Source of the DNA: Mytilus galloprovincialis
Taxonomy: Eukaryota; Mollusca; Bivalvia; Mytilida; Mytilidae
DNA length: 64,000 nucleotides
Assembly (NCBI RefSeq): GCF_965363235.1
Contig: NC_134839.1
Span: 76,409,410 to 76,473,409 of the forward strand
Direction of reading: 5' to 3'
Every line of letters begins with the position of its first letter. The first letter of the stretch is position 1. A program made the position numbers and the translations under genes. This document shows positions 1-64,000 of this stretch, piece by piece. The notes beneath the pieces were generated by a model. It did not search any database. It saw only the letters and a list, made by a program, of their open reading frames with translations, and was not told the origin of the DNA.

Positions 1-1004
1 TGCTGCAAAGGAATTCTTGGGTCTCTAACATCAGATGAATTTAAGGCGGTAGTAGTTTACTGCTGTTAACAAAATAGTGATATCGGCCAATAAGAGAAAA
101 TAAAAATAACGAAAAATTTAAAACCTTGAGAAACGCATGAACTCCATAGTAGTAAGAGAGACTGGGTGAGTTGACTGGTGACGCTTGTCCTGCTTTCAAT
201 GCACCACCCACAATGTGAAGGTCTGCGTTAACGTCACCCTAATCACGATTAGTTACTTTGAAGCTTTGGGAACACATGAAAAAGAAGATATGCTTGAGTG
301 TCACATGTTGATTGTAACGTTATTAGGTGTTTAATCAGATAAATTATCGAAAGAGCTGAATATGTCATGGTCCGGTTTTTTTTTCAAATGTTGTTGTAGT
401 GTTAAGATCATATTTACCGCAAAACGATGCATTTGAAACATAAAACAGGACAAATGTGCAACAGATCCTTTTATGAAATAACCATTAAATGTCGAGTTTA
501 GCAGGAATTTAAAATAACTCCGTGGAATTGATCTTTTATTTTTATAATTTTTCAATGATAAAACTGCTCTGCTGTTCAAAACTTTCAATAGCTCCTTTTT
601 GGGAACATCTGATTCTATCAAATAAAATGCCTGTAACATATATAGTGGCGGTTCGATATTATGGGAGTCATGTCTTAACTGCCGAAGAACGGTTCGGCAA
701 TTTGGTTTATATATACGTTTGATAAAAAAAAATATTAACAATTCAAAAAAATGGCATAGCTTTTGTTCCCGCACGTATGGTTCCGACTCGGAAAAAGTCA
801 GCGCTTTTGAGATGATTCATTTTAAAGTTAAACACAAAAAAACCCTCATAGAATCGCATTTACACCAACAGTCTATTGAGTCAGAAACAAACTCGGATGT
901 GTCAGCTTTTGGAATGTCACATAATATTCATGCAACAACCGGCATGGGTATCAAGACTCGGTCAAAACTGTAAAGATTTGGAAAGGAAAACTTAAGGTGA
1001 ATTA

Positions 1005-1080
1005 ACAGACCAAGGCGTGGATCGAACCAGCGACATGCCTTATTGGAGGCACGTACGTTATAAATACGACACCGAGGTGG
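1005..1080 (-). repeat. tRNA-related sequence (degenerate tRNA or SINE head)
   Basis: On the minus strand CTGGTTCGATCCACGC contains a perfect B box (GGTTCGATCC). A TGCC/GGCA stem about 20 nt upstream resembles an anticodon arm. The A box is poor, so it is probably a pseudogene or SINE head rather than a working tRNA. Confidence 0.4.
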
Positions 1081-1279
1081 TATTTTGTTTGACGTATATC
1101 ATTATACGCACAGAGGACGTTCTATAACACTACTAATCGGTTATTTTAGCAAGGGATTTCAACTGCAAACAAAAACGCAATTGCGTATACATAAATGTAT
1201 TTCAAAACGCCGACGGAATGTCGGATCGCTATGGCTCGCTTTTGCGACAAAAATCGCAGGCTCGACAAAATTTTAAAAA

Positions 1280-1400
1280 GTGGGGTACAGTAGTCAACAT
1301 CTTAACCACTATAAAACAAACAAATATGTAACAAAGAAACACAAAAAATGCATATAGACAAAGCACAATAGCAAAACTGAAAGATACGAATACAAAACTT
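1280..1400 (-). repeat. Dispersed mussel repeat, 'ACAAAGAAACAC' type
   Basis: Shares ATGTAACAAAGAAACAC ... CATATAGACAAAGCAC ... GCAAAACTGAAAGA with 2860-3260, 32490-32610 and, inverted, 24850-25030 and 56700-56970. Confidence 0.6.
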
Positions 1401-1419
1401 TACCACGAAAGAGGGGCGC

Positions 1420-2870
1420 AAGATAACAGAGATATATCAAACTCATAATCGAAAGTAAACTGACAACGCCTTGGTGAAAAAAAAAAACGACAAACAGACA
1501 AACAATAGTACACATAATACATATATATATAAAAATAAAGTATAAGCAACATGAACACCACCAAAAACTGGGGGTGATCTCCGGTGCTTCGAAAGGGTAA
1601 GCAGCCCTGCTCCACATGTGGCATCCTTCTTATTGCTAATCTAATTAAAAACCCGATAATGAGTTTAATACGGTAGCTCATTTGTGAAAAGGAAACGGGA
1701 TTGTAGTTACGACATAAGGAACATATCAGCTTTCATATGTGAAACGGATATTCCATAACGGTAAACCATCTCATGATGGCGTCCGTAAAAATGTACGAAG
1801 GGATGATTTCAACTGCACCATTGGGAACACTTGGTTTAAGGGCATACGATACAGTTACAGGGAAGGTAATGACGTTGCTAACGTAAAATGTTATTTTCGC
1901 GACGTCAAACTCTGACATATCGGGAAAAGATGCATTTTTCGACTGATTTTTATCATTCAAGCTGATTTAATTTGAAAACGAGTGCATGGACCCCTATTTT
2001 TTAAAACAGCAATTTGTTTCATTTTGCAAGGAGATTATGTGACCCAAATTTTATAAAACTGTAAATAGCGCAATTTTTTTAATTTTGATAAACATGCAGC
2101 AAAAAATTACGTTTTTTCCTCTATTCATGAACATTTGATAAATATAGAGTTATTTCGGAATCAAAATTGCATAATTTTTAATGATACTTATAAAATACAG
2201 AAATTACCGATTATTTAACAAAAACCATTTTGTGTTTATCTTTTAAAACAAAAAAGTTATGTCTTTCTTTCGAAAAAGAAAATACGGACACAAATCTGAA
2301 TTTTGGGCAAATATACAAAATTTCGACCTCATTTTACTCAAAAAGTAGCACATGAAGGTATATTTTTTATTACATATTTGATTTAATGAGGTAAAAAATA
2401 GCCTATATGCAAATTTTCATCAACTTGTAAATACAGGTTCAAAACTGTATCGTATGCCCTTAATATAATCCCTGTGAGCAGTAACCCTCTATCAAGGAAA
2501 TCATGATAGGAAATACAAGCACGGAAATATCGTATCAATTGGGAGATATAAACTCCGTATGCAGGCGCTGCTGGAATATTGCTACATAGAATTAAAAGTT
2601 CACTATTGGGAAGCTGAAATCATCTCTTTTGTCGTAAAGTTTCATTTTCAGCTGACCCTCAAAGTCAGTTTCTAGATGTAAGACAAGATATTAGGCAGGT
2701 GTAACTGTATCTGTTGTATCCTTTATCTCTAGTTCGATGGGATAGATACGTTCGACATAGTAACCAAGTTTTGAATTATTTAGAGAGAGAACATCATCTA
2801 TATAGCGGAAAGTAAAGTTAAAGGATACTGCTAACTTCCTTTCTTTCTTTAACACCACAATGACGGGATG
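1420..2870 (-). mobile_element. Penelope-like retroelement fossil (RT remnant), split by a MITE
   Basis: The minus strand encodes recognisable reverse transcriptase blocks of a mussel family with FRYIDDVLSLNN and GVYISQLIRY at 2480-2860, and the C-terminal end at about 1740-1835. Tail sequence continues to about 1420. The Penelope assignment rests on the RT type and is moderate. It is old and broken at many places, and interrupted by a separate DNA element at 1840-2459. Confidence 0.65.
1840..2459. mobile_element. MITE with TTAA target duplication, inserted in the Penelope-like fossil
   Basis: 17-bp perfect terminal inverted repeats GGGCATACGATACAGTT (1840-1856) and its complement (2443-2459) are flanked by TTAA at 1836-1839 and 2460-2463. 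620 bp, very AT-rich, no coding capacity. TTAA is the piggyBac-type (or Kolobok-type) target. The surrounding fossil resumes directly on both sides. Confidence 0.85.
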
Positions 2871-3260
2871 TGTAAGTACAGTGCCACGTCATATGTAACA
2901 AAGAAACACCAAAAGGCATTTATATATAAAGCACATTAGCAAAAATGAAAGACAGCAATACATTTTTTTTACCATAGCAAAATAACGGGATGTATAAGAA
3001 CAGAGCCACGTCATAAGTAACAAAGAAGCACCAAAAGACATATAGCACATAAGAAAAAATGAAAGACAAGAACAAAAATGTTTACCATAACACTATGACG
3101 AGATGTATACGTACAGAGCCACGTCATATGCATCAAAGAAACACAAAAGGCATATAGACAAAGCACACTAGCAAAAATGAAAGACAAGAATACAAAACTT
3201 TAATATAGCACAATACTAGTAATACAATAACGGGATGCATAAGTACAGAGCAATGTCAAA
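2860..3260 (-). repeat. Tandem array of about 120-bp units (3+ copies)
   Basis: Successive units at about 2860, 2980, 3095 and 3225 repeat ACGGGATGTATAAGTACAGA, CCACGTCATATG, ACAAAGAAACACC and AAAATGAAAGACAAGAA. It is the same family as the single copy at 24850-25030. Confidence 0.75.
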
Positions 3261-3299
3261 TGGGTATCACCACAAAACAGTAAAAGTAAAATTAAAAAG

Positions 3300-3870
3300 A
3301 CAAATAAAAGAATGCTATAACACTTTATTAAGATGAAAAACAACGCCAGTACACATAATCTATAGTTCAAAAAGCGTATTATTTGTGAAGTTCATAAGAA
3401 TATTTACCAACAACGTCTTGGAAACTTCCGATGAACATTTTTAGAACTTAAAAAGACGAGACGTTCTTTGACATACCCCTGGTTCATCAACTCTCTGCTC
3501 AGACACAAGTGAAGTTTTACAAAAAATGAGTAAACAGATGAAAGCTCTTGAATACCAATAAATTGTGAAATGTATATCTTGTATGCTGACGAAGTTGATA
3601 GATTGCTACTAAGGTGGGAGAAATTGATAATTTGAACACTTTGACTTTCCATTTTAAATATTTCTTGGAGCTCGGTAATTTTTTTTTTATACCAGATCTT
3701 TCATTATCACTCAAAACATAACTGCCTTACTTACTCTTTCACGAATATGAGTTATGTAAAATGAAAATAATGTAATAAATTATAGGATTTTAAAAGGTAT
3801 TAGAGGTACAAAGGCACACAAATAAAAACAATATGTTTTATTTCTGCTATACATGCTGATTAGTATGGCG
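3300..3870. other. No gene recognised
   Basis: AT-rich stretch with two overlapping short minus-strand open frames (3404-3714) without recognisable domains. Nothing else supported. Confidence 0.4.
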
Positions 3871-3879
3871 TTCATTATC

Positions 3880-4065
3880 ACTGCACTAGTATATATTTGT
3901 TTAGGGGCCAGCTGAAGGACGCCTCCGGGTGCGGGAAGGTCTCGCTACATTGAAGACCTGTTGGTGACCTTCTGCTGTTGTTTTTTTCTATGGTCGGGTT
4001 GTGGTCTCTTTGGCACATTCCCCATTTCCATTCTCAATTTTATGATGTTCTTTATTCTTCTATTC
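3880..4065 (+). repeat. Solo tail of a Penelope-like family
   Basis: GGGGCCAGCTGAAGGACGCC ... CTATGGTCGGGTTGTGGTCT ... CATTCTCAATTTTA is the inverted counterpart of 35340-35525, the 3' tail of the fossil at 35340-36850. A degraded copy is at 37740-37860. Confidence 0.65.
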
Positions 4066-5133
4066 CAACGACAGTAGGACAATCATTAATGTTTCTGGCA
4101 GATGTAACAGAATTCAAAACTCTTAATACATTTCCTTGACTTGGTCTTTGCAATTGTCCTCGTAAACCTGCAAAAGTAAATGAGCACATTAAAATCTAGA
4201 TTTAAAGATATCGGTTTGGTTTTGCTCCGTCATAAATGAGGTTACTTCGGCAAATGTATGTTATGCAACTGTTATGTAGATACTGTACCCAATTTCATAT
4301 CTTGTATTTCCACCACAAATAAAGGTTATATGCTAACGTTATAGGTACACAAGGAAATGACAGTTATGAATTGAGACGTCTTGTATCGGTAGAAAATCAT
4401 AAAATGTTAAAATATATTGTGGAAATTGTATGTTAAAGGAAGGAATTGTATATTTTATTCCTTGGTTAAAGGAGACGGAAACCAAACGAAACTAGTAATT
4501 TATAATTATATAAATTATAGTTCATGTCAACAAAGGAGTGCCGAATACAGCGACTTTCGAATCAAAAACATTTTAAAGTCAAATTGAAAAAACGAAAATG
4601 AAGAGCATTGAGAACCTAAGATTCTTATTCCTGGGATAGAAAATGCTTAGTACTTTTAAAAAAATCAGAGTTCCCAACAGTCAATATATGACCATATCAA
4701 TGATAACTATTTTTTACACAATGGTGTTACATACTGGGTGGTGATACACTTGGAGAGGAAAAATCCACAAACATGGCATCGACTAAATGTAGGATCAAAT
4801 TCGATGTACTACTATATTCATACTTTGCATAACAATTTTCGATTGGGGATATTGTTTTTTTCATACATTTTACATGATTAAACTGAAATCAGCAAATCAC
4901 CCCCCCCCCCCAAAATAACTGGATAAGTTGTAAGGTTTATATGAATTTAGGCAAAAGTAGTTTACCGATATTCGAATCTAATAAACCACTAAGAAGACAC
5001 AACCAAGTTAACAAACTAAAACTGTAGGAATCGCATGAACTCCAAAAACAATCTCCTACTATGCATTCATCATACTCAGAGTATAGCAACAGACATTTTT
5101 AGTCTATAATTTAGGCCATAAAAAAAAAGAAAA
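4066..5133. other. No gene recognised
   Basis: AT-rich intergenic DNA. It contains a C10 run at about 4903 and no ORF above 60 codons. A weak plus-strand GTAAAT/AG pattern was not enough to call an exon. Confidence 0.4.
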
Positions 5134-5265
5134 GGTTTGTTTGCCCTAACCCTACCTACCCAGAAAGTAGCTGCCTACTCAAAATCTTTTATTGTCCTGA
5201 TGTGAATTTTTTTTTTATTCAGATAGGCATGAAGATTAATGTTGGGTAGCGTTTGGGCAAACCAA
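5134..5265. mobile_element. Short inverted-repeat element (MITE-like)
   Basis: Imperfect terminal inverted repeats TTTGCCCTAACCCTACC (5140-5156) and GGGTAGCGTTTGGGCAAA (5244-5261). About 130 bp. The target duplication is unclear. Confidence 0.45.
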
Positions 5266-5569
5266 AATATTTTGAAGTGTAGCCTTATTTAATTTAAGAA
5301 CTTTTATTTAACAAATAAAATAATTTTGTTTTTCGCTGTAGTACTATTTATTGAAGATGGTTATATCAATGTTATAAGAAAGATAACCCAATATTTATTA
5401 TACTGCATGAAAAATAAACCTATTTATAAAAATATCATTTCTAAGATCAAATGTGTTAAACTTTATTGTCCATGTTTTTTTTAAATTTTAAGATAAAATC
5501 ATGTTAAGCTTTATTTTAGCTTTTGATTGAAACTATTGATTCCTAATTTTAATCTGAATATTGATAAAC

Positions 5570-5700
5570 AAAAATGAAGAGATATGGTATGATTGTAAAT
5601 GAGACAACTATCCACCAGAGTTTAAATGAAGTGGAAGTATGCAATTATATGCCATACAGTTTAGTCGGCCATAAAAGGCGCTGCGACAAAAAAAAAAAAA
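5570..5700 (+). repeat. Dispersed 'GGTATGAxTGxxAATGAGACAACT' repeat (Penelope-like tail type)
   Basis: Contains TATGGTATGATTGTAAATGA and GAGACAACTATCCACCAGAG, then a poly-A. The same family occurs at 13235, 31205, 38640, 53040 and 61855 on plus and 16040, 46395, 52850 and 57690 on minus. Confidence 0.6.
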
Positions 5701-5704
5701 AAAA

Positions 5705-6590
5705 AAAAAGAAGTGACACATTTCAAACAAGAAAACTAACGACCTCTATTATAACAAAACATTATACGACACAAATATGACAGACATGAACCAACTACAA
5801 CCATCATACTACAGGCTTCTACCAACAGTTTTGAATTATATACCTAAAACCTATGCATAGAACAGCTAAATACATATACAAACACATTTTGTCAAAACAA
5901 AACAAAATGTGCTTGATCAGTTTATTCACAAATGGGATAGACAGTTCGTTTAGGGGACAAATTTACTCAGTTTGTTTAAAGATGTATTTGTATTGTTAAG
6001 TATTTAACACCTAAAAATAAATAAGAATTCATCAAATGCTATTGATACTGTGTAACCGTTTCTATGGAAGAAATAAATAACAGATTGTGTTGGAAGAAAT
6101 CATATGTTTGATGCATTGGAAGGAATGATTTCATTTTGTTTGTAAAACTTTATTTAATTTTTACGAATAAGATATTTTATCTTGCTACTGTAGAAAGTAA
6201 TATGAATGTTCAAAGAAAGATAACCCAAAATATATCATTCTACATGAAAAGTAAACGGTTATTATTTGTTATTTTTTTTTATTAATTAACCTTATTTTTT
6301 TGCATTTTTCGTGTCGTAACGCCCAAACGGGTGTTATAATCGGCTATGCGCGTACGCCACATTTTGAACAGACATTCCAAAATGTCAACTAAATGTGAAG
6401 ATCAATTGTATTCTATCTTAGTTGAAATTGTTCCGCTCTGTCTCATTTACAAAAAATGTTTCTAGTAAGTTTATATATTTTGATAGGTTGTCTCATGTTA
6501 CATTTTAGGATATGTGAGTAAAATTTTAATACACGTATTACCTACTAGGACCTCATCTGTTTATGAAGTGAATACTTTATACATATATTG
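5705..6590. other. No gene recognised
   Basis: AT-rich DNA with duplicated phrases (ATAACCCAA and TGCATGAAAA type near 5385 and 6220) suggesting an old local duplication. No ORF or RNA gene supported. Confidence 0.35.
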
Positions 6591-6594
6591 AGTT

Positions 6595-6975
6595 TTAATT
6601 TCCCGAGAGTATCACCAGCCAAGTAGTCAGCACTTATGTGTTGACTTGAGTTACTATTGATATGTTCAAAATTGTAAATTAACTGTTCACAACACTTTGA
6701 AGTTTTGAAATACTAAGGTTTTTCTACCTCATGACTGGAACTATTATACTAAATATAAGTATAATAGTCCCAGCTCAGAAGTAGATTACCATAGCTGTAT
6801 TTGGCAAAATCTTTATTAATATTTGGTCCTGAATGCTCTTGAACTTTGTACTTTATCTGGCCTTTTTCAACATTTTTTTTATTAAAGCGTTACTGATGAG
6901 TCTATTGTAGACATAACGCGCGTCTGGCACAACTTTAAAATTTCAATCCTGGTATATATGAAGAGTTTTATTTAT
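6595..6975 (+). repeat. Hammerhead-ribozyme repeat, degenerate copy with hairpin insert
   Basis: Shares GCTGTATTTGGCAAAA, TTCGTACTTTATxTGGCC-like and GATGAGTTTATT-like blocks with the 27240 copies. The ribozyme region 6887-6930 has GACATAAC in place of GACGAAAC, so the core is broken. A 42-bp foldback is inserted at 6732-6773. Confidence 0.75.
6732..6773. mobile_element. 42-bp hairpin insertion with CTCA duplication
   Basis: ACTATTATACT (6740-6750) faces AGTATAATAGT (6758-6768). The segment lies between two copies of CTCA (6728-6731, 6774-6777). Other copies of the host repeat have a single CTCA followed directly by the downstream sequence. Confidence 0.6.
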
Positions 6976-7335
6976 AATGGGAGAAACCCGGTGTAGACTA
7001 CACTTATTTTTAGCGGAATATAATAATAGGATATATCCTCTTTACCTCTCCTGTCAGTATTGTTTTAACAAAAATGAATTGAACCAGTTAATTGAACATG
7101 TTGAATTACAAAATCTCAGGTATTGGTAATTAACGGGATAGAAGTATTACCAATTTTGTGAAATAACATTACATTTCATAGGACTCACTTGTCACCATAA
7201 GGCCTTTGTTATTGAGAAAAATATGTACCTTATATTAAGCCTTAAAAGGCTCCGACATTACAAAATGAGAAAACCAGTAGCCTGCTTTTATGACAAACAA
7301 ACTCATCATAGATACAGGATTGACATTTTTTATCT

Positions 7336-7378
7336 GCGCCAGACGTGCGTTTCGTCTACAAAAGACTCATCAGTGACA
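7336..7378 (-). ncRNA. Hammerhead ribozyme motif
   Basis: The minus strand reads CTGATGA, stem II GTCT-TTTGT-AGAC, GAA, a minimal stem III (ACGCACGT) and cleavage triplet GTC. Stem I pairs over about five base pairs. The core is complete. Confidence 0.75.
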
Positions 7379-7623
7379 GTCAAATAAAAAAAGTTAAAAA
7401 AAGGCTAAATGAAGTACGAAGTTAAAAAGCATTCCCTCGGGGAATAAAAGCTCTACCAACAGTGGCATCGACCTAGTGGTTGTAAGTAGATAAACGTAAA
7501 CAAATAAGACAGCAAAACTTAACAATGAATTACAGGCTCCTGATTTTGGAGAGTGACATACATAATGTAGCGGGTTAAAAACTTGAAAAATAGTTATCAA
7601 AGGTACCAGGATTGTAATTTAGT

Positions 7624-7662
7624 ACGCGCGTTTCGTCTACACAAGACTCATCAGTGACACTT
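7624..7662 (-). ncRNA. Truncated hammerhead ribozyme motif
   Basis: CTGATGA, stem II and GAAA are present, but the cleavage side differs (ACGCGCGT runs into ACTAA, without the GTCTGGCG strand), so it is probably inactive. Confidence 0.5.
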
Positions 7663-7854
7663 ATAACAAAATAGTTCCAAAATTAAAAGAAATAGTACAT
7701 TTATGAATTGTACAATTAATTTAGTTACAAGATATCAACATGGTCTTAAGCATTCTTCATTCATTTAATCGTAACCATACTTTTAATCTTTAACATACTT
7801 GCATTTGAAACTCTGTTCGTTATGGCTGAAGGGTTTTTCGAACTTTTGAATTGA

Positions 7855-8055
7855 TAAATAAAGGCAATAGTAGTATATCGCTGTTCGAAATTCATCAATC
7901 GATTGAGAAAAAACAAATCCGGGTTACACACTAAAACTGAGAGAAACACATCAAATATAAGAGGAGAAGAACGACACAACAGAAACATCAAAATGCAACA
8001 AACACAGAAACGAACTATAAGATAACAATAGCCATTTTCCTGTCTTTGTACACGA
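7855..8055 (-). repeat. Dispersed repeat related to 56205-56690 and 61935-62385
   Basis: Complement of the family with TTTGTxACCCGGATTTGT, CTCTTATAxTTGA and TCATCxATCG-type blocks. The embedded minus-strand open frame is not a gene. Confidence 0.6.
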
Positions 8056-8471
8056 GTCGACATTTTAAGAAAAAATGGTTGGTTGAACCTGAAATTGAAA
8101 TAAATCCAAATGTTTAACAACATATTAAAAACTCAATAAAATTCGATTATGAAAAAACGCGATAATTGGCTATTTTGTGTATACTAGCTCAATGAATATA
8201 ATATAGTATCACCAACAAAGCATCATCGAACGGTTGTTGCTTACTTTGCAAGAAAACAGTAGTATGAAAGCCTTCTATAATACTGTACAGGTTTATCCTG
8301 AGTTGAACCAAAATCTGTTGAATATGAATTATTATTATATTTCTTTACTCCCCAACTCGGTGGTATACTTTTCTTGCCTTTATTATTCAGAATCATCAAA
8401 TGCCATGACGACAATTGACAACATTGCATCTGCTTTTAAAAAAGATTAATCAAAAGTGATATTTTAGTACT

Positions 8472-8722
8472 TTATACAATACCTATGTTTGACGGTTTTA
8501 GTCCTGAAGTCATGTACTCGTCACTTTGAATGTCTTCCGAAATTGTTTTTAGCGACTTCGACACCCCTTTCCATTTTGATAATAGATTTTCCTTGGATGT
8601 ATCGCCAATTTTGTTTTCAACACCCTTTATTTTTGCTTTAGGAATATTGATATTACTATTTTTATTTCGCTTTTCGTCCATCTTTTGTGTTGTGACATGT
8701 TCTATGTACGTCTTATAGCCAT
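8472..8722 (-). CDS. Tmie: TMIE homologue exon 4 (Lys-rich cytoplasmic tail, stop)
   Basis: The acceptor TGTTTTACAG joins in phase 1 to make an Asp codon. It encodes 82 residues rich in Lys, Asn and Ser, ending in SNIGIV and TAA. Little sequence is conserved here beyond composition, as expected of TMIE tails. Confidence 0.75.
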
Positions 8723-10476
8723 CTGTAAAACAGTTTTATGATATGAAGACATTTAAAAAAAAACATTGACAAATTTCAACCACTTCCGATTATTAAAAAA
8801 AATAGACAGAGTAGTTTTCGCCTAGTGGCAACTTTTATTACCAAAAAAGGACAACTTACCGACTTCTTCTGCTTAATAAATTAAAAAGAATTTAAAAAAA
8901 CTCATCTAAAGCACCAGATGTTACATGTTAACAGATTTGGTTGGTGTCTCGTATTATTGACTAAAACTATAACTGTTTAAATTTGTATTCGTCTTTCTTT
9001 GGTTGCACACACCTGTTTCATCCATGCACATGTATATGTGTTGGTTCTTATTGCTTCCATTTAGACAACTTGTTTATTTACCGTCTTCATATCAATCTCT
9101 TGCTTTTTTATAACTTTTTTTTGGTTTAAACCCCGCCTCCATTCTGTAATCCTTTATTTATAATTAAGAGTATATATGCCATCTAAATGTCTTAGGGTTG
9201 TATTTGTCATTAGGTAACTGTTTCATTTAAGTAAACCCCACATCTTTTATTTCTATTGTTGATAAATCGAAAGGTTGTTTTCAAACACCATGAGGTATAA
9301 TCGATCATTAATATTACTTTTGTTTGTTGATTTAAGGTATTCTTTTAACATTCTGAAATTCCAAAATGTATATGCTTCTAACATTTTGAATTAAAGGAAA
9401 GATATGTACATCAATTAAGAACCAACAAATGACACGAATAACAAAAAAAAAATATCCATTAAAGTATCACACTGAAAAAAATATTGATCCTTTCTTTTTA
9501 CAAAAAGGTAAATATTTTTATAATATAAACCTTTTTAACTTCATACCTCTACTTAATGAGAAAAATGGTCCTTCTAGTTTAGAGCAAATCTGTTTTTGTT
9601 TATATCTGGCTTCAATTTCTTGTTTAGTTCGAGGAATCCTCACGTCCTTACAACAACAGAATATAATAACTGTAAAACAAAGTAATATCTCAGTTAACTT
9701 GTAAAATTCGGTCTTATATTGAACAGTATAAGCCGAAAGGCAAAAGAAGGGGAAATGCGTCACCTTGCGTATACTATGTATGCCAAAATATTTCGTTAAG
9801 ACTTATTAGTTTATCAAAAAGTCTTAAGTCTGTAAATGTAAATGTTCTGTAAAATAAAATACAACGGAATGAAAAGGAAATTGAAATTACCAATACAAGG
9901 ACATTGCAGAGTCAGTCACAAACATTACGATAAAATCAAGAAAACCAAACTATCATAAGTGAAATATCTTAGGCCCGAAATTATTAAACTTGAAATAGGT
10001 TTTGGGAGCATCAAAGAGTGAAGTGTTTGGATACCGAATTTCCAAATAGGATTATTGCAGGAATTAGATGACCATTCCATCTACGACTCTCATTTTCAGT
10101 ACTTACCTATTGTCATTATGAAACTGATGACCATTCCACCCACGTGCCATATCTTAAATGGACCAATGATATAGTTTTCAATGTTGATTGACGAAGATGT
10201 GGCGTCGTTATCTTCAACATAGCTACTACCATTTTTGTATACCTGTGAAAGCGAAAACGTGACACAAATAAAATGACTTTCACATGCATTTCATTTTATA
10301 TTTGTGGTATCACTAAATATACATTTAGGGATTTGAATAATGTATAGCAGTATTATGCTAATAAAGAATTAAACACAAAATATTCGCAAATCAAAGTAAA
10401 AATAATGACTTACCAAACGACTTGCGCGTATACTATTTTGTAGCGTCAGTACAGATAAAGCTAGATATAACTCCAT
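8472..10476 (-). CDS. Tmie: TMIE homologue (transmembrane inner ear expressed protein), complete 4-exon gene
   Basis: Exons at 10414-10476, 10107-10242, 9547-9669 and 8472-8722 sum to 573 nt, encoding 190 residues; the introns are phase 0, 1 and 1 with GT/AG borders. Residues 1-21 look like a signal peptide. A short ectodomain is followed by a single membrane segment at about 54-73, preceded by the motif IWHV (52-55) and ending in CCC (71-73). Immediately inside is RIPRTKQEIEARY (77-89), nearly identical to the TMIE signature RVPRTRKEIEARY, and then a Lys-rich tail, also as in TMIE. Known of the family: TMIE is an essential accessory subunit of the TMC channel complex in hair cells and of TMC-1 in nematodes. 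Inferred: the same role in molluscan sensory cells. The start is the only ATG giving a signal peptide in phase with exon 2. The gene is divergent from the lectin gene at 11719. Confidence 0.85.
9547..9669 (-). CDS. Tmie: TMIE homologue exon 3 (end of TM, RIPRT...EIEARY motif)
   Basis: The acceptor TTTTACAG joins in phase 1 to complete a Val codon inside the helix. The exon carries CCC, the diagnostic RIPRTKQEIEARY and a basic stretch. The donor is GTATGA, phase 1. The exon split inside the helix resembles what I recall of vertebrate TMIE. Confidence 0.85.
10107..10242 (-). CDS. Tmie: TMIE homologue exon 2 (ectodomain and start of TM)
   Basis: The acceptor TTTCACAG precedes GTATAC. The 136 nt encode an acidic, Ser-rich ectodomain and the first half of the membrane helix, starting at KIWHVGGM. 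The donor GTAAGT is in phase 1. Confidence 0.85.
10414..10476 (-). CDS. Tmie: TMIE homologue exon 1 (signal peptide)
   Basis: Encodes MELYLALSVLTLQNSIRASR plus one Leu (21 residues), a hydrophobic leader. It ends at a GTAAGT donor in phase 0. The ATG is at 10476-10474. Confidence 0.8.
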
Positions 10477-10627
10477 GTTTATCGCTGTTTAATATTTCTT
10501 TTTATGGTTCAATCAATATTATTGCTTCTTATGATTAAAAAGGTAAATAGACGTTTTGAATAATATCAATTAGTTAAGTGAAAATTGATGTTAAACTCAA
10601 TGATGCATCTGCACTTGTTTTGTTCCA

Positions 10628-10893
10628 ATAGACGATTATTGATTTATAAATTAACTGTTTACAAAATTTTGATTTTTTTGAAACACTAATGCTTTTCTAC
10701 CTCAGGCATAGATTACCTTAGCTGTATTTGGCAAAACTTTTAGTAATTTTGGTCCTGATCTTCAACTTCGTACTTTATTTGGCCTTTTTAACTTTTTTTG
10801 ATTCGAGCGTGACTGATGAGTCTTTTGTAGACGAAACGCGCGTCTGGCGTATATATATAATTTAGTCCTGGTATCCATGATGAGTTCATTTAC
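10628..10893 (+). repeat. Hammerhead-ribozyme repeat, single copy
   Basis: Same body as the 27240-27897 pair, from TAAATTAACTGTTTAC to ATCCATGATGAGTTCATTTA. It lies between TMIE and the lectin gene. Confidence 0.8.
10807..10850 (+). ncRNA. Hammerhead ribozyme motif
   Basis: GCGTGA-CTGATGA, stem II GTCT-TTTGT-AGAC, GAA, ACGCGCGT and C, then TGGCGT. All core residues are present; stem I has one mismatch. Confidence 0.82.
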
Positions 10894-10982
10894 TCTGTCT
10901 ATCGTTAAGTTATTACAAAGGTACCGTTTCATTTAAATGATCGAAGGCCGTTATTTTTGGTACCGTTCATGTACGCATATTT

Positions 10983-11105
10983 TATAAAAAAAGTAAAATC
11001 ACAAAAATACTGAACTCCGAGGAAAATTCAAAACGGAAAGTCCGTAATCCAATGGCTGTGTATTGGTCTTGTTCTAGTCGTGGTACTGTCAGTCTTTCCC
11101 CGGAT
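10983..11105 (-). repeat. Dispersed 'CTGAACTCCGAGGAAAATTC' repeat, fragment
   Basis: Complement of the block at 25310-25365. Other copies are at 17555, 28215 and 32265 (minus), and 25080, 43760, 51475 and 59455 (plus). Confidence 0.65.
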
Positions 11106-11718
11106 TTTAGTTTTTAATGTTTTCTTGGCACCTTTTAGCTTTTATACGAAGGAACACTATCTCTTATTTTAAATCGATTCGATTTTAATATGAATCAAAA
11201 TAGACAGATAGATGAACCAAAATGTTTGCAACGAATATAAAGACATATAATTGTCTTAGTACCTCAGTATCTAATTGGTTTTACCCTTAAAGTCGTGACC
11301 TTACTTGCCATGAAATTCAGTAAAAATAGCATTTCGGAAAACTGCCATAAGCCATGCCCATATCTCAAATTGAAAATTCTCAAGTAGTAGATTCACTATG
11401 CACAAATCGATACAGATATTTACCTAAGATACTCTAGAAGATCAAAAAGTTTATTTATCGATTGGTATTATCTAATTTTAACTTTTCAAGTTAATGCAAC
11501 AAAAGAATGGAATGATTTTCTTTTTAGAAGGAACCAAGTCCCAATTGTCTGTAAATGAATTGAATTATTTATTGACTTTCTCCCCATTTGCAGCAGTTGA
11601 ATCGAATTTGAAGGCCCAAATGTACAAATCTATTATATGAACAATATTTCCTGAGAACTAGTTCGTTAAATACTCAGTATAAAAACTTCATCGCTAGCTG
11701 TATTACTGATATGACAAA

Positions 11719-11785
11719 ATGTTGGACAAACGGAATTTACTACTTATGTCATATTTCATTTTATTATGTAATTTCATAGAACATG
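11719..11785 (+). CDS. Lectin receptor exon 1 (signal peptide)
   Basis: ATG at 11719; encodes MLDKRNLLLMSYFILLCNFI plus EH, a clear leader. The donor GTGAGT follows a phase-1 G. Confidence 0.75.
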
Positions 11786-14700
11786 GTGAGTGAGTTATGT
11801 AAAATTGTAGTTAGCATCGAAGATAATTATTTTGAAGAAAGAGCAATGTTGGACATTTCCAAAGATAGACCATTAAAGTTTATCATACGATCCGTAGCCC
11901 GAATAATACGTTCGGACAGAGTATTACATCTATATGGACTGTCAGCGGATAGTTTAAATGTGTAAATTGACTAAAACGACTATTTATTCAAAGTTGAAGG
12001 CAAACGTTTGGAAAATAGACCTTTTTATATCATTAATTAATTCAGAAACCAATCCCAAAAATAATAGCTTTTCAGGGCTGTCCAAATTAATTCAATGCTA
12101 CCCCTCCCCCAATATCAATACAATGATGATTATTGAAAGATGTAGGAAACTGAACTTTAAACATGGAACAATTGTACATATTATAATGCGAACAACTTTT
12201 TGTTTTGTTCCAGGTCAGTGTGGAACTTTGGTTTTCTTTAGAAACAACAGAAAAAACTGGACAGATGCACGGATATTTTGTCAGAGCATTGCGATGGACT
12301 TAACGATAATCGAATCTTCAACAGAATTGACCAGAGTACAAAAATGTGTTGCTACAAATGGAGGGTATTTATAGTAAATCTAATTCTATATCATGGTAAT
12401 TACATGTAACTAAAATGTCAAAGGTGTTTACGCTTGGTAATTCTAAACTTTATTTTTGTTGAATTTGATATAATAAGAGCATTGATGCTGACATTGTAGG
12501 TCTCTTATAGTGGATAAAAAGGTAAATATATGAGAGTTAAAAAAAAAAAAAAAAAAAAAAAAACCCGACTAGTTGTTATGAACATGTTTTAAATGTTTCA
12601 ATCTTCAACTTATTGCTATATGATATCATAATTTTTAACTTTAATTTGTTAGTCTATTATGTACTAATAGTCAGTCTAACATTTCAGTTTTATTGGAGAT
12701 GCGTGGATTGGAGGATACTACGATGAAACCAATCATGTACATCGTTGGGTTGATTCTACTTCATTTAGTTGGACTAATTGGGAATCAACCGAGCCTGACT
12801 GTTTAGAAGGATCGTGTCTGACTGATCAAAATTGTGTCAGATTGAATACAGCATACGAGTTCAGAACAAGAGAATGTACCGTACAATACGACGTGCTTTG
12901 CGAGAAAGGTAATAGTAATTGTAATAGAAGGTCTGGATGCTTGAAATACTTTTGCACTTTATAGTTCCCAGCTAATGTCTTCATTCAGATCATAATACAT
13001 ACATTATTGAAATAGAATTTGCACTATCGTCGTCGGTATTATATATATATTGTTTTTGAATTTCAACACTTTAAAACATTTTTAGTATGTAGATAAAATC
13101 TAAAATGAAGATTACTCGAAATGCATCTAAAAGATGAGAAGTAGAATCATTATTGCAAAAATTAAATAAAGAAAAATCCTACAAATTTGTATAGCTGGAA
13201 GTCCTAAAAAGTATAAAAAACCCATTTAATTTAAAAAAAGAAGATGAGGTGTGATTACCAGTGAGACAACTCTTTACATGAGAACAAATGACACAGAAAC
13301 TATAGGTCACCGTACGGCCTTCAATAACGAACAAAGCCCAAACCGCATAGTCAGCTATGAAAGCTCCCGAAATAACAAATGTTAAAGAACTTACGGCCTA
13401 ATTTATATACATAAAAAAATGAACAAAAAATAAAAGTAACACAGCAGAAAACGACAGCCACTGATTTATAGGTTCCTGTCTTGGGACAGCAACTTATAGT
13501 ATAAATTATCATTAAGTACATATCCAACATCTAATGAATTTAGTGTGTAGACGCCATAAACAGTCAGAGAAAAATACAACCTTATGCAATGCAATGATAC
13601 AGGAATAGACAGATAGTAGATTATGTTTTTTGCAACAAAATTAAGTTACTTCTAATTTTCTGATAACAAAATCAATATTAATACCAATAAACAAATATTC
13701 AATGATCTAATTACAGTGTTGAATTGTTAACTTTTAGAATAAATTTATTTAAAGAGTCAATATGTTTACCAGGATCGTTTTTAAATTTACGGACACGGTA
13801 AACAACATCTCCGTAAAGACGAGGATGCCTTGTGCTGTACCGTTAGAAATAAATTTTGTACATGTACAACCAAACTTCACGACCAAATCTTTTTATCTAT
13901 GGAAGAATTTAGTAAAGGTTTTAAAGTAATTTGTGGTAACGAAATCCCTGGCGTAATAATTTGTCAGTTACACATAGATTACGTTCGTTAAATAAAAAAC
14001 CCGTCACAATAGACACGGAGATAGCGAACGACTATTCGTGAAATATAAACACCATAAGGCGGTTGTTCACTCTCCTTCTTATATAAACGAGCAAATCATT
14101 GAATGAATAAAACTACTGTGCTACGGAAGTGAAAGCAAGGTGCATTTTGGCTATGAGATCAGTATAGATATATCCAAGTTGATACAATATTCCAGAACTT
14201 CCAATTTTTTTCAAAGTGGTAAAGTTAAATCATCCCATCTAAAATTAACGGACGCCAACACAATTTGGATGACCGTATATTGAAAATCAGATGACAACAG
14301 CAGATTTGTTACAATTATCGTTACCACAATAGCAACATCTTTTCCTCGAAATAGACCTACCGAATTACACTTGAACAATTATCCGGCCACGTCCACTCTG
14401 TGTTTTTGTTAGATGTATTTCTATTTTTATCCATCTGTTGAGTTAGGCCTTTTCAACTGATTTATATAGTTTTGTTCTTATATTATTTTGTAACACTAAT
14501 GTCCCAGGTTAGGGGAGAGTCGGTGTCTTCAAACTAACACTGCCACATTGTGTGTGTGCCTGCCACAAGTCAGGAACCTGTAATTCAGTGAGTGTCATTG
14601 GTTACTGTGTAACATATTTGTTCATTATTTTGAACATAAATGACGCCGTTAGTTTTCTCGTATGATTTGTTTAATATTTACCTTTTGGGGCTTATTATAG

Positions 14701-17700
14701 CTGACTATGCGTTGCTCATTGTTCAAGGCCGTACGGTGACCGTCACATAAATATCAAATCATCAAAAGCTCAACATAGATCCAATTTAATCAAGCTCTAA
14801 ATAAACACCAGTTAAGAGCACTTGTCAATACCCTAAAGATATATTCTCAAAGTTCGGATTCAACACCACAATCTCTTATGTAAAATCATTAAAATATACA
14901 TCCAAACCTGTAACAATATACAATAACATAAACACATTTTTTTTGTTTCATATGTAAAATTCGAAGATGGGTTGTAATGTTGTTGTTCTGAAGAAAAAAA
15001 AGTTTACTTGTACTTCTCACGAATTTATAATCTTATATTCAACCAAGAAAATTTGCCTTTGCCTTTGTTTTTTTCTTTTGGCATTTAAAAACAAATCGAC
15101 GCAGAACTACAAAGAGGACAGTCAAAACGTATATGTCGAGCTAAACTGACACTGTCTTGGCAAAAAAAACCCCCCAAATAACAACTTCTGAAAACACTGC
15201 ATAGAAAACAATAAACTGAACAACACGAACCGTTTCAACATTTGAGGTGGTTTCGGGTTCCCTGGTAAGGTAAGGGGATCCTGCTTCACAAGTTACACCA
15301 TCATGCTGCTCATGGTGAGTACAAATTCAATGATGAGTTTAATTCGGTGATGTCACACCCATTTAAAGTGGTCGGATTTGTGGTTCAAATGAAAATGATG
15401 TTTTAGATTTAGGAAGATGTGATATGAGAGCAAATGATCGCAAATGAGACAACTCTCCATCCAAGTCACCATTTATAAAAGTAAACCATTATAGGTCAAG
15501 GTAAGGTCTTCTACACAGAGCCTAGGCTCACATCGAACAGCAAGCTATAAAGGGCCCCAAAAATTACTAGTGTATAACCATTCAAACGGGTAAACCAACG
15601 GTCTAATCTATATGAAAAACGTTTTTTTAATAATTCATAATTAGAAAGTTCTCTATCATTGCTGCCTACCTTTTATTTCATAATCACACAGTTGATTGTA
15701 ATTAATAAACATACATGTAAGCAAACTACCAAATATAAAACATACTATGTTTTGCAGGGGATCAATTTAATATACATATTTATGAATTCAGATGATGGCC
15801 TTCTTAACTGTGTTGATCCAAGTACAGCATCTATGACATCAACTACTAAAACGCCTGTAAATAAAGTAGGTATTATTCTTGTTTATTTTCAATAAAAATC
15901 TCTCAAAGGTAAGAAACAAAATGTTTCATTTTAGTTTAAAGATGTGATTGTAACTATTTACTTGTTAAAGATTTGGGGGTAAGCTGATTATCTACACAAA
16001 AAAAAAATGTAATGTTACAATCGGTTTCTGAATATGAAGAAAGATGAATGTAGGAATAGTGGTTATCAAACGGCGAACAAACGAACATGAAACTTCTCCA
16101 ATTCAGGCGCCTGTCATTCGTCGGGTGGTTAGCTTTGTTGATGTCTGTTATATTTGTATTTCGATTATTAATTTGTCATGAATCAGGCTATTGAGTATTT
16201 CGTTTGAATTGTTTCATATTTGTCATGTCATGACTCAATGCCTTTATAGCTGATTGTACCGTTAACGTTTTTCTCATTGTAGAAGGTCATATTGTAATCT
16301 ATAACAACCGTATCAATTACACGGAATTTTTTTTATACTTGTCTCACTGGCAATTATAACATTTCTTCATCTGTTAGAACATACTTCAAACGAAATAAAG
16401 AAGTTCAGTGAATTGTTTTTATTTATATACATTTTTACTAATTTTTATATATCATGAACACGGCCACCAATCCAACTAAGTCATAAACAAATCATATGAA
16501 AGCATGTGCGTTAATCCGACTTCCGAGTATGCAGAAGAAGTAATGGACAATCAAGAATTTCAATACATTCGTAAGGTAATTCACCTATTTATATCATAAG
16601 CTTTATACTTTTCAAAAAACCGAGAATGTCATTCAACCTTTTATTTTTTTTAACTTTGTTGTACATTGAGTATCATTTTTACTAAAGATTATCTCCCGGT
16701 GAATAACGATACAATCTGCACAAAATTCTTACCGACTTCTCATGTTATTTGTTTATAAGACATGAGTACTGGTAAATGTAATAAACAATGTGATATATAA
16801 ATCAATTATGCGTTGCGAGGTGTGTATATATTTCTTTATTATCATTTTATCGATATAAAACTAGGAGGATACGATTTGAACGTATCATATATGAATGAAA
16901 CGTACCAAGTATGAGTTGATGGTAACGTAAAAACACACTACGAAAAAACTTAGATCATAAAATTGCTCTTACTATAATGTAGTTACACATCTCAATAATC
17001 CAGCTTTCTAATAAAATAAAACCCATCTTTATATTTGTAATGCTTGCTGAACGGAAGGACGGACAAACGGATTCCTCCACTTTATTTGTCCGGTGTAAAG
17101 AAAAGGAGTTTAATTGCTTTTAAAAAGATACAATAATTTGACGTTTTTGCAACAACAAAAAAATACATTTTAGATCCGTCACTAGTTTTCGCTTTGCATT
17201 TTGACTCATTCTGTTTTAATCTAGAATTCTATTTAAATACATTCGTATTCAACGTACTTCTTTTATAATTATAGAGAGCTAAAAATGTTTCTTGTCCAAT
17301 GTTGGTTATTTGATTATTTTTATCGTTTGTTTGCTGTCTCATTTTGTTAACTTTCATCAAAGACATCCATTTCTTTATATAAGGGTCTGGTTGAGAGGTT
17401 ATTTACTATTCCGAGCGAGTATTCTTATTTTTGTAAACATTGTTATTAGATTGTTAGAAGCTGTGAAACTTCGATGACTTCATTTAATGAATTTAGGAAG
17501 AGAATATTTATATATGATATGCAGGTTGCTAACTTGTTTATAACGATAAATAGCAAAAAGTAAGATCACAAAATACTGAACTAAGAGGAAAATCAATTCG
17601 GAAAGTCCATAATCACATGGCAAAATCAAATAACAAAACGCATCAAAAACGATTGGACAAGAACTGTCATATTCCTGACTTGGTACAGGCTTTTTTAAAT

Positions 17701-20700
17701 GTAGAAAATGGTGGATTAAACCTGGTTTTATAGCACTTACCCTCTCACTTTGATGAAAGTCTCGTCAAATTCCGTTATATTTACATTGATGCGTAAACTA
17801 AACAGACACAATAAATAAAATATTCAAAACATGGGTACATCAGTCATCATCGTATAACAATTTTAAAAGGGACAATTTAACAGAACACAAAATCATCTAT
17901 CTACAAATACATTCATTGATTTGTGTGTCTGAGTTCAGAAAATGTTTTTATACGTCACATACATTTGTCGTTCAATGTGCATGCAAACAATTTTAAAATT
18001 TACATAGACAATGTTAGCATGTAGGGTTAATAAATCAAAAGTATGTAAGAATAAATATCAGAAATGGACCGAGATTGAAAATAGTCCAAAAGTTGTATAT
18101 AGAATTTATAAGAATCCACAAATAGTTAATTCCACTATCAGTCATCATTGTATAACAATTTTAAAAGGAACAATTTAACAGAAAACAAAAACATCTATCT
18201 ACAAACACATTCATTGAATTGAGTGTCTGACGTCAGAAAATTTTCAACCTCACATAAATTTGTCGTTCAATGTGCATACAATCAATTTTAAAATTTACAT
18301 AGGCAATGTTAGCATAAAGGGTTAAAAAATCAAAAGTATGTAAGAATAAATTTCAGAAATAGACCGAGATTGAAAATAGTCCAAAAGTTATATACAGAAT
18401 TTATATATAGATGCGTACAATAATTATTTGCATTTCCAGGCAAATAGTTTTGATCTGCGTTTTTCATTAAATAAAATGGATTGTTTTGCTAGCTCAGTTT
18501 TCGACTATGAGTTTTCTTTTCTTGTTGAAGGCTTCCAGTAAACATTCCGGTTTTCGGTAAGAAAACTGGCAATCCCAGTCAACTAAAATAGAAGTCGAGC
18601 GCATCCACCTAATGAAATGATTCATAATTAACATTGAAATTGTGTAAAAGAACATCATCATGTTCGTTACTAAAATATCCCTTTCTTAATCATACTCGTT
18701 ACTTTTAAGTCATACATGGTCCTTCTTAACCATACATTTTCAATTTTGTTGCGATAATTTGATAATTAGTACAATTATAAAGTGTTTTGCTTTCTATAAT
18801 TAATCTATATATTACACCGATCAATAAATGTACCAGTACTCATACATAGCGTGTCTTATTAACAAATAACATAAGATGTCGGTAAGAATTTCGTGCACAT
18901 TGTATCGTTATTCACCGGTAGAAAAGCTGAAGTAAAAATACTACTCAATGTACAACAAAGTTGTGATAACATATGAAGGAAAACAAAATAAAGGGTCGAA
19001 TGACATTCTCGTTTTTAAAAAAAAATATAAAGTTTATGATATAAATAGGTGTCTTACCTTGTGAATGTTTGTTAATTACTTCTACTGCATACTCGGAAGT
19101 CAGATTAACGCAATTGCTTTCATATTATTTGTGTATGACTTAGTTGGATTGGTGGCCGTGTTGAAGCGAGTGGAAAGTCTACATACAATGTAAATAAATT
19201 CAACACATTTATACAAAATCAAGACGAACTAACAGTAGCGAAAAAAGTAAAATACATTGGTATATCTGCATTTGTGTTTGCCTGAATAATAGGAAATATT
19301 GTAAATAGGAAAGTAAAATGAATGCAAAAATGAAGTGGCTTTAAATTGAATACTACTGTGTCTTGTTAACGAAACCCTTTATAAAGTGGATTGCACTGGC
19401 AACCAAAAACCTACTCTGGCACATCTCAAACGCAGAATACTTGAGGTTGAATTTCTATGAATATAGACGATGCAATTTCCCATAAGTACTCCCTTTGTGA
19501 CTAAAACTGTGCCACTTTTACTATGACATGTCTTAAAAATTATATCCAAGAATGGAAAATTCATATTTATTCAGTACAATTTCAAAGTTCATAACATAGG
19601 GCTATGCGGTATATTTTTTTTTAGAGTTCAAACTTGTACTAAAATTTTGTACTACCCCTATTTTCATTTTGTGTCTACTTTAGAATTCAATTTTCACCGA
19701 AACAATATGTTTTTATGCTGGTTACATTTCCAAGTTATGTCTCTATGAGATGAAACATAAAGATCATATAAAAGAACCCGTATGTAAACAAAATTTAATA
19801 TCTTTGAACATCATATATCTCCCAAAAGAGGCGTGGTTGGAGCAAAAACTGTTTTTGCAAAGTGCAGCCTTTAGGCTTTTGTCAAGTTTTTCAAATAACT
19901 CTGGATACCTACGTTGTTTATCATCTTAATTAATAACGTGTTAAAGTATCCCGTCATTGTGTCAGTGAAAATGGCTGTGAATTTAAAATTGAAAAAATAA
20001 AATGTGTAAATATTAGGATTATATCCGTATTCATATGTGTAAAATGAACTAATTGTGATCGAAAACATCATGTTGAGATGCCGAGAAGAAAACATAAGAA
20101 TCCAAGGCGAGGAAAAAAGTATAAATATGAGTTTTCTTCTTCTTCTTCTTCTTCTTCTTCTTCGGATCAGTCAGGGCTAATGGACAAAAGACAATGTACT
20201 AACAAAACCGAGAATAACAAGGTATGTTTTAACACTACAAGTGACAACAGTTCAGTCACCGATCAAAACTTTACAATGAATAACTCAGTTCAAGGATTGC
20301 GATACACAACACCAATGACCAGCTCACCAAATCCTGGGATTCAACCTTATCAAAACGTTTTACCGTACCCACCACCACCCTTCACAATGCAACACGCACA
20401 GCACCCTGATTCTGTCGAGATTGATACATGTACTTTGTTAAAAGAGATATGTGAGCGTATAGGAAGAGTTGAATTAAAACTAAACACCCTTGATAAAATA
20501 GAAAGCCGTTTAGATAAAATAGACACAAAACATAAACAGATGGATAGTGAAATTTCAAACTGCAAAGATAGAATCGGTTATCTTGAGCAAAGCGTTCAGT
20601 TCTTATCAGACGTAAAAGACGAACATACAGCTCTCAAGACAAAAGTAGACTACCTAAGTAATGGTATCGAGTCAACAAAAACAGACAATAAAATTGTTCG

Positions 20701-23700
20701 TGATAAGATAGAATCTATAGAGTCACAAAGTTTGCAACAAAATCTGCTGTTTTTTGCAATAGAAGAAAAGTTCGAAAAAGTAGTGGTACACGATGAAGAA
20801 AAGGGGGGTGCAACGGGACAAAAAGGTAAAACTGTACAGCCTATAGACGACGAAATTTGTGTGGAAACGATTTTAGACTTTTGTGAGAAGAAACTTGCGA
20901 TAAAAGATGCTAAAACAAAAATAAAGCTGGAACGAGCATATCGATTAGGAAAACCAAGTGCGGAGGCTACTAAACCTGGGCCGATTGTTGTTAAATTTTG
21001 TGAAATGTCTGACCGCGAGTACGTTCGCAGTGTTTCAAGTCGCTTGAAGGACACAAATTATGGTATCAGTCCGCATTATCCAAAAGATGTATTAGAAAAA
21101 AGGAAAAAACTTATTCCGAAAATGCTTGAAGAGCGCAAAAACAAAAACAAGGCTTATCTAGTTGGAGATAAGTTATATGTAAACGGCAACCTATGGCAAG
21201 GATAGGGGTATTCGGAGTTTGATTTCAAAGAAAACAGTAAAAAACCCAAGTCTCACATCAATGCATTACTTAAGTTATGTTCATGGAATATTTCAAAAGG
21301 TTTATTGAGAAAACTTAAAGATAAAGAATTCCTACAGATGGTAAACAAATTTGATATATTGTGTTTAAATGAATGTTGGGTAAAATGTCCAGAAGAATTC
21401 GACTTATTGGGTTATGAAAAAGAATACATAGTCAGGAAAAAAAGTAACGGGGGAGGTGTTATTGTGTTTTATAAAAAATGGTTAAACCCTTTTATTACAT
21501 TTGTAAAGAGCTGTGTTGATTGTATGATTTGGTTCAAAATTGATAAAAGTATTTTGTGTGATAATACCGATTTATATATTTGTTCTATATATATGCCTCC
21601 ATATAAAAATGTGTACTATCGTAAATATGACATAGATGTATTTGATAACCTACAAGAACATATAGAAATGTTCAGTAACAGGTAATGTGGCCGTTATAGG
21701 TGATCTAAACAGTCGCGTAGGTCAAGAACCCGACAACATAACAGGTGATGTAATAGACAAACAATTACAAGACAACATTTCTTTCATTAATTATGTAAAT
21801 GATGATGTATTTTTAAACAGACAATCGGAAGATATCAAACCACCTAATAATTTTGGCCAACGCATCTTGCAGTTATGTAAAAACTCTGGGCTACGTATTT
21901 GTAATGGAAGATTTGGTAAAGAAAGTCAGAAAATAACATTTAACAATAAGAATGGGTGTAGTGTAATAGACTATATGTTAATTTCACAGAATAGTATGTT
22001 CAATGTTATTAATAGTTTTTCTGTTGGATCGTTTAATCATTTCTCTTGTCATGCACCACTAGAAGTTGATTTTAATCTTACTGATAATGTTGTTAATAAA
22101 GACCAGTGTAATTGTATTAACCATGTTTGTGATATTTTTAAATGGAACGAGGGGTGCGAAGATCAAATCAGAGACAGTTTATTGTTGAACGCTCAACAAT
22201 TTGAACACTTACTCACAAATATAGACGAAATTAGCGATATTGATTGTTGCGTGGAAGAATTGAATAAACTTTTGAAAGATATATTCGAGCAATACACAAA
22301 GTCAGAAGTGAAATACAAAAAACATTGTGACTCCTGCCCTACAAGTAGTAAAACACGTGACCAAAAAGATGATAAACCGTGGTTTACAGACGAATGTAAA
22401 AGTTTATACAGAGACTATTTACGAGCTATGGTGGATTTTAATAGATACCGGTCGAATGAAAATAGACTACGTTTTAATTTAGCCAAACAAAGATACAAAC
22501 GATTGGAAAATCAACTGAAAAGACAATATAAAAACCAGCAGGGTGATATGTTATCTAAATTATGTAAAAATAACCCTAAATGATTTTACAGGAAATTTAA
22601 AAAGTGCAAAAAAACTATTACCCATACGCTTACTGTAGAAGAATTTGAAAAACATTTTAAAAACCTGATTTCAAAAGATGTCACCACAGAGGATCATCAT
22701 AGTGATTCAATCCCAGAGGTCGTATATGAAGAATTAGACTCTTCTTTCACAGACTTGGAACTTGACACTTCTATTAAATATTTAAAACGTGATAAATCCA
22801 CTGGATATGACAATATTATGAACGAATATTTATTAACGAGCAGAAACTTTATCAAACCAGTATTGTGTAAACTGTTTAACCGTATATTGAGTGCTGGCGA
22901 TTTTCCAGAAATATGGGTAAACAACATTATAATACCAGTTTTCAAAAAAGGACCAGTAGACGACCCTGGCAACTATCGTGGTATTTCTCTTGTATCACAT
23001 GTGGGTAAACTGTGCACATCAATTATTAACACCAGGCTTACCAAATGGAGCGAAAAACACAATATAATAACCGATGCACAGTTTGGATTTAAACCGGGTT
23101 ATGGAACAACTGACGCCATCTTCGCACTCCATTCTCTAATTTCTAAGTCTTTGCGAAGTGGAAAACGATTTTATTGTTGTTTCATAGACTATAAAAAAGC
23201 GTTTGATAGTGTGTCTCATTTCAAATTGTGGTTAAGATTAATCAGATGTGGTATAAGTGGAAACTTATTAACTGTTATTAAATCTATGTATGCCAAAATT
23301 AAATGTTGTATTAAACTGGAAGGAAATTTTTCAAATTTCTTCCAAAGTAATGTTGGTTTGATGCAAGGAGAATCATTATCTCCTTTTTTATATTCTTTGT
23401 ATATTAATGACATTGAAAATGAACTTTTAAGCCAAGGTTGTCAGTCATATGAGTTAAAGATGCTCAATTTATATTTGCTAATGTATGCAGATGATACAGT
23501 TCTTTTTAGTGAAACTATTGATGGTTTACAAAAAATGATAGACAGTGTAGACATATATTCTAGAGAGTATGATTTGGATATTAACTTGTCTAAAATCAAA
23601 ATTGTTGTGTTTAGAAATAGAGGCCTCGTTAAAGCGACTGAAAAATGGTACTTAAATGGTGTTGATATTGAATTATGTGATGAATTTACATATCTTGGTC

Positions 23701-26031
23701 TCCTTTTTAAATACAATGGTAACTTTGTACATACACAGAAAATGTTAGCAAATCAGGGTAGAAAAGCATTATTTAGTTTATATAGTAAAATATATGATGA
23801 TTGTTTTAACCATGAAACTATGTTATCTCTTTTTGACACATATGTATCTAGTATATTAAATTATAGTTGTGAAGTCTGGGGACATCACAAAGCCGAAAAT
23901 ATTGAGAAAGTTCACTTAAGTGTTTTAAAACGTATATTGAAAGTCAAAACAACTACTGTTACTTATATGGTATATAGTGAATTGGGTAGATATCCATTGT
24001 ACATAGAGAGATATTGCAGAATGCTTAGATATTGGTTTAAATTATTGAAAACAGATAACTGTATTTTACAATCTTGCTACCAAGAAATGTTAGAAAGATC
24101 GATATTAAAACCTCGTGACAAACAAAATTGGGCATGTGAAATAAGAAACATATTATTTCGTTATGGTTGTCAAGATGTATGGTTACACCAAAATGTTATT
24201 AATGTTGATCATTTTTTGCTAGAAATTGTTAATAGAATGAAAGGTAGTTTTGTCAGTGAAATGAATGCTTTTTTCAATGAGTCATCAAAGTGTATTTTTT
24301 TATAGATATTTACACAATCCAGATACTCTACAATTTTACCTACAAAAACCTGTAAACTATGTTTTTAAGCCATATATTAGTAGATATAGATTGTCTGCAC
24401 ACTGCCTTAACATTGAAACTGGTAGATTTTGTAATATTGAAAGAGAAAACAGATTATGTAATATGTGTGATAAAAACATGATTGAAGATGAATACCATTA
24501 TATTTTAGTATGTGAGAAATATTCTGATATAAGGAAAACATATATAAAACCATTTTATTGGAAAAAACCATCTAGTTACAAACTTGTACAATTATTGTCT
24601 GTTCATAACATCAAAGAGCTTAACAATCTAGGTAAATACCTTTATTTAGCTGATAAGATTCGTTATTCATAATATTATACTCATATTTCATTATTTATAT
24701 TATTTGTTGTCATTCTCCGCCATTGATACAAACTGTTTGTAATAATAAAACATGTATGTAATTATTCACTGATGCTATTATACTTGTATATGTAAATTCT
24801 ATAAGCTGTATTGCTTCTAAATAAAAGACTATTATTATGGTACACTAATTTGTATGCTTTGTATGCCATTTTGTATTTCTTTGTTACATATTACGTGGCT
24901 CTGTACTTATGCACTCCGTCATTGTGTTATCATGTTATATGCTATTGTAAATTTTAGTTTTTTTGCCTTTCAGTTTTGCTAATGTGCTTTGTCTATATGA
25001 CTTTTTGTGCTTCTTTGTTTCGTATTTGCTTGTTTTCATAGTGATTTAGATTATAAAAAATGTTGACTGCTGTTCTCCCGTTTTGACAATTTTACCTTTT
25101 ATGTTTGCTCGTTTTATTCACACATCGTTGTCAATATAATGGAATTTTATGTAACTGTCATACCAATTAGCGGTTTAGCTAGATATACAACCAGGTTTAA
25201 TCCACCATTTTCTAAAAATACCTGTCTCAAGTCAGAAATATGACAGCTGATATCCATTTGTTTAATGTGTTTGAGCTTTTGATTTTGCCATTTGATTACG
25301 GACATTCCGTTTTGAATTTTCCTCGGAGTTCAGTATTTTTGTAGTTTTACTTTTCGCTAAGTGGAAAAAATGATGTCTTTTTCACAAATAACAAATCCTT
25401 AATTATATTATATGTGTCTATCTAAAACGTTCAGGACTCTGTTAAAAAGCCCCGGGAAAACAATGTGTTCAACATTTCAAAAATAAACAGTCTGATTCAA
25501 GTCATGACTTATAATTAAAAACAAAAACAAAAACTAATACATATTAACAAACTTTTCTAAAATTGTCCATTGTGTTGGTTCGGTACTTATACATCTTTGG
25601 ATATCAAATGTTTGGCTTTGAGCGTTCCTGATGAAGGTTAATTCAGAAAAGCACTTCGGACGCATTTAATTATTAATTGTGTTCCTTACGAAATGATAGA
25701 TATAATAAAAAGTATGTTCATTCTTTTTTTGTAGAAGGGTCTACCACTTTCTGTCATCATTGGCCTTGCCGTTGGATTTGGAGGTTTCATCGCATTAGTG
25801 ACTATTTGTTGCATTACATGGAACTTATTTTGTGGAAATGGCGATGATGATAAAATTTCTCCTGAACCAATGGGAGTTGTTAATATAAATATTTCTAAAA
25901 ATTCCACTCAGGATATTGCAAAAGAAAATCCATGGCTAAAAGACGAAGAAATTAGTTTCTGCTTACGAGATAAATACACTTTTGAATTATCTCAGGAGCT
26001 AACTGGAAAAAGAACAAAATATATGAAATGA
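11719..26031 (+). CDS. C-type lectin domain single-pass membrane receptor, 5 exons
   Basis: Exons at 11719-11785, 12214-12364, 12688-12908, 15792-15865 and 25735-26031 total 810 nt (269 residues) with phases 1, 2, 1 and 0 agreeing at every junction. Residues 1-22 are a signal peptide. Residues 25-146 form a C-type lectin-like domain: WTDARIFC (38-45), WIGG (79-82), W101/W104, then Cys at 111, 116, 122, 136 and 144. A short Thr/Ser stem (148-171), a membrane helix (about 176-198) and a 70-residue cytoplasmic tail follow. The usual EPN/QPD triplet is EPD (108-110) and the WND element is absent, so canonical Ca-dependent sugar binding is doubtful. Such receptors are abundant in bivalves and often assigned to pathogen recognition; that role is inference. 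The final 9.9-kb intron contains a LINE and an inverted duplication. Confidence 0.82.
12214..12364 (+). CDS. Lectin receptor exon 2 (N-terminal half of CTLD)
   Basis: The acceptor TTTTGTTCCAG is followed by a phase-1 start giving Gly-Gln-Cys. It carries the WTDARIFC helix motif and ends in ATNGG before GTATTT, phase 2. Confidence 0.82.
12688..12908 (+). CDS. Lectin receptor exon 3 (C-terminal half of CTLD)
   Basis: The acceptor ACATTTCAG is in phase 2. It encodes IGDAWIGGYYDE, the SWTNWES segment and five Cys ending in LCEK, then the donor GTAATA in phase 1. It is too fragmented by frame to show as one open frame from an ATG but reads cleanly between its splice sites. Confidence 0.85.
13235..13560 (+). 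repeat. Tail repeat of the adjacent Penelope-like fossil
   Basis: Contains TAGGTCACCGTACGGCCTTC, CATAGTCAGCTATGAAAGCT and TTCCTGTCTTGGGACAGC. On the minus strand it directly follows the RT fossil at 13640-14085, the same order as 40190 to 40925 on plus. Confidence 0.65.
13640..14085 (-). mobile_element. Penelope-like retroelement fossil (C-terminal RT remnant)
   Basis: The minus strand preserves the layout of the family's C-terminal third, with similarity to VYISQLVR, FTKFYHRYKD and YGNxxYRxRKF of the better copy at 35979-36850. It is old and clearly broken. It lies in lectin intron 3. Confidence 0.6.
14380..14760 (+). repeat. Dispersed repeat homologous to 40480-40860
   Basis: CCGGCCACGTCxAC, CCATCTG, TGAGTTA, TGTCCCAGGTTAGGG, GTCAGGAxCCTGTAATTCAG and CAAGGCCGTACGGTGAC match in order. 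It is a second tail of the Penelope-like family. Confidence 0.65.
15130..15400 (-). repeat. Tail fragment of the 1420-2870 Penelope-like family
   Basis: ACTGACACTGTCTTGGC, GGTAAGGGGATCCTGCTTCA and GATGAGTTTAATTCGGT parallel 1440-1680. No coding part is left. Confidence 0.5.
15410..15625 (+). repeat. Dispersed 'GATGTGxTATGAGxGCxAATGA' repeat
   Basis: Carries GACAACTCTCCATCCAAGTC, TATAGGTCAAGGTAAGG, GAACAGCAAGCTATAAAG and GGTAAACCAACGGTCTAAT, as at 53040-53450. It lies just upstream of lectin exon 4. Confidence 0.7.
15792..15865 (+). CDS. Lectin receptor exon 4 (short Thr/Ser stem)
   Basis: The acceptor GAATTCAG (phase 1) gives an Asp codon. 24 residues follow, DGLLNCVDPSTASMTSTTKT and then PVNK. 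The donor GTAGGT leaves phase 0, matching exon 5. An alternative donor (GTATTA, phase 1) would not match exon 5. Confidence 0.6.
16040..16375 (-). repeat. Degraded dispersed repeat of the same family
   Basis: GCCTTTATAGCTGATTGTAC, AGAAGGTCAT and CTTGTCTCACTGGCA are the complement-strand blocks of the 15410 family. Confidence 0.5.
16455..16830 (+). repeat. Left arm of a 2.7-kb inverted duplication
   Basis: AACACGGCCACCAATCCAAC through GGTGAATAACGATACAAT to GAGTACTGGTA is repeated, inverted and somewhat diverged, at 18795-19166. Both arms keep a short open segment (CVNxTSEYA) ending near GTAAG. Confidence 0.75.
17555..17835 (-). repeat. Dispersed 'CTGAACTCCGAGG' repeat
   Basis: Complement of 25080-25365. 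It includes ATATTCCTGACTTGGTACAG and TGGTGGATTAAACCTGG. Confidence 0.7.
17840..18412 (-). repeat. Tandem duplication of a ~305-bp unit
   Basis: Units 17840-18107 and 18138-18412 share ATAACAATTTTAAAAGG, TTTGTCGTTCAATGTGCAT, AAATCAAAAGTATGTAAGAA and GACCGAGATTGAAAATAGTC. Confidence 0.8.
18795..19166 (-). repeat. Right arm of the inverted duplication
   Basis: Inverted partner of 16455-16830. The spacer between arms holds the tandem 305-bp repeat and a dispersed repeat. Confidence 0.75.
20078..21205 (+). CDS. LINE ORF1 RNA-binding protein, 375 aa
   Basis: A basic N-terminus (PRRKHKNPRRGKK) and a ten-Ser run from a TTC microsatellite come first. A low-complexity region follows, then a coiled coil at about 115-220, an RRM-like domain at about 220-315 (NLLFFAIEE ... 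LERAYRLGK ... PIVVKFCEMSDRE) and a C-terminal domain at about 320-370 (YGISPHYPKDVLEKRKKL ... AYLVGDKLYVNG). This is the trimeric chaperone layout of L1-type ORF1p. The frame is intact. It ends in TAG at 21203-21205, with ORF2 continuing in the same frame. Confidence 0.85.
   Translation: MPRRKHKNPRRGKKYKYEFSSSSSSSSSSDQSGLMDKRQCTNKTENNKVCFNTTSDNSSVTDQNFTMNNSVQGLRYTTPMTSSPNPGIQPYQNVLPYPPPPFTMQHAQHPDSVEIDTCTLLKEICERIGRVELKLNTLDKIESRLDKIDTKHKQMDSEISNCKDRIGYLEQSVQFLSDVKDEHTALKTKVDYLSNGIESTKTDNKIVRDKIESIESQSLQQNLLFFAIEEKFEKVVVHDEEKGGATGQKGKTVQPIDDEICVETILDFCEKKLAIKDAKTKIKLERAYRLGKPSAEATKPGPIVVKFCEMSDREYVRSVSSRLKDTNYGISPHYPKDVLEKRKKLIPKMLEERKNKNKAYLVGDKLYVNGNLWQG
21206..21685 (+). CDS. LINE ORF2, N-terminal part of APE endonuclease
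   Basis: The open frame runs straight on from the ORF1 stop. It begins with a linker, then LCSWNISKG and NECWVKCPEE, the first APE catalytic blocks, and ends in a strand with CSIYMPP. There is no in-frame ATG before the first catalytic block. A one-base indel at about 21668-21685 moves the frame. Confidence 0.8.
   Translation, partial: GYSEFDFKENSKKPKSHINALLKLCSWNISKGLLRKLKDKEFLQMVNKFDILCLNECWVKCPEEFDLLGYEKEYIVRKKSNGGGVIVFYKKWLNPFITFVKSCVDCMIWFKIDKSILCDNTDLYICSIYMPPYKNVYYRKYDIDVFDNLQEHIEMFSNR
21687..22583 (+). CDS. LINE ORF2, rest of endonuclease and linker
   Basis: Starts with VAVIGDLNSRVG (APE GDxN block) and continues to CSVIDYMLIS and FNHFSCHAPLEVDF (the terminal SDH-type block, here NHF). 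It then runs into a basic linker. It ends at TGA 22581-22583; the following codons stay open in the same frame into the reverse transcriptase, so this is probably a Trp codon mutated to stop. Confidence 0.8.
   Translation: MAVIGDLNSRVGQEPDNITGDVIDKQLQDNISFINYVNDDVFLNRQSEDIKPPNNFGQRILQLCKNSGLRICNGRFGKESQKITFNNKNGCSVIDYMLISQNSMFNVINSFSVGSFNHFSCHAPLEVDFNLTDNVVNKDQCNCINHVCDIFKWNEGCEDQIRDSLLLNAQQFEHLLTNIDEISDIDCCVEELNKLLKDIFEQYTKSEVKYKKHCDSCPTSSKTRDQKDDKPWFTDECKSLYRDYLRAMVDFNRYRSNENRLRFNLAKQRYKRLENQLKRQYKNQQGDMLSKLCKNNPK
22584..24305 (+). CDS. LINE ORF2, reverse transcriptase and thumb
   Basis: Open in the same frame as the preceding segment. It carries the RT blocks PVFKKGPVDDPGNYRGISL, FGFKPGYGTTDA, FIDYKKAFDSVSH, GLMQGESLSPFLYSLYIND and the catalytic YADDTVLFSE, then a long thumb/connection. 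It is interrupted in a run of seven T (24295-24301), a typical slippage site. Confidence 0.88.
   Translation, partial: FYRKFKKCKKTITHTLTVEEFEKHFKNLISKDVTTEDHHSDSIPEVVYEELDSSFTDLELDTSIKYLKRDKSTGYDNIMNEYLLTSRNFIKPVLCKLFNRILSAGDFPEIWVNNIIIPVFKKGPVDDPGNYRGISLVSHVGKLCTSIINTRLTKWSEKHNIITDAQFGFKPGYGTTDAIFALHSLISKSLRSGKRFYCCFIDYKKAFDSVSHFKLWLRLIRCGISGNLLTVIKSMYAKIKCCIKLEGNFSNFFQSNVGLMQGESLSPFLYSLYINDIENELLSQGCQSYELKMLNLYLLMYADDTVLFSETIDGLQKMIDSVDIYSREYDLDINLSKIKIVVFRNRGLVKATEKWYLNGVDIELCDEFTYLGLLFKYNGNFVHTQKMLANQGRKALFSLYSKIYDDCFNHETMLSLFDTYVSSILNYSCEVWGHHKAENIEKVHLSVLKRILKVKTTTVTYMVYSELGRYPLYIERYCRMLRYWFKLLKTDNCILQSCYQEMLERSILKPRDKQNWACEIRNILFRYGCQDVWLHQNVINVDHFLLEIVNRMKGSFVSEMNAFFNESSKCIFL
24265..24672 (+). 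CDS. LINE ORF2, C-terminal Cys/His domain
   Basis: The frame picks up across the T7 run. It includes RYRLSAHCLNIETGRFCNI, CNMCDKNMIEDEYHYILVC and a terminal helix, a CCHC-like zinc region common at the C-terminus of such LINEs. It stops with TAA at 24670-24672. Confidence 0.75.
   Translation: MLFSMSHQSVFFYRYLHNPDTLQFYLQKPVNYVFKPYISRYRLSAHCLNIETGRFCNIERENRLCNMCDKNMIEDEYHYILVCEKYSDIRKTYIKPFYWKKPSSYKLVQLLSVHNIKELNNLGKYLYLADKIRYS
24850..25365 (+). repeat. Dispersed mussel repeat, longest copy in the window
   Basis: Starts with the TTTGTTACATATTACGTGGC block (family of 2860-3260, inverted) and continues into TGTTTGCTCGTTTTATTCAC, CAAGTCAGAAATATGACAGC and TTTCCTCGGAGTTCAGTATT-like sequence (family of 17555). 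This shows the two blocks belong to one element of about 520 bp. Confidence 0.7.
25735..26031 (+). CDS. Lectin receptor exon 5 (TM helix and cytoplasmic tail)
   Basis: The acceptor TTTTTTTGTAG is followed by KGLP and a 23-residue hydrophobic helix ending TICCI. An acidic, then Ser/Asn-rich tail ends in TGKRTKYMK and TGA. Assignment to the lectin gene rests on strand, phase 0 and the otherwise missing anchor. Confidence 0.72.
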   Translation, partial: KGLPLSVIIGLAVGFGGFIALVTICCITWNLFCGNGDDDKISPEPMGVVNINISKNSTQDIAKENPWLKDEEISFCLRDKYTFELSQELTGKRTKYMK

Positions 26032-26640
26032 TTTCAACTGTCTTTTTTGGGAGAGGGATTACAGGATATTTCTAGCATTATTCCAGCATTTTCCTGACTA
26101 AATTGATACAAACAATCTCATATTTCAACAAATGCATTCACATCGATTCTTTCTAAACCCCATTGTAACTTCATCAACTAATAAAAATTCTATTTGGCAG
26201 GTACATGTATAAATATGATTTCATTAATTTCTAAAAATGTCAAGACGAAGAATTTAATATTCATGTACTCGCTGATGCCGTGAGAAGAGAAAATGAAACG
26301 TGAAAACCGTATCTAAGTAAATTCAAGGACAACAAAACAAGTTGTGGAAATAGTTGCTGAATGAATTGAAATTCAAATATTCAAATATTCCGGTGCTGAG
26401 TTTTGGAGTACAGATTACCTAAAGGACATTGAAACTGGTCAATTATTTTTTTTTGTAAATGGTTATTATGAATAGTTTCAAACAAAAAAACAATCATGTA
26501 ACAAAAGTCAAATGCAGCCGTCATGAACTTTTAGTTAGTAATGTCATTACTTCATTTACAAAGCTTTAATATGCTCATATGCTTTTATGCTTAAGGTAGT
26601 GTTGTCATTGTGATTTATATATAATATTGTATATTTGGTA

Positions 26641-27222
26641 AAGGAGTAGGTCCAGTAAGACCCCATTTTGGCCCCAAAATATAGCAGTTTTACAAAATTG
26701 TTAAAATGTAAACTTTTAGTCATTTATTGGATAGTAGTAAGGTTCTGCTACATAAATATGGGCTCTTTTTGACAATACAATGCACATATATTGAGAACTA
26801 GCACCCTTAATTCATGCTAAATTACTGAAATCTTCACAATTCCAGCATTTTAGTTCAATTTTAGACAGTTTCCGTGTAAAACGAAAGTGGCCGCATTCGT
26901 GTTCATCCAAAATATTGAAATGGAAGTTGTATTTGATGATAATACATAACATATATAAAGATTGAGGATGAACACGGATGCGGCCACTTTCGTTTTTGAC
27001 AAAAACCATCTGAAAAGTGACATTTTTTCGCATATTTGGTAGATTTCTCATATTTGAGCCTCAATCGGATCGTTTTTAATGACTAAATAAGTTAAAATCT
27101 TTCACATAAATTAATTGCATCATATGAAATAGACACTTAAGTGTTTAAAAAGTGGTCAAAATCTTTCGTCAGATGAAACTGAAATTTGAAGCCAAAATCG
27201 GTCCTTACCGGACCTACTCCTT
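26641..27222. mobile_element. Tc1/mariner-type MITE (TA target)
   Basis: Terminal inverted repeats AAGGAGTAGGTCCAGTAAGA / AAGGAGTAGGTCCGGTAAGG, about 35 bp imperfect, flanked by TA at 26639-26640 and 27223-27224. An inner inverted pair (26877-26908 with 26966-26997, core GGCCGCATxCGTGTTCATCC) forms a second hairpin. No transposase. It lies 600 bp past the lectin stop codon. Confidence 0.82.
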
Positions 27223-27461
27223 TAATTATTAATAAATACTGGTCTATGTAGTCAGCTTTTTGTGTTGACATGAATTCTCATTGATATGGTTATATTCATA
27301 CATTTACTGTTTACAAATTTTGGAATTTTTTGAAATACTAAGGATTTTCTACTCAGGCATAGATTACCTTAGCTGTATTTGGCAAAACTTTTAGGAATTT
27401 TGGTCCTAAATTCTCTTCAACTTCGTACTTTATTTGGCCTTTTAAACTTTTTTGAATTCGA

Positions 27462-27505
27462 GCGTCACTGATGAGGCTTTTGTAGACGAAACGCGCGTCT
27501 GGCGT
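27462..27505 (+). ncRNA. Hammerhead ribozyme motif (upstream member of tandem pair)
   Basis: GCGTCA-CTGATGA, stem II GGCT-TTTGT-AGAC (one mismatch), GAA, ACGCGCGT and C, then TGGCGT. Stem I pairs over six base pairs counting wobbles. Confidence 0.85.
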
Positions 27506-27808
27506 ATATACTAAATTTAGTCCTGATATCTATGATGAGTTTATTTACAACCACTGGGTCGATGCCACTGCTGGTGGAGATTTATTTTCCCGAGGGTATC
27601 ACCAGCCCAGTAGTCAGCTTTTTCTGTTGACATGAATTGATCTTGATATGGTTATATCTATACATTTACTGTTTACAAATTTTGAAATTTTTTGAAATAC
27701 TAAAGATTTTCTACCTCAGGCATAGATTACCTTAGCTGTATTTGGACTTTTAGGAAGTTTGGTCCTCAATGCTCTTCAACTTCGTACTTTTAACTTTTTT
27801 GGATTCAA

Positions 27809-27852
27809 GCGTCACTGATGAGTCTTTTGTAGACGAAACGCGCGTCTGGCGT
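27809..27852 (+). ncRNA. Hammerhead ribozyme motif (downstream member, fully intact)
   Basis: All conserved core residues are present. Stem II GTCT/AGAC is perfect with a TTTGT loop. Stem III is the self-complementary ACGCGCGT with no loop, and stem I GCGTCA/TGGCGT pairs over six base pairs with wobbles. A loopless stem III is the type thought to act best as a dimer. Confidence 0.9.
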
Positions 27853-28214
27853 ATATACTAAATTTAGTACTGATATCTTTGATGAGTTTATTTACTCAAC
27901 TATTTGAAATTATTTAGATATAAACTGATTGGAAATTGAATTGATTTCATAATATAAACAATTTTAAGCACACAGATTTCCGAGGAAATATGTAGCTATC
28001 ATAACTTCACCAAGAGAATCGTAAACGTCATGTTCTGGTGAAAATGATTGTCAAAGAAATTAACAAAATAACAACCATGCATTATACTTCAAAGTCTAAA
28101 TGAACAGCCGATGGTTTTATGATAAAATTTGTGAACAATATCATGTTTTATTAATGAGATAATGTGAACTTGCTAACCACAATTTCGATTGACTCATGTA
28201 TGAAATGACAAAGT

Positions 28215-28465
28215 TTCGTTTGAGTTTGATAAAAGTTAAAAATCAAAAACCCCAATAAACGGAACTCCATGAAGAATTCGAATGAAAAGTCCCTTAACAA
28301 ATGGCAAAATGATATAACGAATGGAAAACAACTATTATATTCTGGACTTAATACAGACATGTCCTTGTGAAGAAAAGGTGAAAATGCAACTACTCTTGCG
28401 TACACATTGGTAATGATAATCCAATCAACATAGTTTTTATGATTTCCCCTATTGACGTTAAGTGT
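28215..28465 (-). repeat. Degraded 'GAACTCCATGAAGAATTCGA' repeat copy
   Basis: Diverged relative of 17555-17770 (GAAAAGTCCCTTAACAAATGGC, ATTCTGGACTTAATACAGAC blocks). Confidence 0.5.
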
Positions 28466-28800
28466 AATTAGCAGATACATATTTTGACTAATTGTTGAAT
28501 GGAGTTTTTCCTTATTTCCTTACTTAAGGTAGCACAATACAAAGATTTTTTTATTCCCAATCAGACAACTTTAAACTGATGTAATTCATTTCATTCTTCT
28601 TTATATTTTATAAATGAGGTACCAAAAGAAAGAAGAAAGATTAATCTTTCAAATTGTGATAATTTCATTGTGACATAATTATTACACAATTAATTATTAT
28701 GTAATTAGTTGCTATATTGTGATGTCCACACTTGAATGAATTTAGCGTCTTTGTCCTTCATAGCATCCCAAAATATTTTATAGATTCTTGTATAACACAG

Positions 28801-28960
28801 TTTGACCTCCAAAATTGTGTCTCAGATTTCAAAAAAACGTCAATAGAACAAATTTTATACCCAATTGAATTTAATTGATGTTGAAAACTTTATTGAAGAT
28901 TTATGAGAGAATGAAATACAATAGGAAAAATCTGAGACACGGTTTTGGATCGTTGAATTT
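28801..28960. mobile_element. 160-bp MITE with perfect 10-bp target duplication
   Basis: TATAACACAG occurs at 28791-28800 and 28961-28970. Inside, CCAAAATTGTGTCTCAGATT (28809 on) faces AATCTGAGACACGGTTTTGG (28929 on). A 9-11-bp duplication suggests a Mutator-like mover. Confidence 0.75.
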
Positions 28961-29091
28961 TATAACACAGAAAGAAAATAAATAAAAAATGTACTTAAAA
29001 AAGCATATTAACGATCAATGTAAAAATAAAGATGAGAATGAAAGAACTGAAAACAACTATTCCAATTCGTATTCCTACAAACACAGATATT

Positions 29092-29781
29092 GAGAAAAGA
29101 GGGGATGAAAGCAACCCATAGCTAAAATTACCAAAAACAGACATATGTAAAGGAAAGAGGGGATGAAGGCAACCCATAGTTAAAAGTAACAAAAACAGAC
29201 AGATATTGAGGAAAGAGGGGATGAAGGCAACCATAGCTAAAATTGACAAAAACAGACAGATTTAGGAAAGAGGGGATGAAGGCAACCCATAGCTAAAATT
29301 AACAAAAACAGAGAGATATTGAGGAAAGAGGGGATGAAGGCAACCCATAGCTAAAATTAACAAAAACAGACAGATATTGAGGAAAGAGGGGATGAAGGCA
29401 ACCCATAGCTAAAATTAACAAAAACAGACAGATATTGAGGAAAGAGGGGATGAAGGCAACTCATAGCTAAAATTAACAAAAACAGACAGATATTGAGGAA
29501 AGAGGGGATGAAGGCAACCCATAGCTAAAATTAACAAAAACAGACAGATATTGAGGAAAGAGGGGATGAAGGCAACCCATAGCTAAAATTAACAAAAACA
29601 GACAGATATTGAGGAAAGAGGGGATGAAGGCAACCCATAGCTAAAATTAACAAAAACAGACAGATATTGAGGAAAGAGGGGATGAAGGCTACCCATAGCT
29701 AAAAGTAACAAAAACAGACAGATATTGAGGAAAGAGGGGATGAAGGCAACCCATAGTTAAAATTAACAAAAACAGACATCC
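29092..29781. repeat. 58-bp minisatellite, 12 copies
   Basis: Units start at 29092, 29151, 29209, 29263, 29322 and then every 58 bp to 29728, each AGGAAAGAGGGGATGAAGGC + AACCCATAGCTAAAATTAAC + AAAAACAGACAGATATTG. The central units are nearly identical, so expansion is recent. It is noncoding in the intergenic space between the convergent genes. Confidence 0.93.
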
Positions 29782-30132
29782 ATAGATTTCCTATTTAAAA
29801 CTCCATTTGTATACGTAACCGTTATAACCAGACCGAAAATGTGTTTTGGATTATTTCATCGTAATACGTTTTAGTACAATTGTTAAAACAAAGTCCAAGG
29901 TTTACAAACGGTAAAAACTTTAAGTATATATTCAAAAATAAATTTATTGTTTTTAGAATAAGTCTTAGTAGGCATATTTTACAGTGGAAACAACTTGGAA
30001 TTCATAATCACTCAGATCAATATTTTCCTAGGCCCAGGTTATTGCTTCTTGTATTTCATCAAATGTAAAACAACATAATATTATTTTGCATTGAATATAA
30101 ATAGGAAGCAATAGAAAGTGCTGGTGCTGACA

Positions 30133-30395
30133 CTATAATGGGTTAGGTGCTATGTCAAGAAATACAATAAATAAGACCACACCTATCAAAATAGTTACAC
30201 TGATACAACCAAGAGATTTTGCAGAAACACGGTTGTCTACCACGCTGGATTTCGTTCTTCTGTTCAATTTGGTCGAATGTTTATCGACACGAAGAATTCT
30301 GTTAAGTTCAGCTAATCTTAATTCTAAATCCAGTGTAGTGGAATTGAATTGTGAGAAGTTCTGGCATAAGCAGGCACAATTTGCCTCGGTTACAC
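30133..30395 (-). CDS. Receptor exon: CxCxC segment, TM anchor and stop
   Basis: The acceptor TTTCTTCAG in phase 1 joins the stalk at a Gly codon. It encodes NCACLCQNFS, a Leu/Glu-rich helix, a basic stretch, SAKSLGCISV and a membrane helix (ISVTILIGVVLFIVFL), and stops soon after. Similar Cys-rich-plus-helix anchors recur in molluscan surface proteins (from memory). Confidence 0.75.
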
Positions 30396-31124
30396 CTGAA
30401 GAAAAATGAAAACTGATGCTTCTTAGGCAGTATAACCTATATATGCTTTCAATCATAACATTTGACACAAAAGATAAAATCAAAACATGAAAAATACTTA
30501 TATCAGTCAGTCCAGAAGAGCCCTTCGGACGCCAGAAATTATTAAACGTGTTCAATTTCGCACATATCTGAAAGATTGTAGTTTATTTGATAGAATTATT
30601 AGACTTCGATTTAAAGCAGCCAAAAATGTGAACTTACCTAACCTTCTGGTGTTGGAACAATATTTATGATTTTATATTAAGGATAACATTTGTTGCTTTG
30701 ATGTTCTCAGACTGGGATTCTTTTTTATCCTTTGAATATTTTTTTGTACTTAAGACGAACAACCAAAGACTATCGAAGCCACAATAATAAAGTATGCCGT
30801 TATTTTTTCCCATTTGAATTCTTTTACATTTTTTCAGGTCGAGGCCTTTTATAGCCGAGTGTGCCGGGTATGGTATTTTCTAATAGTTAAAGACCGTATG
30901 TTGATCAAAGTTGCTGGTGTCCACTTCATTTGAACTCCGCTTGATAGTTTTCTCATTTACAATACTTCCTAATCTATCTTTTTCTATGTCAAATCCTACA
31001 TTTTTTTCCTGTAATTTTAATGAAGTGTCAACATGTTGCTTAGTTATTGTAACAACAACAATCTTTGAAGACACAATAACAATATGAGCACATGGTTGAG
31101 GATATCCGTCTTTTAGTTATAAAC

Positions 31125-31209
<85 letters not shown>

Positions 31210-34200
31210 TGTAAGATGTGGTATTATTGTCAATGCGACAACATTCCAGAGATCAAAGTCATAGAAATTAACAACTATAGCTCACCGTACGGCCTTCAAC
31301 AATAAACTGCTATCTAGAACTATAAAATTATAGATAGTACAAATATTACCTCCAATGGTAGTTGTTTCTGTTGATTTAAAGGATTCTGATGACAGTTCCG
31401 TAATTGATGTGTGTACATTTGTTATAGTTGTAAACACTCCAGTCTTCACATTAGAGGTTACAGGTTGTGACACAGTAGAGGTTACAGGTTGTGACACAGT
31501 AGATGTCAAAGGTTGTGACACAGTAGAGGTTACAGGTTGTGACACAGTAGAGGTTACAAGTTGTGACTCAGTAGAGGTTACAGGTTGTGACACAGTAGAT
31601 GTCAAAGGTTGTGACACAGTAGATGTTACAGTTTGTGACACAGTAGAGGTTACAAGTTGTGACTCAGTAGATGTTTCAGGTTGGGTAACAGTAGTAACAG
31701 AAGCTATAAAAATAAAGTATGTTGTCATGAACATTTTTCACTATAATGAACAAATATGTATATCACAAGAGATAAACGCGATTTGCTTGCATGTAAAGCA
31801 TAAAAGACTTTATAAATGTACACGAATAACCTGACGGATGCTATATATGTAGCAGAATATGCTTACCTTTCCGGAGTACCTTATATCCCAATCGCTTTTC
31901 AGTAGTGTTCGTATTGCTCAGGTCTTTGGTTTTTTATTATGAGTTTTGTATAGTGTTCGTCTTCTGTAGATTGTCAGTTTGTCAGTTTGTCCTCAGCTTA
32001 AGAGTCAGAATAGACCATTGGTGTTTTCCGCCTCTCTCTTGTCATATATGTCATTGATTATTTCATCTTGATTGTGTATGCTTCTTAATCATGTAACAGA
32101 ACTCTCCTCCAATCCTCCAAATGCGACACAGCTCGATGTATGAATGAATTCAGTTAATTTAAATTTATGTTACCTACGACCTTATGATAACATGAACAAA
32201 AATAAAGATGGATAAAATAAATTAATAAAAATAAAAAACAAAAAACAAAATTAACACAATATGGTAGTAAAAAGTAAAATAATAAAAATACCGAAATCCG
32301 AGGAAAAGTCCGTAATCAAATGGCAAAATACATCAAACGTATGGATAACAACGGATATATTCCTGACTTGGTACAGACAATTTCTTATCTAAAAAACGTC
32401 GGATTCGTTAAACCTGGCTTTTATAGCTAGCTAAATCCATTATATTGACAACGATGTGTGAACAAAACAAACAGACTAAACATGTTAATAGGTAAAAATG
32501 TCAAAAATAGGGGTTCAGCAGTCAACATTGTGTAATAATCTTATTCACTATTAAAACAAACAAATATTTAAAAAAGAAGCACAATAAGGCATATAGTAAA
32601 CGACTGCCATTCGTCTGTTGAAGTCATTTTATTTAAATGAATTCGCTTGTTGCAGATACTTAACATATACTGTTATGTCCGTAGCGGTTACACAGGGTTA
32701 ACTTGACCTGGTGGTTTCATAGAAGATGATGACAAAGGAAATTGTATAAAACGAGGAACAGACGACGGAAGCAGAGTGATAGGAATAGCGTACATGGTTC
32801 TATGGAACAGCGAGTTAAAAAAAAAAAAAAACAGTTTCACTAAGACTTATTTTTAAACTACTAGTATACTTTGTTCTTTTCAGATTCCACTTAAACGTAT
32901 TAGTTTGATATCAACTACCTGTTTGTGCTTACAACTCGTACATCTGCATATTTTGCCATTAATCTAAATTCGCGGAAAGAAATGATAGTAATAAATGGTA
33001 AACTATCATAATTGAAACTTAAACTAGATGTCATGTATATCATATTTTTATCAAGGATGATTGTAAAAGAAAAATGGAATAGAAATTCTCTTACGACAAA
33101 CAGGTATATCACAATATTCCCATCGAACATTTACATCTTGAGTGTAGCACCAAGCTTGTACAGTTGTTCTATCTGAATTTCTACAATAGTTTTCAGCATT
33201 AAACTGATAAGTGTGAGCATGTGGGGATGTTGACGACCAATACTGGCATGGAATTCCAGAAGCTGTAACGTTTCTTTTACCTCTGTACAAAACACTTTTT
33301 CCATCTTCAAGGCACTCTGGCACTATAATAATAATCTTCATTATTACGTATGATGTTAATTTACCACACAGAAATATATATTGTTACTAAGACTCCGAAT
33401 TTTTTGTTCTTTACCTTTTTCGATTCCAAGTAAATGCTTTTCATTATGATCATACAAATCTAGATATTTTAGTTGTGATCCAATGACACCCCTTTCTAAT
33501 CGGTTTGTCTTTTCATGCCTTGAGGAACAACGCCTCGATGCATATAAATAAATACAATTAAAGATTATGATAATTTATTGCGTAATATGGACACAGTCAT
33601 TTAATGAAGATAACAAAGTACTGCAAATAGAACTGAAATTATGATAGTACCTGCTCCACTTGTTATTAATTCATTTCTAGACATGCGTTGACACTTAAAA
33701 CACATATATTAAATAAGATATTTTTGTTTGCCCTAAAGAAACTAAAGTGTCTATTCTAATTAGACGAAGGATGTGTGCAAAGGAGAAAAAATGAAAGGCA
33801 ATGGAGATAACTAAAATTGTGGAAAAACTGGAACCTAAACTAGTTGAACTTATAAATCTTTTAAATACACTTTTGATATAATTTGGTTCTTTCTACTAAC
33901 AAAATCACTTTATTAAGGTGGTACCAAACACATTGACCAAACTTAATTTATCTAGTTTAATTTTTCATAAAAGTTTGAAAATATATTTACTTTGAGTCTA
34001 AATTTGAATTATTGGGGGACAAGGCATTGTTAATATATCTGAAAGTGAAATATAAGAATTGTTCAAGATGTCATTTCTCCGTTTTGTGTTTGAGAAGGGA
34101 TTATACAAATTTGCTAAACACGAGGACAAACCACGTCGTCTTGTAGGGGTCCACAATAAGTACCCATTTGAATACCGACTGTTTGTGGTGAAATATCAAT

Positions 34201-37200
34201 TCACGCAACTGAACTAATATGTTGTCGATAAACAAGTACAGGATTTTGATGAAATCATCATCTTCATATTTTTTGAAGATTTTTCAATACCTAAAATAAG
34301 ATTATTTGGATCTACGATGCCAATTTTTGTAGAAAATGCTTAGTCTATCAAGTCTTTAAATTGAGGTATAGAACCACTAATTTAGTGCCGGTCGGAAAGA
34401 ACATACAAGCAAGTAGTACATATTTTAAACAAGATTGTACCTACGCATAGCTGTATCTTTGTCAACTGCGGGTATATTTGGTTATTTGTAATATCAAATG
34501 AAAGCTTGGGGACCTGGGATCACTGTAGAACCCTTGTTGAAAGATTTATTTGAATTATAAAGAAGTATATGAAATTTTGATAGAAGGGCACATTTGACCT
34601 GTTGTTCAGATCAGAATTTCCTGTTTTTGTACTATCAAACTTCAGGGAACCAGTACGCTCTAATATGCAATTAAAGGTATGTTGATTTTTGCAGCACAAG
34701 TCAGGATGAGGTACAGTTTTGACATGAAATGACTGCCACTTTATTTGAACATAAGACAAAGAAGCCATTAATGCTTGAAATTGCAGAATTAAACATAGAA
34801 AGTAACGGGCTATGAATTAGTGGTTTTATACCTTGAGCATGAATTAAGTAACGATCAAAATGAGTAATACGTGTATAATAGAGGTATGTATTCTATGGTG
34901 AAGTTATTTGAATTTTTTGATAATTTTGTAGAAATGAGAAGAAATCATGAAACTTCTAACAGATAAGCACTTACTTTCATCACAGAAACTTTCATCTTCA
35001 GCTTCAGCACAATCCGCAATTCCATTACATTGCCAATAATCTATGATACATTTCCCATCTTTACAACGGAAAAATCCCTTACTGCAATCTTAAATATGTA
35101 AACATTTACAAATCTAATAAGTGAACAGTCATTGTTGAACTGCAATGGCTCACTCAGTGTAGGTATACTTTGCAAGAAGACAGACAAATGCAATGGATTT
35201 TAAGAGTTAATGGAGCATTAATCATTTAATTCATAATCACCGATTTGAGGAAAATTCTCCTATTTGATAAAAGCATACGAAACGTATATTCAAAATCCAA
35301 AAAAGTGTTAAAAAACAGGAATTTCGTGCGTGTTTAAGTTTAAAATTGAGAATGGATATGGGGAATGTGCCAAAGAGACAACAACCCGACCATAGAAAAA
35401 AACAACAGCAGAAGGTCACCAGCAGGTCTTCAATGTAGCGAGAAATTCCCGCACCCGGAGGCGTCCTTCAGCTGGCCCCTAAACAAATATATACTAGTTC
35501 AGTGATAATGAACGCCATACTAATTTCCAAATTGTACACAAGAAACTAAAATAAAAATAATACAAGACTAACAAAGGCCAGAGGCTCCTGACTTGGGACA
35601 GGCGCAAAAATGCGGCGGGGTTAAACATGTTTGTGAGATCTCAACCCTCCCCCTATACCTCTAGCCAATGTAGAAAAGTAAACGCATAACAATACGCACA
35701 TTAAAATTCAGTCCAAGAGATGTCCGAGTCTGATGTCAGAAGATGTAACCAAAGAAAATAAACAAAATGACAATAATACATAAATAACAACAGACTACTA
35801 GCAGTTAACTGACATGCCAGCTCCAGACTTCAATTAAACTGACTGAAAGATTATGATTTCATCATATGAACATCAGGCACAATCCTTCCCGTTAGGGGTT
35901 AAGTATCATACCATCATAACATATATGAGAAGAACATAACCCGTGTCATGCCAACAACTGGTTTTTGAATAAATGTGTTTAGTTCCGATGCAAAGACCCT
36001 ATAAGTGAATCAATATTAACGCCAAAATATGCAATCTTTAATGACCTGACAACAGTATCGTAACTATATCCCTTCTTAATAAGTCTATTCAAAGGTTTTG
36101 TTAGTTTTTGAGGTGAATACTGACACCTTTGTGCTTTATAAAGAATATTTCCATAAAAAATTGGATGTGAAATACCTGAACGTATAAGAAGTCTGCATGT
36201 TGAGCTATATTTACGAATGATGTCCTTATACCGATGATAAAATTTAGTAAATGTTTTGACTAGTTTGTGATATCGAAAACCCTGGTGTAATAATTTTTCA
36301 GTAATACATAAATTTCTCTCGTTAAAATCTAAAACATTGTTACATACACGAGCGAATCGTACAAGTTGAGATATATAAACACCGTAAGATGGTGACAAGG
36401 GAACGTCACCATCTAAAAATGAATAATTAACGATAGGAAATGAAAAATCATCTCTTTTATCATAAATTTTAGTATTCAGCTTTCCGTTAGTGATATAGAT
36501 ATCAAGATCGAGGAAAGGACAGTGGTCATTGTTAGTATTAGCTTTATTTAAAGTAAGTTCAGCAGGATAAATTTCTTTAATATACATACTGAAGTCGTCA
36601 TTATTGAGAGCCAAAATATCATCCAAATATCTAAAAGTATTATTAAATTTGTTTATCAGATGTTGTTTCGATGGGTCTTTGTTTATTTTTGTCATAAATT
36701 GCAATTCATATCAATACAAAAACAGGTCCGCAATAAGTGGTGCACAGTTAGTCCCCATTGGAATTCCGATAATCTGACGATATACGGAATTCATCTAATC
36801 ATCCATCGAAGGGACCGCCGAAGACTGCCGACAATCATATAGCTTTATATAAACACAAAGATAAGTAAAATTAGATAAGCAGGCACATGTAATCTAACAA
36901 TGACGATTTATTAAGATCTGTTTATGTGCATGTTGTAGATTTAAAGATATATTTATATATTTTGTTTACCTTTATAGGAAGTAATTTTCTGGTCTTGATC
37001 AGTCAAAAAAGGCATCACCATTATTTCAATTTTCAATAATTACGAATGAACCACATGCTAAACAATTGCACAACCTATCTCCAAGGTCAACTTAAAGGTC
37101 GAATGGGTGCAGATTCAAATAGGGTTGAATTATTGACTTGCAAGCCGATGATACAACAGGATTGTTTTTTTTCTAGCTTATTTTGACGAAAATAAACAAA

Positions 37201-37562
37201 ATGACTGATAATAGCGAAATATTATTTAAGTAGATAATTTCGTTTTTATAAATGTTTAAAACAAACAAAATCACATTTCTATTTATTTTTATCAATTTAT
37301 AGCTAATTCACATTTAAAAGGACACCATACTTACTTGTTCCACATAAGTAGACAGGGCAGTACTCCGTTCGAACATGAATGTCTGTTGTGTAACACCATG
37401 GGCCTGGGTAATCCTTTGATGGGTTTCTACAATAATTATGATCGAAGGGTTCGCGTTGGTGATTATGGGGACTTTTTAGTTTCCAGCTTTGACAGGTACG
37501 TCCAGAAATTGTTGTATTAATTTGACCGTCGTAGCTTTCGCCATACTGATCCACCTTGCAGT
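30133..37562 (-). CDS. Kringle-LDLa-kringle-mucin stalk membrane receptor, 5' incomplete
   Basis: Five minus-strand exons (37335-37562, 34975-35088, 33095-33322, 31350-31703, 30133-30395) have GT/AG borders and all join in phase 1. They encode, in order, a six-Cys kringle, an LDL-receptor class A repeat, a second kringle, a 118-residue Thr/Ser/Val/Gln stalk of tandem octapeptides, and a terminal exon with a CACLC motif, a heptad-like Leu/Glu segment, a membrane helix and a very short tail. Kringles and LDLa repeats are extracellular disulphide modules for protein or lipoprotein ligands, so this is probably a type I surface receptor. The signal-peptide exon and possibly further modules should lie at higher coordinates but were not recognised. 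The ligand is unknown. A Penelope-like fossil sits in the intron 35089-37334. Confidence 0.8.
31129..31202. repeat. (TA)n microsatellite
   Basis: About 37 uninterrupted TA units in the last intron of the kringle receptor. Confidence 0.95.
31205..31312 (+). repeat. Dispersed 'GTAAGATGTGGTATTATTGT' repeat
   Basis: Penelope-like tail family (TCACCGTACGGCCTTCAACA). It sits directly after the (TA)n tract. Confidence 0.6.
31350..31703 (-). CDS. Receptor exon: mucin-like tandem-repeat stalk
   Basis: 354 nt, phase 1-1. At its core are about ten octapeptides of the type TSTVSQPV / TSTESQLV, from a 24-bp DNA repeat (about 31455-31695). Many Thr/Ser make heavy O-glycosylation likely. Acceptor TTTTTATAG, donor GTAATA. 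The repeat number may vary between individuals. Confidence 0.72.
32265..32610 (-). repeat. Dispersed repeat (family of 24850-25365, inverted)
   Basis: CCGAAATCCGAGGAAAAGTC, TATTCCTGACTTGGTACAGA and AAACCTGGCTTTTATAGCTAG, then ACTATTAAAACAAACAAATA with AAGGCATATAG. Confidence 0.65.
33095..33322 (-). CDS. Receptor exon: kringle domain (second)
   Basis: 228 nt, phase 1-1. It has six Cys with ENYCRNSDRT, then AWCYTQDVNVRWEYCDIPVC, close to the kringle consensus. Acceptor TTATTATAG, donor GTAAGA. Confidence 0.88.
34364..34834. mobile_element. Inverted-repeat element (MITE-like), about 470 bp
   Basis: GAGGTATAGAACCACTAATTTA (34363-34384) faces TGAATTAGTGGTTTTATACC (34812-34831). No clear target duplication. 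It lies in the intron upstream of kringle 2. Confidence 0.6.
34975..35088 (-). CDS. Receptor exon: LDL-receptor class A repeat
   Basis: 114 nt, phase 1-1, encoding about 38 residues with six Cys: CSKGFFRCKDGKC, then DYWQCNGIADCAEAEDESFC. The acidic Ca-cage residues are present. Acceptor TATTTAAG, donor GTAAGT. It is too short to appear as a long open frame. Confidence 0.87.
35340..36850 (-). mobile_element. Penelope-like retroelement copy, best RT in the window
   Basis: An open stretch of 241 codons (36704-35979) has FRYLDDILALNN (catalytic YxDD), PFLDLDIY and GVYISQLVRFAR. Just upstream the finger block GIPMGTNCAPLIADLF is readable. A 3' tail of about 630 bp ends near 35340 with the GGCCAGCTGAAGGACGCC-type block. 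There is no GIY-YIG endonuclease in view and the 5' part is missing. It is a broken fossil but younger than the others, in an intron of and on the same strand as the kringle receptor. Confidence 0.7.
37335..37562 (-). CDS. Receptor exon: kringle domain (first of two)
   Basis: 228 nt, phase 1-1; the acceptor ATGAATTTACAG and donor GTAAGTATG are strong. Six Cys are in kringle spacing, with NYCRNPSKDYPGPWCYT followed by EYCPVYLC. It is exactly the length of the other kringle exon. Confidence 0.87.
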
Positions 37563-37575
37563 CTGTAAATTCATA

Positions 37576-37605
37576 TTACAGGTAAGTCAATACATATATA
37601 TATAT

Positions 37606-37637
<32 letters not shown>

Positions 37638-37672
37638 TACAGGTAAGTCAATACATATATATATATTATATA
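37576..37672. repeat. Two copies of TTACAGGTAAGTCAATACAT with (TA)n
   Basis: The 20-mer starts at 37576 and 37637, each running into TA repeats. A third copy starts at 38403. The first lies right at the acceptor side of the kringle exon. Confidence 0.8.
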
Positions 37673-38382
37673 AAATTTCAGATTATACATTTCTGTGTTA
37701 TGAATTTTTATATATGCTAAAAAAAAGAAGGGATTTTATAGTTTTTGGACACCTTTAAGTGCAGGAGTTTCTGGCTACATTGAAAACCCATTGGAGGCCT
37801 TCAGCTGTTGTCTACTCTATGGTTGGGTTGTTGTCACTTTGACACTTTCCTCATTTCCCATCTCAATTATTCACATAAACACTTCCACATCATTTTATAA
37901 AACTTGGGTGAATTGTCTATGTCTGTTGACTTCAGCTACATTCCAAAATTTAAAACAAGATTAACAACTACAGGTCCCCAAATAGCCTTCAACAATGACA
38001 AAAGCTCATACAGCACAGTCAGCTATAAAAGACCTTAAAATGACAAATATAAAACAACTGAAATGAGAAAACAAATAGACTAATAATTGTACAAAACAAA
38101 ATAGTTCAACCTTTAAGCAAGCTTAAAAGGAATCAAGACATATCATGCGCTTACAGTGCAGCTATTTATTAACAAACTCCATATTCAAACACTCAAACAA
38201 CTAATTCACAGAGAGGGGTGGAAGTTGAAGCCCCCCCCCTTTTTTTTATCAGTCAATGCATTTGAATGAAGACATGTACACATCAACTCAATTTGTTAAT
38301 ACACATTTCCAGTCTAGCTTTCAATACATTTGTAACGACCTTTAACCCCACTGACAATTTGCGTCTGTGTCCATACTTGTAT

Positions 38383-38416
38383 ATAATATATATATATATA
38401 TATTACAGGTAAGTCA

Positions 38417-38453
<37 letters not shown>
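38383..38453. repeat. (TA)n microsatellite with third TTACAGGTAAGT copy
   Basis: TA tracts on either side of TTACAGGTAAGTCAATACAT at 38403-38422. Confidence 0.85.
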
Positions 38454-38457
<4 letters not shown>

Positions 38458-38639
38458 AAGAATATTATCTTATCTTAATCTTATCCGCTGGATTAAATTA
38501 AAAAAAAAAATATATTATATCGATATAAATCTTCGGATATCGGCAAAAATTACTGTTTTAAAGCACTTTGCAAATCGAAATGCATTATGAACCAGTAATC
38601 GTTATTTCATGTACGGAATAAGCTATCCCGACTATAAAA

Positions 38640-38790
38640 AAAGAAGATGTGGTATGATAACCAATGCACATTTCTTCACAAGAGATAAAAAAAAAAAAAA
38701 AACACAGATATTAACAACTATAGGCCACCGATAAAAAAAAACACAGATATTAACAACTATAGGCCACCGTACGTCATTCAACAATGAGGA
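38640..38790 (+). repeat. Dispersed repeat with internal tandem duplication
   Basis: GAAGATGTGGTATGATAACC, then ACAGATATTAACAACTATAG plus GCCACCG repeated twice (about 38703 and 38741), and CGTACGTCATTCAACAATG. Penelope-like tail family. Confidence 0.65.
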
Positions 38791-39989
38791 TATTCAATAC
38801 CTTTTTCCTTTCTTTATGGAATACCTGTTTCCAATATAACGACGGATAAGTTCCTATCATTGTCACCACAATCCCCTTCCCTTTCACCCGAATGTGATCT
38901 ATCGAAATACTTATATTACTAAATGGGTACGTACATATGAAACACAGACGGTGCCACATATGGAGAAGAGTCTGCATACCCTTCCGAAGAACATCAAACC
39001 AGCCACTGTTTTAGCGATGTTCGTGTTGCTCAGTCGTTAGTTTTCAATTGTAAGTATTGTAAACTGTTGTTTGTCTTTTTCTTTTTTTTTATCCATGCCG
39101 TTGTCAACGCTTATTTCGATCCATGAGTTTGAACGTCCCTGTGGTATCTTTTGCCCCGCTTTGTAAGCAATAATACTCTCTCAGGAAGACAATAAATGAA
39201 ACACAAGCTCTTAAAATCGTAGTAATTGTAAAAATATCTAAAAAGGACAAAAATATGTTGCAACATTTAAACTTCACCAAAGTTTGGTTGAGGTTGGTAT
39301 ATTTCAACAGTTTATTAAGAAAATTTGGTACTGCGTATATATAATATGTTTTCTGAGTATATACTTGCAATTTAAAATATCATGAATAGATGTTTCAAGT
39401 TCTTATCAAATATAGCCAGATACAATGCAATTCGGCGTAATACAAATTACTTGACGGTATACTATACCCAAGTATAACATGTTTCATTCATATTTTGGTT
39501 GAATTATTTATTTACATGCACACTATGCATGATAAGTATATTTGGTATAATAAACTTGTATGTAAAAAAAAAAAAGTAACAAAATATAGTTTAATATTTT
39601 CGAAACATTTCCTTGACTAAAGCACTAATTAACAGATTAATGTATATTCCATTAAGCACTACACGTGTTATATTATCTACCTTTTTTGTAAACAAAGAAG
39701 CTAGTGTAGAAAATCATTCAGGCGAAGACATGAATTATATCCGGATTATTGAAAATTTGTAACTAACATAATTAACCATAATAGATGTTCTATACTAATA
39801 TTAACGAGGCCGGGAAAAGGTACCGGTATTCGATGTATCAATTAACAAATGTAAATATGTTAATAAAACTTAGTTTTAATGAAAAAAAAAAAAAAAAAAC
39901 AAAAAAAAACAAAATATAGTTTTGAGTGAAAACATCAACATTATGATTGATAAAAAACAAGTGTTACGAATCACAGTTTATGACTAAAC

Positions 39990-40190
39990 TCAGTAAAGAC
40001 CGGTCTTCATTTTTACGGAAATGTTGTTAACCGTGCCCGGAAATTTAGAAATGATCCTTGTAAACATATCGCTTCTTTAAATAAACTTATTCTAAAAGGT
40101 TACCAATTCAACACTGTAATAAGATCATTGAATATTGTTTTTATTGGTATAAATATTGATTTTGTTATCAGTAAATTAAAAGCAAACTAA
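39990..40190 (+). mobile_element. Penelope-like fossil, C-terminal RT remnant
   Basis: The plus strand ends in a frame resembling the terminus of the 35979-36850 copy (FYGNVV, SLNKLILKGY, GINIDF, stop at about 40190). It is broken and old. The family tail follows to 40925. Confidence 0.65.
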
Positions 40191-40925
40191 ATATTACTAG
40201 TATGTTATATACATATACACATTCATGGATCTACAATCTGTCGATCTGTCGATACCTGTAACTTGGCATTGCACAATTTCATGTTTTCTCTGACTGTTTA
40301 TGACGTCTTTATACTAAATCCATTGGATGTTGGATGTGTACGGATTGATTGTTTAGTTTTAGATTCATGATTTTTTTTATTAGTTGTAAGTGGCTTTGAA
40401 CTAGCTGTCAGATAACTGCGAGTACTCTTAAATCTCTTCCTGGTGTCTTTTTTTTGTTGTCGGGATGTACAAGTACCCGGCCACGTCAACTTGTATTTTT
40501 GTCCATCTGATGAGTTAAGCCTTTTTCAACTGATTTTTATAGTTCGTTCTTATGTTGTACTGTTATACCACTGTCCCAGGTTAGGGAGAGGGATCGGATC
40601 CCGCTAACATGTTTAACCCTGCCACATTATTTATGTATGTTCCTGTCCCAAGTCAGGAGCCTGTAATTCAGTGGTTGTCGTTTGTTTATGTGTTACATAT
40701 TTGTTTTCCGTTCATTTTTTTTTATATAAATAAGGCCGTTAGTTTTCTCGTTTGAATTGTTTTACATTGTCATATCGGGGCCTTTTATAGCTGACTATGC
40801 AGTATGGGCTTTGCTCATTGTTGAAGGCCGTACGGTGACCTATAGTTGTTAATGTCTGTGTCATTTTAGTCTCTTGTGGACAGTTGTCTTATTCGCAATC
40901 ATACCACATCTTCTTTTTTTATATA
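40190..40925 (+). repeat. 3' tail of the Penelope-like fossil
   Basis: CCGGCCACGTCAACTTG, CAGGAGCCTGTAATTCAGTG, CGTACGGTGACCTATAGTTG and GCAATCATACCACATCTTCT in order, ending in a T-rich stretch. Isolated pieces of the last ~150 bp are dispersed through the window. Confidence 0.65.
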
Positions 40926-41084
40926 GAACATCCCAATACCCGTTTTTCAACTGTAGCTTAGGAAATGTGAAAATATGTTGCATATGAATAATCGTTCCCT
41001 GCATCTTATAAATACAAAATCATTTTCAAATTTTGAATTAAAAAGAACTACTACCGAGAATATTTAAACATTTAAAAGGCCACT

Positions 41085-41720
41085 GGCTGTGATGGAATTC
41101 CAGCTAAAATTAAGAAACATAGTGAATCTGCCACTGTGATAGCTGTCAGATCTTATTAATTTAGAGGCTCATCAGAAAAATCATTACACTACCGCAGTTC
41201 TAAAGGACCTCTCCGAAGCTTTTGCTCGGTAACCTAGTTAAATTTAATATGACAAATAATCCTTTTAAACCGTTTCTTCTCATTTGATGTCCCTTTTAAA
41301 TTCATATTTATCTAATAGATAACAACATATAAAAGTTGGCAACATTCTAAGTAGTTGGGTTAACATCCAGAAATGTTTTGCACGGGGTTCTGTTCTTGGA
41401 CCTATTTTGTTTTACATTTTTATAAATGATATATTTTTTTTAATTTGATATAGCTGAGCTCATTGCATAACTACACAGATGACAACAAATTACCGTTCTG
41501 TAGTCCCGATTTTGACAAGGTATTATCTACATTAGTATATTAATCAAAACAATTGATTGACTGATTTTAAAAGTTTGAAATATTAACAAATCCTGACAAA
41601 TGCAGGTGAAAGCAGTAGGTAAAAAGACTTTTGAGAAGAGCCAATCAATACATATGCAAAATTCTGAATTATTTTGCGAAACTGTGGTTAAAATTGTTGG
41701 GAATATCCATTGACTACCAC
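41085..41720 (+). mobile_element. Degraded LINE reverse transcriptase fragment (CR1/Jockey-like)
   Basis: Readable blocks: KATGCDGIPAKIKKHSESAT (41095 on), VGNILSSW, RGSVLGPILFYIFINDI, then NYTDDN in place of YADDN, DFDKVLSTL and KAVGKKTFEKS. Several frame changes and stops; long dead. Noncoding sequence to about 42400 may be its 3' part. Confidence 0.75.
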
Positions 41721-42407
41721 TCAAATGTTGTTTACATACTAGTTACTTATATAGCAAGGTATTTCAGTATCTTCCCCAGGTGAAAAATCTACTTATGGTA
41801 ATAAATTCGTGTAAATATTTAGATATGATGCAGCTATACTGTGAAACAGTAATCCGGACAATTTCTTTGCAATGTAAGAACATGATTCAGTCTTGAAATA
41901 GTTTGAAATGTCGATGTAATACATGCATTTGATGAATAAATCCTCGCTGTTATACTGTCAGCTCTTCAACTCATTTTTTTAAATACATTATTTTATTATC
42001 GTACTGCTTTCCATATTTATTTATTATCTCAAAATGTTAGCCTAAATTTATTGCTTTTTTTATCTAGCGCTTATTTTAAATTTCTTTTACTGCTGCTGAC
42101 TCGTTGTCAGGTGACCCATAGAGGCACCGCCAACATGAGCTGCTGCTGATTGTATTGTCAAACAGTTTTACTATATCTATTTAAAAATGTTTGAATAAAT
42201 TTATAAATTGTCATATAAAATAGCTAGAAATATGTAAATCAGTATTTTTCTTGGCTTTATTTTGTTGTATGTTTTATATTTGTTATATGTGCTCTGTGCT
42301 TTGTTTTATTTGTTTTGTATACATTTCTTCATTCGGTAAATAGCTAATCAGAGCTTAAGTTTGTATGTTTTGAGATATGCCGAATCAAAATAAAGTTTTC
42401 TATTTTG

Positions 42408-42795
42408 GGAGTATTTCTTTCTAACACAAACGATGAAAACGGCTAAGCGCGCACATGTTTTGATCATTTCTTTCAAACAAACGTTTGCAAAGTTAACATA
42501 AACTTTGACAAACTATGCAAACGCTAAAAATGTGTCTGCAGTTTGTCGTTTGTCGTTTGTTAATACAAACGCTGGATTTGTTTCTAGCTTCAACCTGATT
42601 TAACGAAGTATTTGTTTCTACATTTGTAAAAAAAGGTCTGTTTACCAACAACCTGTGCATGATTTATTGAAAGTTCAAACAGGGTCATTAAAGACTTATT
42701 GAACGATGTATTTGTTTCTACTTATGTAGCGTTTAGAAAACAGCAACAAACGCGACACAACGTTTACGAAAAATTGGTAAGAAAGAAATCAAGCC
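42408..42795. other. Possible inverted-repeat element rich in AAACG words
   Basis: ATTTCTTTCTAACACAAACG (42411 on) partly mirrors AATTGGTAAGAAAGAAAT (42772-42789). Between them ACAAACG / CGTTTGT words recur many times, and TATTTGTTTCTAC occurs twice. No target duplication; weak. Confidence 0.35.
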
Positions 42796-43341
42796 TTTAT
42801 TCTGTCAATTAAGAAAAATAGACTTAAAAGAAGCGCAGCATTTTACAATACTTATAAAACATAATTTACAACTAAGTAGAAGTAGTTAGTTCTACTTTTA
42901 AATTAATCTTTTTGGCCTTTACTCTGTTTATCAAAATCTGATTGTGAAAGACATTTTTATATAAAAGACATAAACAAGTAAATTAATCAACCCAATTTAC
43001 TGATTTAGTATAATAAATAGTTGGAAATAAAAAGATATATATCAAAATGATTAAACATAATAATCATTATTTGAGAGAAATCAAAATAAAGGTTAAATAT
43101 TCAGCATGTTTACAACAAAACTACCACTGTATTCAAATTTCATTGACATATTTTTACAGAGGTGTTCAATCCTTACAAATGCTGAAAGACCAATCAATTT
43201 ATTCCGCTATTTGCATTTACTTCGAATGACAATAACCCATGCCGTATAGATGCAACCCATGATAAATGTCCATGTACTACATATCATTCGTAAGACTATA
43301 CACCAAAGAATTAAAATAAAATGTGATTTGTGTTTTGCATA

Positions 43342-43620
43342 TTATTTAGATAAATAAGTACTTTGCTCATTCCGACATCTGTGACGTCCTTTTGGAGTGT
43401 CCTGCTGTAATAATATTGTTGTTGAAATCACAAAGCGGATTGATAAGTATGTTAAATGTTTCCAAGTAGTTTGAACATTATTGACCAAAAATGGTATCAA
43501 AGACTTGTTTAATTTTAGGAAAGATAATTGTAAAAAATGCCTAGATTGAGAAGAGAAAAAATGTTCCGCACGACTGCTCAACTCACATAAAAACTTTCTG
43601 TCTTCACAAAAAACTATTTG
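43342..43620 (-). other. Unassigned short open frame
   Basis: 79 codons on minus without recognisable domains; upstream sequence also stays partly open. It may be a remnant of an unrecognised element. Not supported as a gene. Confidence 0.2.
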
Positions 43621-43759
43621 AAGTCATTACTATCCAAATGCTTTCAAGGCATCGTCAGTTTTCCGGTGTCCAATAGAAGATTGATGATTCAGGTTTTTTT
43701 TGTGTAAACGATTGTTTGTTTTGAGATTGTAGCACAGTGAAGACATCTGTACCCATATT

Positions 43760-44040
43760 TTGACTATTTTATTTATTATGTCTGTTTTGTTCACGCATCG
43801 TTGTAAATATAACGGAATTTGATGCGACTTTCATACAAGTGAGAGGTTTAGCGGTATAACACCAGGTTCAATCCACCATTTTTTACATTTGAAAATGCCT
43901 GTACCATGTCAGGAATATGACAGTTGTTGTCCATTCGTTTGATGTGTTTTGTCATTTGATTTTGCCATTTGATTAGGGACTTTCCGATTGAATTTTCCTC
44001 GGAGTTCAGTATTTTTGTGATTTGACTTTATACTAAGTTT
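43760..44040 (+). repeat. Dispersed 'TTTTCCTCGGAGTTCAGTAT' repeat
   Basis: Close copy of 25080-25365, including GTTCACGCATCGTTGTAAAT and GTTTGATGTGTTTTGTCATT. Confidence 0.75.
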
Positions 44041-44312
44041 CGATTAACAAAATGACGCACATGATAATGCAGAGGCTGTTAATTGATCTATGAGTTTTAA
44101 CACCTTCCAACTGAAATGAAGGGACAATCGTTATACTTCCTAAAAATGCTATAATGTGTATTTTTGCTTGAGCTTCACGTTGGAAATATACCAAACGATT
44201 TACAGTAGTATGTCTAATGACATGTTCCAAATTTGACTTAATTATTCTGCCTGTATTAGGCGTTTTTAATTGACAATACCATTTAAAACTTTTTAATGTC
44301 CACGTCGTGATG

Positions 44313-45424
44313 AAGCCCTGGTCACAACTAACCCACGACACATCTATGCAGCTCCACGACATGAAATTTGATCAAATTGCGGTTCATCTGTGATCGTCGT
44401 ACGACAATCGAACGACAGTTGCACGATATTTTTAGTATCGTGGTGCTGTCGTGTCGTGTGTCGTGGGACAAAAATTGGACATGCACCTTTTTTGCTCTAC
44501 GATATTTTGTCGTATCACTGTCTTGTGGCTGTCTTACCACAGTCGTGCGACTGTTGTTCGAAAACACATTGTCGTGGGTACCAACATAAACCGTTTTAAT
44601 AAAACAATCGTCGCAGGACTGTAGTATGACAATCTCACGACTGTCACAAGGCACTCGTGATACAGTCGCACGATTGTCTCACGAATACCAAATTTCGTAC
44701 GATGCTCGCACAGCATTGATTGTCTGTCGTACGACAGTGGTACGTTCATCGTGCAGCATATTTACGTTTCATTTAGAAGAATACAATTCGGCGGGAATGA
44801 ATGACTTTTCCACCAGAACGATTATTTCGACCCTGTTGAATAGGCGCCTTGCCTGACTCAAACAAGAGCAAAATATAGTCCTGTTTAGCGTTGATTCGAG
44901 CCCGTGAACAGGTTAGTAACGCCCGACGCTGGTGGATTAAGCCATGAATCGAACGGCGGCTGATGTTTGGGTAGTATAGTACGCTGATGCAAGAGTTGGA
45001 ACGGGAATCTGCCGGTGATTTCGTTAGATTCATGCGGATGGAGCCTGGCATGTTTCAAGAGCGTTTGCATAGAGTCGCCACTCGCATCACAATTGCACAA
45101 TAGTCGTTCGACAGTGGCACGACAGTAACACGACAGTCACACGTGCATCCCAATACATGAAAACCTTAAAAATAGCCCCAAACAACTCACGATTGTCGTA
45201 CGATTGTCGCACGACTGTTGCACGACCGACTTGCGACAAGCACACGACAGTACAATTACATATTATTTTCTGTCTTGTACCCATCGTGGAACCATCGTGG
45301 GCATGACATAGCTGATGTGACCACTCGAAATATTATTTTGACATTTTGCACGACAGTGCCACGACAACTATTTTATAAATCTTCCACGACAAAAAATCGT
45401 ACAATCTGTTGTGACCGGGCCTTT
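44313..45424 (+). mobile_element. PIF/Harbinger-derived element with dense TCGTACGA dyad array
   Basis: Imperfect terminal inverted repeats AAGCCCTGGTCACAAC (44313 on) and AAAGGCCCGGTCACAAC (complement of 45407-45423). Both flanks (44330-44760, 45085-45415) are filled with TCGTACGACA / TCGTGCGACTGT words in both orientations. The core (44860-45105, plus) encodes a Harbinger transposase N-terminus, seen as RRWWIKP, then YSTLMQELERESAGDFVRFM and RMEPGMFQERLHRV, with two stops. The rest of the transposase, including the DDE region, is deleted. A 3-bp target duplication could not be confirmed. Confidence 0.75.
44900..45105 (+). pseudogene. PIF/Harbinger transposase N-terminal fragment
   Basis: The plus strand reads RRWWIKP, IERRLMFG, YSTLMQELERE and SAGDFVRFMRMEPGMFQERL, matching the family pattern (WW-x-RPW ... 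YxxLxxEL ... DxxxFxxFxRM). In-frame stops lie in this segment, and it ends where the dyad array resumes. Confidence 0.75.
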
Positions 45425-45559
45425 ACGCTGAACGGTAAATGATTTTTGTCTGTATATCACGAAACATTATTTCATGAAATGGTCAGATATATATTGAATA
45501 CAGTTTTAGATTGACATGCATGTAAGAAGATCTGTATTGCATAAATAATTTAAGATGGC

Positions 45560-46025
45560 ACCAGACTTGATAAAGAAGATAAGATTTAATAACATTTTGT
45601 ATTGATTCGTCCTGCATATAGAACACTTAGATGTAATTTTATTCCAAAGTATTATTGTTCATGGCCAAACACACGAAAGCTATTTTTTCTGTTACAAGCT
45701 GGGTCAAAAAGCTTAACTAAAACTATGTAGTTATCTTAAAGCTGCATGAAAATTAAGATGGCAAATTATCAGTTAATATGTTGTACACATTATTATAAGT
45801 TATCACTGCATTATTTAATTTATTTCATTGTTCTCTGTATTCTATCATATTTGTCATATATGTTTATGCTCATGGGAATGGACATTATTTAATACCTAAA
45901 TTGTATGAAAAACTGTCCATGTGGACACTATTTCCCAAGACACTGTTATGTCTTACATGTATACCTTGTATTATGCTAAAGCAATGTTGTTGCTAATGCA
46001 ATAAAGATTCATTCACTTATTCAAT
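45560..46025 (+). repeat. Possible LINE 3' untranslated end
   Basis: AT-rich stretch ending in GCTAATGCAATAAAGATTCATTCACTTATTC. A short ATTC-type tail after AATAAA is usual for CR1/L2-type LINEs. No coding part recognised. Confidence 0.35.
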
Positions 46026-46394
46026 AACAGTCTCACTATAAGTAAATGCAGTGATTATGAGACTGCCATCAAAAGTAGTCTCATCTTTACTACTAAAATA
46101 AGAGACATATTTCATTGAGCCGCAACTCTTCTAAAACCACCGTAAGCCGGAAATAAATGTGTTATGTCGCACAAATGTAGTGTTTTGTACTTCCTAAATT
46201 TGTCTTTGAAACAATCTGTTTTTCCACAGAAATTTTGTATTTGCCTTGTGCAATAGATCTTATTTATTCTTTCAGTGTATATTCACTTGTTTCTGTTTCT
46301 AATATGTCTTTTCATTGAATAAAGCAATTTCAATTGATATTTTATACTGTGTCTTTCTATTTTGTGATACTACACAATTGTTTCACCTTAGTGT

Positions 46395-46715
46395 GAAGGT
46401 TGGCGCCAGGAAAAATATTAAAACCCGCTGCATTAATTTGTCTTAAGTCTGGAACCTGTTGTTCAGTGCACGTGGTTGTCGTTTGTTGATGTGGTTCATA
46501 AATATTTCTTGTTTCTCGTTTTTTTATATAGATTAGACCGTTGGTTTTCCTGTTTGAATGGTTTTATACAAGTCGTTTTTGGGCCCTTTATAGCTTGTCG
46601 CTGGCGTGAACCAAGACTTCTTGTGGAATGCCGTTCTTTGACATTTAATGGTTTATTTTTACAGATTGTGACTTGAATGGAGAGTTGTCTCATTGGCACA
46701 CATGCCTCATCTTCT
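46395..46715 (-). repeat. Dispersed repeat, Penelope-like tail family
   Basis: TTAAGTCTGGAACCTGTTGT, GTGGTTGTCGTTTGTTGATG, GGGCCCTTTATAGCTTG, GAGTTGTCTCATTGGCACAC. Confidence 0.7.
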
Positions 46716-47689
46716 TACATTTATGCACTACATTAATCGCATTTGAATGTATTGGTATGATGTTTTTCTTTCTTCTAACAGTAAACCAACCACAAAATGT
46801 CAGCATAAAACCAAAATCATTAATGCAAACATAACGGTTTGAAATTGTCGATATAAATGTACTGTAAAAACAATATCCAGTTGATATTGAATTTTGAAAC
46901 GCTTCTAAAAAAATGATATTAGTACTTTAAGCATAATATGTTTGTTGAAAATATACGATTTTGTATCTATCGTCAATAAGAACAAAGTGTATACTCCTAT
47001 TTTTCTTAATATATTGGAAATTGACAATGGTAGTAAGAAGTATTACAATTTCAAACACCATGCATAATTGAGGCTCCCACAGGGTACCCCCCTCAGGTTG
47101 CAAGGTCGCTTTTAAATTCGTCGCAAGGTCTCGAGGTCGTTTTTAAGTGAAATGTACAGGTCGCAGGTCGTTTTTTCCAACATAAAGGACGGAAGTCGTT
47201 TTTATATTTAAAGGATCCATTCAAGTCATTGTTGTGTCGATTCTTCTGTTATTAAACCAGGGACATATATGTTCCTAATTAAACCTTTTAGTTTTAAATC
47301 AGTTATTTGGACATTTTGCTGTGCCTTTGGGTTCGGTTGTTCTTGTTTTGTTTGGGGCCATCCAGAGATGGCTGTCTGTAAGTGGGATGTTCCTGCTCTA
47401 TTGAAGTTCGTGTCGTCAGCTCTAGATTAAATTGTGTGTGACATTTAATGATCAATATGTGATGTCTTCGTGCTATTAACCTTTATCCGTTCTTTTCCAT
47501 ATTGAGACCAAACCAGGACTTGAACTTTTCGATTTTTCAGAACAGTAGTTTCAACCAAACATTCAGTATTTCACTAATCCAACACAATATCTTCTTCTTC
47601 TTCCATATACTGCTCACGTTTAACTTTCTGAATATACTGGCAAATTGGTTCTGCATGGTTAAAAACAGGACTAAAACAAATATTGATCT

Positions 47690-48965
47690 TTAGTTTGTAA
47701 GGTTTGTCATTTGAGATTTGAAAGTCACAAATGACTGTGCTGTGGCCGCGATCTCCGGGGGAAGCTTGTTCCAGTCTTTGGTGGTGTTCAAAAAGAAGGA
47801 CCATTTCCTCCAGTCTTTAATTCCTATTTGTACCATGTATCCATGCTGTTGTATATGTCTGGATATTCTAGTTGGTCTTTGGAGGTACATGTCTTTGCTG
47901 ATGGCTACTTTGTCGTTGACGATTTTGTACATCATTGCGAGCCTGGCATCTCTGCGTCGTCCTGGAGACTTTTTCAAACCAATTCGTTAATCATGTCTGT
48001 GACACTTGATCTGTTTCTGTGGCGCTTGGTGACGTATCGCTCAGCCCTCCTTTGAACTTTTTTCAATTTAGTCTATATGTTTTTGATGATATGGGTCCCA
48101 TACTGTTGTGGCGTATTCTAGTTGGGGCCTTACTAGAGTTTTGTATGCTTGCTCTTTGATGCTTTTAGAGCCGATTTGTAGGTTTCTGTGAAGGAAACCA
48201 ATGCTTCCGCTGGCTTTGTTGGTAATGTTGTTGATGTGTTCTCCCCAGTCTAGTTCGCTCGTGATGGTGCAGCCCAGGTACTTAATTGACGTTTCATATT
48301 TTAGTACATGGTCATGTAATATATAGTCATATTTGATCGGCTCTTTCTTTCTGGAGACAGTCAGCACGCTACACTTTTCTTGGTGAAACTCCATCTTCCA
48401 CTCCCATAGTACCAGTTTATCTAGGTCTGACTGTAGTTGTCGGCAATCAGTATCTGACGCAATGGTTTGTTTGGTAGACTACTGTGTCATCCGCAAAGAG
48501 ACTAACTGTTGATTTCAGGTCATAGACTAGGGCCTAGGACTGACCCTTGTTGGACTCTAGATTCTACCTTTGCTCTCTCTGACTGTTCACCCTCAACTAC
48601 TACTACTTGGGTTCTATCGGTCAGGAATGCTTCTATACAGCTGTTGGTCTTTCCCCTGATTAATTAGTGATTGAGTTAATGTAGGAGTAGGCTATGGGAT
48701 ACCTTGTCGAATGTGTTTGAGAAATCTATTATCAGTAGGTCAGACTGTTTTCCCAATTCAAGGTTCTTTGTAAGGTTAACAATGCATTCTAAGAGTTGCG
48801 TCTCGCAGGATCGTTTACTTCGAAATCCATGTTGTAGTGGATAAAGGATGTTGTTTGCCTCTGCGTGTTTTATAATGTGGCTGGTGACAATGTGTTCGAT
48901 GATCTTGTAGCAAATACATGTCAGAGATATTGGTCTGTAATATGCTGGGATGTACTTTTGATTAT
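47690..48965 (-). mobile_element. LINE fragment (CR1/L2-like reverse transcriptase), degraded
   Basis: Minus-strand blocks in order: YYRPISLTCICYKIIEHIVT, LQHGFRSKRSCETQL, IIDFSNTFDKVSHSLLL, QQGSVLGP, SLFADDTVVYQ, FHQEKCSVLTVSRKK, IKYLGCTIT, YATTVWDPY (stop at about 48068), then RRRDARLAMMYKIVNDKVAI and KDWNKLPPEIA. It is 5' truncated, with several stops and frame changes. The order and C-terminal DARLAMMYKI ... LPPE pattern are typical of CR1/L2/Jockey LINEs. Confidence 0.85.
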
Positions 48966-48969
48966 ATTC

Positions 48970-50159
48970 ATATTAAGCAAGTTCACAGAACTGTTATAAA
49001 ATCACCGGGGATGTAGAGCTGGATTTAACTACTGATATACTTTGAACATGATCTATAGATAGGCTGATGGCAACAAGGAATGTCTTGAAGACAAGGCCAC
49101 GGACGGTGTCCCGCTCAGCGCTTATTTCAATTTTCGAACTCCCCCATTTTTACACAGGTGTTAGTCCATATCATGATAAATAAAGAGTTACTACAAAATT
49201 TCCTGAAGATTCGACTTGAAAATTTTTAGGAAATCATCTTAAACGCAAAGGTAAACCAAAGTGTAACTGACGAACGAACAGATGGACGAACAGACCGAAA
49301 AACTATATTTACCGTAACAATGTTGTCGGGACATAAAACATAAAACTGACCATCAACCTTACTTGGATACATATGTCTCTTTGGAGCACACACAGAGACA
49401 CTAGTAGCTAGTGCCCTATGTGCTGGTGGTGACCATCGCCCAAAGTGTATTTGAAGCAATAACCCAGACCAACTTAAATCTTTTTTAAGAAACAAAAATG
49501 GTATAGAAATGATCATTACTTGACAATTTGATAGATTATCAGGCTCTACAAAGAAACGAAGACTTCTAACCGACAAAAAGGGTCACAAATAATACAAAAT
49601 TGATTATTTGAAAACTGCATGTTAGTTTTTAAATAAAAATCAAACTTATAATAATTTGTACTTTATAGTGCTATAAACAATTGGGAACAAATGAAATAAA
49701 TCTTTGATCCGTTCTCAAGTTTTCATCTGGATACCACCATGGGACGGTCAGACAGATGGGAGTACGGACTGATACACTACCATATAATACTTCACTACTG
49801 CGTGTAGTGAAGTATACATGTAATAAAGTAGACCAAGTGTGACAAATGGCCGGAAAAACAGTATGACTGACCATGGTTGGTGGGACCAACAGTTAGCAGT
49901 TTATGCTTAATAACAGACATGTCACGGATTTATTTTATCAGATCTACCATCCTAATCGGTCATGACGCCAGCCGATTGTTCCTCCCGATCTAGTTCTACT
50001 GGTGGGAAGAACGTAGTTTTCTGACACGATTCTCTGAGGAACAACTCAGAGGAAATAGGCTGAAACAGAGAACCAGTAAACCGCGCGGCGTTTTGCCGAT
50101 CTGTCAGATAACCGAAATGGTGACCAAGGCCCACAAAGGAAAACATCGCGCCCAAAATG
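48970..50159. other. Interior of the 3.2-kb element, unassigned
   Basis: Short minus-strand frames (49226-49576, 49671-49889, 49952-50155) without domains. The 49952-50155 segment is markedly less AT-rich than its surroundings. A hairpin TACTTCACTAC / GTAGTGAAGTA lies at about 49788-49814. Captured host sequence is possible but unproven. Confidence 0.35.
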
Positions 50160-50312
50160 GCAAGGTCGTTTTTAGCGTGGGGGAAGTCGGAGGTCGTTTT
50201 TTTCCAAATTGTACAGGTCGCAGGTCGTTTTTAGAAGACCCTCAGGTCGAAAGTCGCCTCTAAAAAGCCCCGGGTCGCAGGTCGTTTTTTACCCTGTGGG
50301 AGCCTCATAATT

Positions 50313-51474
50313 AATTGTTAGGTGTAGGATTTTCAAAACATGTCATAAAAGTATTGAATTTTTTTTCAAATCCGCTACAAATCGTAATTGAGAAACTTAT
50401 GATGAAGCCTATTTTTACGAGTTTAACCCTAACAAAATGGGAAACATCAATTACGACCCTAGTATAATCCACTTGTTAAGCAAAATTTGAAATCAACGAA
50501 CCTTTCAGTAAAGTGAGATCTAGAAGACGCACAAACATAGGTTCACATATCTTCTTTCAATATCTTTCAAATAATTAAAATACCCATCTGAATATTAATA
50601 CATCAAATATGAAAAAAAAAGCTGACGAGATAATTTGTCATATAACAACAAATGAAACGAAACGTACAATGGCAGAAAAGAGAAAGAAAAAGAAACAATT
50701 ATTAACAATTTCACCAGCAGAGATGTTTTTCGACAACGATAAAAAAAGAAGTAGCAGAAACTATTTTTACACAAATGCACAGGAAAAGATGAAAAAAAAA
50801 AACCCAAAAAAACAGAGAGAGATAGTTAAAATATTAATAAAATAAGCCATCGAAGGACATGGCAATATTTTATATGAAATGCATATTCATTTGGGATAAT
50901 TTGGAAGCACCCTCGTCCTAAGAGTTGAGAGATAGTGGCATTTTTTTCTGCATTTGTTTCACTCATAGGATTAAAATCAGTTTTCAAGTTTCAAAACATT
51001 ATGAATTTTAAAGTAGCTAAAAATTATGCTAAACGATCATGTATTTTACATACATTCATGACATGAAACTGTAATCAACTGCTTGAAATTGCCGTCGCAG
51101 ACAATTTGGACACAAACTTACAAAACTTGCATGTGTTTTTTCTCTCTCAAAAGTTTGAACCGTGCAACAGCGTTACTTCAATGTCAATTATTAACGTTCA
51201 TTTAAAATACTGAAACGTTAGTATAACCCATCAGACTTGGAATTGAGGCAATTGATAGATATTTATAATTTGACAACATGATCAGATTTCACCATACTTG
51301 GCCTGACGTAAAACAAATTCAAGAGAAATTATTGATCAAATTGTGACTTTTCTTCTGTTTATGTTTTTTTATTTATTTAAATATTGGCTTAAAATACTGG
51401 AAATAAAGCAGTCAAAAGGAAATGATTAATTCAACATTGATTATATAAATTATTCTATTTACTTCCATGCTTTA
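50313..51474. other. No gene recognised
   Basis: AT-rich. The Lys-rich plus-strand frame 50609-50845 is low-complexity and not supported. Confidence 0.4.
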
Positions 51475-51655
51475 AGAAACGGACCAGTTGCTGTTGTACT
51501 GTCATATATGGTAGAGGTTAGGCTAGGTAAAAAACAGGATTAATCCGCCATTCTACATAATGAAATGCCTGGAATGTGACAGTTAAAACTTTTGATTTTT
51601 CCATTTAATTTTCCGATTTGAATTTTCCTTGGAGTTCTGTATTTTTTCTCCACAA
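51475..51655 (+). repeat. Diverged 'TTTTCCTTGGAGTTCTGTAT' repeat
   Basis: Old copy of the 25080-25365 family. Confidence 0.55.
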
Positions 51656-51659
51656 TCAG

Positions 51660-52845
51660 TTCAGTAGTTGTTGATCAATTGTAATATCAATACCAAATAA
51701 AAATTTGGGATAAAATGTATGTGGTCCAGGGTGTTATGGTTTCAACTGTTTATTAAACACGACGAAGGATTATAAATGATTTCGGTTTTCCAAAAACTGT
51801 GTCTTTGAAGGGAATGTTAAACGATTGATGGAATATCATGTTCATATTCATCTGCATTGTAGATATTTGTAACGCATCCACTTGTTTCTGAAATGTTTAA
51901 TCTCTGGTAGGTGTAATATTAAGGTACAATGTCTGTGATTTGTCTCATTATGTTACTTAGTTTCATATCTGAGTATTTCCTAAATGGTTAGAGAGTACGA
52001 CCTACTCCAGGAGGATACTTGCTTCAGTTTAAACAATGAAAAATCTAACATAAGTATTAATACACTGTCAATCTTGTTTTCAATTTGTTATGCATATTTG
52101 ATTTTTTTTTGCTTGTTTCTATCATACTTTGCAAGGAAAATAAAACTTCTCGCTTGTTGAAATGAGGATTGAGTGGTCGGTACCTAACTCAGTTACATGT
52201 AGTTTATAACACATTTGATCTCAAAATGTGGCTGAAGATACCAAAAGATAAACTTGTAAGTCGATACCGGTAAACAAACACCGCAACTTAGAAAAAGACC
52301 GAGCAACCCGAATCATATCAGACGGTCGAACGGGCTTCAGGAGTATGTAAAATAAAAAATATCTATTAAGTTCAAATATTCATTGCGAAACTACGTAATT
52401 ATATAAGCACTGATAAATAACTGTTACGCCATTTTGTGATGGAACAAAACTATCCCAGCACTTGCATCTAAATAAATTATCAATTTTTTTTGAAACTGTA
52501 TTACCTTCTTAATCGTATTAATAAAGCTTATCTGTAAAATGACAAATAAGGGACGAAAGTTCTTAAGCTTAGCGAGATGAAACACTAATTGATGTTGTAC
52601 AACAATGGCGAAAAATAATAAGATAATTTCCACAGATACTTTTTTTTCTGAAGAAAATCCGATTAGAAGGTTTTAATGGTATAATAGCATTTTATATCTT
52701 CACGCTTCACACTATCATACGCTTCAACGCATTCATTTTACTTCATATATGAAACCATATCAGTTTTAAATATCAATAATAGAATACAAAGTGCAATTCT
52801 GGTCTTTAATCTGGGGTGAATTATTTCTATAAAAAAACGAAGATA
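51660..52845. other. No gene recognised
   Basis: AT-rich intergenic DNA, no ORF with domain similarity, no RNA gene seen. Confidence 0.4.
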
Positions 52846-52849
52846 AGCA

Positions 52850-52950
52850 AATGCTCTGTGTTGAAGGCCATCCGTTGACGAATAATTGTTTACTTTTCAT
52901 AAATTTGGTTGAGAGTTGTCTCATCGGCACTCATAACACATCTACTTATT
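52850..52950 (-). repeat. Short dispersed repeat, tail family
   Basis: TGTGTTGAAGGCCATCCGTTGACG and GAGAGTTGTCTCATCGGCAC blocks, the complement of those at 53040. Confidence 0.55.
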
Positions 52951-53039
52951 TCTATGTAAGGTATAATATATATTCAGTCCGCTTACAAAATGACAATACA
53001 TCTTCAACTACCGTTAAAAAAGTCATTTACTTATTCTAT

Positions 53040-53770
53040 ATAGATTTAAGATGTGGTATGACTCGTGGAGAGTTGTCATACCGTATGAGTGTAAATGAGA
53101 CAACTCTCCATTCAAGTCAAAGTAAAACATTGTAGGTCAAAGTACGGTCATTTAACACGGAGCCTTGGCTCACATTGAACAGCAAGCTATAAATGACCCA
53201 AACATTACTAGACTAAGTGTAAAACTATTCAAACGGGAAACCAATGGTCTATATATATAAGAAGATGTGGTATGAGTGCCAATGAGACAACTCTTCATCC
53301 AAGTCACAATTTGTAAAAGTAACCATTAAAGGTCAAAGTACGGTCCAATACTTGGCTCACACCGAACAGCAAACTATAAATGACCCCGAAATGACTATTT
53401 CAAACGGGGGAAAAAAACCCGGTATAATCTATATAAAAAATGAGAAACGAGAAACGCTTATGAACCAAATCGACAAACGGCAATGAACCACATTAACAAA
53501 TGGCAACTACTGAACATTAGATTCCTGATTAGGACAGGTGCAAACAGGTGCAAACAAATGTAGCGGATTTAAACATTTTTATAGATACTAACCTCCACCC
53601 TTATCTGAAACAATAATGTAACATCACAACATAGACAGACAAACTATAGAATATCAATTGAAATGGCTTAACTCAATCAAAAGACATATTAACACAAGTG
53701 ACACTAGGACAGGTGCAAACAAGTTCAGCGGGTTTAAATGTTTTAATATGTACCATCTTTCTTCTGTATT
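53040..53770 (+). repeat. Two successive dispersed repeats of the 'GACAACTCTCCATxCAAGTC' family
   Basis: First unit 53040-53255, second 53260-53770, each with AGATGTGGTATGA, CAACTCTxCATxCAAGTCA, AAAGTACGGTC and GAACAGCAAxCTATAAATGA. The second continues into GGACAGGTGCAAACAAATG and a duplicated GGTGCAAACA block. Confidence 0.75.
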
Positions 53771-53774
53771 TATT

Positions 53775-56200
53775 TCTTCAAACATTCAATTTGATTACAA
53801 ACTTGCTGTATTATAATCCTAAGAGAATGCATCAAATATTGTCGAAATGAAAAATGTCGGTGAAAGAAATAAGCAGGTTAAGGAAAATCGAGATACTTTA
53901 TAAGGGACCATTACGGTATAACACCTTCAGTGAGTTGGTAAAAATTTACTTGTATCTGGCGTATTGCATGTATATAACGTAGCAAATATTTCGCCAAGTA
54001 AATAAAACGAAACCCATATATGTAAATAGACAAAAAAGGCGTCGTACCAGGCATCATGCAAATACGTAATTATAAATCAGGACAAAAACGACACTTAAAG
54101 CACATTTGCAGCAATGAATAAGGGTAACAATAGTTTACCAATATTCAAATCTCATTTTGTTACACATATACAAATCAAGGCAAAACAGTCTTGCAGATGG
54201 AATCAAACCCCAGCAATTAATCTCTATATTTTGTTTAAAGAAGAGGTTCGGTAAGGCACTTTTCTTGAACTCAGATACTTAACTTTTTTTTATTTTTAAG
54301 ATGTTAAGTATTTCAAGCAAGTTAATGTATTATGTATGAGAAAGGAAAACTGGGCGAATTTGGTCGCGATTTTCTGACAAAGCATTGTCCGGTACATACA
54401 AATGGGGTAGATAATAGATATTTTGTGAAAGTTCACATTGTAGTTTAGATTTAAATTAAATTATGGCTAGGAAACATAGAGTGCAAGATTTGACTAGCTA
54501 AATATTCATGTCAGATAGTTCACTAGTTATGATAAACATAATTATTGTCCGTGCATGTTTTTATCTAATTTGGTGCAAACTTGAGATGTATTCGAGTGAT
54601 GACACGTACATTTTGAAACAAATTTATATTTCCTGCTTTGTTATTTTTAAATAATTATAATTGGATTATGATATTTTGTAATTGGCCATTTAATCCAAAT
54701 TTTAAAATAGAGCTAAAACATGGGCCAGTCTCATAAGCTGTACCCCTTTGGTAAAACAGTTGACAGTAGGCCTACATTTAATACGATAAGTATAGTCAAG
54801 AAATTTAAACAATGTTTTCAAATCATTTGACATGTTAAGTGAAATTAAAAAATTTTAATTTCCAAAACTTGACACGTATAAAATGAAATCTTTGTAGAGT
54901 ATGATGAGACCCTTTGTTCTCATAAAAGCTTTTTAATTTTTCATCTTTTGAAACTAATGAACGGATCTAAAGTTATGTGACGAAAAGTAAACATAAAATT
55001 TCAATCCTGGTATCTATGATGAGTTTATTTCCTACTTTGTAAATGATAGAGCAAACATGGTGACCACACGCCTTTTGTTCGCATTAAAAGCTTTTATCGA
55101 GTTCTAAATTGATGTTTGCTTTACGCCGCCTCAGTAGAAAAGACTATATTATGGCGTATTTGTCTATACTCTGATAGGCTTTATTGGTAAAGGATTACGG
55201 AATATATTCTAATTTCTTTTATTGTTTCATTTATGATTTGAATTGAATAAATTTGTTTATATTTTTCGATTTGATTACACTGACATGTTTATTTCACCTT
55301 TTGTTTAAAAGAAAAACAGATAAATTACTTTAAGTTATTTATATATTTAAATATGCCTCAAAAATCAAAATTGAAAATTAAGTAGATTTATTTTAGAGAA
55401 CTTAATTTTACACCCGTAAAAATACAATTAAATAATACAGTTCTAATTCTAAATGTACACATAAATTAGCACAAAATATGATATGAAATACCTTCTGCTG
55501 ATAACACTGTAAACAAAAGAAGATGAACAAAAAATGTAACTCTCATGTCAACGCAGAGTGAATGTTACAAGATTTCCTTATCCATGTGTAATGTTCCATC
55601 AATCCTGTTCAAAGAAAATCTCGGAAAAGGAATAAAAATCGTTAAAAGTATCTCTTTAACATGGAATTCTTCCAATCGGCGACAAACACAGTATATTATC
55701 ATAATAATTGAATCAAAAAGCGTATATAGAACATGTCAATCATTAAGCTGAATCTACTAGTATTGAAAGAAGGGATTAATGGAAGAATTATATTTTGACT
55801 TTACTTGATATCATATGGAAAATATTTTTAGAAAGATTAACAAATTAAAAAAAGTAAAATGATAACCAATGTTGGTACTGTAGATAATTTACCGATTTTC
55901 AGTAATCCTCTGAAAAAGTGGTGTTTACTATATGTATGTAAAATTTAAGATAATTAGTCAACTAGTTCAGTCATGTAATTTTTAGTTTAAAACAACTATA
56001 TGCACAGTTTTTAAACAGTATAAAAGAAAAAACTGACATGGTTAGAAATTACAAATAATTCCACCATTACTAACACAATTATATATCAATATTCTTGTAA
56101 TGGTTAGAAAATACATAAAACTACACAATTACAAACATAATTCCAAATATATATTCTATTTTCCAAATAAACCTGTGACGTCACTTTTTGTGGCGTTGAT
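53775..56200. other. No gene recognised; short hammerhead-repeat tail inside
   Basis: AT-rich. AATTTCAATCCTGGTATCTA with GATGAGTTTATTTCC at about 54993-55032 is the end block of the hammerhead repeat without a ribozyme. Short frames (e.g. 55545-55751) have no recognisable domain. Confidence 0.4.
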
Positions 56201-56204
56201 ACAT

Positions 56205-56690
56205 TCGTGTGACTCACAGTTTACAATTGTATTATGCTGGTATACTGTCGTAATTTAATGGGAGGTGTCCGTTGTTATTATGTGATTGACATGTTGTGAT
56301 GTACTATTATATTATAAATTTATGTATTTTTTTGTTCTGAGTGTTCATTGTATTCCTATCACGTAATTTTGTCTATTTAGCGGTATTTTTAACATTGTCA
56401 TATGAGCGTGAGCTTAGGCTCGCCATAAAACCAGGTTTAACCCACCATTTTATTCCTGAAATGTCCTGTTCCAAGTCAGGAATATGGCAGTTGTTATCAA
56501 ATAATCCATTTCTATGTTTGTTGGTGTTTTTTTAACAGTTCAGTGTTTCAGTTGTTTCCTCTTATAGTTGACGAGTTTCCCTCGATTTTGGTTTGTGACC
56601 CGGATTTGTTTTCGGTCAATCGATATATTGCTATTGAACAGCGATATACTACTGTTGCCTTTATTTTAAAGTGATGAACGGATATTAAAC
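56205..56690 (+). repeat. Dispersed repeat (about 450-480 bp), second copy at 61935
   Basis: GTCCTGTTCCAAGTCAGGAA, TTTCCTCTTATAGTTGACG and GTGACCCGGATTTGTTTTCG line up with 61935-62385 and, inverted, 7855-8055. Confidence 0.7.
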
Positions 56691-56699
56691 TAAAATGTT

Positions 56700-56975
56700 T
56701 CTAGAACTCGTATTCTTTAAGATTACTTATGCTCGTCTTTCATTTTTGCTTTGTACTTTTTGTATATGTTTTTATGTTTCTTCGTTACATATATGCCGTG
56801 GCTCTGTTCTTAAACATCCCGTCATTGTGTTATTGTACTAGAGTAAATGTGTGTATTCTTGTCTTTAATTGTTACTAATATGATTGGTCTGTATGCAATT
56901 TTTTGCTTCTTTGTTACATGTTTGTATGTTTTTTTCAGTGATTAGGATTATAGTACAATGTTTACTTCTGTATAT
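56700..56975 (+). repeat. Dispersed 'TTCTTCGTTACATATATGCC' repeat
   Basis: Relative of 24850-25030, with GTGGCTCTGTTCTTAAACAT and CGTCATTGTGTTAT. Confidence 0.65.
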
Positions 56976-57361
56976 TTGACATAACGATAAAACGACGACT
57001 TGCAAAAAAAGAAAGGACAGTCTTACTGATGTTTGGGTCACTGAGTAAAACTGAGTAAAACCACTTTTTTTTAATATCACCTGTTGTGCGTATTAGCTGA
57101 TATCATTTATTTACGTTGATATGCAAATGATTTATTCTACTTACGGCATTATACTTAATTGGTCAGCTATCAAAATGTTTATCTACTTGCGATAACAAAT
57201 ATTAAAACAACGTACTCAACAAGAGGTAACGTCGGGTAATGGTCAATGAAAGTTATCGACAAAGTTAAGCTGTATTTTTGGATGAATAATCAGCCATTGA
57301 TTTAGAACAACATAAAAAAAACACTGTTTAACATGTACATCATTAAAATCATTATTGAAAC

Positions 57362-57640
57362 CGTCTTGGTGGTCTTGACTAGTGGTAACGTGTTCGACTC
57401 GAATTCAAGAGGTCGTGAGTGCGAACACCGGTAGGGACAAACCAGATTTTAAAATTGGTATATGCTTCTTCTCCGCTTGGGACGTGTCATTAAGGAGTTA
57501 AAACAAATATACGTCGGCTCGGCCTCGCCTCAGAATATTGTGTCTTGGAAGGATAACATATCTTTTTGCGGACTGCTATCTTTTGAACTAGTACGATAAA
57601 ACTCGTTATATTTGGTACAAAGCAGGGTTTACATTATATA
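57362..57640 (+). repeat. tRNA-derived SINE
   Basis: The head (about 57362-57437) has an A-box-like TGGTCTTGACTAGTGGTAAC and a decayed B box (GAGTGCGAACACC). The body contains TTCTTCTCCGCTTGGG, GTCGGCTCGGCCTCGCCTCA and ATCTTTTGAACTAGTACGAT, ending near ACTCGTTATATTTGGTAC. I recognise this arrangement from bivalve SINEs. Confidence 0.7.
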
Positions 57641-57689
57641 ACAATAACATGTTTTTGTCCTGAATATGCATTAAATTTGCCACTTGACG

Positions 57690-57890
57690 TTAAGCAGCCA
57701 TCCATCATCATCATCAGGTTATTTTGATAAAGTAAAACACAATTTTGGGGGCCCTTTATAGCATGCTGTTCGGTGTGAGCCAAGGATCCGTGTTGGAGGC
57801 CGTACCATGACCTATAATGGTTTACTTTTATAATTGTGAATTGGATGGAGAGTTGTCTCATTGGCACTCATACCACACCTTCCCATATAT
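57690..57890 (-). repeat. Dispersed repeat, tail family
   Basis: GGGGCCCTTTATAGCATGCT, GGTGTGAGCCAAGGATCCGT, GGATGGAGAGTTGTCTCATT. Confidence 0.7.
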
Positions 57891-57894
57891 ATCC

Positions 57895-59454
57895 AATTAT
57901 TATTTTATAACAACCTTTGTCGAATGCGTACTGATTTCTAAATGGTGTCCATGACGTATACATACTGCTGGTGTGATAAAAAAATAAAGTCTGATTTTCA
58001 ACTTCAATTCAAGAGTAAAATAGAGAAAACGTAATTTAGAAAATGTAATTGAATTGTATAGAAAGAGACGTTTTAAGATGACAGTTCTATTTCCCGTCTT
58101 GAAAGGATAAAACATACTATGAATTGTGCGCGAGTCCGAAGCCCGTTTCTATATTTATCTTCAACAGGAACGCTCAAACCAAAACAATATAAAGCAAAGA
58201 ACGACATAAAGATGCAGGAATCATTGATTCTCTATAAGATCTTAATTAGTCATTGGCAATTTAAGTAAAAAGTTCACGAGTTATAAGCTAAGTGCATGTA
58301 TTTTTGGGATCAACTAGCATTTATATGCTATTGCTATTATTAAACTTATATTATTGCAGCGTCAAATTCTTTTCCCAGTGATTATTAAGTTGACATGTTT
58401 ATCATGTTTATTATAGACATCGACGAGGGTCTTTGTGTACTATATCAAGGAACTGTGATGATTCAGCATACGAACGATACATCAGTCTTAATAGGATGAT
58501 AGTTTCTCTTCAAACCATATGAAAAAACAAACAGACTTCCTTTTTTTCATTTCGAATCATGAACAATAATTCCAATTGTATCTTATAATCTCTTTTATTG
58601 TAAATATATTTTAAAGTGCACGACATATTGTTTTTGTGCAAAAAGCACTTCTTTCTACATGTTCTATGAATGTTAAATCTTTTTATACCATATAGAAATT
58701 AAGATTTATTCATTCGTCCATTCATTTATTTATACCTGGTCCTGATAAAAATGTTCAGTTTCCTAATAAAAAATTTATCATTACCTTTGCATATTTATTT
58801 CCTGGTAGAAAAACTTTTTCTTTGTTTAGATGTAAATTTTATTACAAGTTATTTACTGAAGTAACCACTGATTACAGAATAACACAGAAGATACATAATA
58901 ATCCATATTATACGTGGGAAGGGATATAATACATACATAAGGCATACAAAAATACTTAACTTTAAGGTAACTTCAACATCGGGAAGTTTATAAAAACTAA
59001 GAAATAAACGTTTGACATTATGAATAAGTGGTACGAATAGAAAACAACTGTTATATTCCTATCTTGGTATCGGCTTTTTTAAAGAAGACTGGGGTTATCG
59101 CTCTTCCTACAACAAAAAGGTAGTAAAATGCAGAGCAGAGTACTGTATATTCATAAAATTACGTCAGATATCAGAATAAACTATTGGGCTTGTTGCTCTA
59201 TATATTGTCTATTCAATGTAAAAATGAGTCCGTCTATTTATGTGAAGATAAAACACATAACAAAAAAGATGATACAAACAGGTATTTGTGTTCCTGATTG
59301 TAAGTGTAACATTTATGAAAATTAATGACAGCTTCTAGTGTTTTTGTCTGATATTATACGTCTGAGTTTGTCTATGAAAATAAACTAAAGGAAAAGAAAT
59401 ATGTGACTTAAATTACAAACATGAATACATGATGTTGTTGTACCCCTATTTTGA
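57895..59454. other. No gene recognised
   Basis: AT-rich. A short open segment at about 58416-58495 (plus) ends in a stop and lacks convincing splice sites. No domains. Confidence 0.35.
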
Positions 59455-59665
59455 AATTTTACCTATTGTTTCTGTTTGTTTTGTTCACACATCGTTGTCA
59501 ATATAATCGAATTGTATGCGACTGTCATACAAGTGAGAAGTTTAGCTTATACTAGGACAGTTGTTATTCATTCGTTTGATGTGTTTGAGCCATTTGATTA
59601 GAGACTTTCCGTTTTGAATCTTCCTCGAGGTTCTGTTTTTTTTTTGTGATTTTACTTTTTGCCAG
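59455..59665 (+). repeat. Dispersed repeat, internally deleted copy of the 25080 family
   Basis: TTGTTCACACATCGTTGTCA, GACTGTCATACAAGTGAGAA, then directly GTTTGATGTGTTTGAGCC and TTCCTCGAGGTTCTG. Confidence 0.65.
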
Positions 59666-59669
59666 TATT

Positions 59670-60965
59670 TGTGTATCAAAATATTTAAAAGATGAGTCTA
59701 TTTAAAAACAAAAGAAAGAAATGCAATACAACTACTCAATAATAAACAAAAAAACATTAAACTAAATCAATAATAGAAAATTAAAAAAAAAAAAGAACGT
59801 GAGGTGACCAAATGAATATCTAAAGTTCATTGCACTATCTCTATGAAGAAACACGTACTCTTACCATAAGGTAAGCTTTACAAGGTCAATCAGATGTAAG
59901 AAGGTGGAGAGACATCATAATGTCTACTACATTGATCATAATGACAAAAGGAATAAAGATAATCACTTGACTACAGGGTCTTGGTGTGAATCTGCCATAT
60001 TATGTAACTGGAGAGAATGAGTAATTATAAATGTGTGTTTAACACTCTCTTTCCCTCACATAGTCGTATAGCACAATTCACAGTGTCACAACTATAATTC
60101 AATTCAAAAAATCAAATTGCAAAAATATGTGCAAGTAGCTCTTTCTTGCGGGACAAAATTGCTCCATCCAACGTTATTACACCTCAACAAGATAACAAAA
60201 AGTTAAAATTTAAAAAAAAAACATTCTCTTTCTCCTATGACCTTCTGTCTGTTAAACGTAGACAAAGCGTGCGTCTATTGTCCAAAGCCTGACCACCTGC
60301 ACCTTTGAGGACGTTATATATGTGGGTTTTTTTTCAGGATTTCACGTTTGCATTATCGCTTGTTTTTTTGTATGAGATTTTTTGTATTACTAGAAGATCC
60401 TGATATAGATCGAGTTGAAAGATTTTCTTTATAAATCAATAATTAAAGGAGTGATAAGGTCATGGATTTGAAAGGTTTCTTTTTAATCTTCGATACTATT
60501 GCAAATGTTTATTGACAAACTGTATGAAATATGCACTCAAATTCGAATATCAACAATGCATAATGAAAAAAGATTATTTTGTAAAACAGTCTTAAAGATT
60601 AGAAAAAAAAGGAAGGTATTACAGGAAATGGAATCGGATTAACTAATTACAGATTGATCCCAGAGGAAATTCCTAAGTATCCATTAAACATTCCTTATAC
60701 AACAGAAATTTAATATTCGTCGTGACAATTAAGTTTTCGTTTACACTGTTGAAATCACAAGTGCTTATTTCCTAATTAAAACAATTATGCAGATTCAAAT
60801 CCACTAATAAACTGCTAGAGATATGTACAAATACGGTGGAATTAATGATTGTTTTTACGATTTTTCATTTAATTCTACTTTCACAAAAAGTGATGCATAA
60901 AATATACTGATAATAACATCGATTCCATGTCATCTTTACTGGTCATGAAACACTTGAAATATTCC
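59670..60965. other. No gene recognised
   Basis: AT-rich intergenic DNA, homopolymer A and T runs, no supported ORF or RNA gene. Confidence 0.4.
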
Positions 60966-60969
60966 GGTT

Positions 60970-61375
60970 GTTCTTATTATTTCTTTGCTTTTGATTCTGC
61001 AAATACCAAAGGAACATTCAAACTCACAAATCAAAAATAAACTGACAACGTCAAGACTGAATAAGAAAAAGACAAACAGACAAACAATAGTACTCAAACA
61101 CAATATAGAAAACTAAATTGGATATTCCGTAACGGTCAACCAACTCGTGATGGCGTTCGTAAAATTTACGAAGGGATGATTGAACTTCACTGTTTAAAAA
61201 TACTGGATTTATAGTTTCCTTGTTAGAATCAAGCATATACAATGTCAGTTTCAGAGAACTTTTTGATGCAGAGTGATGTTTTACAAAGTAGGATTTATTT
61301 CTCCTTAAGACAAGATACTTGGATCTACGTTGGCCATTCTTTTTTTTACAAAACAAAGTAATGTCTGTTTTTGTT
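60970..61375 (-). mobile_element. Penelope-like fossil, internally deleted
   Basis: The minus strand joins an N-terminal-side block (RSKYLVLRRNKSYFVKHHS) to the C-terminal LRKFYERHHELVDRYGIS, so most of the reverse transcriptase is missing. The same family as 1420-2870. Broken. A hammerhead-bearing repeat (61385-61540, minus) lies immediately upstream in the same orientation. Confidence 0.65.
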
Positions 61376-61384
61376 GGAATGGAA

Positions 61385-61540
61385 TAGTTGTGTAAATAGT
61401 TATCAAAGGTACCAGGACTATAATTTAGTACGACAGACGCGCGTTTCGTCTACATAAGACTCATCAGTAACGCTCATATCAAAATATTTATAAAGCCAAA
61501 GAAGTACAAAGTTGAAGAGCATTGAGGATCCAAAGTAACG
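61385..61540 (-). repeat. Hammerhead-ribozyme repeat, minus orientation
   Basis: AAAGGTACCAGGACTATAAT, the ribozyme, then AGCCAAAGAAGTACAAAGTT and GAAGAGCATTGAGGATCCAA, all complements of the 27240 body. Confidence 0.75.
61430..61473 (-). ncRNA. Hammerhead ribozyme motif
   Basis: The minus strand reads GCGTTA-CTGATGA, stem II GTCT-TATGT-AGAC, GAA, ACGCGCGT, C, TGTCGT. The core is complete and stem I has one mismatch. Confidence 0.8.
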
Positions 61541-61934
61541 TGTATAAAAGTCAAAATTAATGTTTAAATACTAAACAAAATATATTGCAAGATGAAAGTG
61601 TGCCTTACTAAATATCAATACAAAGCTAGTTATCAATTAATCAAAACTGAAATTAATGTCAATATCGATAATGACAATATCTAAATATTTTTTAATCTTA
61701 AACATCACTACAGACACTGGCAAAGCAAACGAGTTTGAAAATATACACACCGTTAGAGGTAATCGGGTAAACACCACCGTCATAAACAGGAAAAGAAACA
61801 AGATGAAACCAATTTTTTGTTCGAATACCCTAAATATACATAGAAATAAGAATATGGGGTATGAGTGCCTATGAGACAACTTTACATCTAGGTAACAATG
61901 TATAAAAAGTAAACAATTACAAGTAAAACAATTG

Positions 61935-62385
61935 CACTGTCCTAAATTAGTTTTCGTTATTCGTTGTTATTCTGTGATTATCATCATGATCATGTCGAAT
62001 GTACTATTATTTTATTTATTTATGTATTTCCCTGTCTTTGGTGTTCTTGTATTTATTTGTACTTGTAATGTTGTCGTTTTAGCGGTATATTAAACATTAC
62101 CACAAAGCACGGAGGTTTGGCTAGCTACAAACCCTGGTTTAATCCACCATGTTTTCTTAAAATGTCCTGTGCTAAGTCAGAAATATTGCAGTTGTTATCT
62201 AATAGTTAGTTTCTATGTATGTTGCATTGTTGTTTGTTTTTTGTTACACTTCAGTATTCTGTTGTGTCGTTGTTTTCCTCTTATACTTGATGTGTTTCCC
62301 TCGGATTTAGTTTGTTACCCGGATTTGTGATGTTGGGAATACAAGACGTATATTCGTTGCCTTTGGTTCTGTTAAGTTTTGTAGA
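61935..62385 (+). repeat. Dispersed repeat (partner of 56205-56690)
   Basis: GTTTAATCCACCATGTTTTC, CTTATACTTGATGTGTTTCC, TTACCCGGATTTGTGATG. Confidence 0.7.
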
Positions 62386-62674
62386 ACTAGCATGTACGTT
62401 TCACATTACTTGGTGTATCCCTTTTCATCAATGCTGAGAAAAAGAATGGAATGAGTATCAATGTAGAAAGTATTAAATGTAAAGCTGTATTGGTATCGAT
62501 GTTAAACATTTTAGTTCAAAATTTTATTACTAACGATGTGAAAAAGATTTTGTTTTAATTTTATTGCTAACGATATGAAAAGATTTAGTTTTAATTTTAT
62601 TAATAACGATCGTTTTGAAAAAAGATTGAGAGTTAAACTTTATTGGAAACAATATGTACGATATTTAGTGTAAC

Positions 62675-63340
62675 TGTTCCGGACCATATGAGTATTTGGA
62701 CCATACGCGTACGGTCATGACCATATGAGTATAATACTCGTATGGTTATTAACGGGCCGGAAAATATGAGTATTTGGACCATATAGGTATTTTTTTTTAA
62801 AATTACATTATAAAAGTTTCAATTATAAAAACTTTATCTAAAAAAAAACAATGATAGTTACATGACAATGTATTATTTTTATAAATCAAATACTACGTAA
62901 AAATTAAATATTACCATAGTTAGTTTTCATCGCTAATTACATTTAGGCATGCAGGCTTGGGGTGGTATTTACTTCCACACGGTATCATAGCTTTTTGCAT
63001 TTGCAAGTAAAGGTTGTGCACGATCCTTTTCATTTACACCTTTATTTTATTTATTATAGTTTTGACAAGTAAGTAAAATTAACTATGTGAAACATGTAAT
63101 TTTTATTTAGTTAATCTTTTTATTATAATATATTAATAAAATTACCTTTATGATAGCGTCTTTTTAATGAACGAGTTATGCAGAGTTTGGAAGTAATAAA
63201 AGTAAACTGTAACAGATTGTAAATTACCCCGACCATACGTGTACGGTCGGACCATACGCGTATGGTTGGACCATATGAGTATATACCCATATGGTCATGG
63301 CCATACGCGTATGGTCCAAATACTCATATGGTCCGGAACA
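62675..63340. mobile_element. 666-bp inverted-repeat element of CATATG / ACGCGT palindromes, TAAC target
   Basis: TGTTCCGGACCATATGAGTA (62675 on) and its complement (63321-63340) start inverted repeats of about 58 bp, flanked by TAAC at 62671-62674 and 63341-63344. Within the arms GACCATATGAGTAT and CCATACGCGTATGG recur in both orientations. The centre is AT-rich and noncoding. A 4-bp duplication fits Sola- or Chapaev-type movers, but this is not decisive. Confidence 0.82.
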
Positions 63341-63344
63341 TAAC

Positions 63345-64000
63345 CATTATTTGTATCGACGTGAAAAAAGATTTAGTGTAAAACCTTACTGATTAAGATA
63401 ACAATAACGTTAAAATAGAAAAAATGCTGAAAGTACTCATCCATTTGAGTTTGTTCTATAAAGTACATTTTTAGCCGACAGTCTCATGACAATTATTTCA
63501 AGAATATTCAAGACTGTGAATATACTGACTATTGGCATAAGCTAAAACAGTGAACGAGAAAATACGCGGAAGTATTCACTATTGGTTGCTTCGTTGCTTA
63601 TAGCAATGGTGTTGTCAGTTGTTTTCAACCTGTACGTTTGAATTTCCCTGTGGTTTCTTCTGACTCTCTTTAACAAAAATAATGGATTACAATAAAGAAC
63701 TTTTCCAATACTATGAAATATTTTCGAACTCAACTGCACTGTTGCTGAATTGGTGCGATGCATTTTACCAACAAATGGATTCACACCTTTCGCCTCTTTT
63801 TTTCAATGTACTTCCTTCTAATGTAATCGAAATGTGGGTATTTTGACTTCCCACAAACAAATTGACGCCCCTAATGGCTCGATTGTCCAATGGAAAGGAT
63901 AAGGTGGCCACAGGTAAGTTTCAATTTGGAATGCAGTGACAGTGTTCTAAGACGGAATAGACTTTGGTAAAATATGATGTTTTAATACGGAATTATTTTT
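63345..64000. other. No gene confirmed; possible exon start at the edge
   Basis: ATG at 63874 opens 13 codons to a good donor CAG/GTAAGT at 63914. With only 90 bases left it cannot be tested. The minus frame 63542-63784 has no recognisable domain. Confidence 0.25.

Follow-up and report, generated by a model that had tools for sequence, protein, structure and literature searches.

A probable non-LTR hammerhead retrozyme insertion in Mytilus galloprovincialis and a fixed 3' end among its relatives

Introduction

The elements closest to the locus described here come from the same mussel. According to the available excerpts of the original account, Mytilus galloprovincialis retrozymes comprise ~5000 type I hammerhead ribozymes (HHRs) of two families, carried in repeats of 350-390 bp; a cloned repeat self-cleaves, and circular RNA is abundant in tissue (Cervera & de la Pena, 2020; PMC7229834). 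The accessible portion of a 2020 paper states that the animal repeats have no conserved motif betraying which retrotransposon machinery serves them (PMC7761336). In the HHR-bearing Penelope-like element (PLE) of Anolis, the available part of the report places the HHR cut 26 bp, and the start of reverse transcription 111-118 bp, into the ORF, the latter in an AC-rich stem loop (PMC11167929).

We analysed a 64-kb stretch of M. galloprovincialis DNA (C2:76409410-76473409; hereafter the window), and surveyed the genome of 1,384,861,812 bases for related copies. An HHR-bearing repeat in the window, at 27248-27895, is in our view (probability about 0.8) an old non-LTR retrozyme insertion of the animal type, 1.8 units long and truncated at its 5' end, from a family copied by internally started reverse transcription through the steps proposed below.

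Results

The original prediction had placed two HHRs in the same orientation in this part of the window. Searches with the Rfam model RF00163 confirmed the pair, ribozyme 1 at 27462-27505 (+) with 24.9 bits and ribozyme 2 at 27809-27852 (+) with 32.5 bits, and the predicted cuts, after 27499 and after 27846, lie exactly the proposed 347 bp apart. Type I was the top-scoring clan member at both sites, ahead of the plant type (type III). The covariance check that had been suggested thus matched both ribozymes over the full type I model, but both remained slightly below the gathering score of 34 bits, and at that threshold no Rfam family was matched anywhere in the 64-kb window. Both cores had been described as complete. 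The core residues are indeed complete in the first copy, but its stem II is mismatched (GGCU opposite AGAC), in line with its lower score; stem II of ribozyme 2 is intact. Stem III was correctly read as a loopless palindrome, ACGCGCGU in both copies, and the Rfam model likewise draws four pairs and no loop. The HHR core pattern occurred four times in the window and in none of 100 shuffles.

Boundaries from blastn and the unit profile gave an insertion of 648 bp (27248-27895, +), or 1.79 units, running from unit position 111 at its 5' end to unit position 49 at its 3' end. Its two copies are 89% identical, which bears out the head-to-tail duplication claimed for this repeat. The gap between the two predicted cleavage sites defines a predicted monomer, or circular RNA, of 347 nt (27500-27846, +). 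This length, and the 358-369 nt of aligned sister units, lie within the range of about 170-400 nt for tandem HHR-bounded units, and the GC content of 36.6% lies below the 45% that bounds non-LTR retrozymes. The longest stop-to-stop frame overlapping the array has 58 amino acids, in keeping with an element that has no protein-coding region. Together with the type I HHRs, the tandem units and the genome-wide dispersal described below, these features support the earlier label 'retrozyme-like'. Folded as a circle, the 347-nt unit reached -75.2 kcal/mol (z -1.4 relative to 100 dinucleotide shuffles), so that its self-pairing is not clearly unusual, and none of the lowest-energy folds computed for the HHR region contained the hammerhead. 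Compared with the >80% majority of 37 sister units, the unit at 27500-27846 differs at 33 columns, 17 of which are gaps, and the first ribozyme is weakened. The locus at 27248-27895 is unlikely to be still productive and is probably inert; we judge it improbable that it still makes circles.

Three other features were noted around the insertion. The stretch just upstream, 26862-27014, is self-complementary, is matched on both strands by microRNA-precursor models far below their cut-offs, and is probably a small palindromic repeat. A frame at 25735-26031, about 1.2 kb 5' of the retrozyme, resembles by eye the membrane-spanning exon of an upstream lectin-like gene, with no Pfam match. A tandem repeat with a 58-bp unit (12 copies, 95% matches) occupies 29083-29778.

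Five further places in the window carry related pieces. These are a copy with a single HHR at 10642-10893 (+; HHR at 10807-10850, 27.4 bits), a copy with a degraded HHR core at 6590-6974 (+), a copy with two HHRs at 7295-7662 (-; 7617-7660, 22.2 bits, and 7336-7379, 27.9 bits), a member of the second subfamily at 61391-61534 (-; HHR at 61430-61473, 28.9 bits), and a tail-only insertion of ~30 bp without a ribozyme at 54996-55030 (+). Two short weak matches were also seen, at 26639-26672 and 4626-4663.

Copies are numerous beyond the window. A genome survey had been proposed as a check, with only dispersed inactive copies as the adverse outcome; the HHR cores proved to be dispersed, with 17,629 exact occurrences in the 1.38-Gb genome against 0 for the reversed control. 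Two subfamilies could be told apart, each with its own type of stem II loop and 3' flank, and their exact tails numbered 3,952 (subfamily 1) and 9,618 (subfamily 2), again with reversed controls of 0. The exact pattern of a tail that continues into the linker occurred 493 times (reversed control 0). Unit matches, among those listed, sit on contigs C1-C14, in agreement with a dispersed, high-copy element. With RF00163, 37 matches were found in the genome among those listed, 29 of them above the cut-off (74 scored of 224,653 candidates), and none in 14 control genomes; the exact HHR pattern was also absent from the viral contigs. In 20 sister loci, which had been picked with the same model, 22 RF00163 matches exceeded the gathering score. 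As a separate observation, three HHR cores lie on one strand with a spacing of 6.2 kb at G000:C1:2395892-2408351, which suggests a larger tandem duplication.

The window and the fetched loci together yielded 195 HHR matches, of which 146 were distinct and long enough to be kept; this set is partly selected on HHR score, and its core residues are intact in 97 of the 146. In an alignment of 99 of these stretches, 95.7% of the cells of the type I structure pair, compared with 95.5% after shuffling (25/500 shuffles as high), and covariation is barely above that of shuffles (86/500 as high). Sliding the pairing partners lowered the paired cells to 16-56%. The HHR is conserved in sequence, and the alignment therefore says little about its pairs.

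The head-to-tail order of the copies, and the occurrence of long arrays such as L032, which fills its whole 3.4-kb locus, are what would be seen if this were a satellite-like tandem repeat, spread by unequal exchange or DNA-level duplication with the HHRs as passengers. However, only 25 of the first 100 listed exact HHR cores on contig 1 have an exact neighbour at 330-375 bp; the other 75 have none, and most exact cores thus lie apart. A second argument against a satellite came from the ends of the insertions.

Arrays were mapped with the unit profile in 78 loci and, after removal of two duplicates (L051 and L054) and of arrays touching locus ends, 106 were left. Among arrays whose locus had been retrieved with the HHR, 29 of 35 had a 3' end within unit positions 30-59; for loci retrieved with the unit, the figure was 32 of 34. 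Thus 61 of 69 arrays in loci not selected for their 3' end stop just past the HHR and before the predicted hairpin; the corresponding count for loci selected by the tail itself was 26 of 37. Taking all arrays, 83 of 106 end at unit positions 34-58 and 23 elsewhere, compared with about 7 expected within that range for uniform ends (p about 5e-75, with the range picked post hoc and the arrays treated as independent). The fixed end is present in both subfamilies and, in that of the window, is mostly found 45-51 nt 3' of the HHR cut. At the junctions of subfamily 1 the element ends in ...GATGAGTTTATTT, and at those of subfamily 2 mostly in ...GATAACTA, followed in each case by unrelated sequence where internal units continue into the linker. 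The window insertion has both situations: its internal tail lies at 27523-27548 (+), at or within a few bases of whose last bases the family's insertions mostly end, judging by the sister-array junctions, and the tail at its outer end lies at 27870-27895 (+), with unrelated sequence beyond (row L029).

The 5' ends of the 83 arrays, on the other hand, are scattered. Five start 10 nt or less from the cleavage site, compared with 4.8 expected, and nine start at the hairpin, unit positions 105-130 (5.9 expected, p 0.14), which we do not take as a pile-up; insertion lengths range from about 28 nt to several units. A single fixed 3' end with scattered 5' ends is unexpected under unequal exchange and, although the lack of clear target-site duplications (see below) is in its favour, we regard a satellite origin as very unlikely. 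The sequence pattern instead suggests that reverse transcription begins at a fixed site inside the RNA. LINE-like insertion is the established example: where the enzyme starts at one set position and halts at variable ones, 3' ends coincide and 5' truncation is scattered.

A sample that avoids selecting complete units was obtained from the first 20 loci in the position-ordered list of exact tails on chromosome 1. Sixteen of its 22 tails leave the element at the fixed point and six continue into the linker. One of the 16 exiting tails, in L070, directly abuts an oppositely oriented copy. The sample amounts to 21 insertions, of which 18 are longer than 60 nt (the longest 1291 nt) and hence extend past the cleavage site; the other three are tail-only cases, whose length was fixed at 28 nt for the count (the stretches actually shared are 27-29 nt). 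Immediately before the tail, the three tail-only cases and the one at 54996 share nothing: the sequence there is unrelated. Since most sampled insertions pass the HHR cleavage site, their template must have been joined across the cut, and was either a circle or an uncut multimer.

It follows that the crossing of the cleavage site would be seen equally if the copies came from reverse transcription of uncut multimeric transcripts rather than circles, with the HHRs of little weight for mobility. That HHR mutants of the Anolis PLE leave insertion in vitro unchanged, in the available part of the report (PMC11167929), agrees with such a template, as does the finding that variants in the two longest arrays compared are mostly not common to all units (L032, 1 shared and 54 not; L050, 3 shared and 48 not). 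On the other side, circles predominate among the RNA forms of the mussel tissue examined, according to the available excerpts (PMC7229834), and the two near-identical units of L040 are 99.5% alike and 94.4% alike to others, as expected from a rolled circle. Identity is also higher between units of one array (mean 0.949, 25 pairs) than between units of different arrays (0.923, 678 pairs), which, at the level of sequence comparison, is compatible with a rolled circle but is no proof of one. We consider the multimer template unlikely, though the strongest of the competing readings.

The flanks of the insertions gave no clear signal of target-site duplication: in 58 arrays the mean longest match was 5.53, compared with 5.33 for shuffled pairs (16/200 as high), and matches of at least 9 occurred in 3 of the 58 compared with 1.3% expected. 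No base preference of the target was seen in 81 arrays, where AT content was 69.8% over the 20 nt on the downstream side and 71.5% on the upstream side, compared with 68.2% further off. An AT-rich target, or an ATT motif as in the Anolis PLE, was considered for the same 81 arrays and dropped, none being seen.

We also searched for a helper that could share the tail. An autonomous partner was not found among the sampled tails, since 19 of 22 exact tails lie in retrozyme bodies and the remaining three stand alone, with unrelated sequence upstream. The window itself contains a LINE-like element with an RVT_1 domain, broken into several frames, at 20048-24672 (+), and a reverse transcriptase-like frame with a YLDD motif at 35979-36710 (-), with its 3' end near 35340. 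No tail-sharing partner was recognised in either: the latter ends in another sequence, and the stretch after the LINE was read by eye. The reverse transcriptase-like frame, which may be Penelope-like, had no significant match in Pfam or among solved structures. At least 150 scored matches to it lie in the genome (48,065 candidates), with identities of 96-99% except for the match to itself, and several copies of the element have a common sharp 3' end in ...CTCAATTTTA. Two copies of the frame lie on the same strand 3,965 bp apart at G000:C1:10688900-10693593 (-), possibly as a tandem element. A weak SECIS-like match (27.4 bits, cut-off 35, E 0.37) lies just downstream of the stop of the frame in the window, at 35863-35927 (-), and would fit a selenoprotein-bearing element; a selenoprotein-bearing clade of PLEs has been described.

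The presence of this abundant element in the window could be taken to mean that the locus at 27248-27895 is the decayed remnant of an autonomous PLE whose pseudo-LTRs bear HHRs, and type I HHRs in tandem pseudo-LTRs of PLEs are reported in the accessible parts of two papers (PMC11167929, PMC7761336). However, no frame longer than 58 amino acids overlaps the array, and so none for the reverse transcriptase with GIY-YIG endonuclease that a PLE would link to its HHR repeats, the units are short (347 nt here, 358-369 nt in aligned sister units), the 3' end of the reverse transcriptase-like element is a different sequence, and neither target-site duplications nor an AT preference of the target lend support. 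The HHRs of PLEs are moreover minimal, without helix III or loop contacts in the published excerpts, and the HHR here matches the full Rfam type I model. We regard descent from a PLE as the least probable of the readings considered.

Directly 3' of the tail lies a predicted linker hairpin (27553-27611, +; -24.1 kcal/mol), present here at the internal junction only. In an alignment of 56 of 81 linkers, 93.6% of its cells pair, compared with 92.5% after shuffling (0/500 as high), and five pairs are changed on both sides, compared with 2.0 in shuffles (6/500 as high). When the partners were slid by -3, -2 and +1 columns, however, 7, 7 and 5 pairs changed on both sides were counted, so that three of six slides equalled or exceeded the predicted register, and a slide of -1 gave a covariation score of 0.089 compared with 0.074 in register; the slid versions had only 36-55% paired cells. 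RNAalifold predicted no pairs from all 56 linkers; by subfamily, it predicted three weak pairs from 39 linkers of subfamily 1 and a hairpin of -22.2 from 17 of subfamily 2. Support from these models for a conserved linker hairpin is thus mixed.

Discussion

Our preferred reading, a truncated retrozyme insertion from a family copied by internally started reverse transcription, would involve the following steps. Transcripts would be cut by their HHRs and the monomers closed into circles; the reverse transcriptase of another element would then start at one set site within the circle, or within an uncut multimer, and run a variable distance, sometimes more than one lap, and the cDNA would be joined to the target. 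That the family's ribozymes are active and that circles form is taken from the published mussel work, as far as its excerpts are available (PMC7229834).

A more specific proposal is that the enzyme recognises the linker hairpin, and that target-primed reverse transcription starts at one point of the circular RNA ~50 nt past the ribozyme. We hold this tentatively, at slightly less than even odds. If true, it would give the retrozyme the same layout as a Penelope-like element, explain the use of a template that has no 3' end, and name the class of the helper enzyme. In any case the shared 3' end, next to a possible hairpin and present in both subfamilies, is a candidate signature of the helper machinery. 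It also provides a precise RNA site for work with purified reverse transcriptases, and lets circles be tested as the true template.

With regard to novelty, the element itself is of a published kind. It shares with the non-LTR retrozymes of M. galloprovincialis, as described in the available excerpts, type I HHRs that fall into two families, a repeat length of ~350-390 bp, low GC and copy numbers in the thousands. Its assignment to the non-LTR retrozymes is supported, the match to the published ones being one of features. The fixed 3' end, the tail-only insertions and the linker hairpin go unmentioned in those excerpts (PMC7229834), and no report of them was found in the accessible parts of the open-access literature on retrozymes, Penelope-like elements and target-primed reverse transcription. 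What is new is therefore the insertion anatomy, although an account of it may exist elsewhere in print.

Two other systems allow comparison. HHR-bearing PLEs, in the available part of the report, likewise have tandem units and an insertion 3' end that lies in or at a stem-loop a short distance past the HHR (PMC11167929). The layout here resembles that of the Anolis PLE, with a proposed start ~50 nt past the cut, at the base of a predicted hairpin that follows ACAACC. Unlike PLEs, the element described here encodes no protein, shows no AT preference of the target in our sample, and has an HHR to which the model fits with helix III included. In the LTR retrozymes of plants (Cervera, 2016; PMC4918200), according to the accessible portions of two other papers (PMC7229834, PMC7761336), there is likewise a non-coding, HHR-bounded unit with a circular RNA, the circle being predicted in our case. 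The plant elements differ in having type III HHRs, LTRs, a primer binding site, 4-bp target duplications and units of 600-1000 bp.
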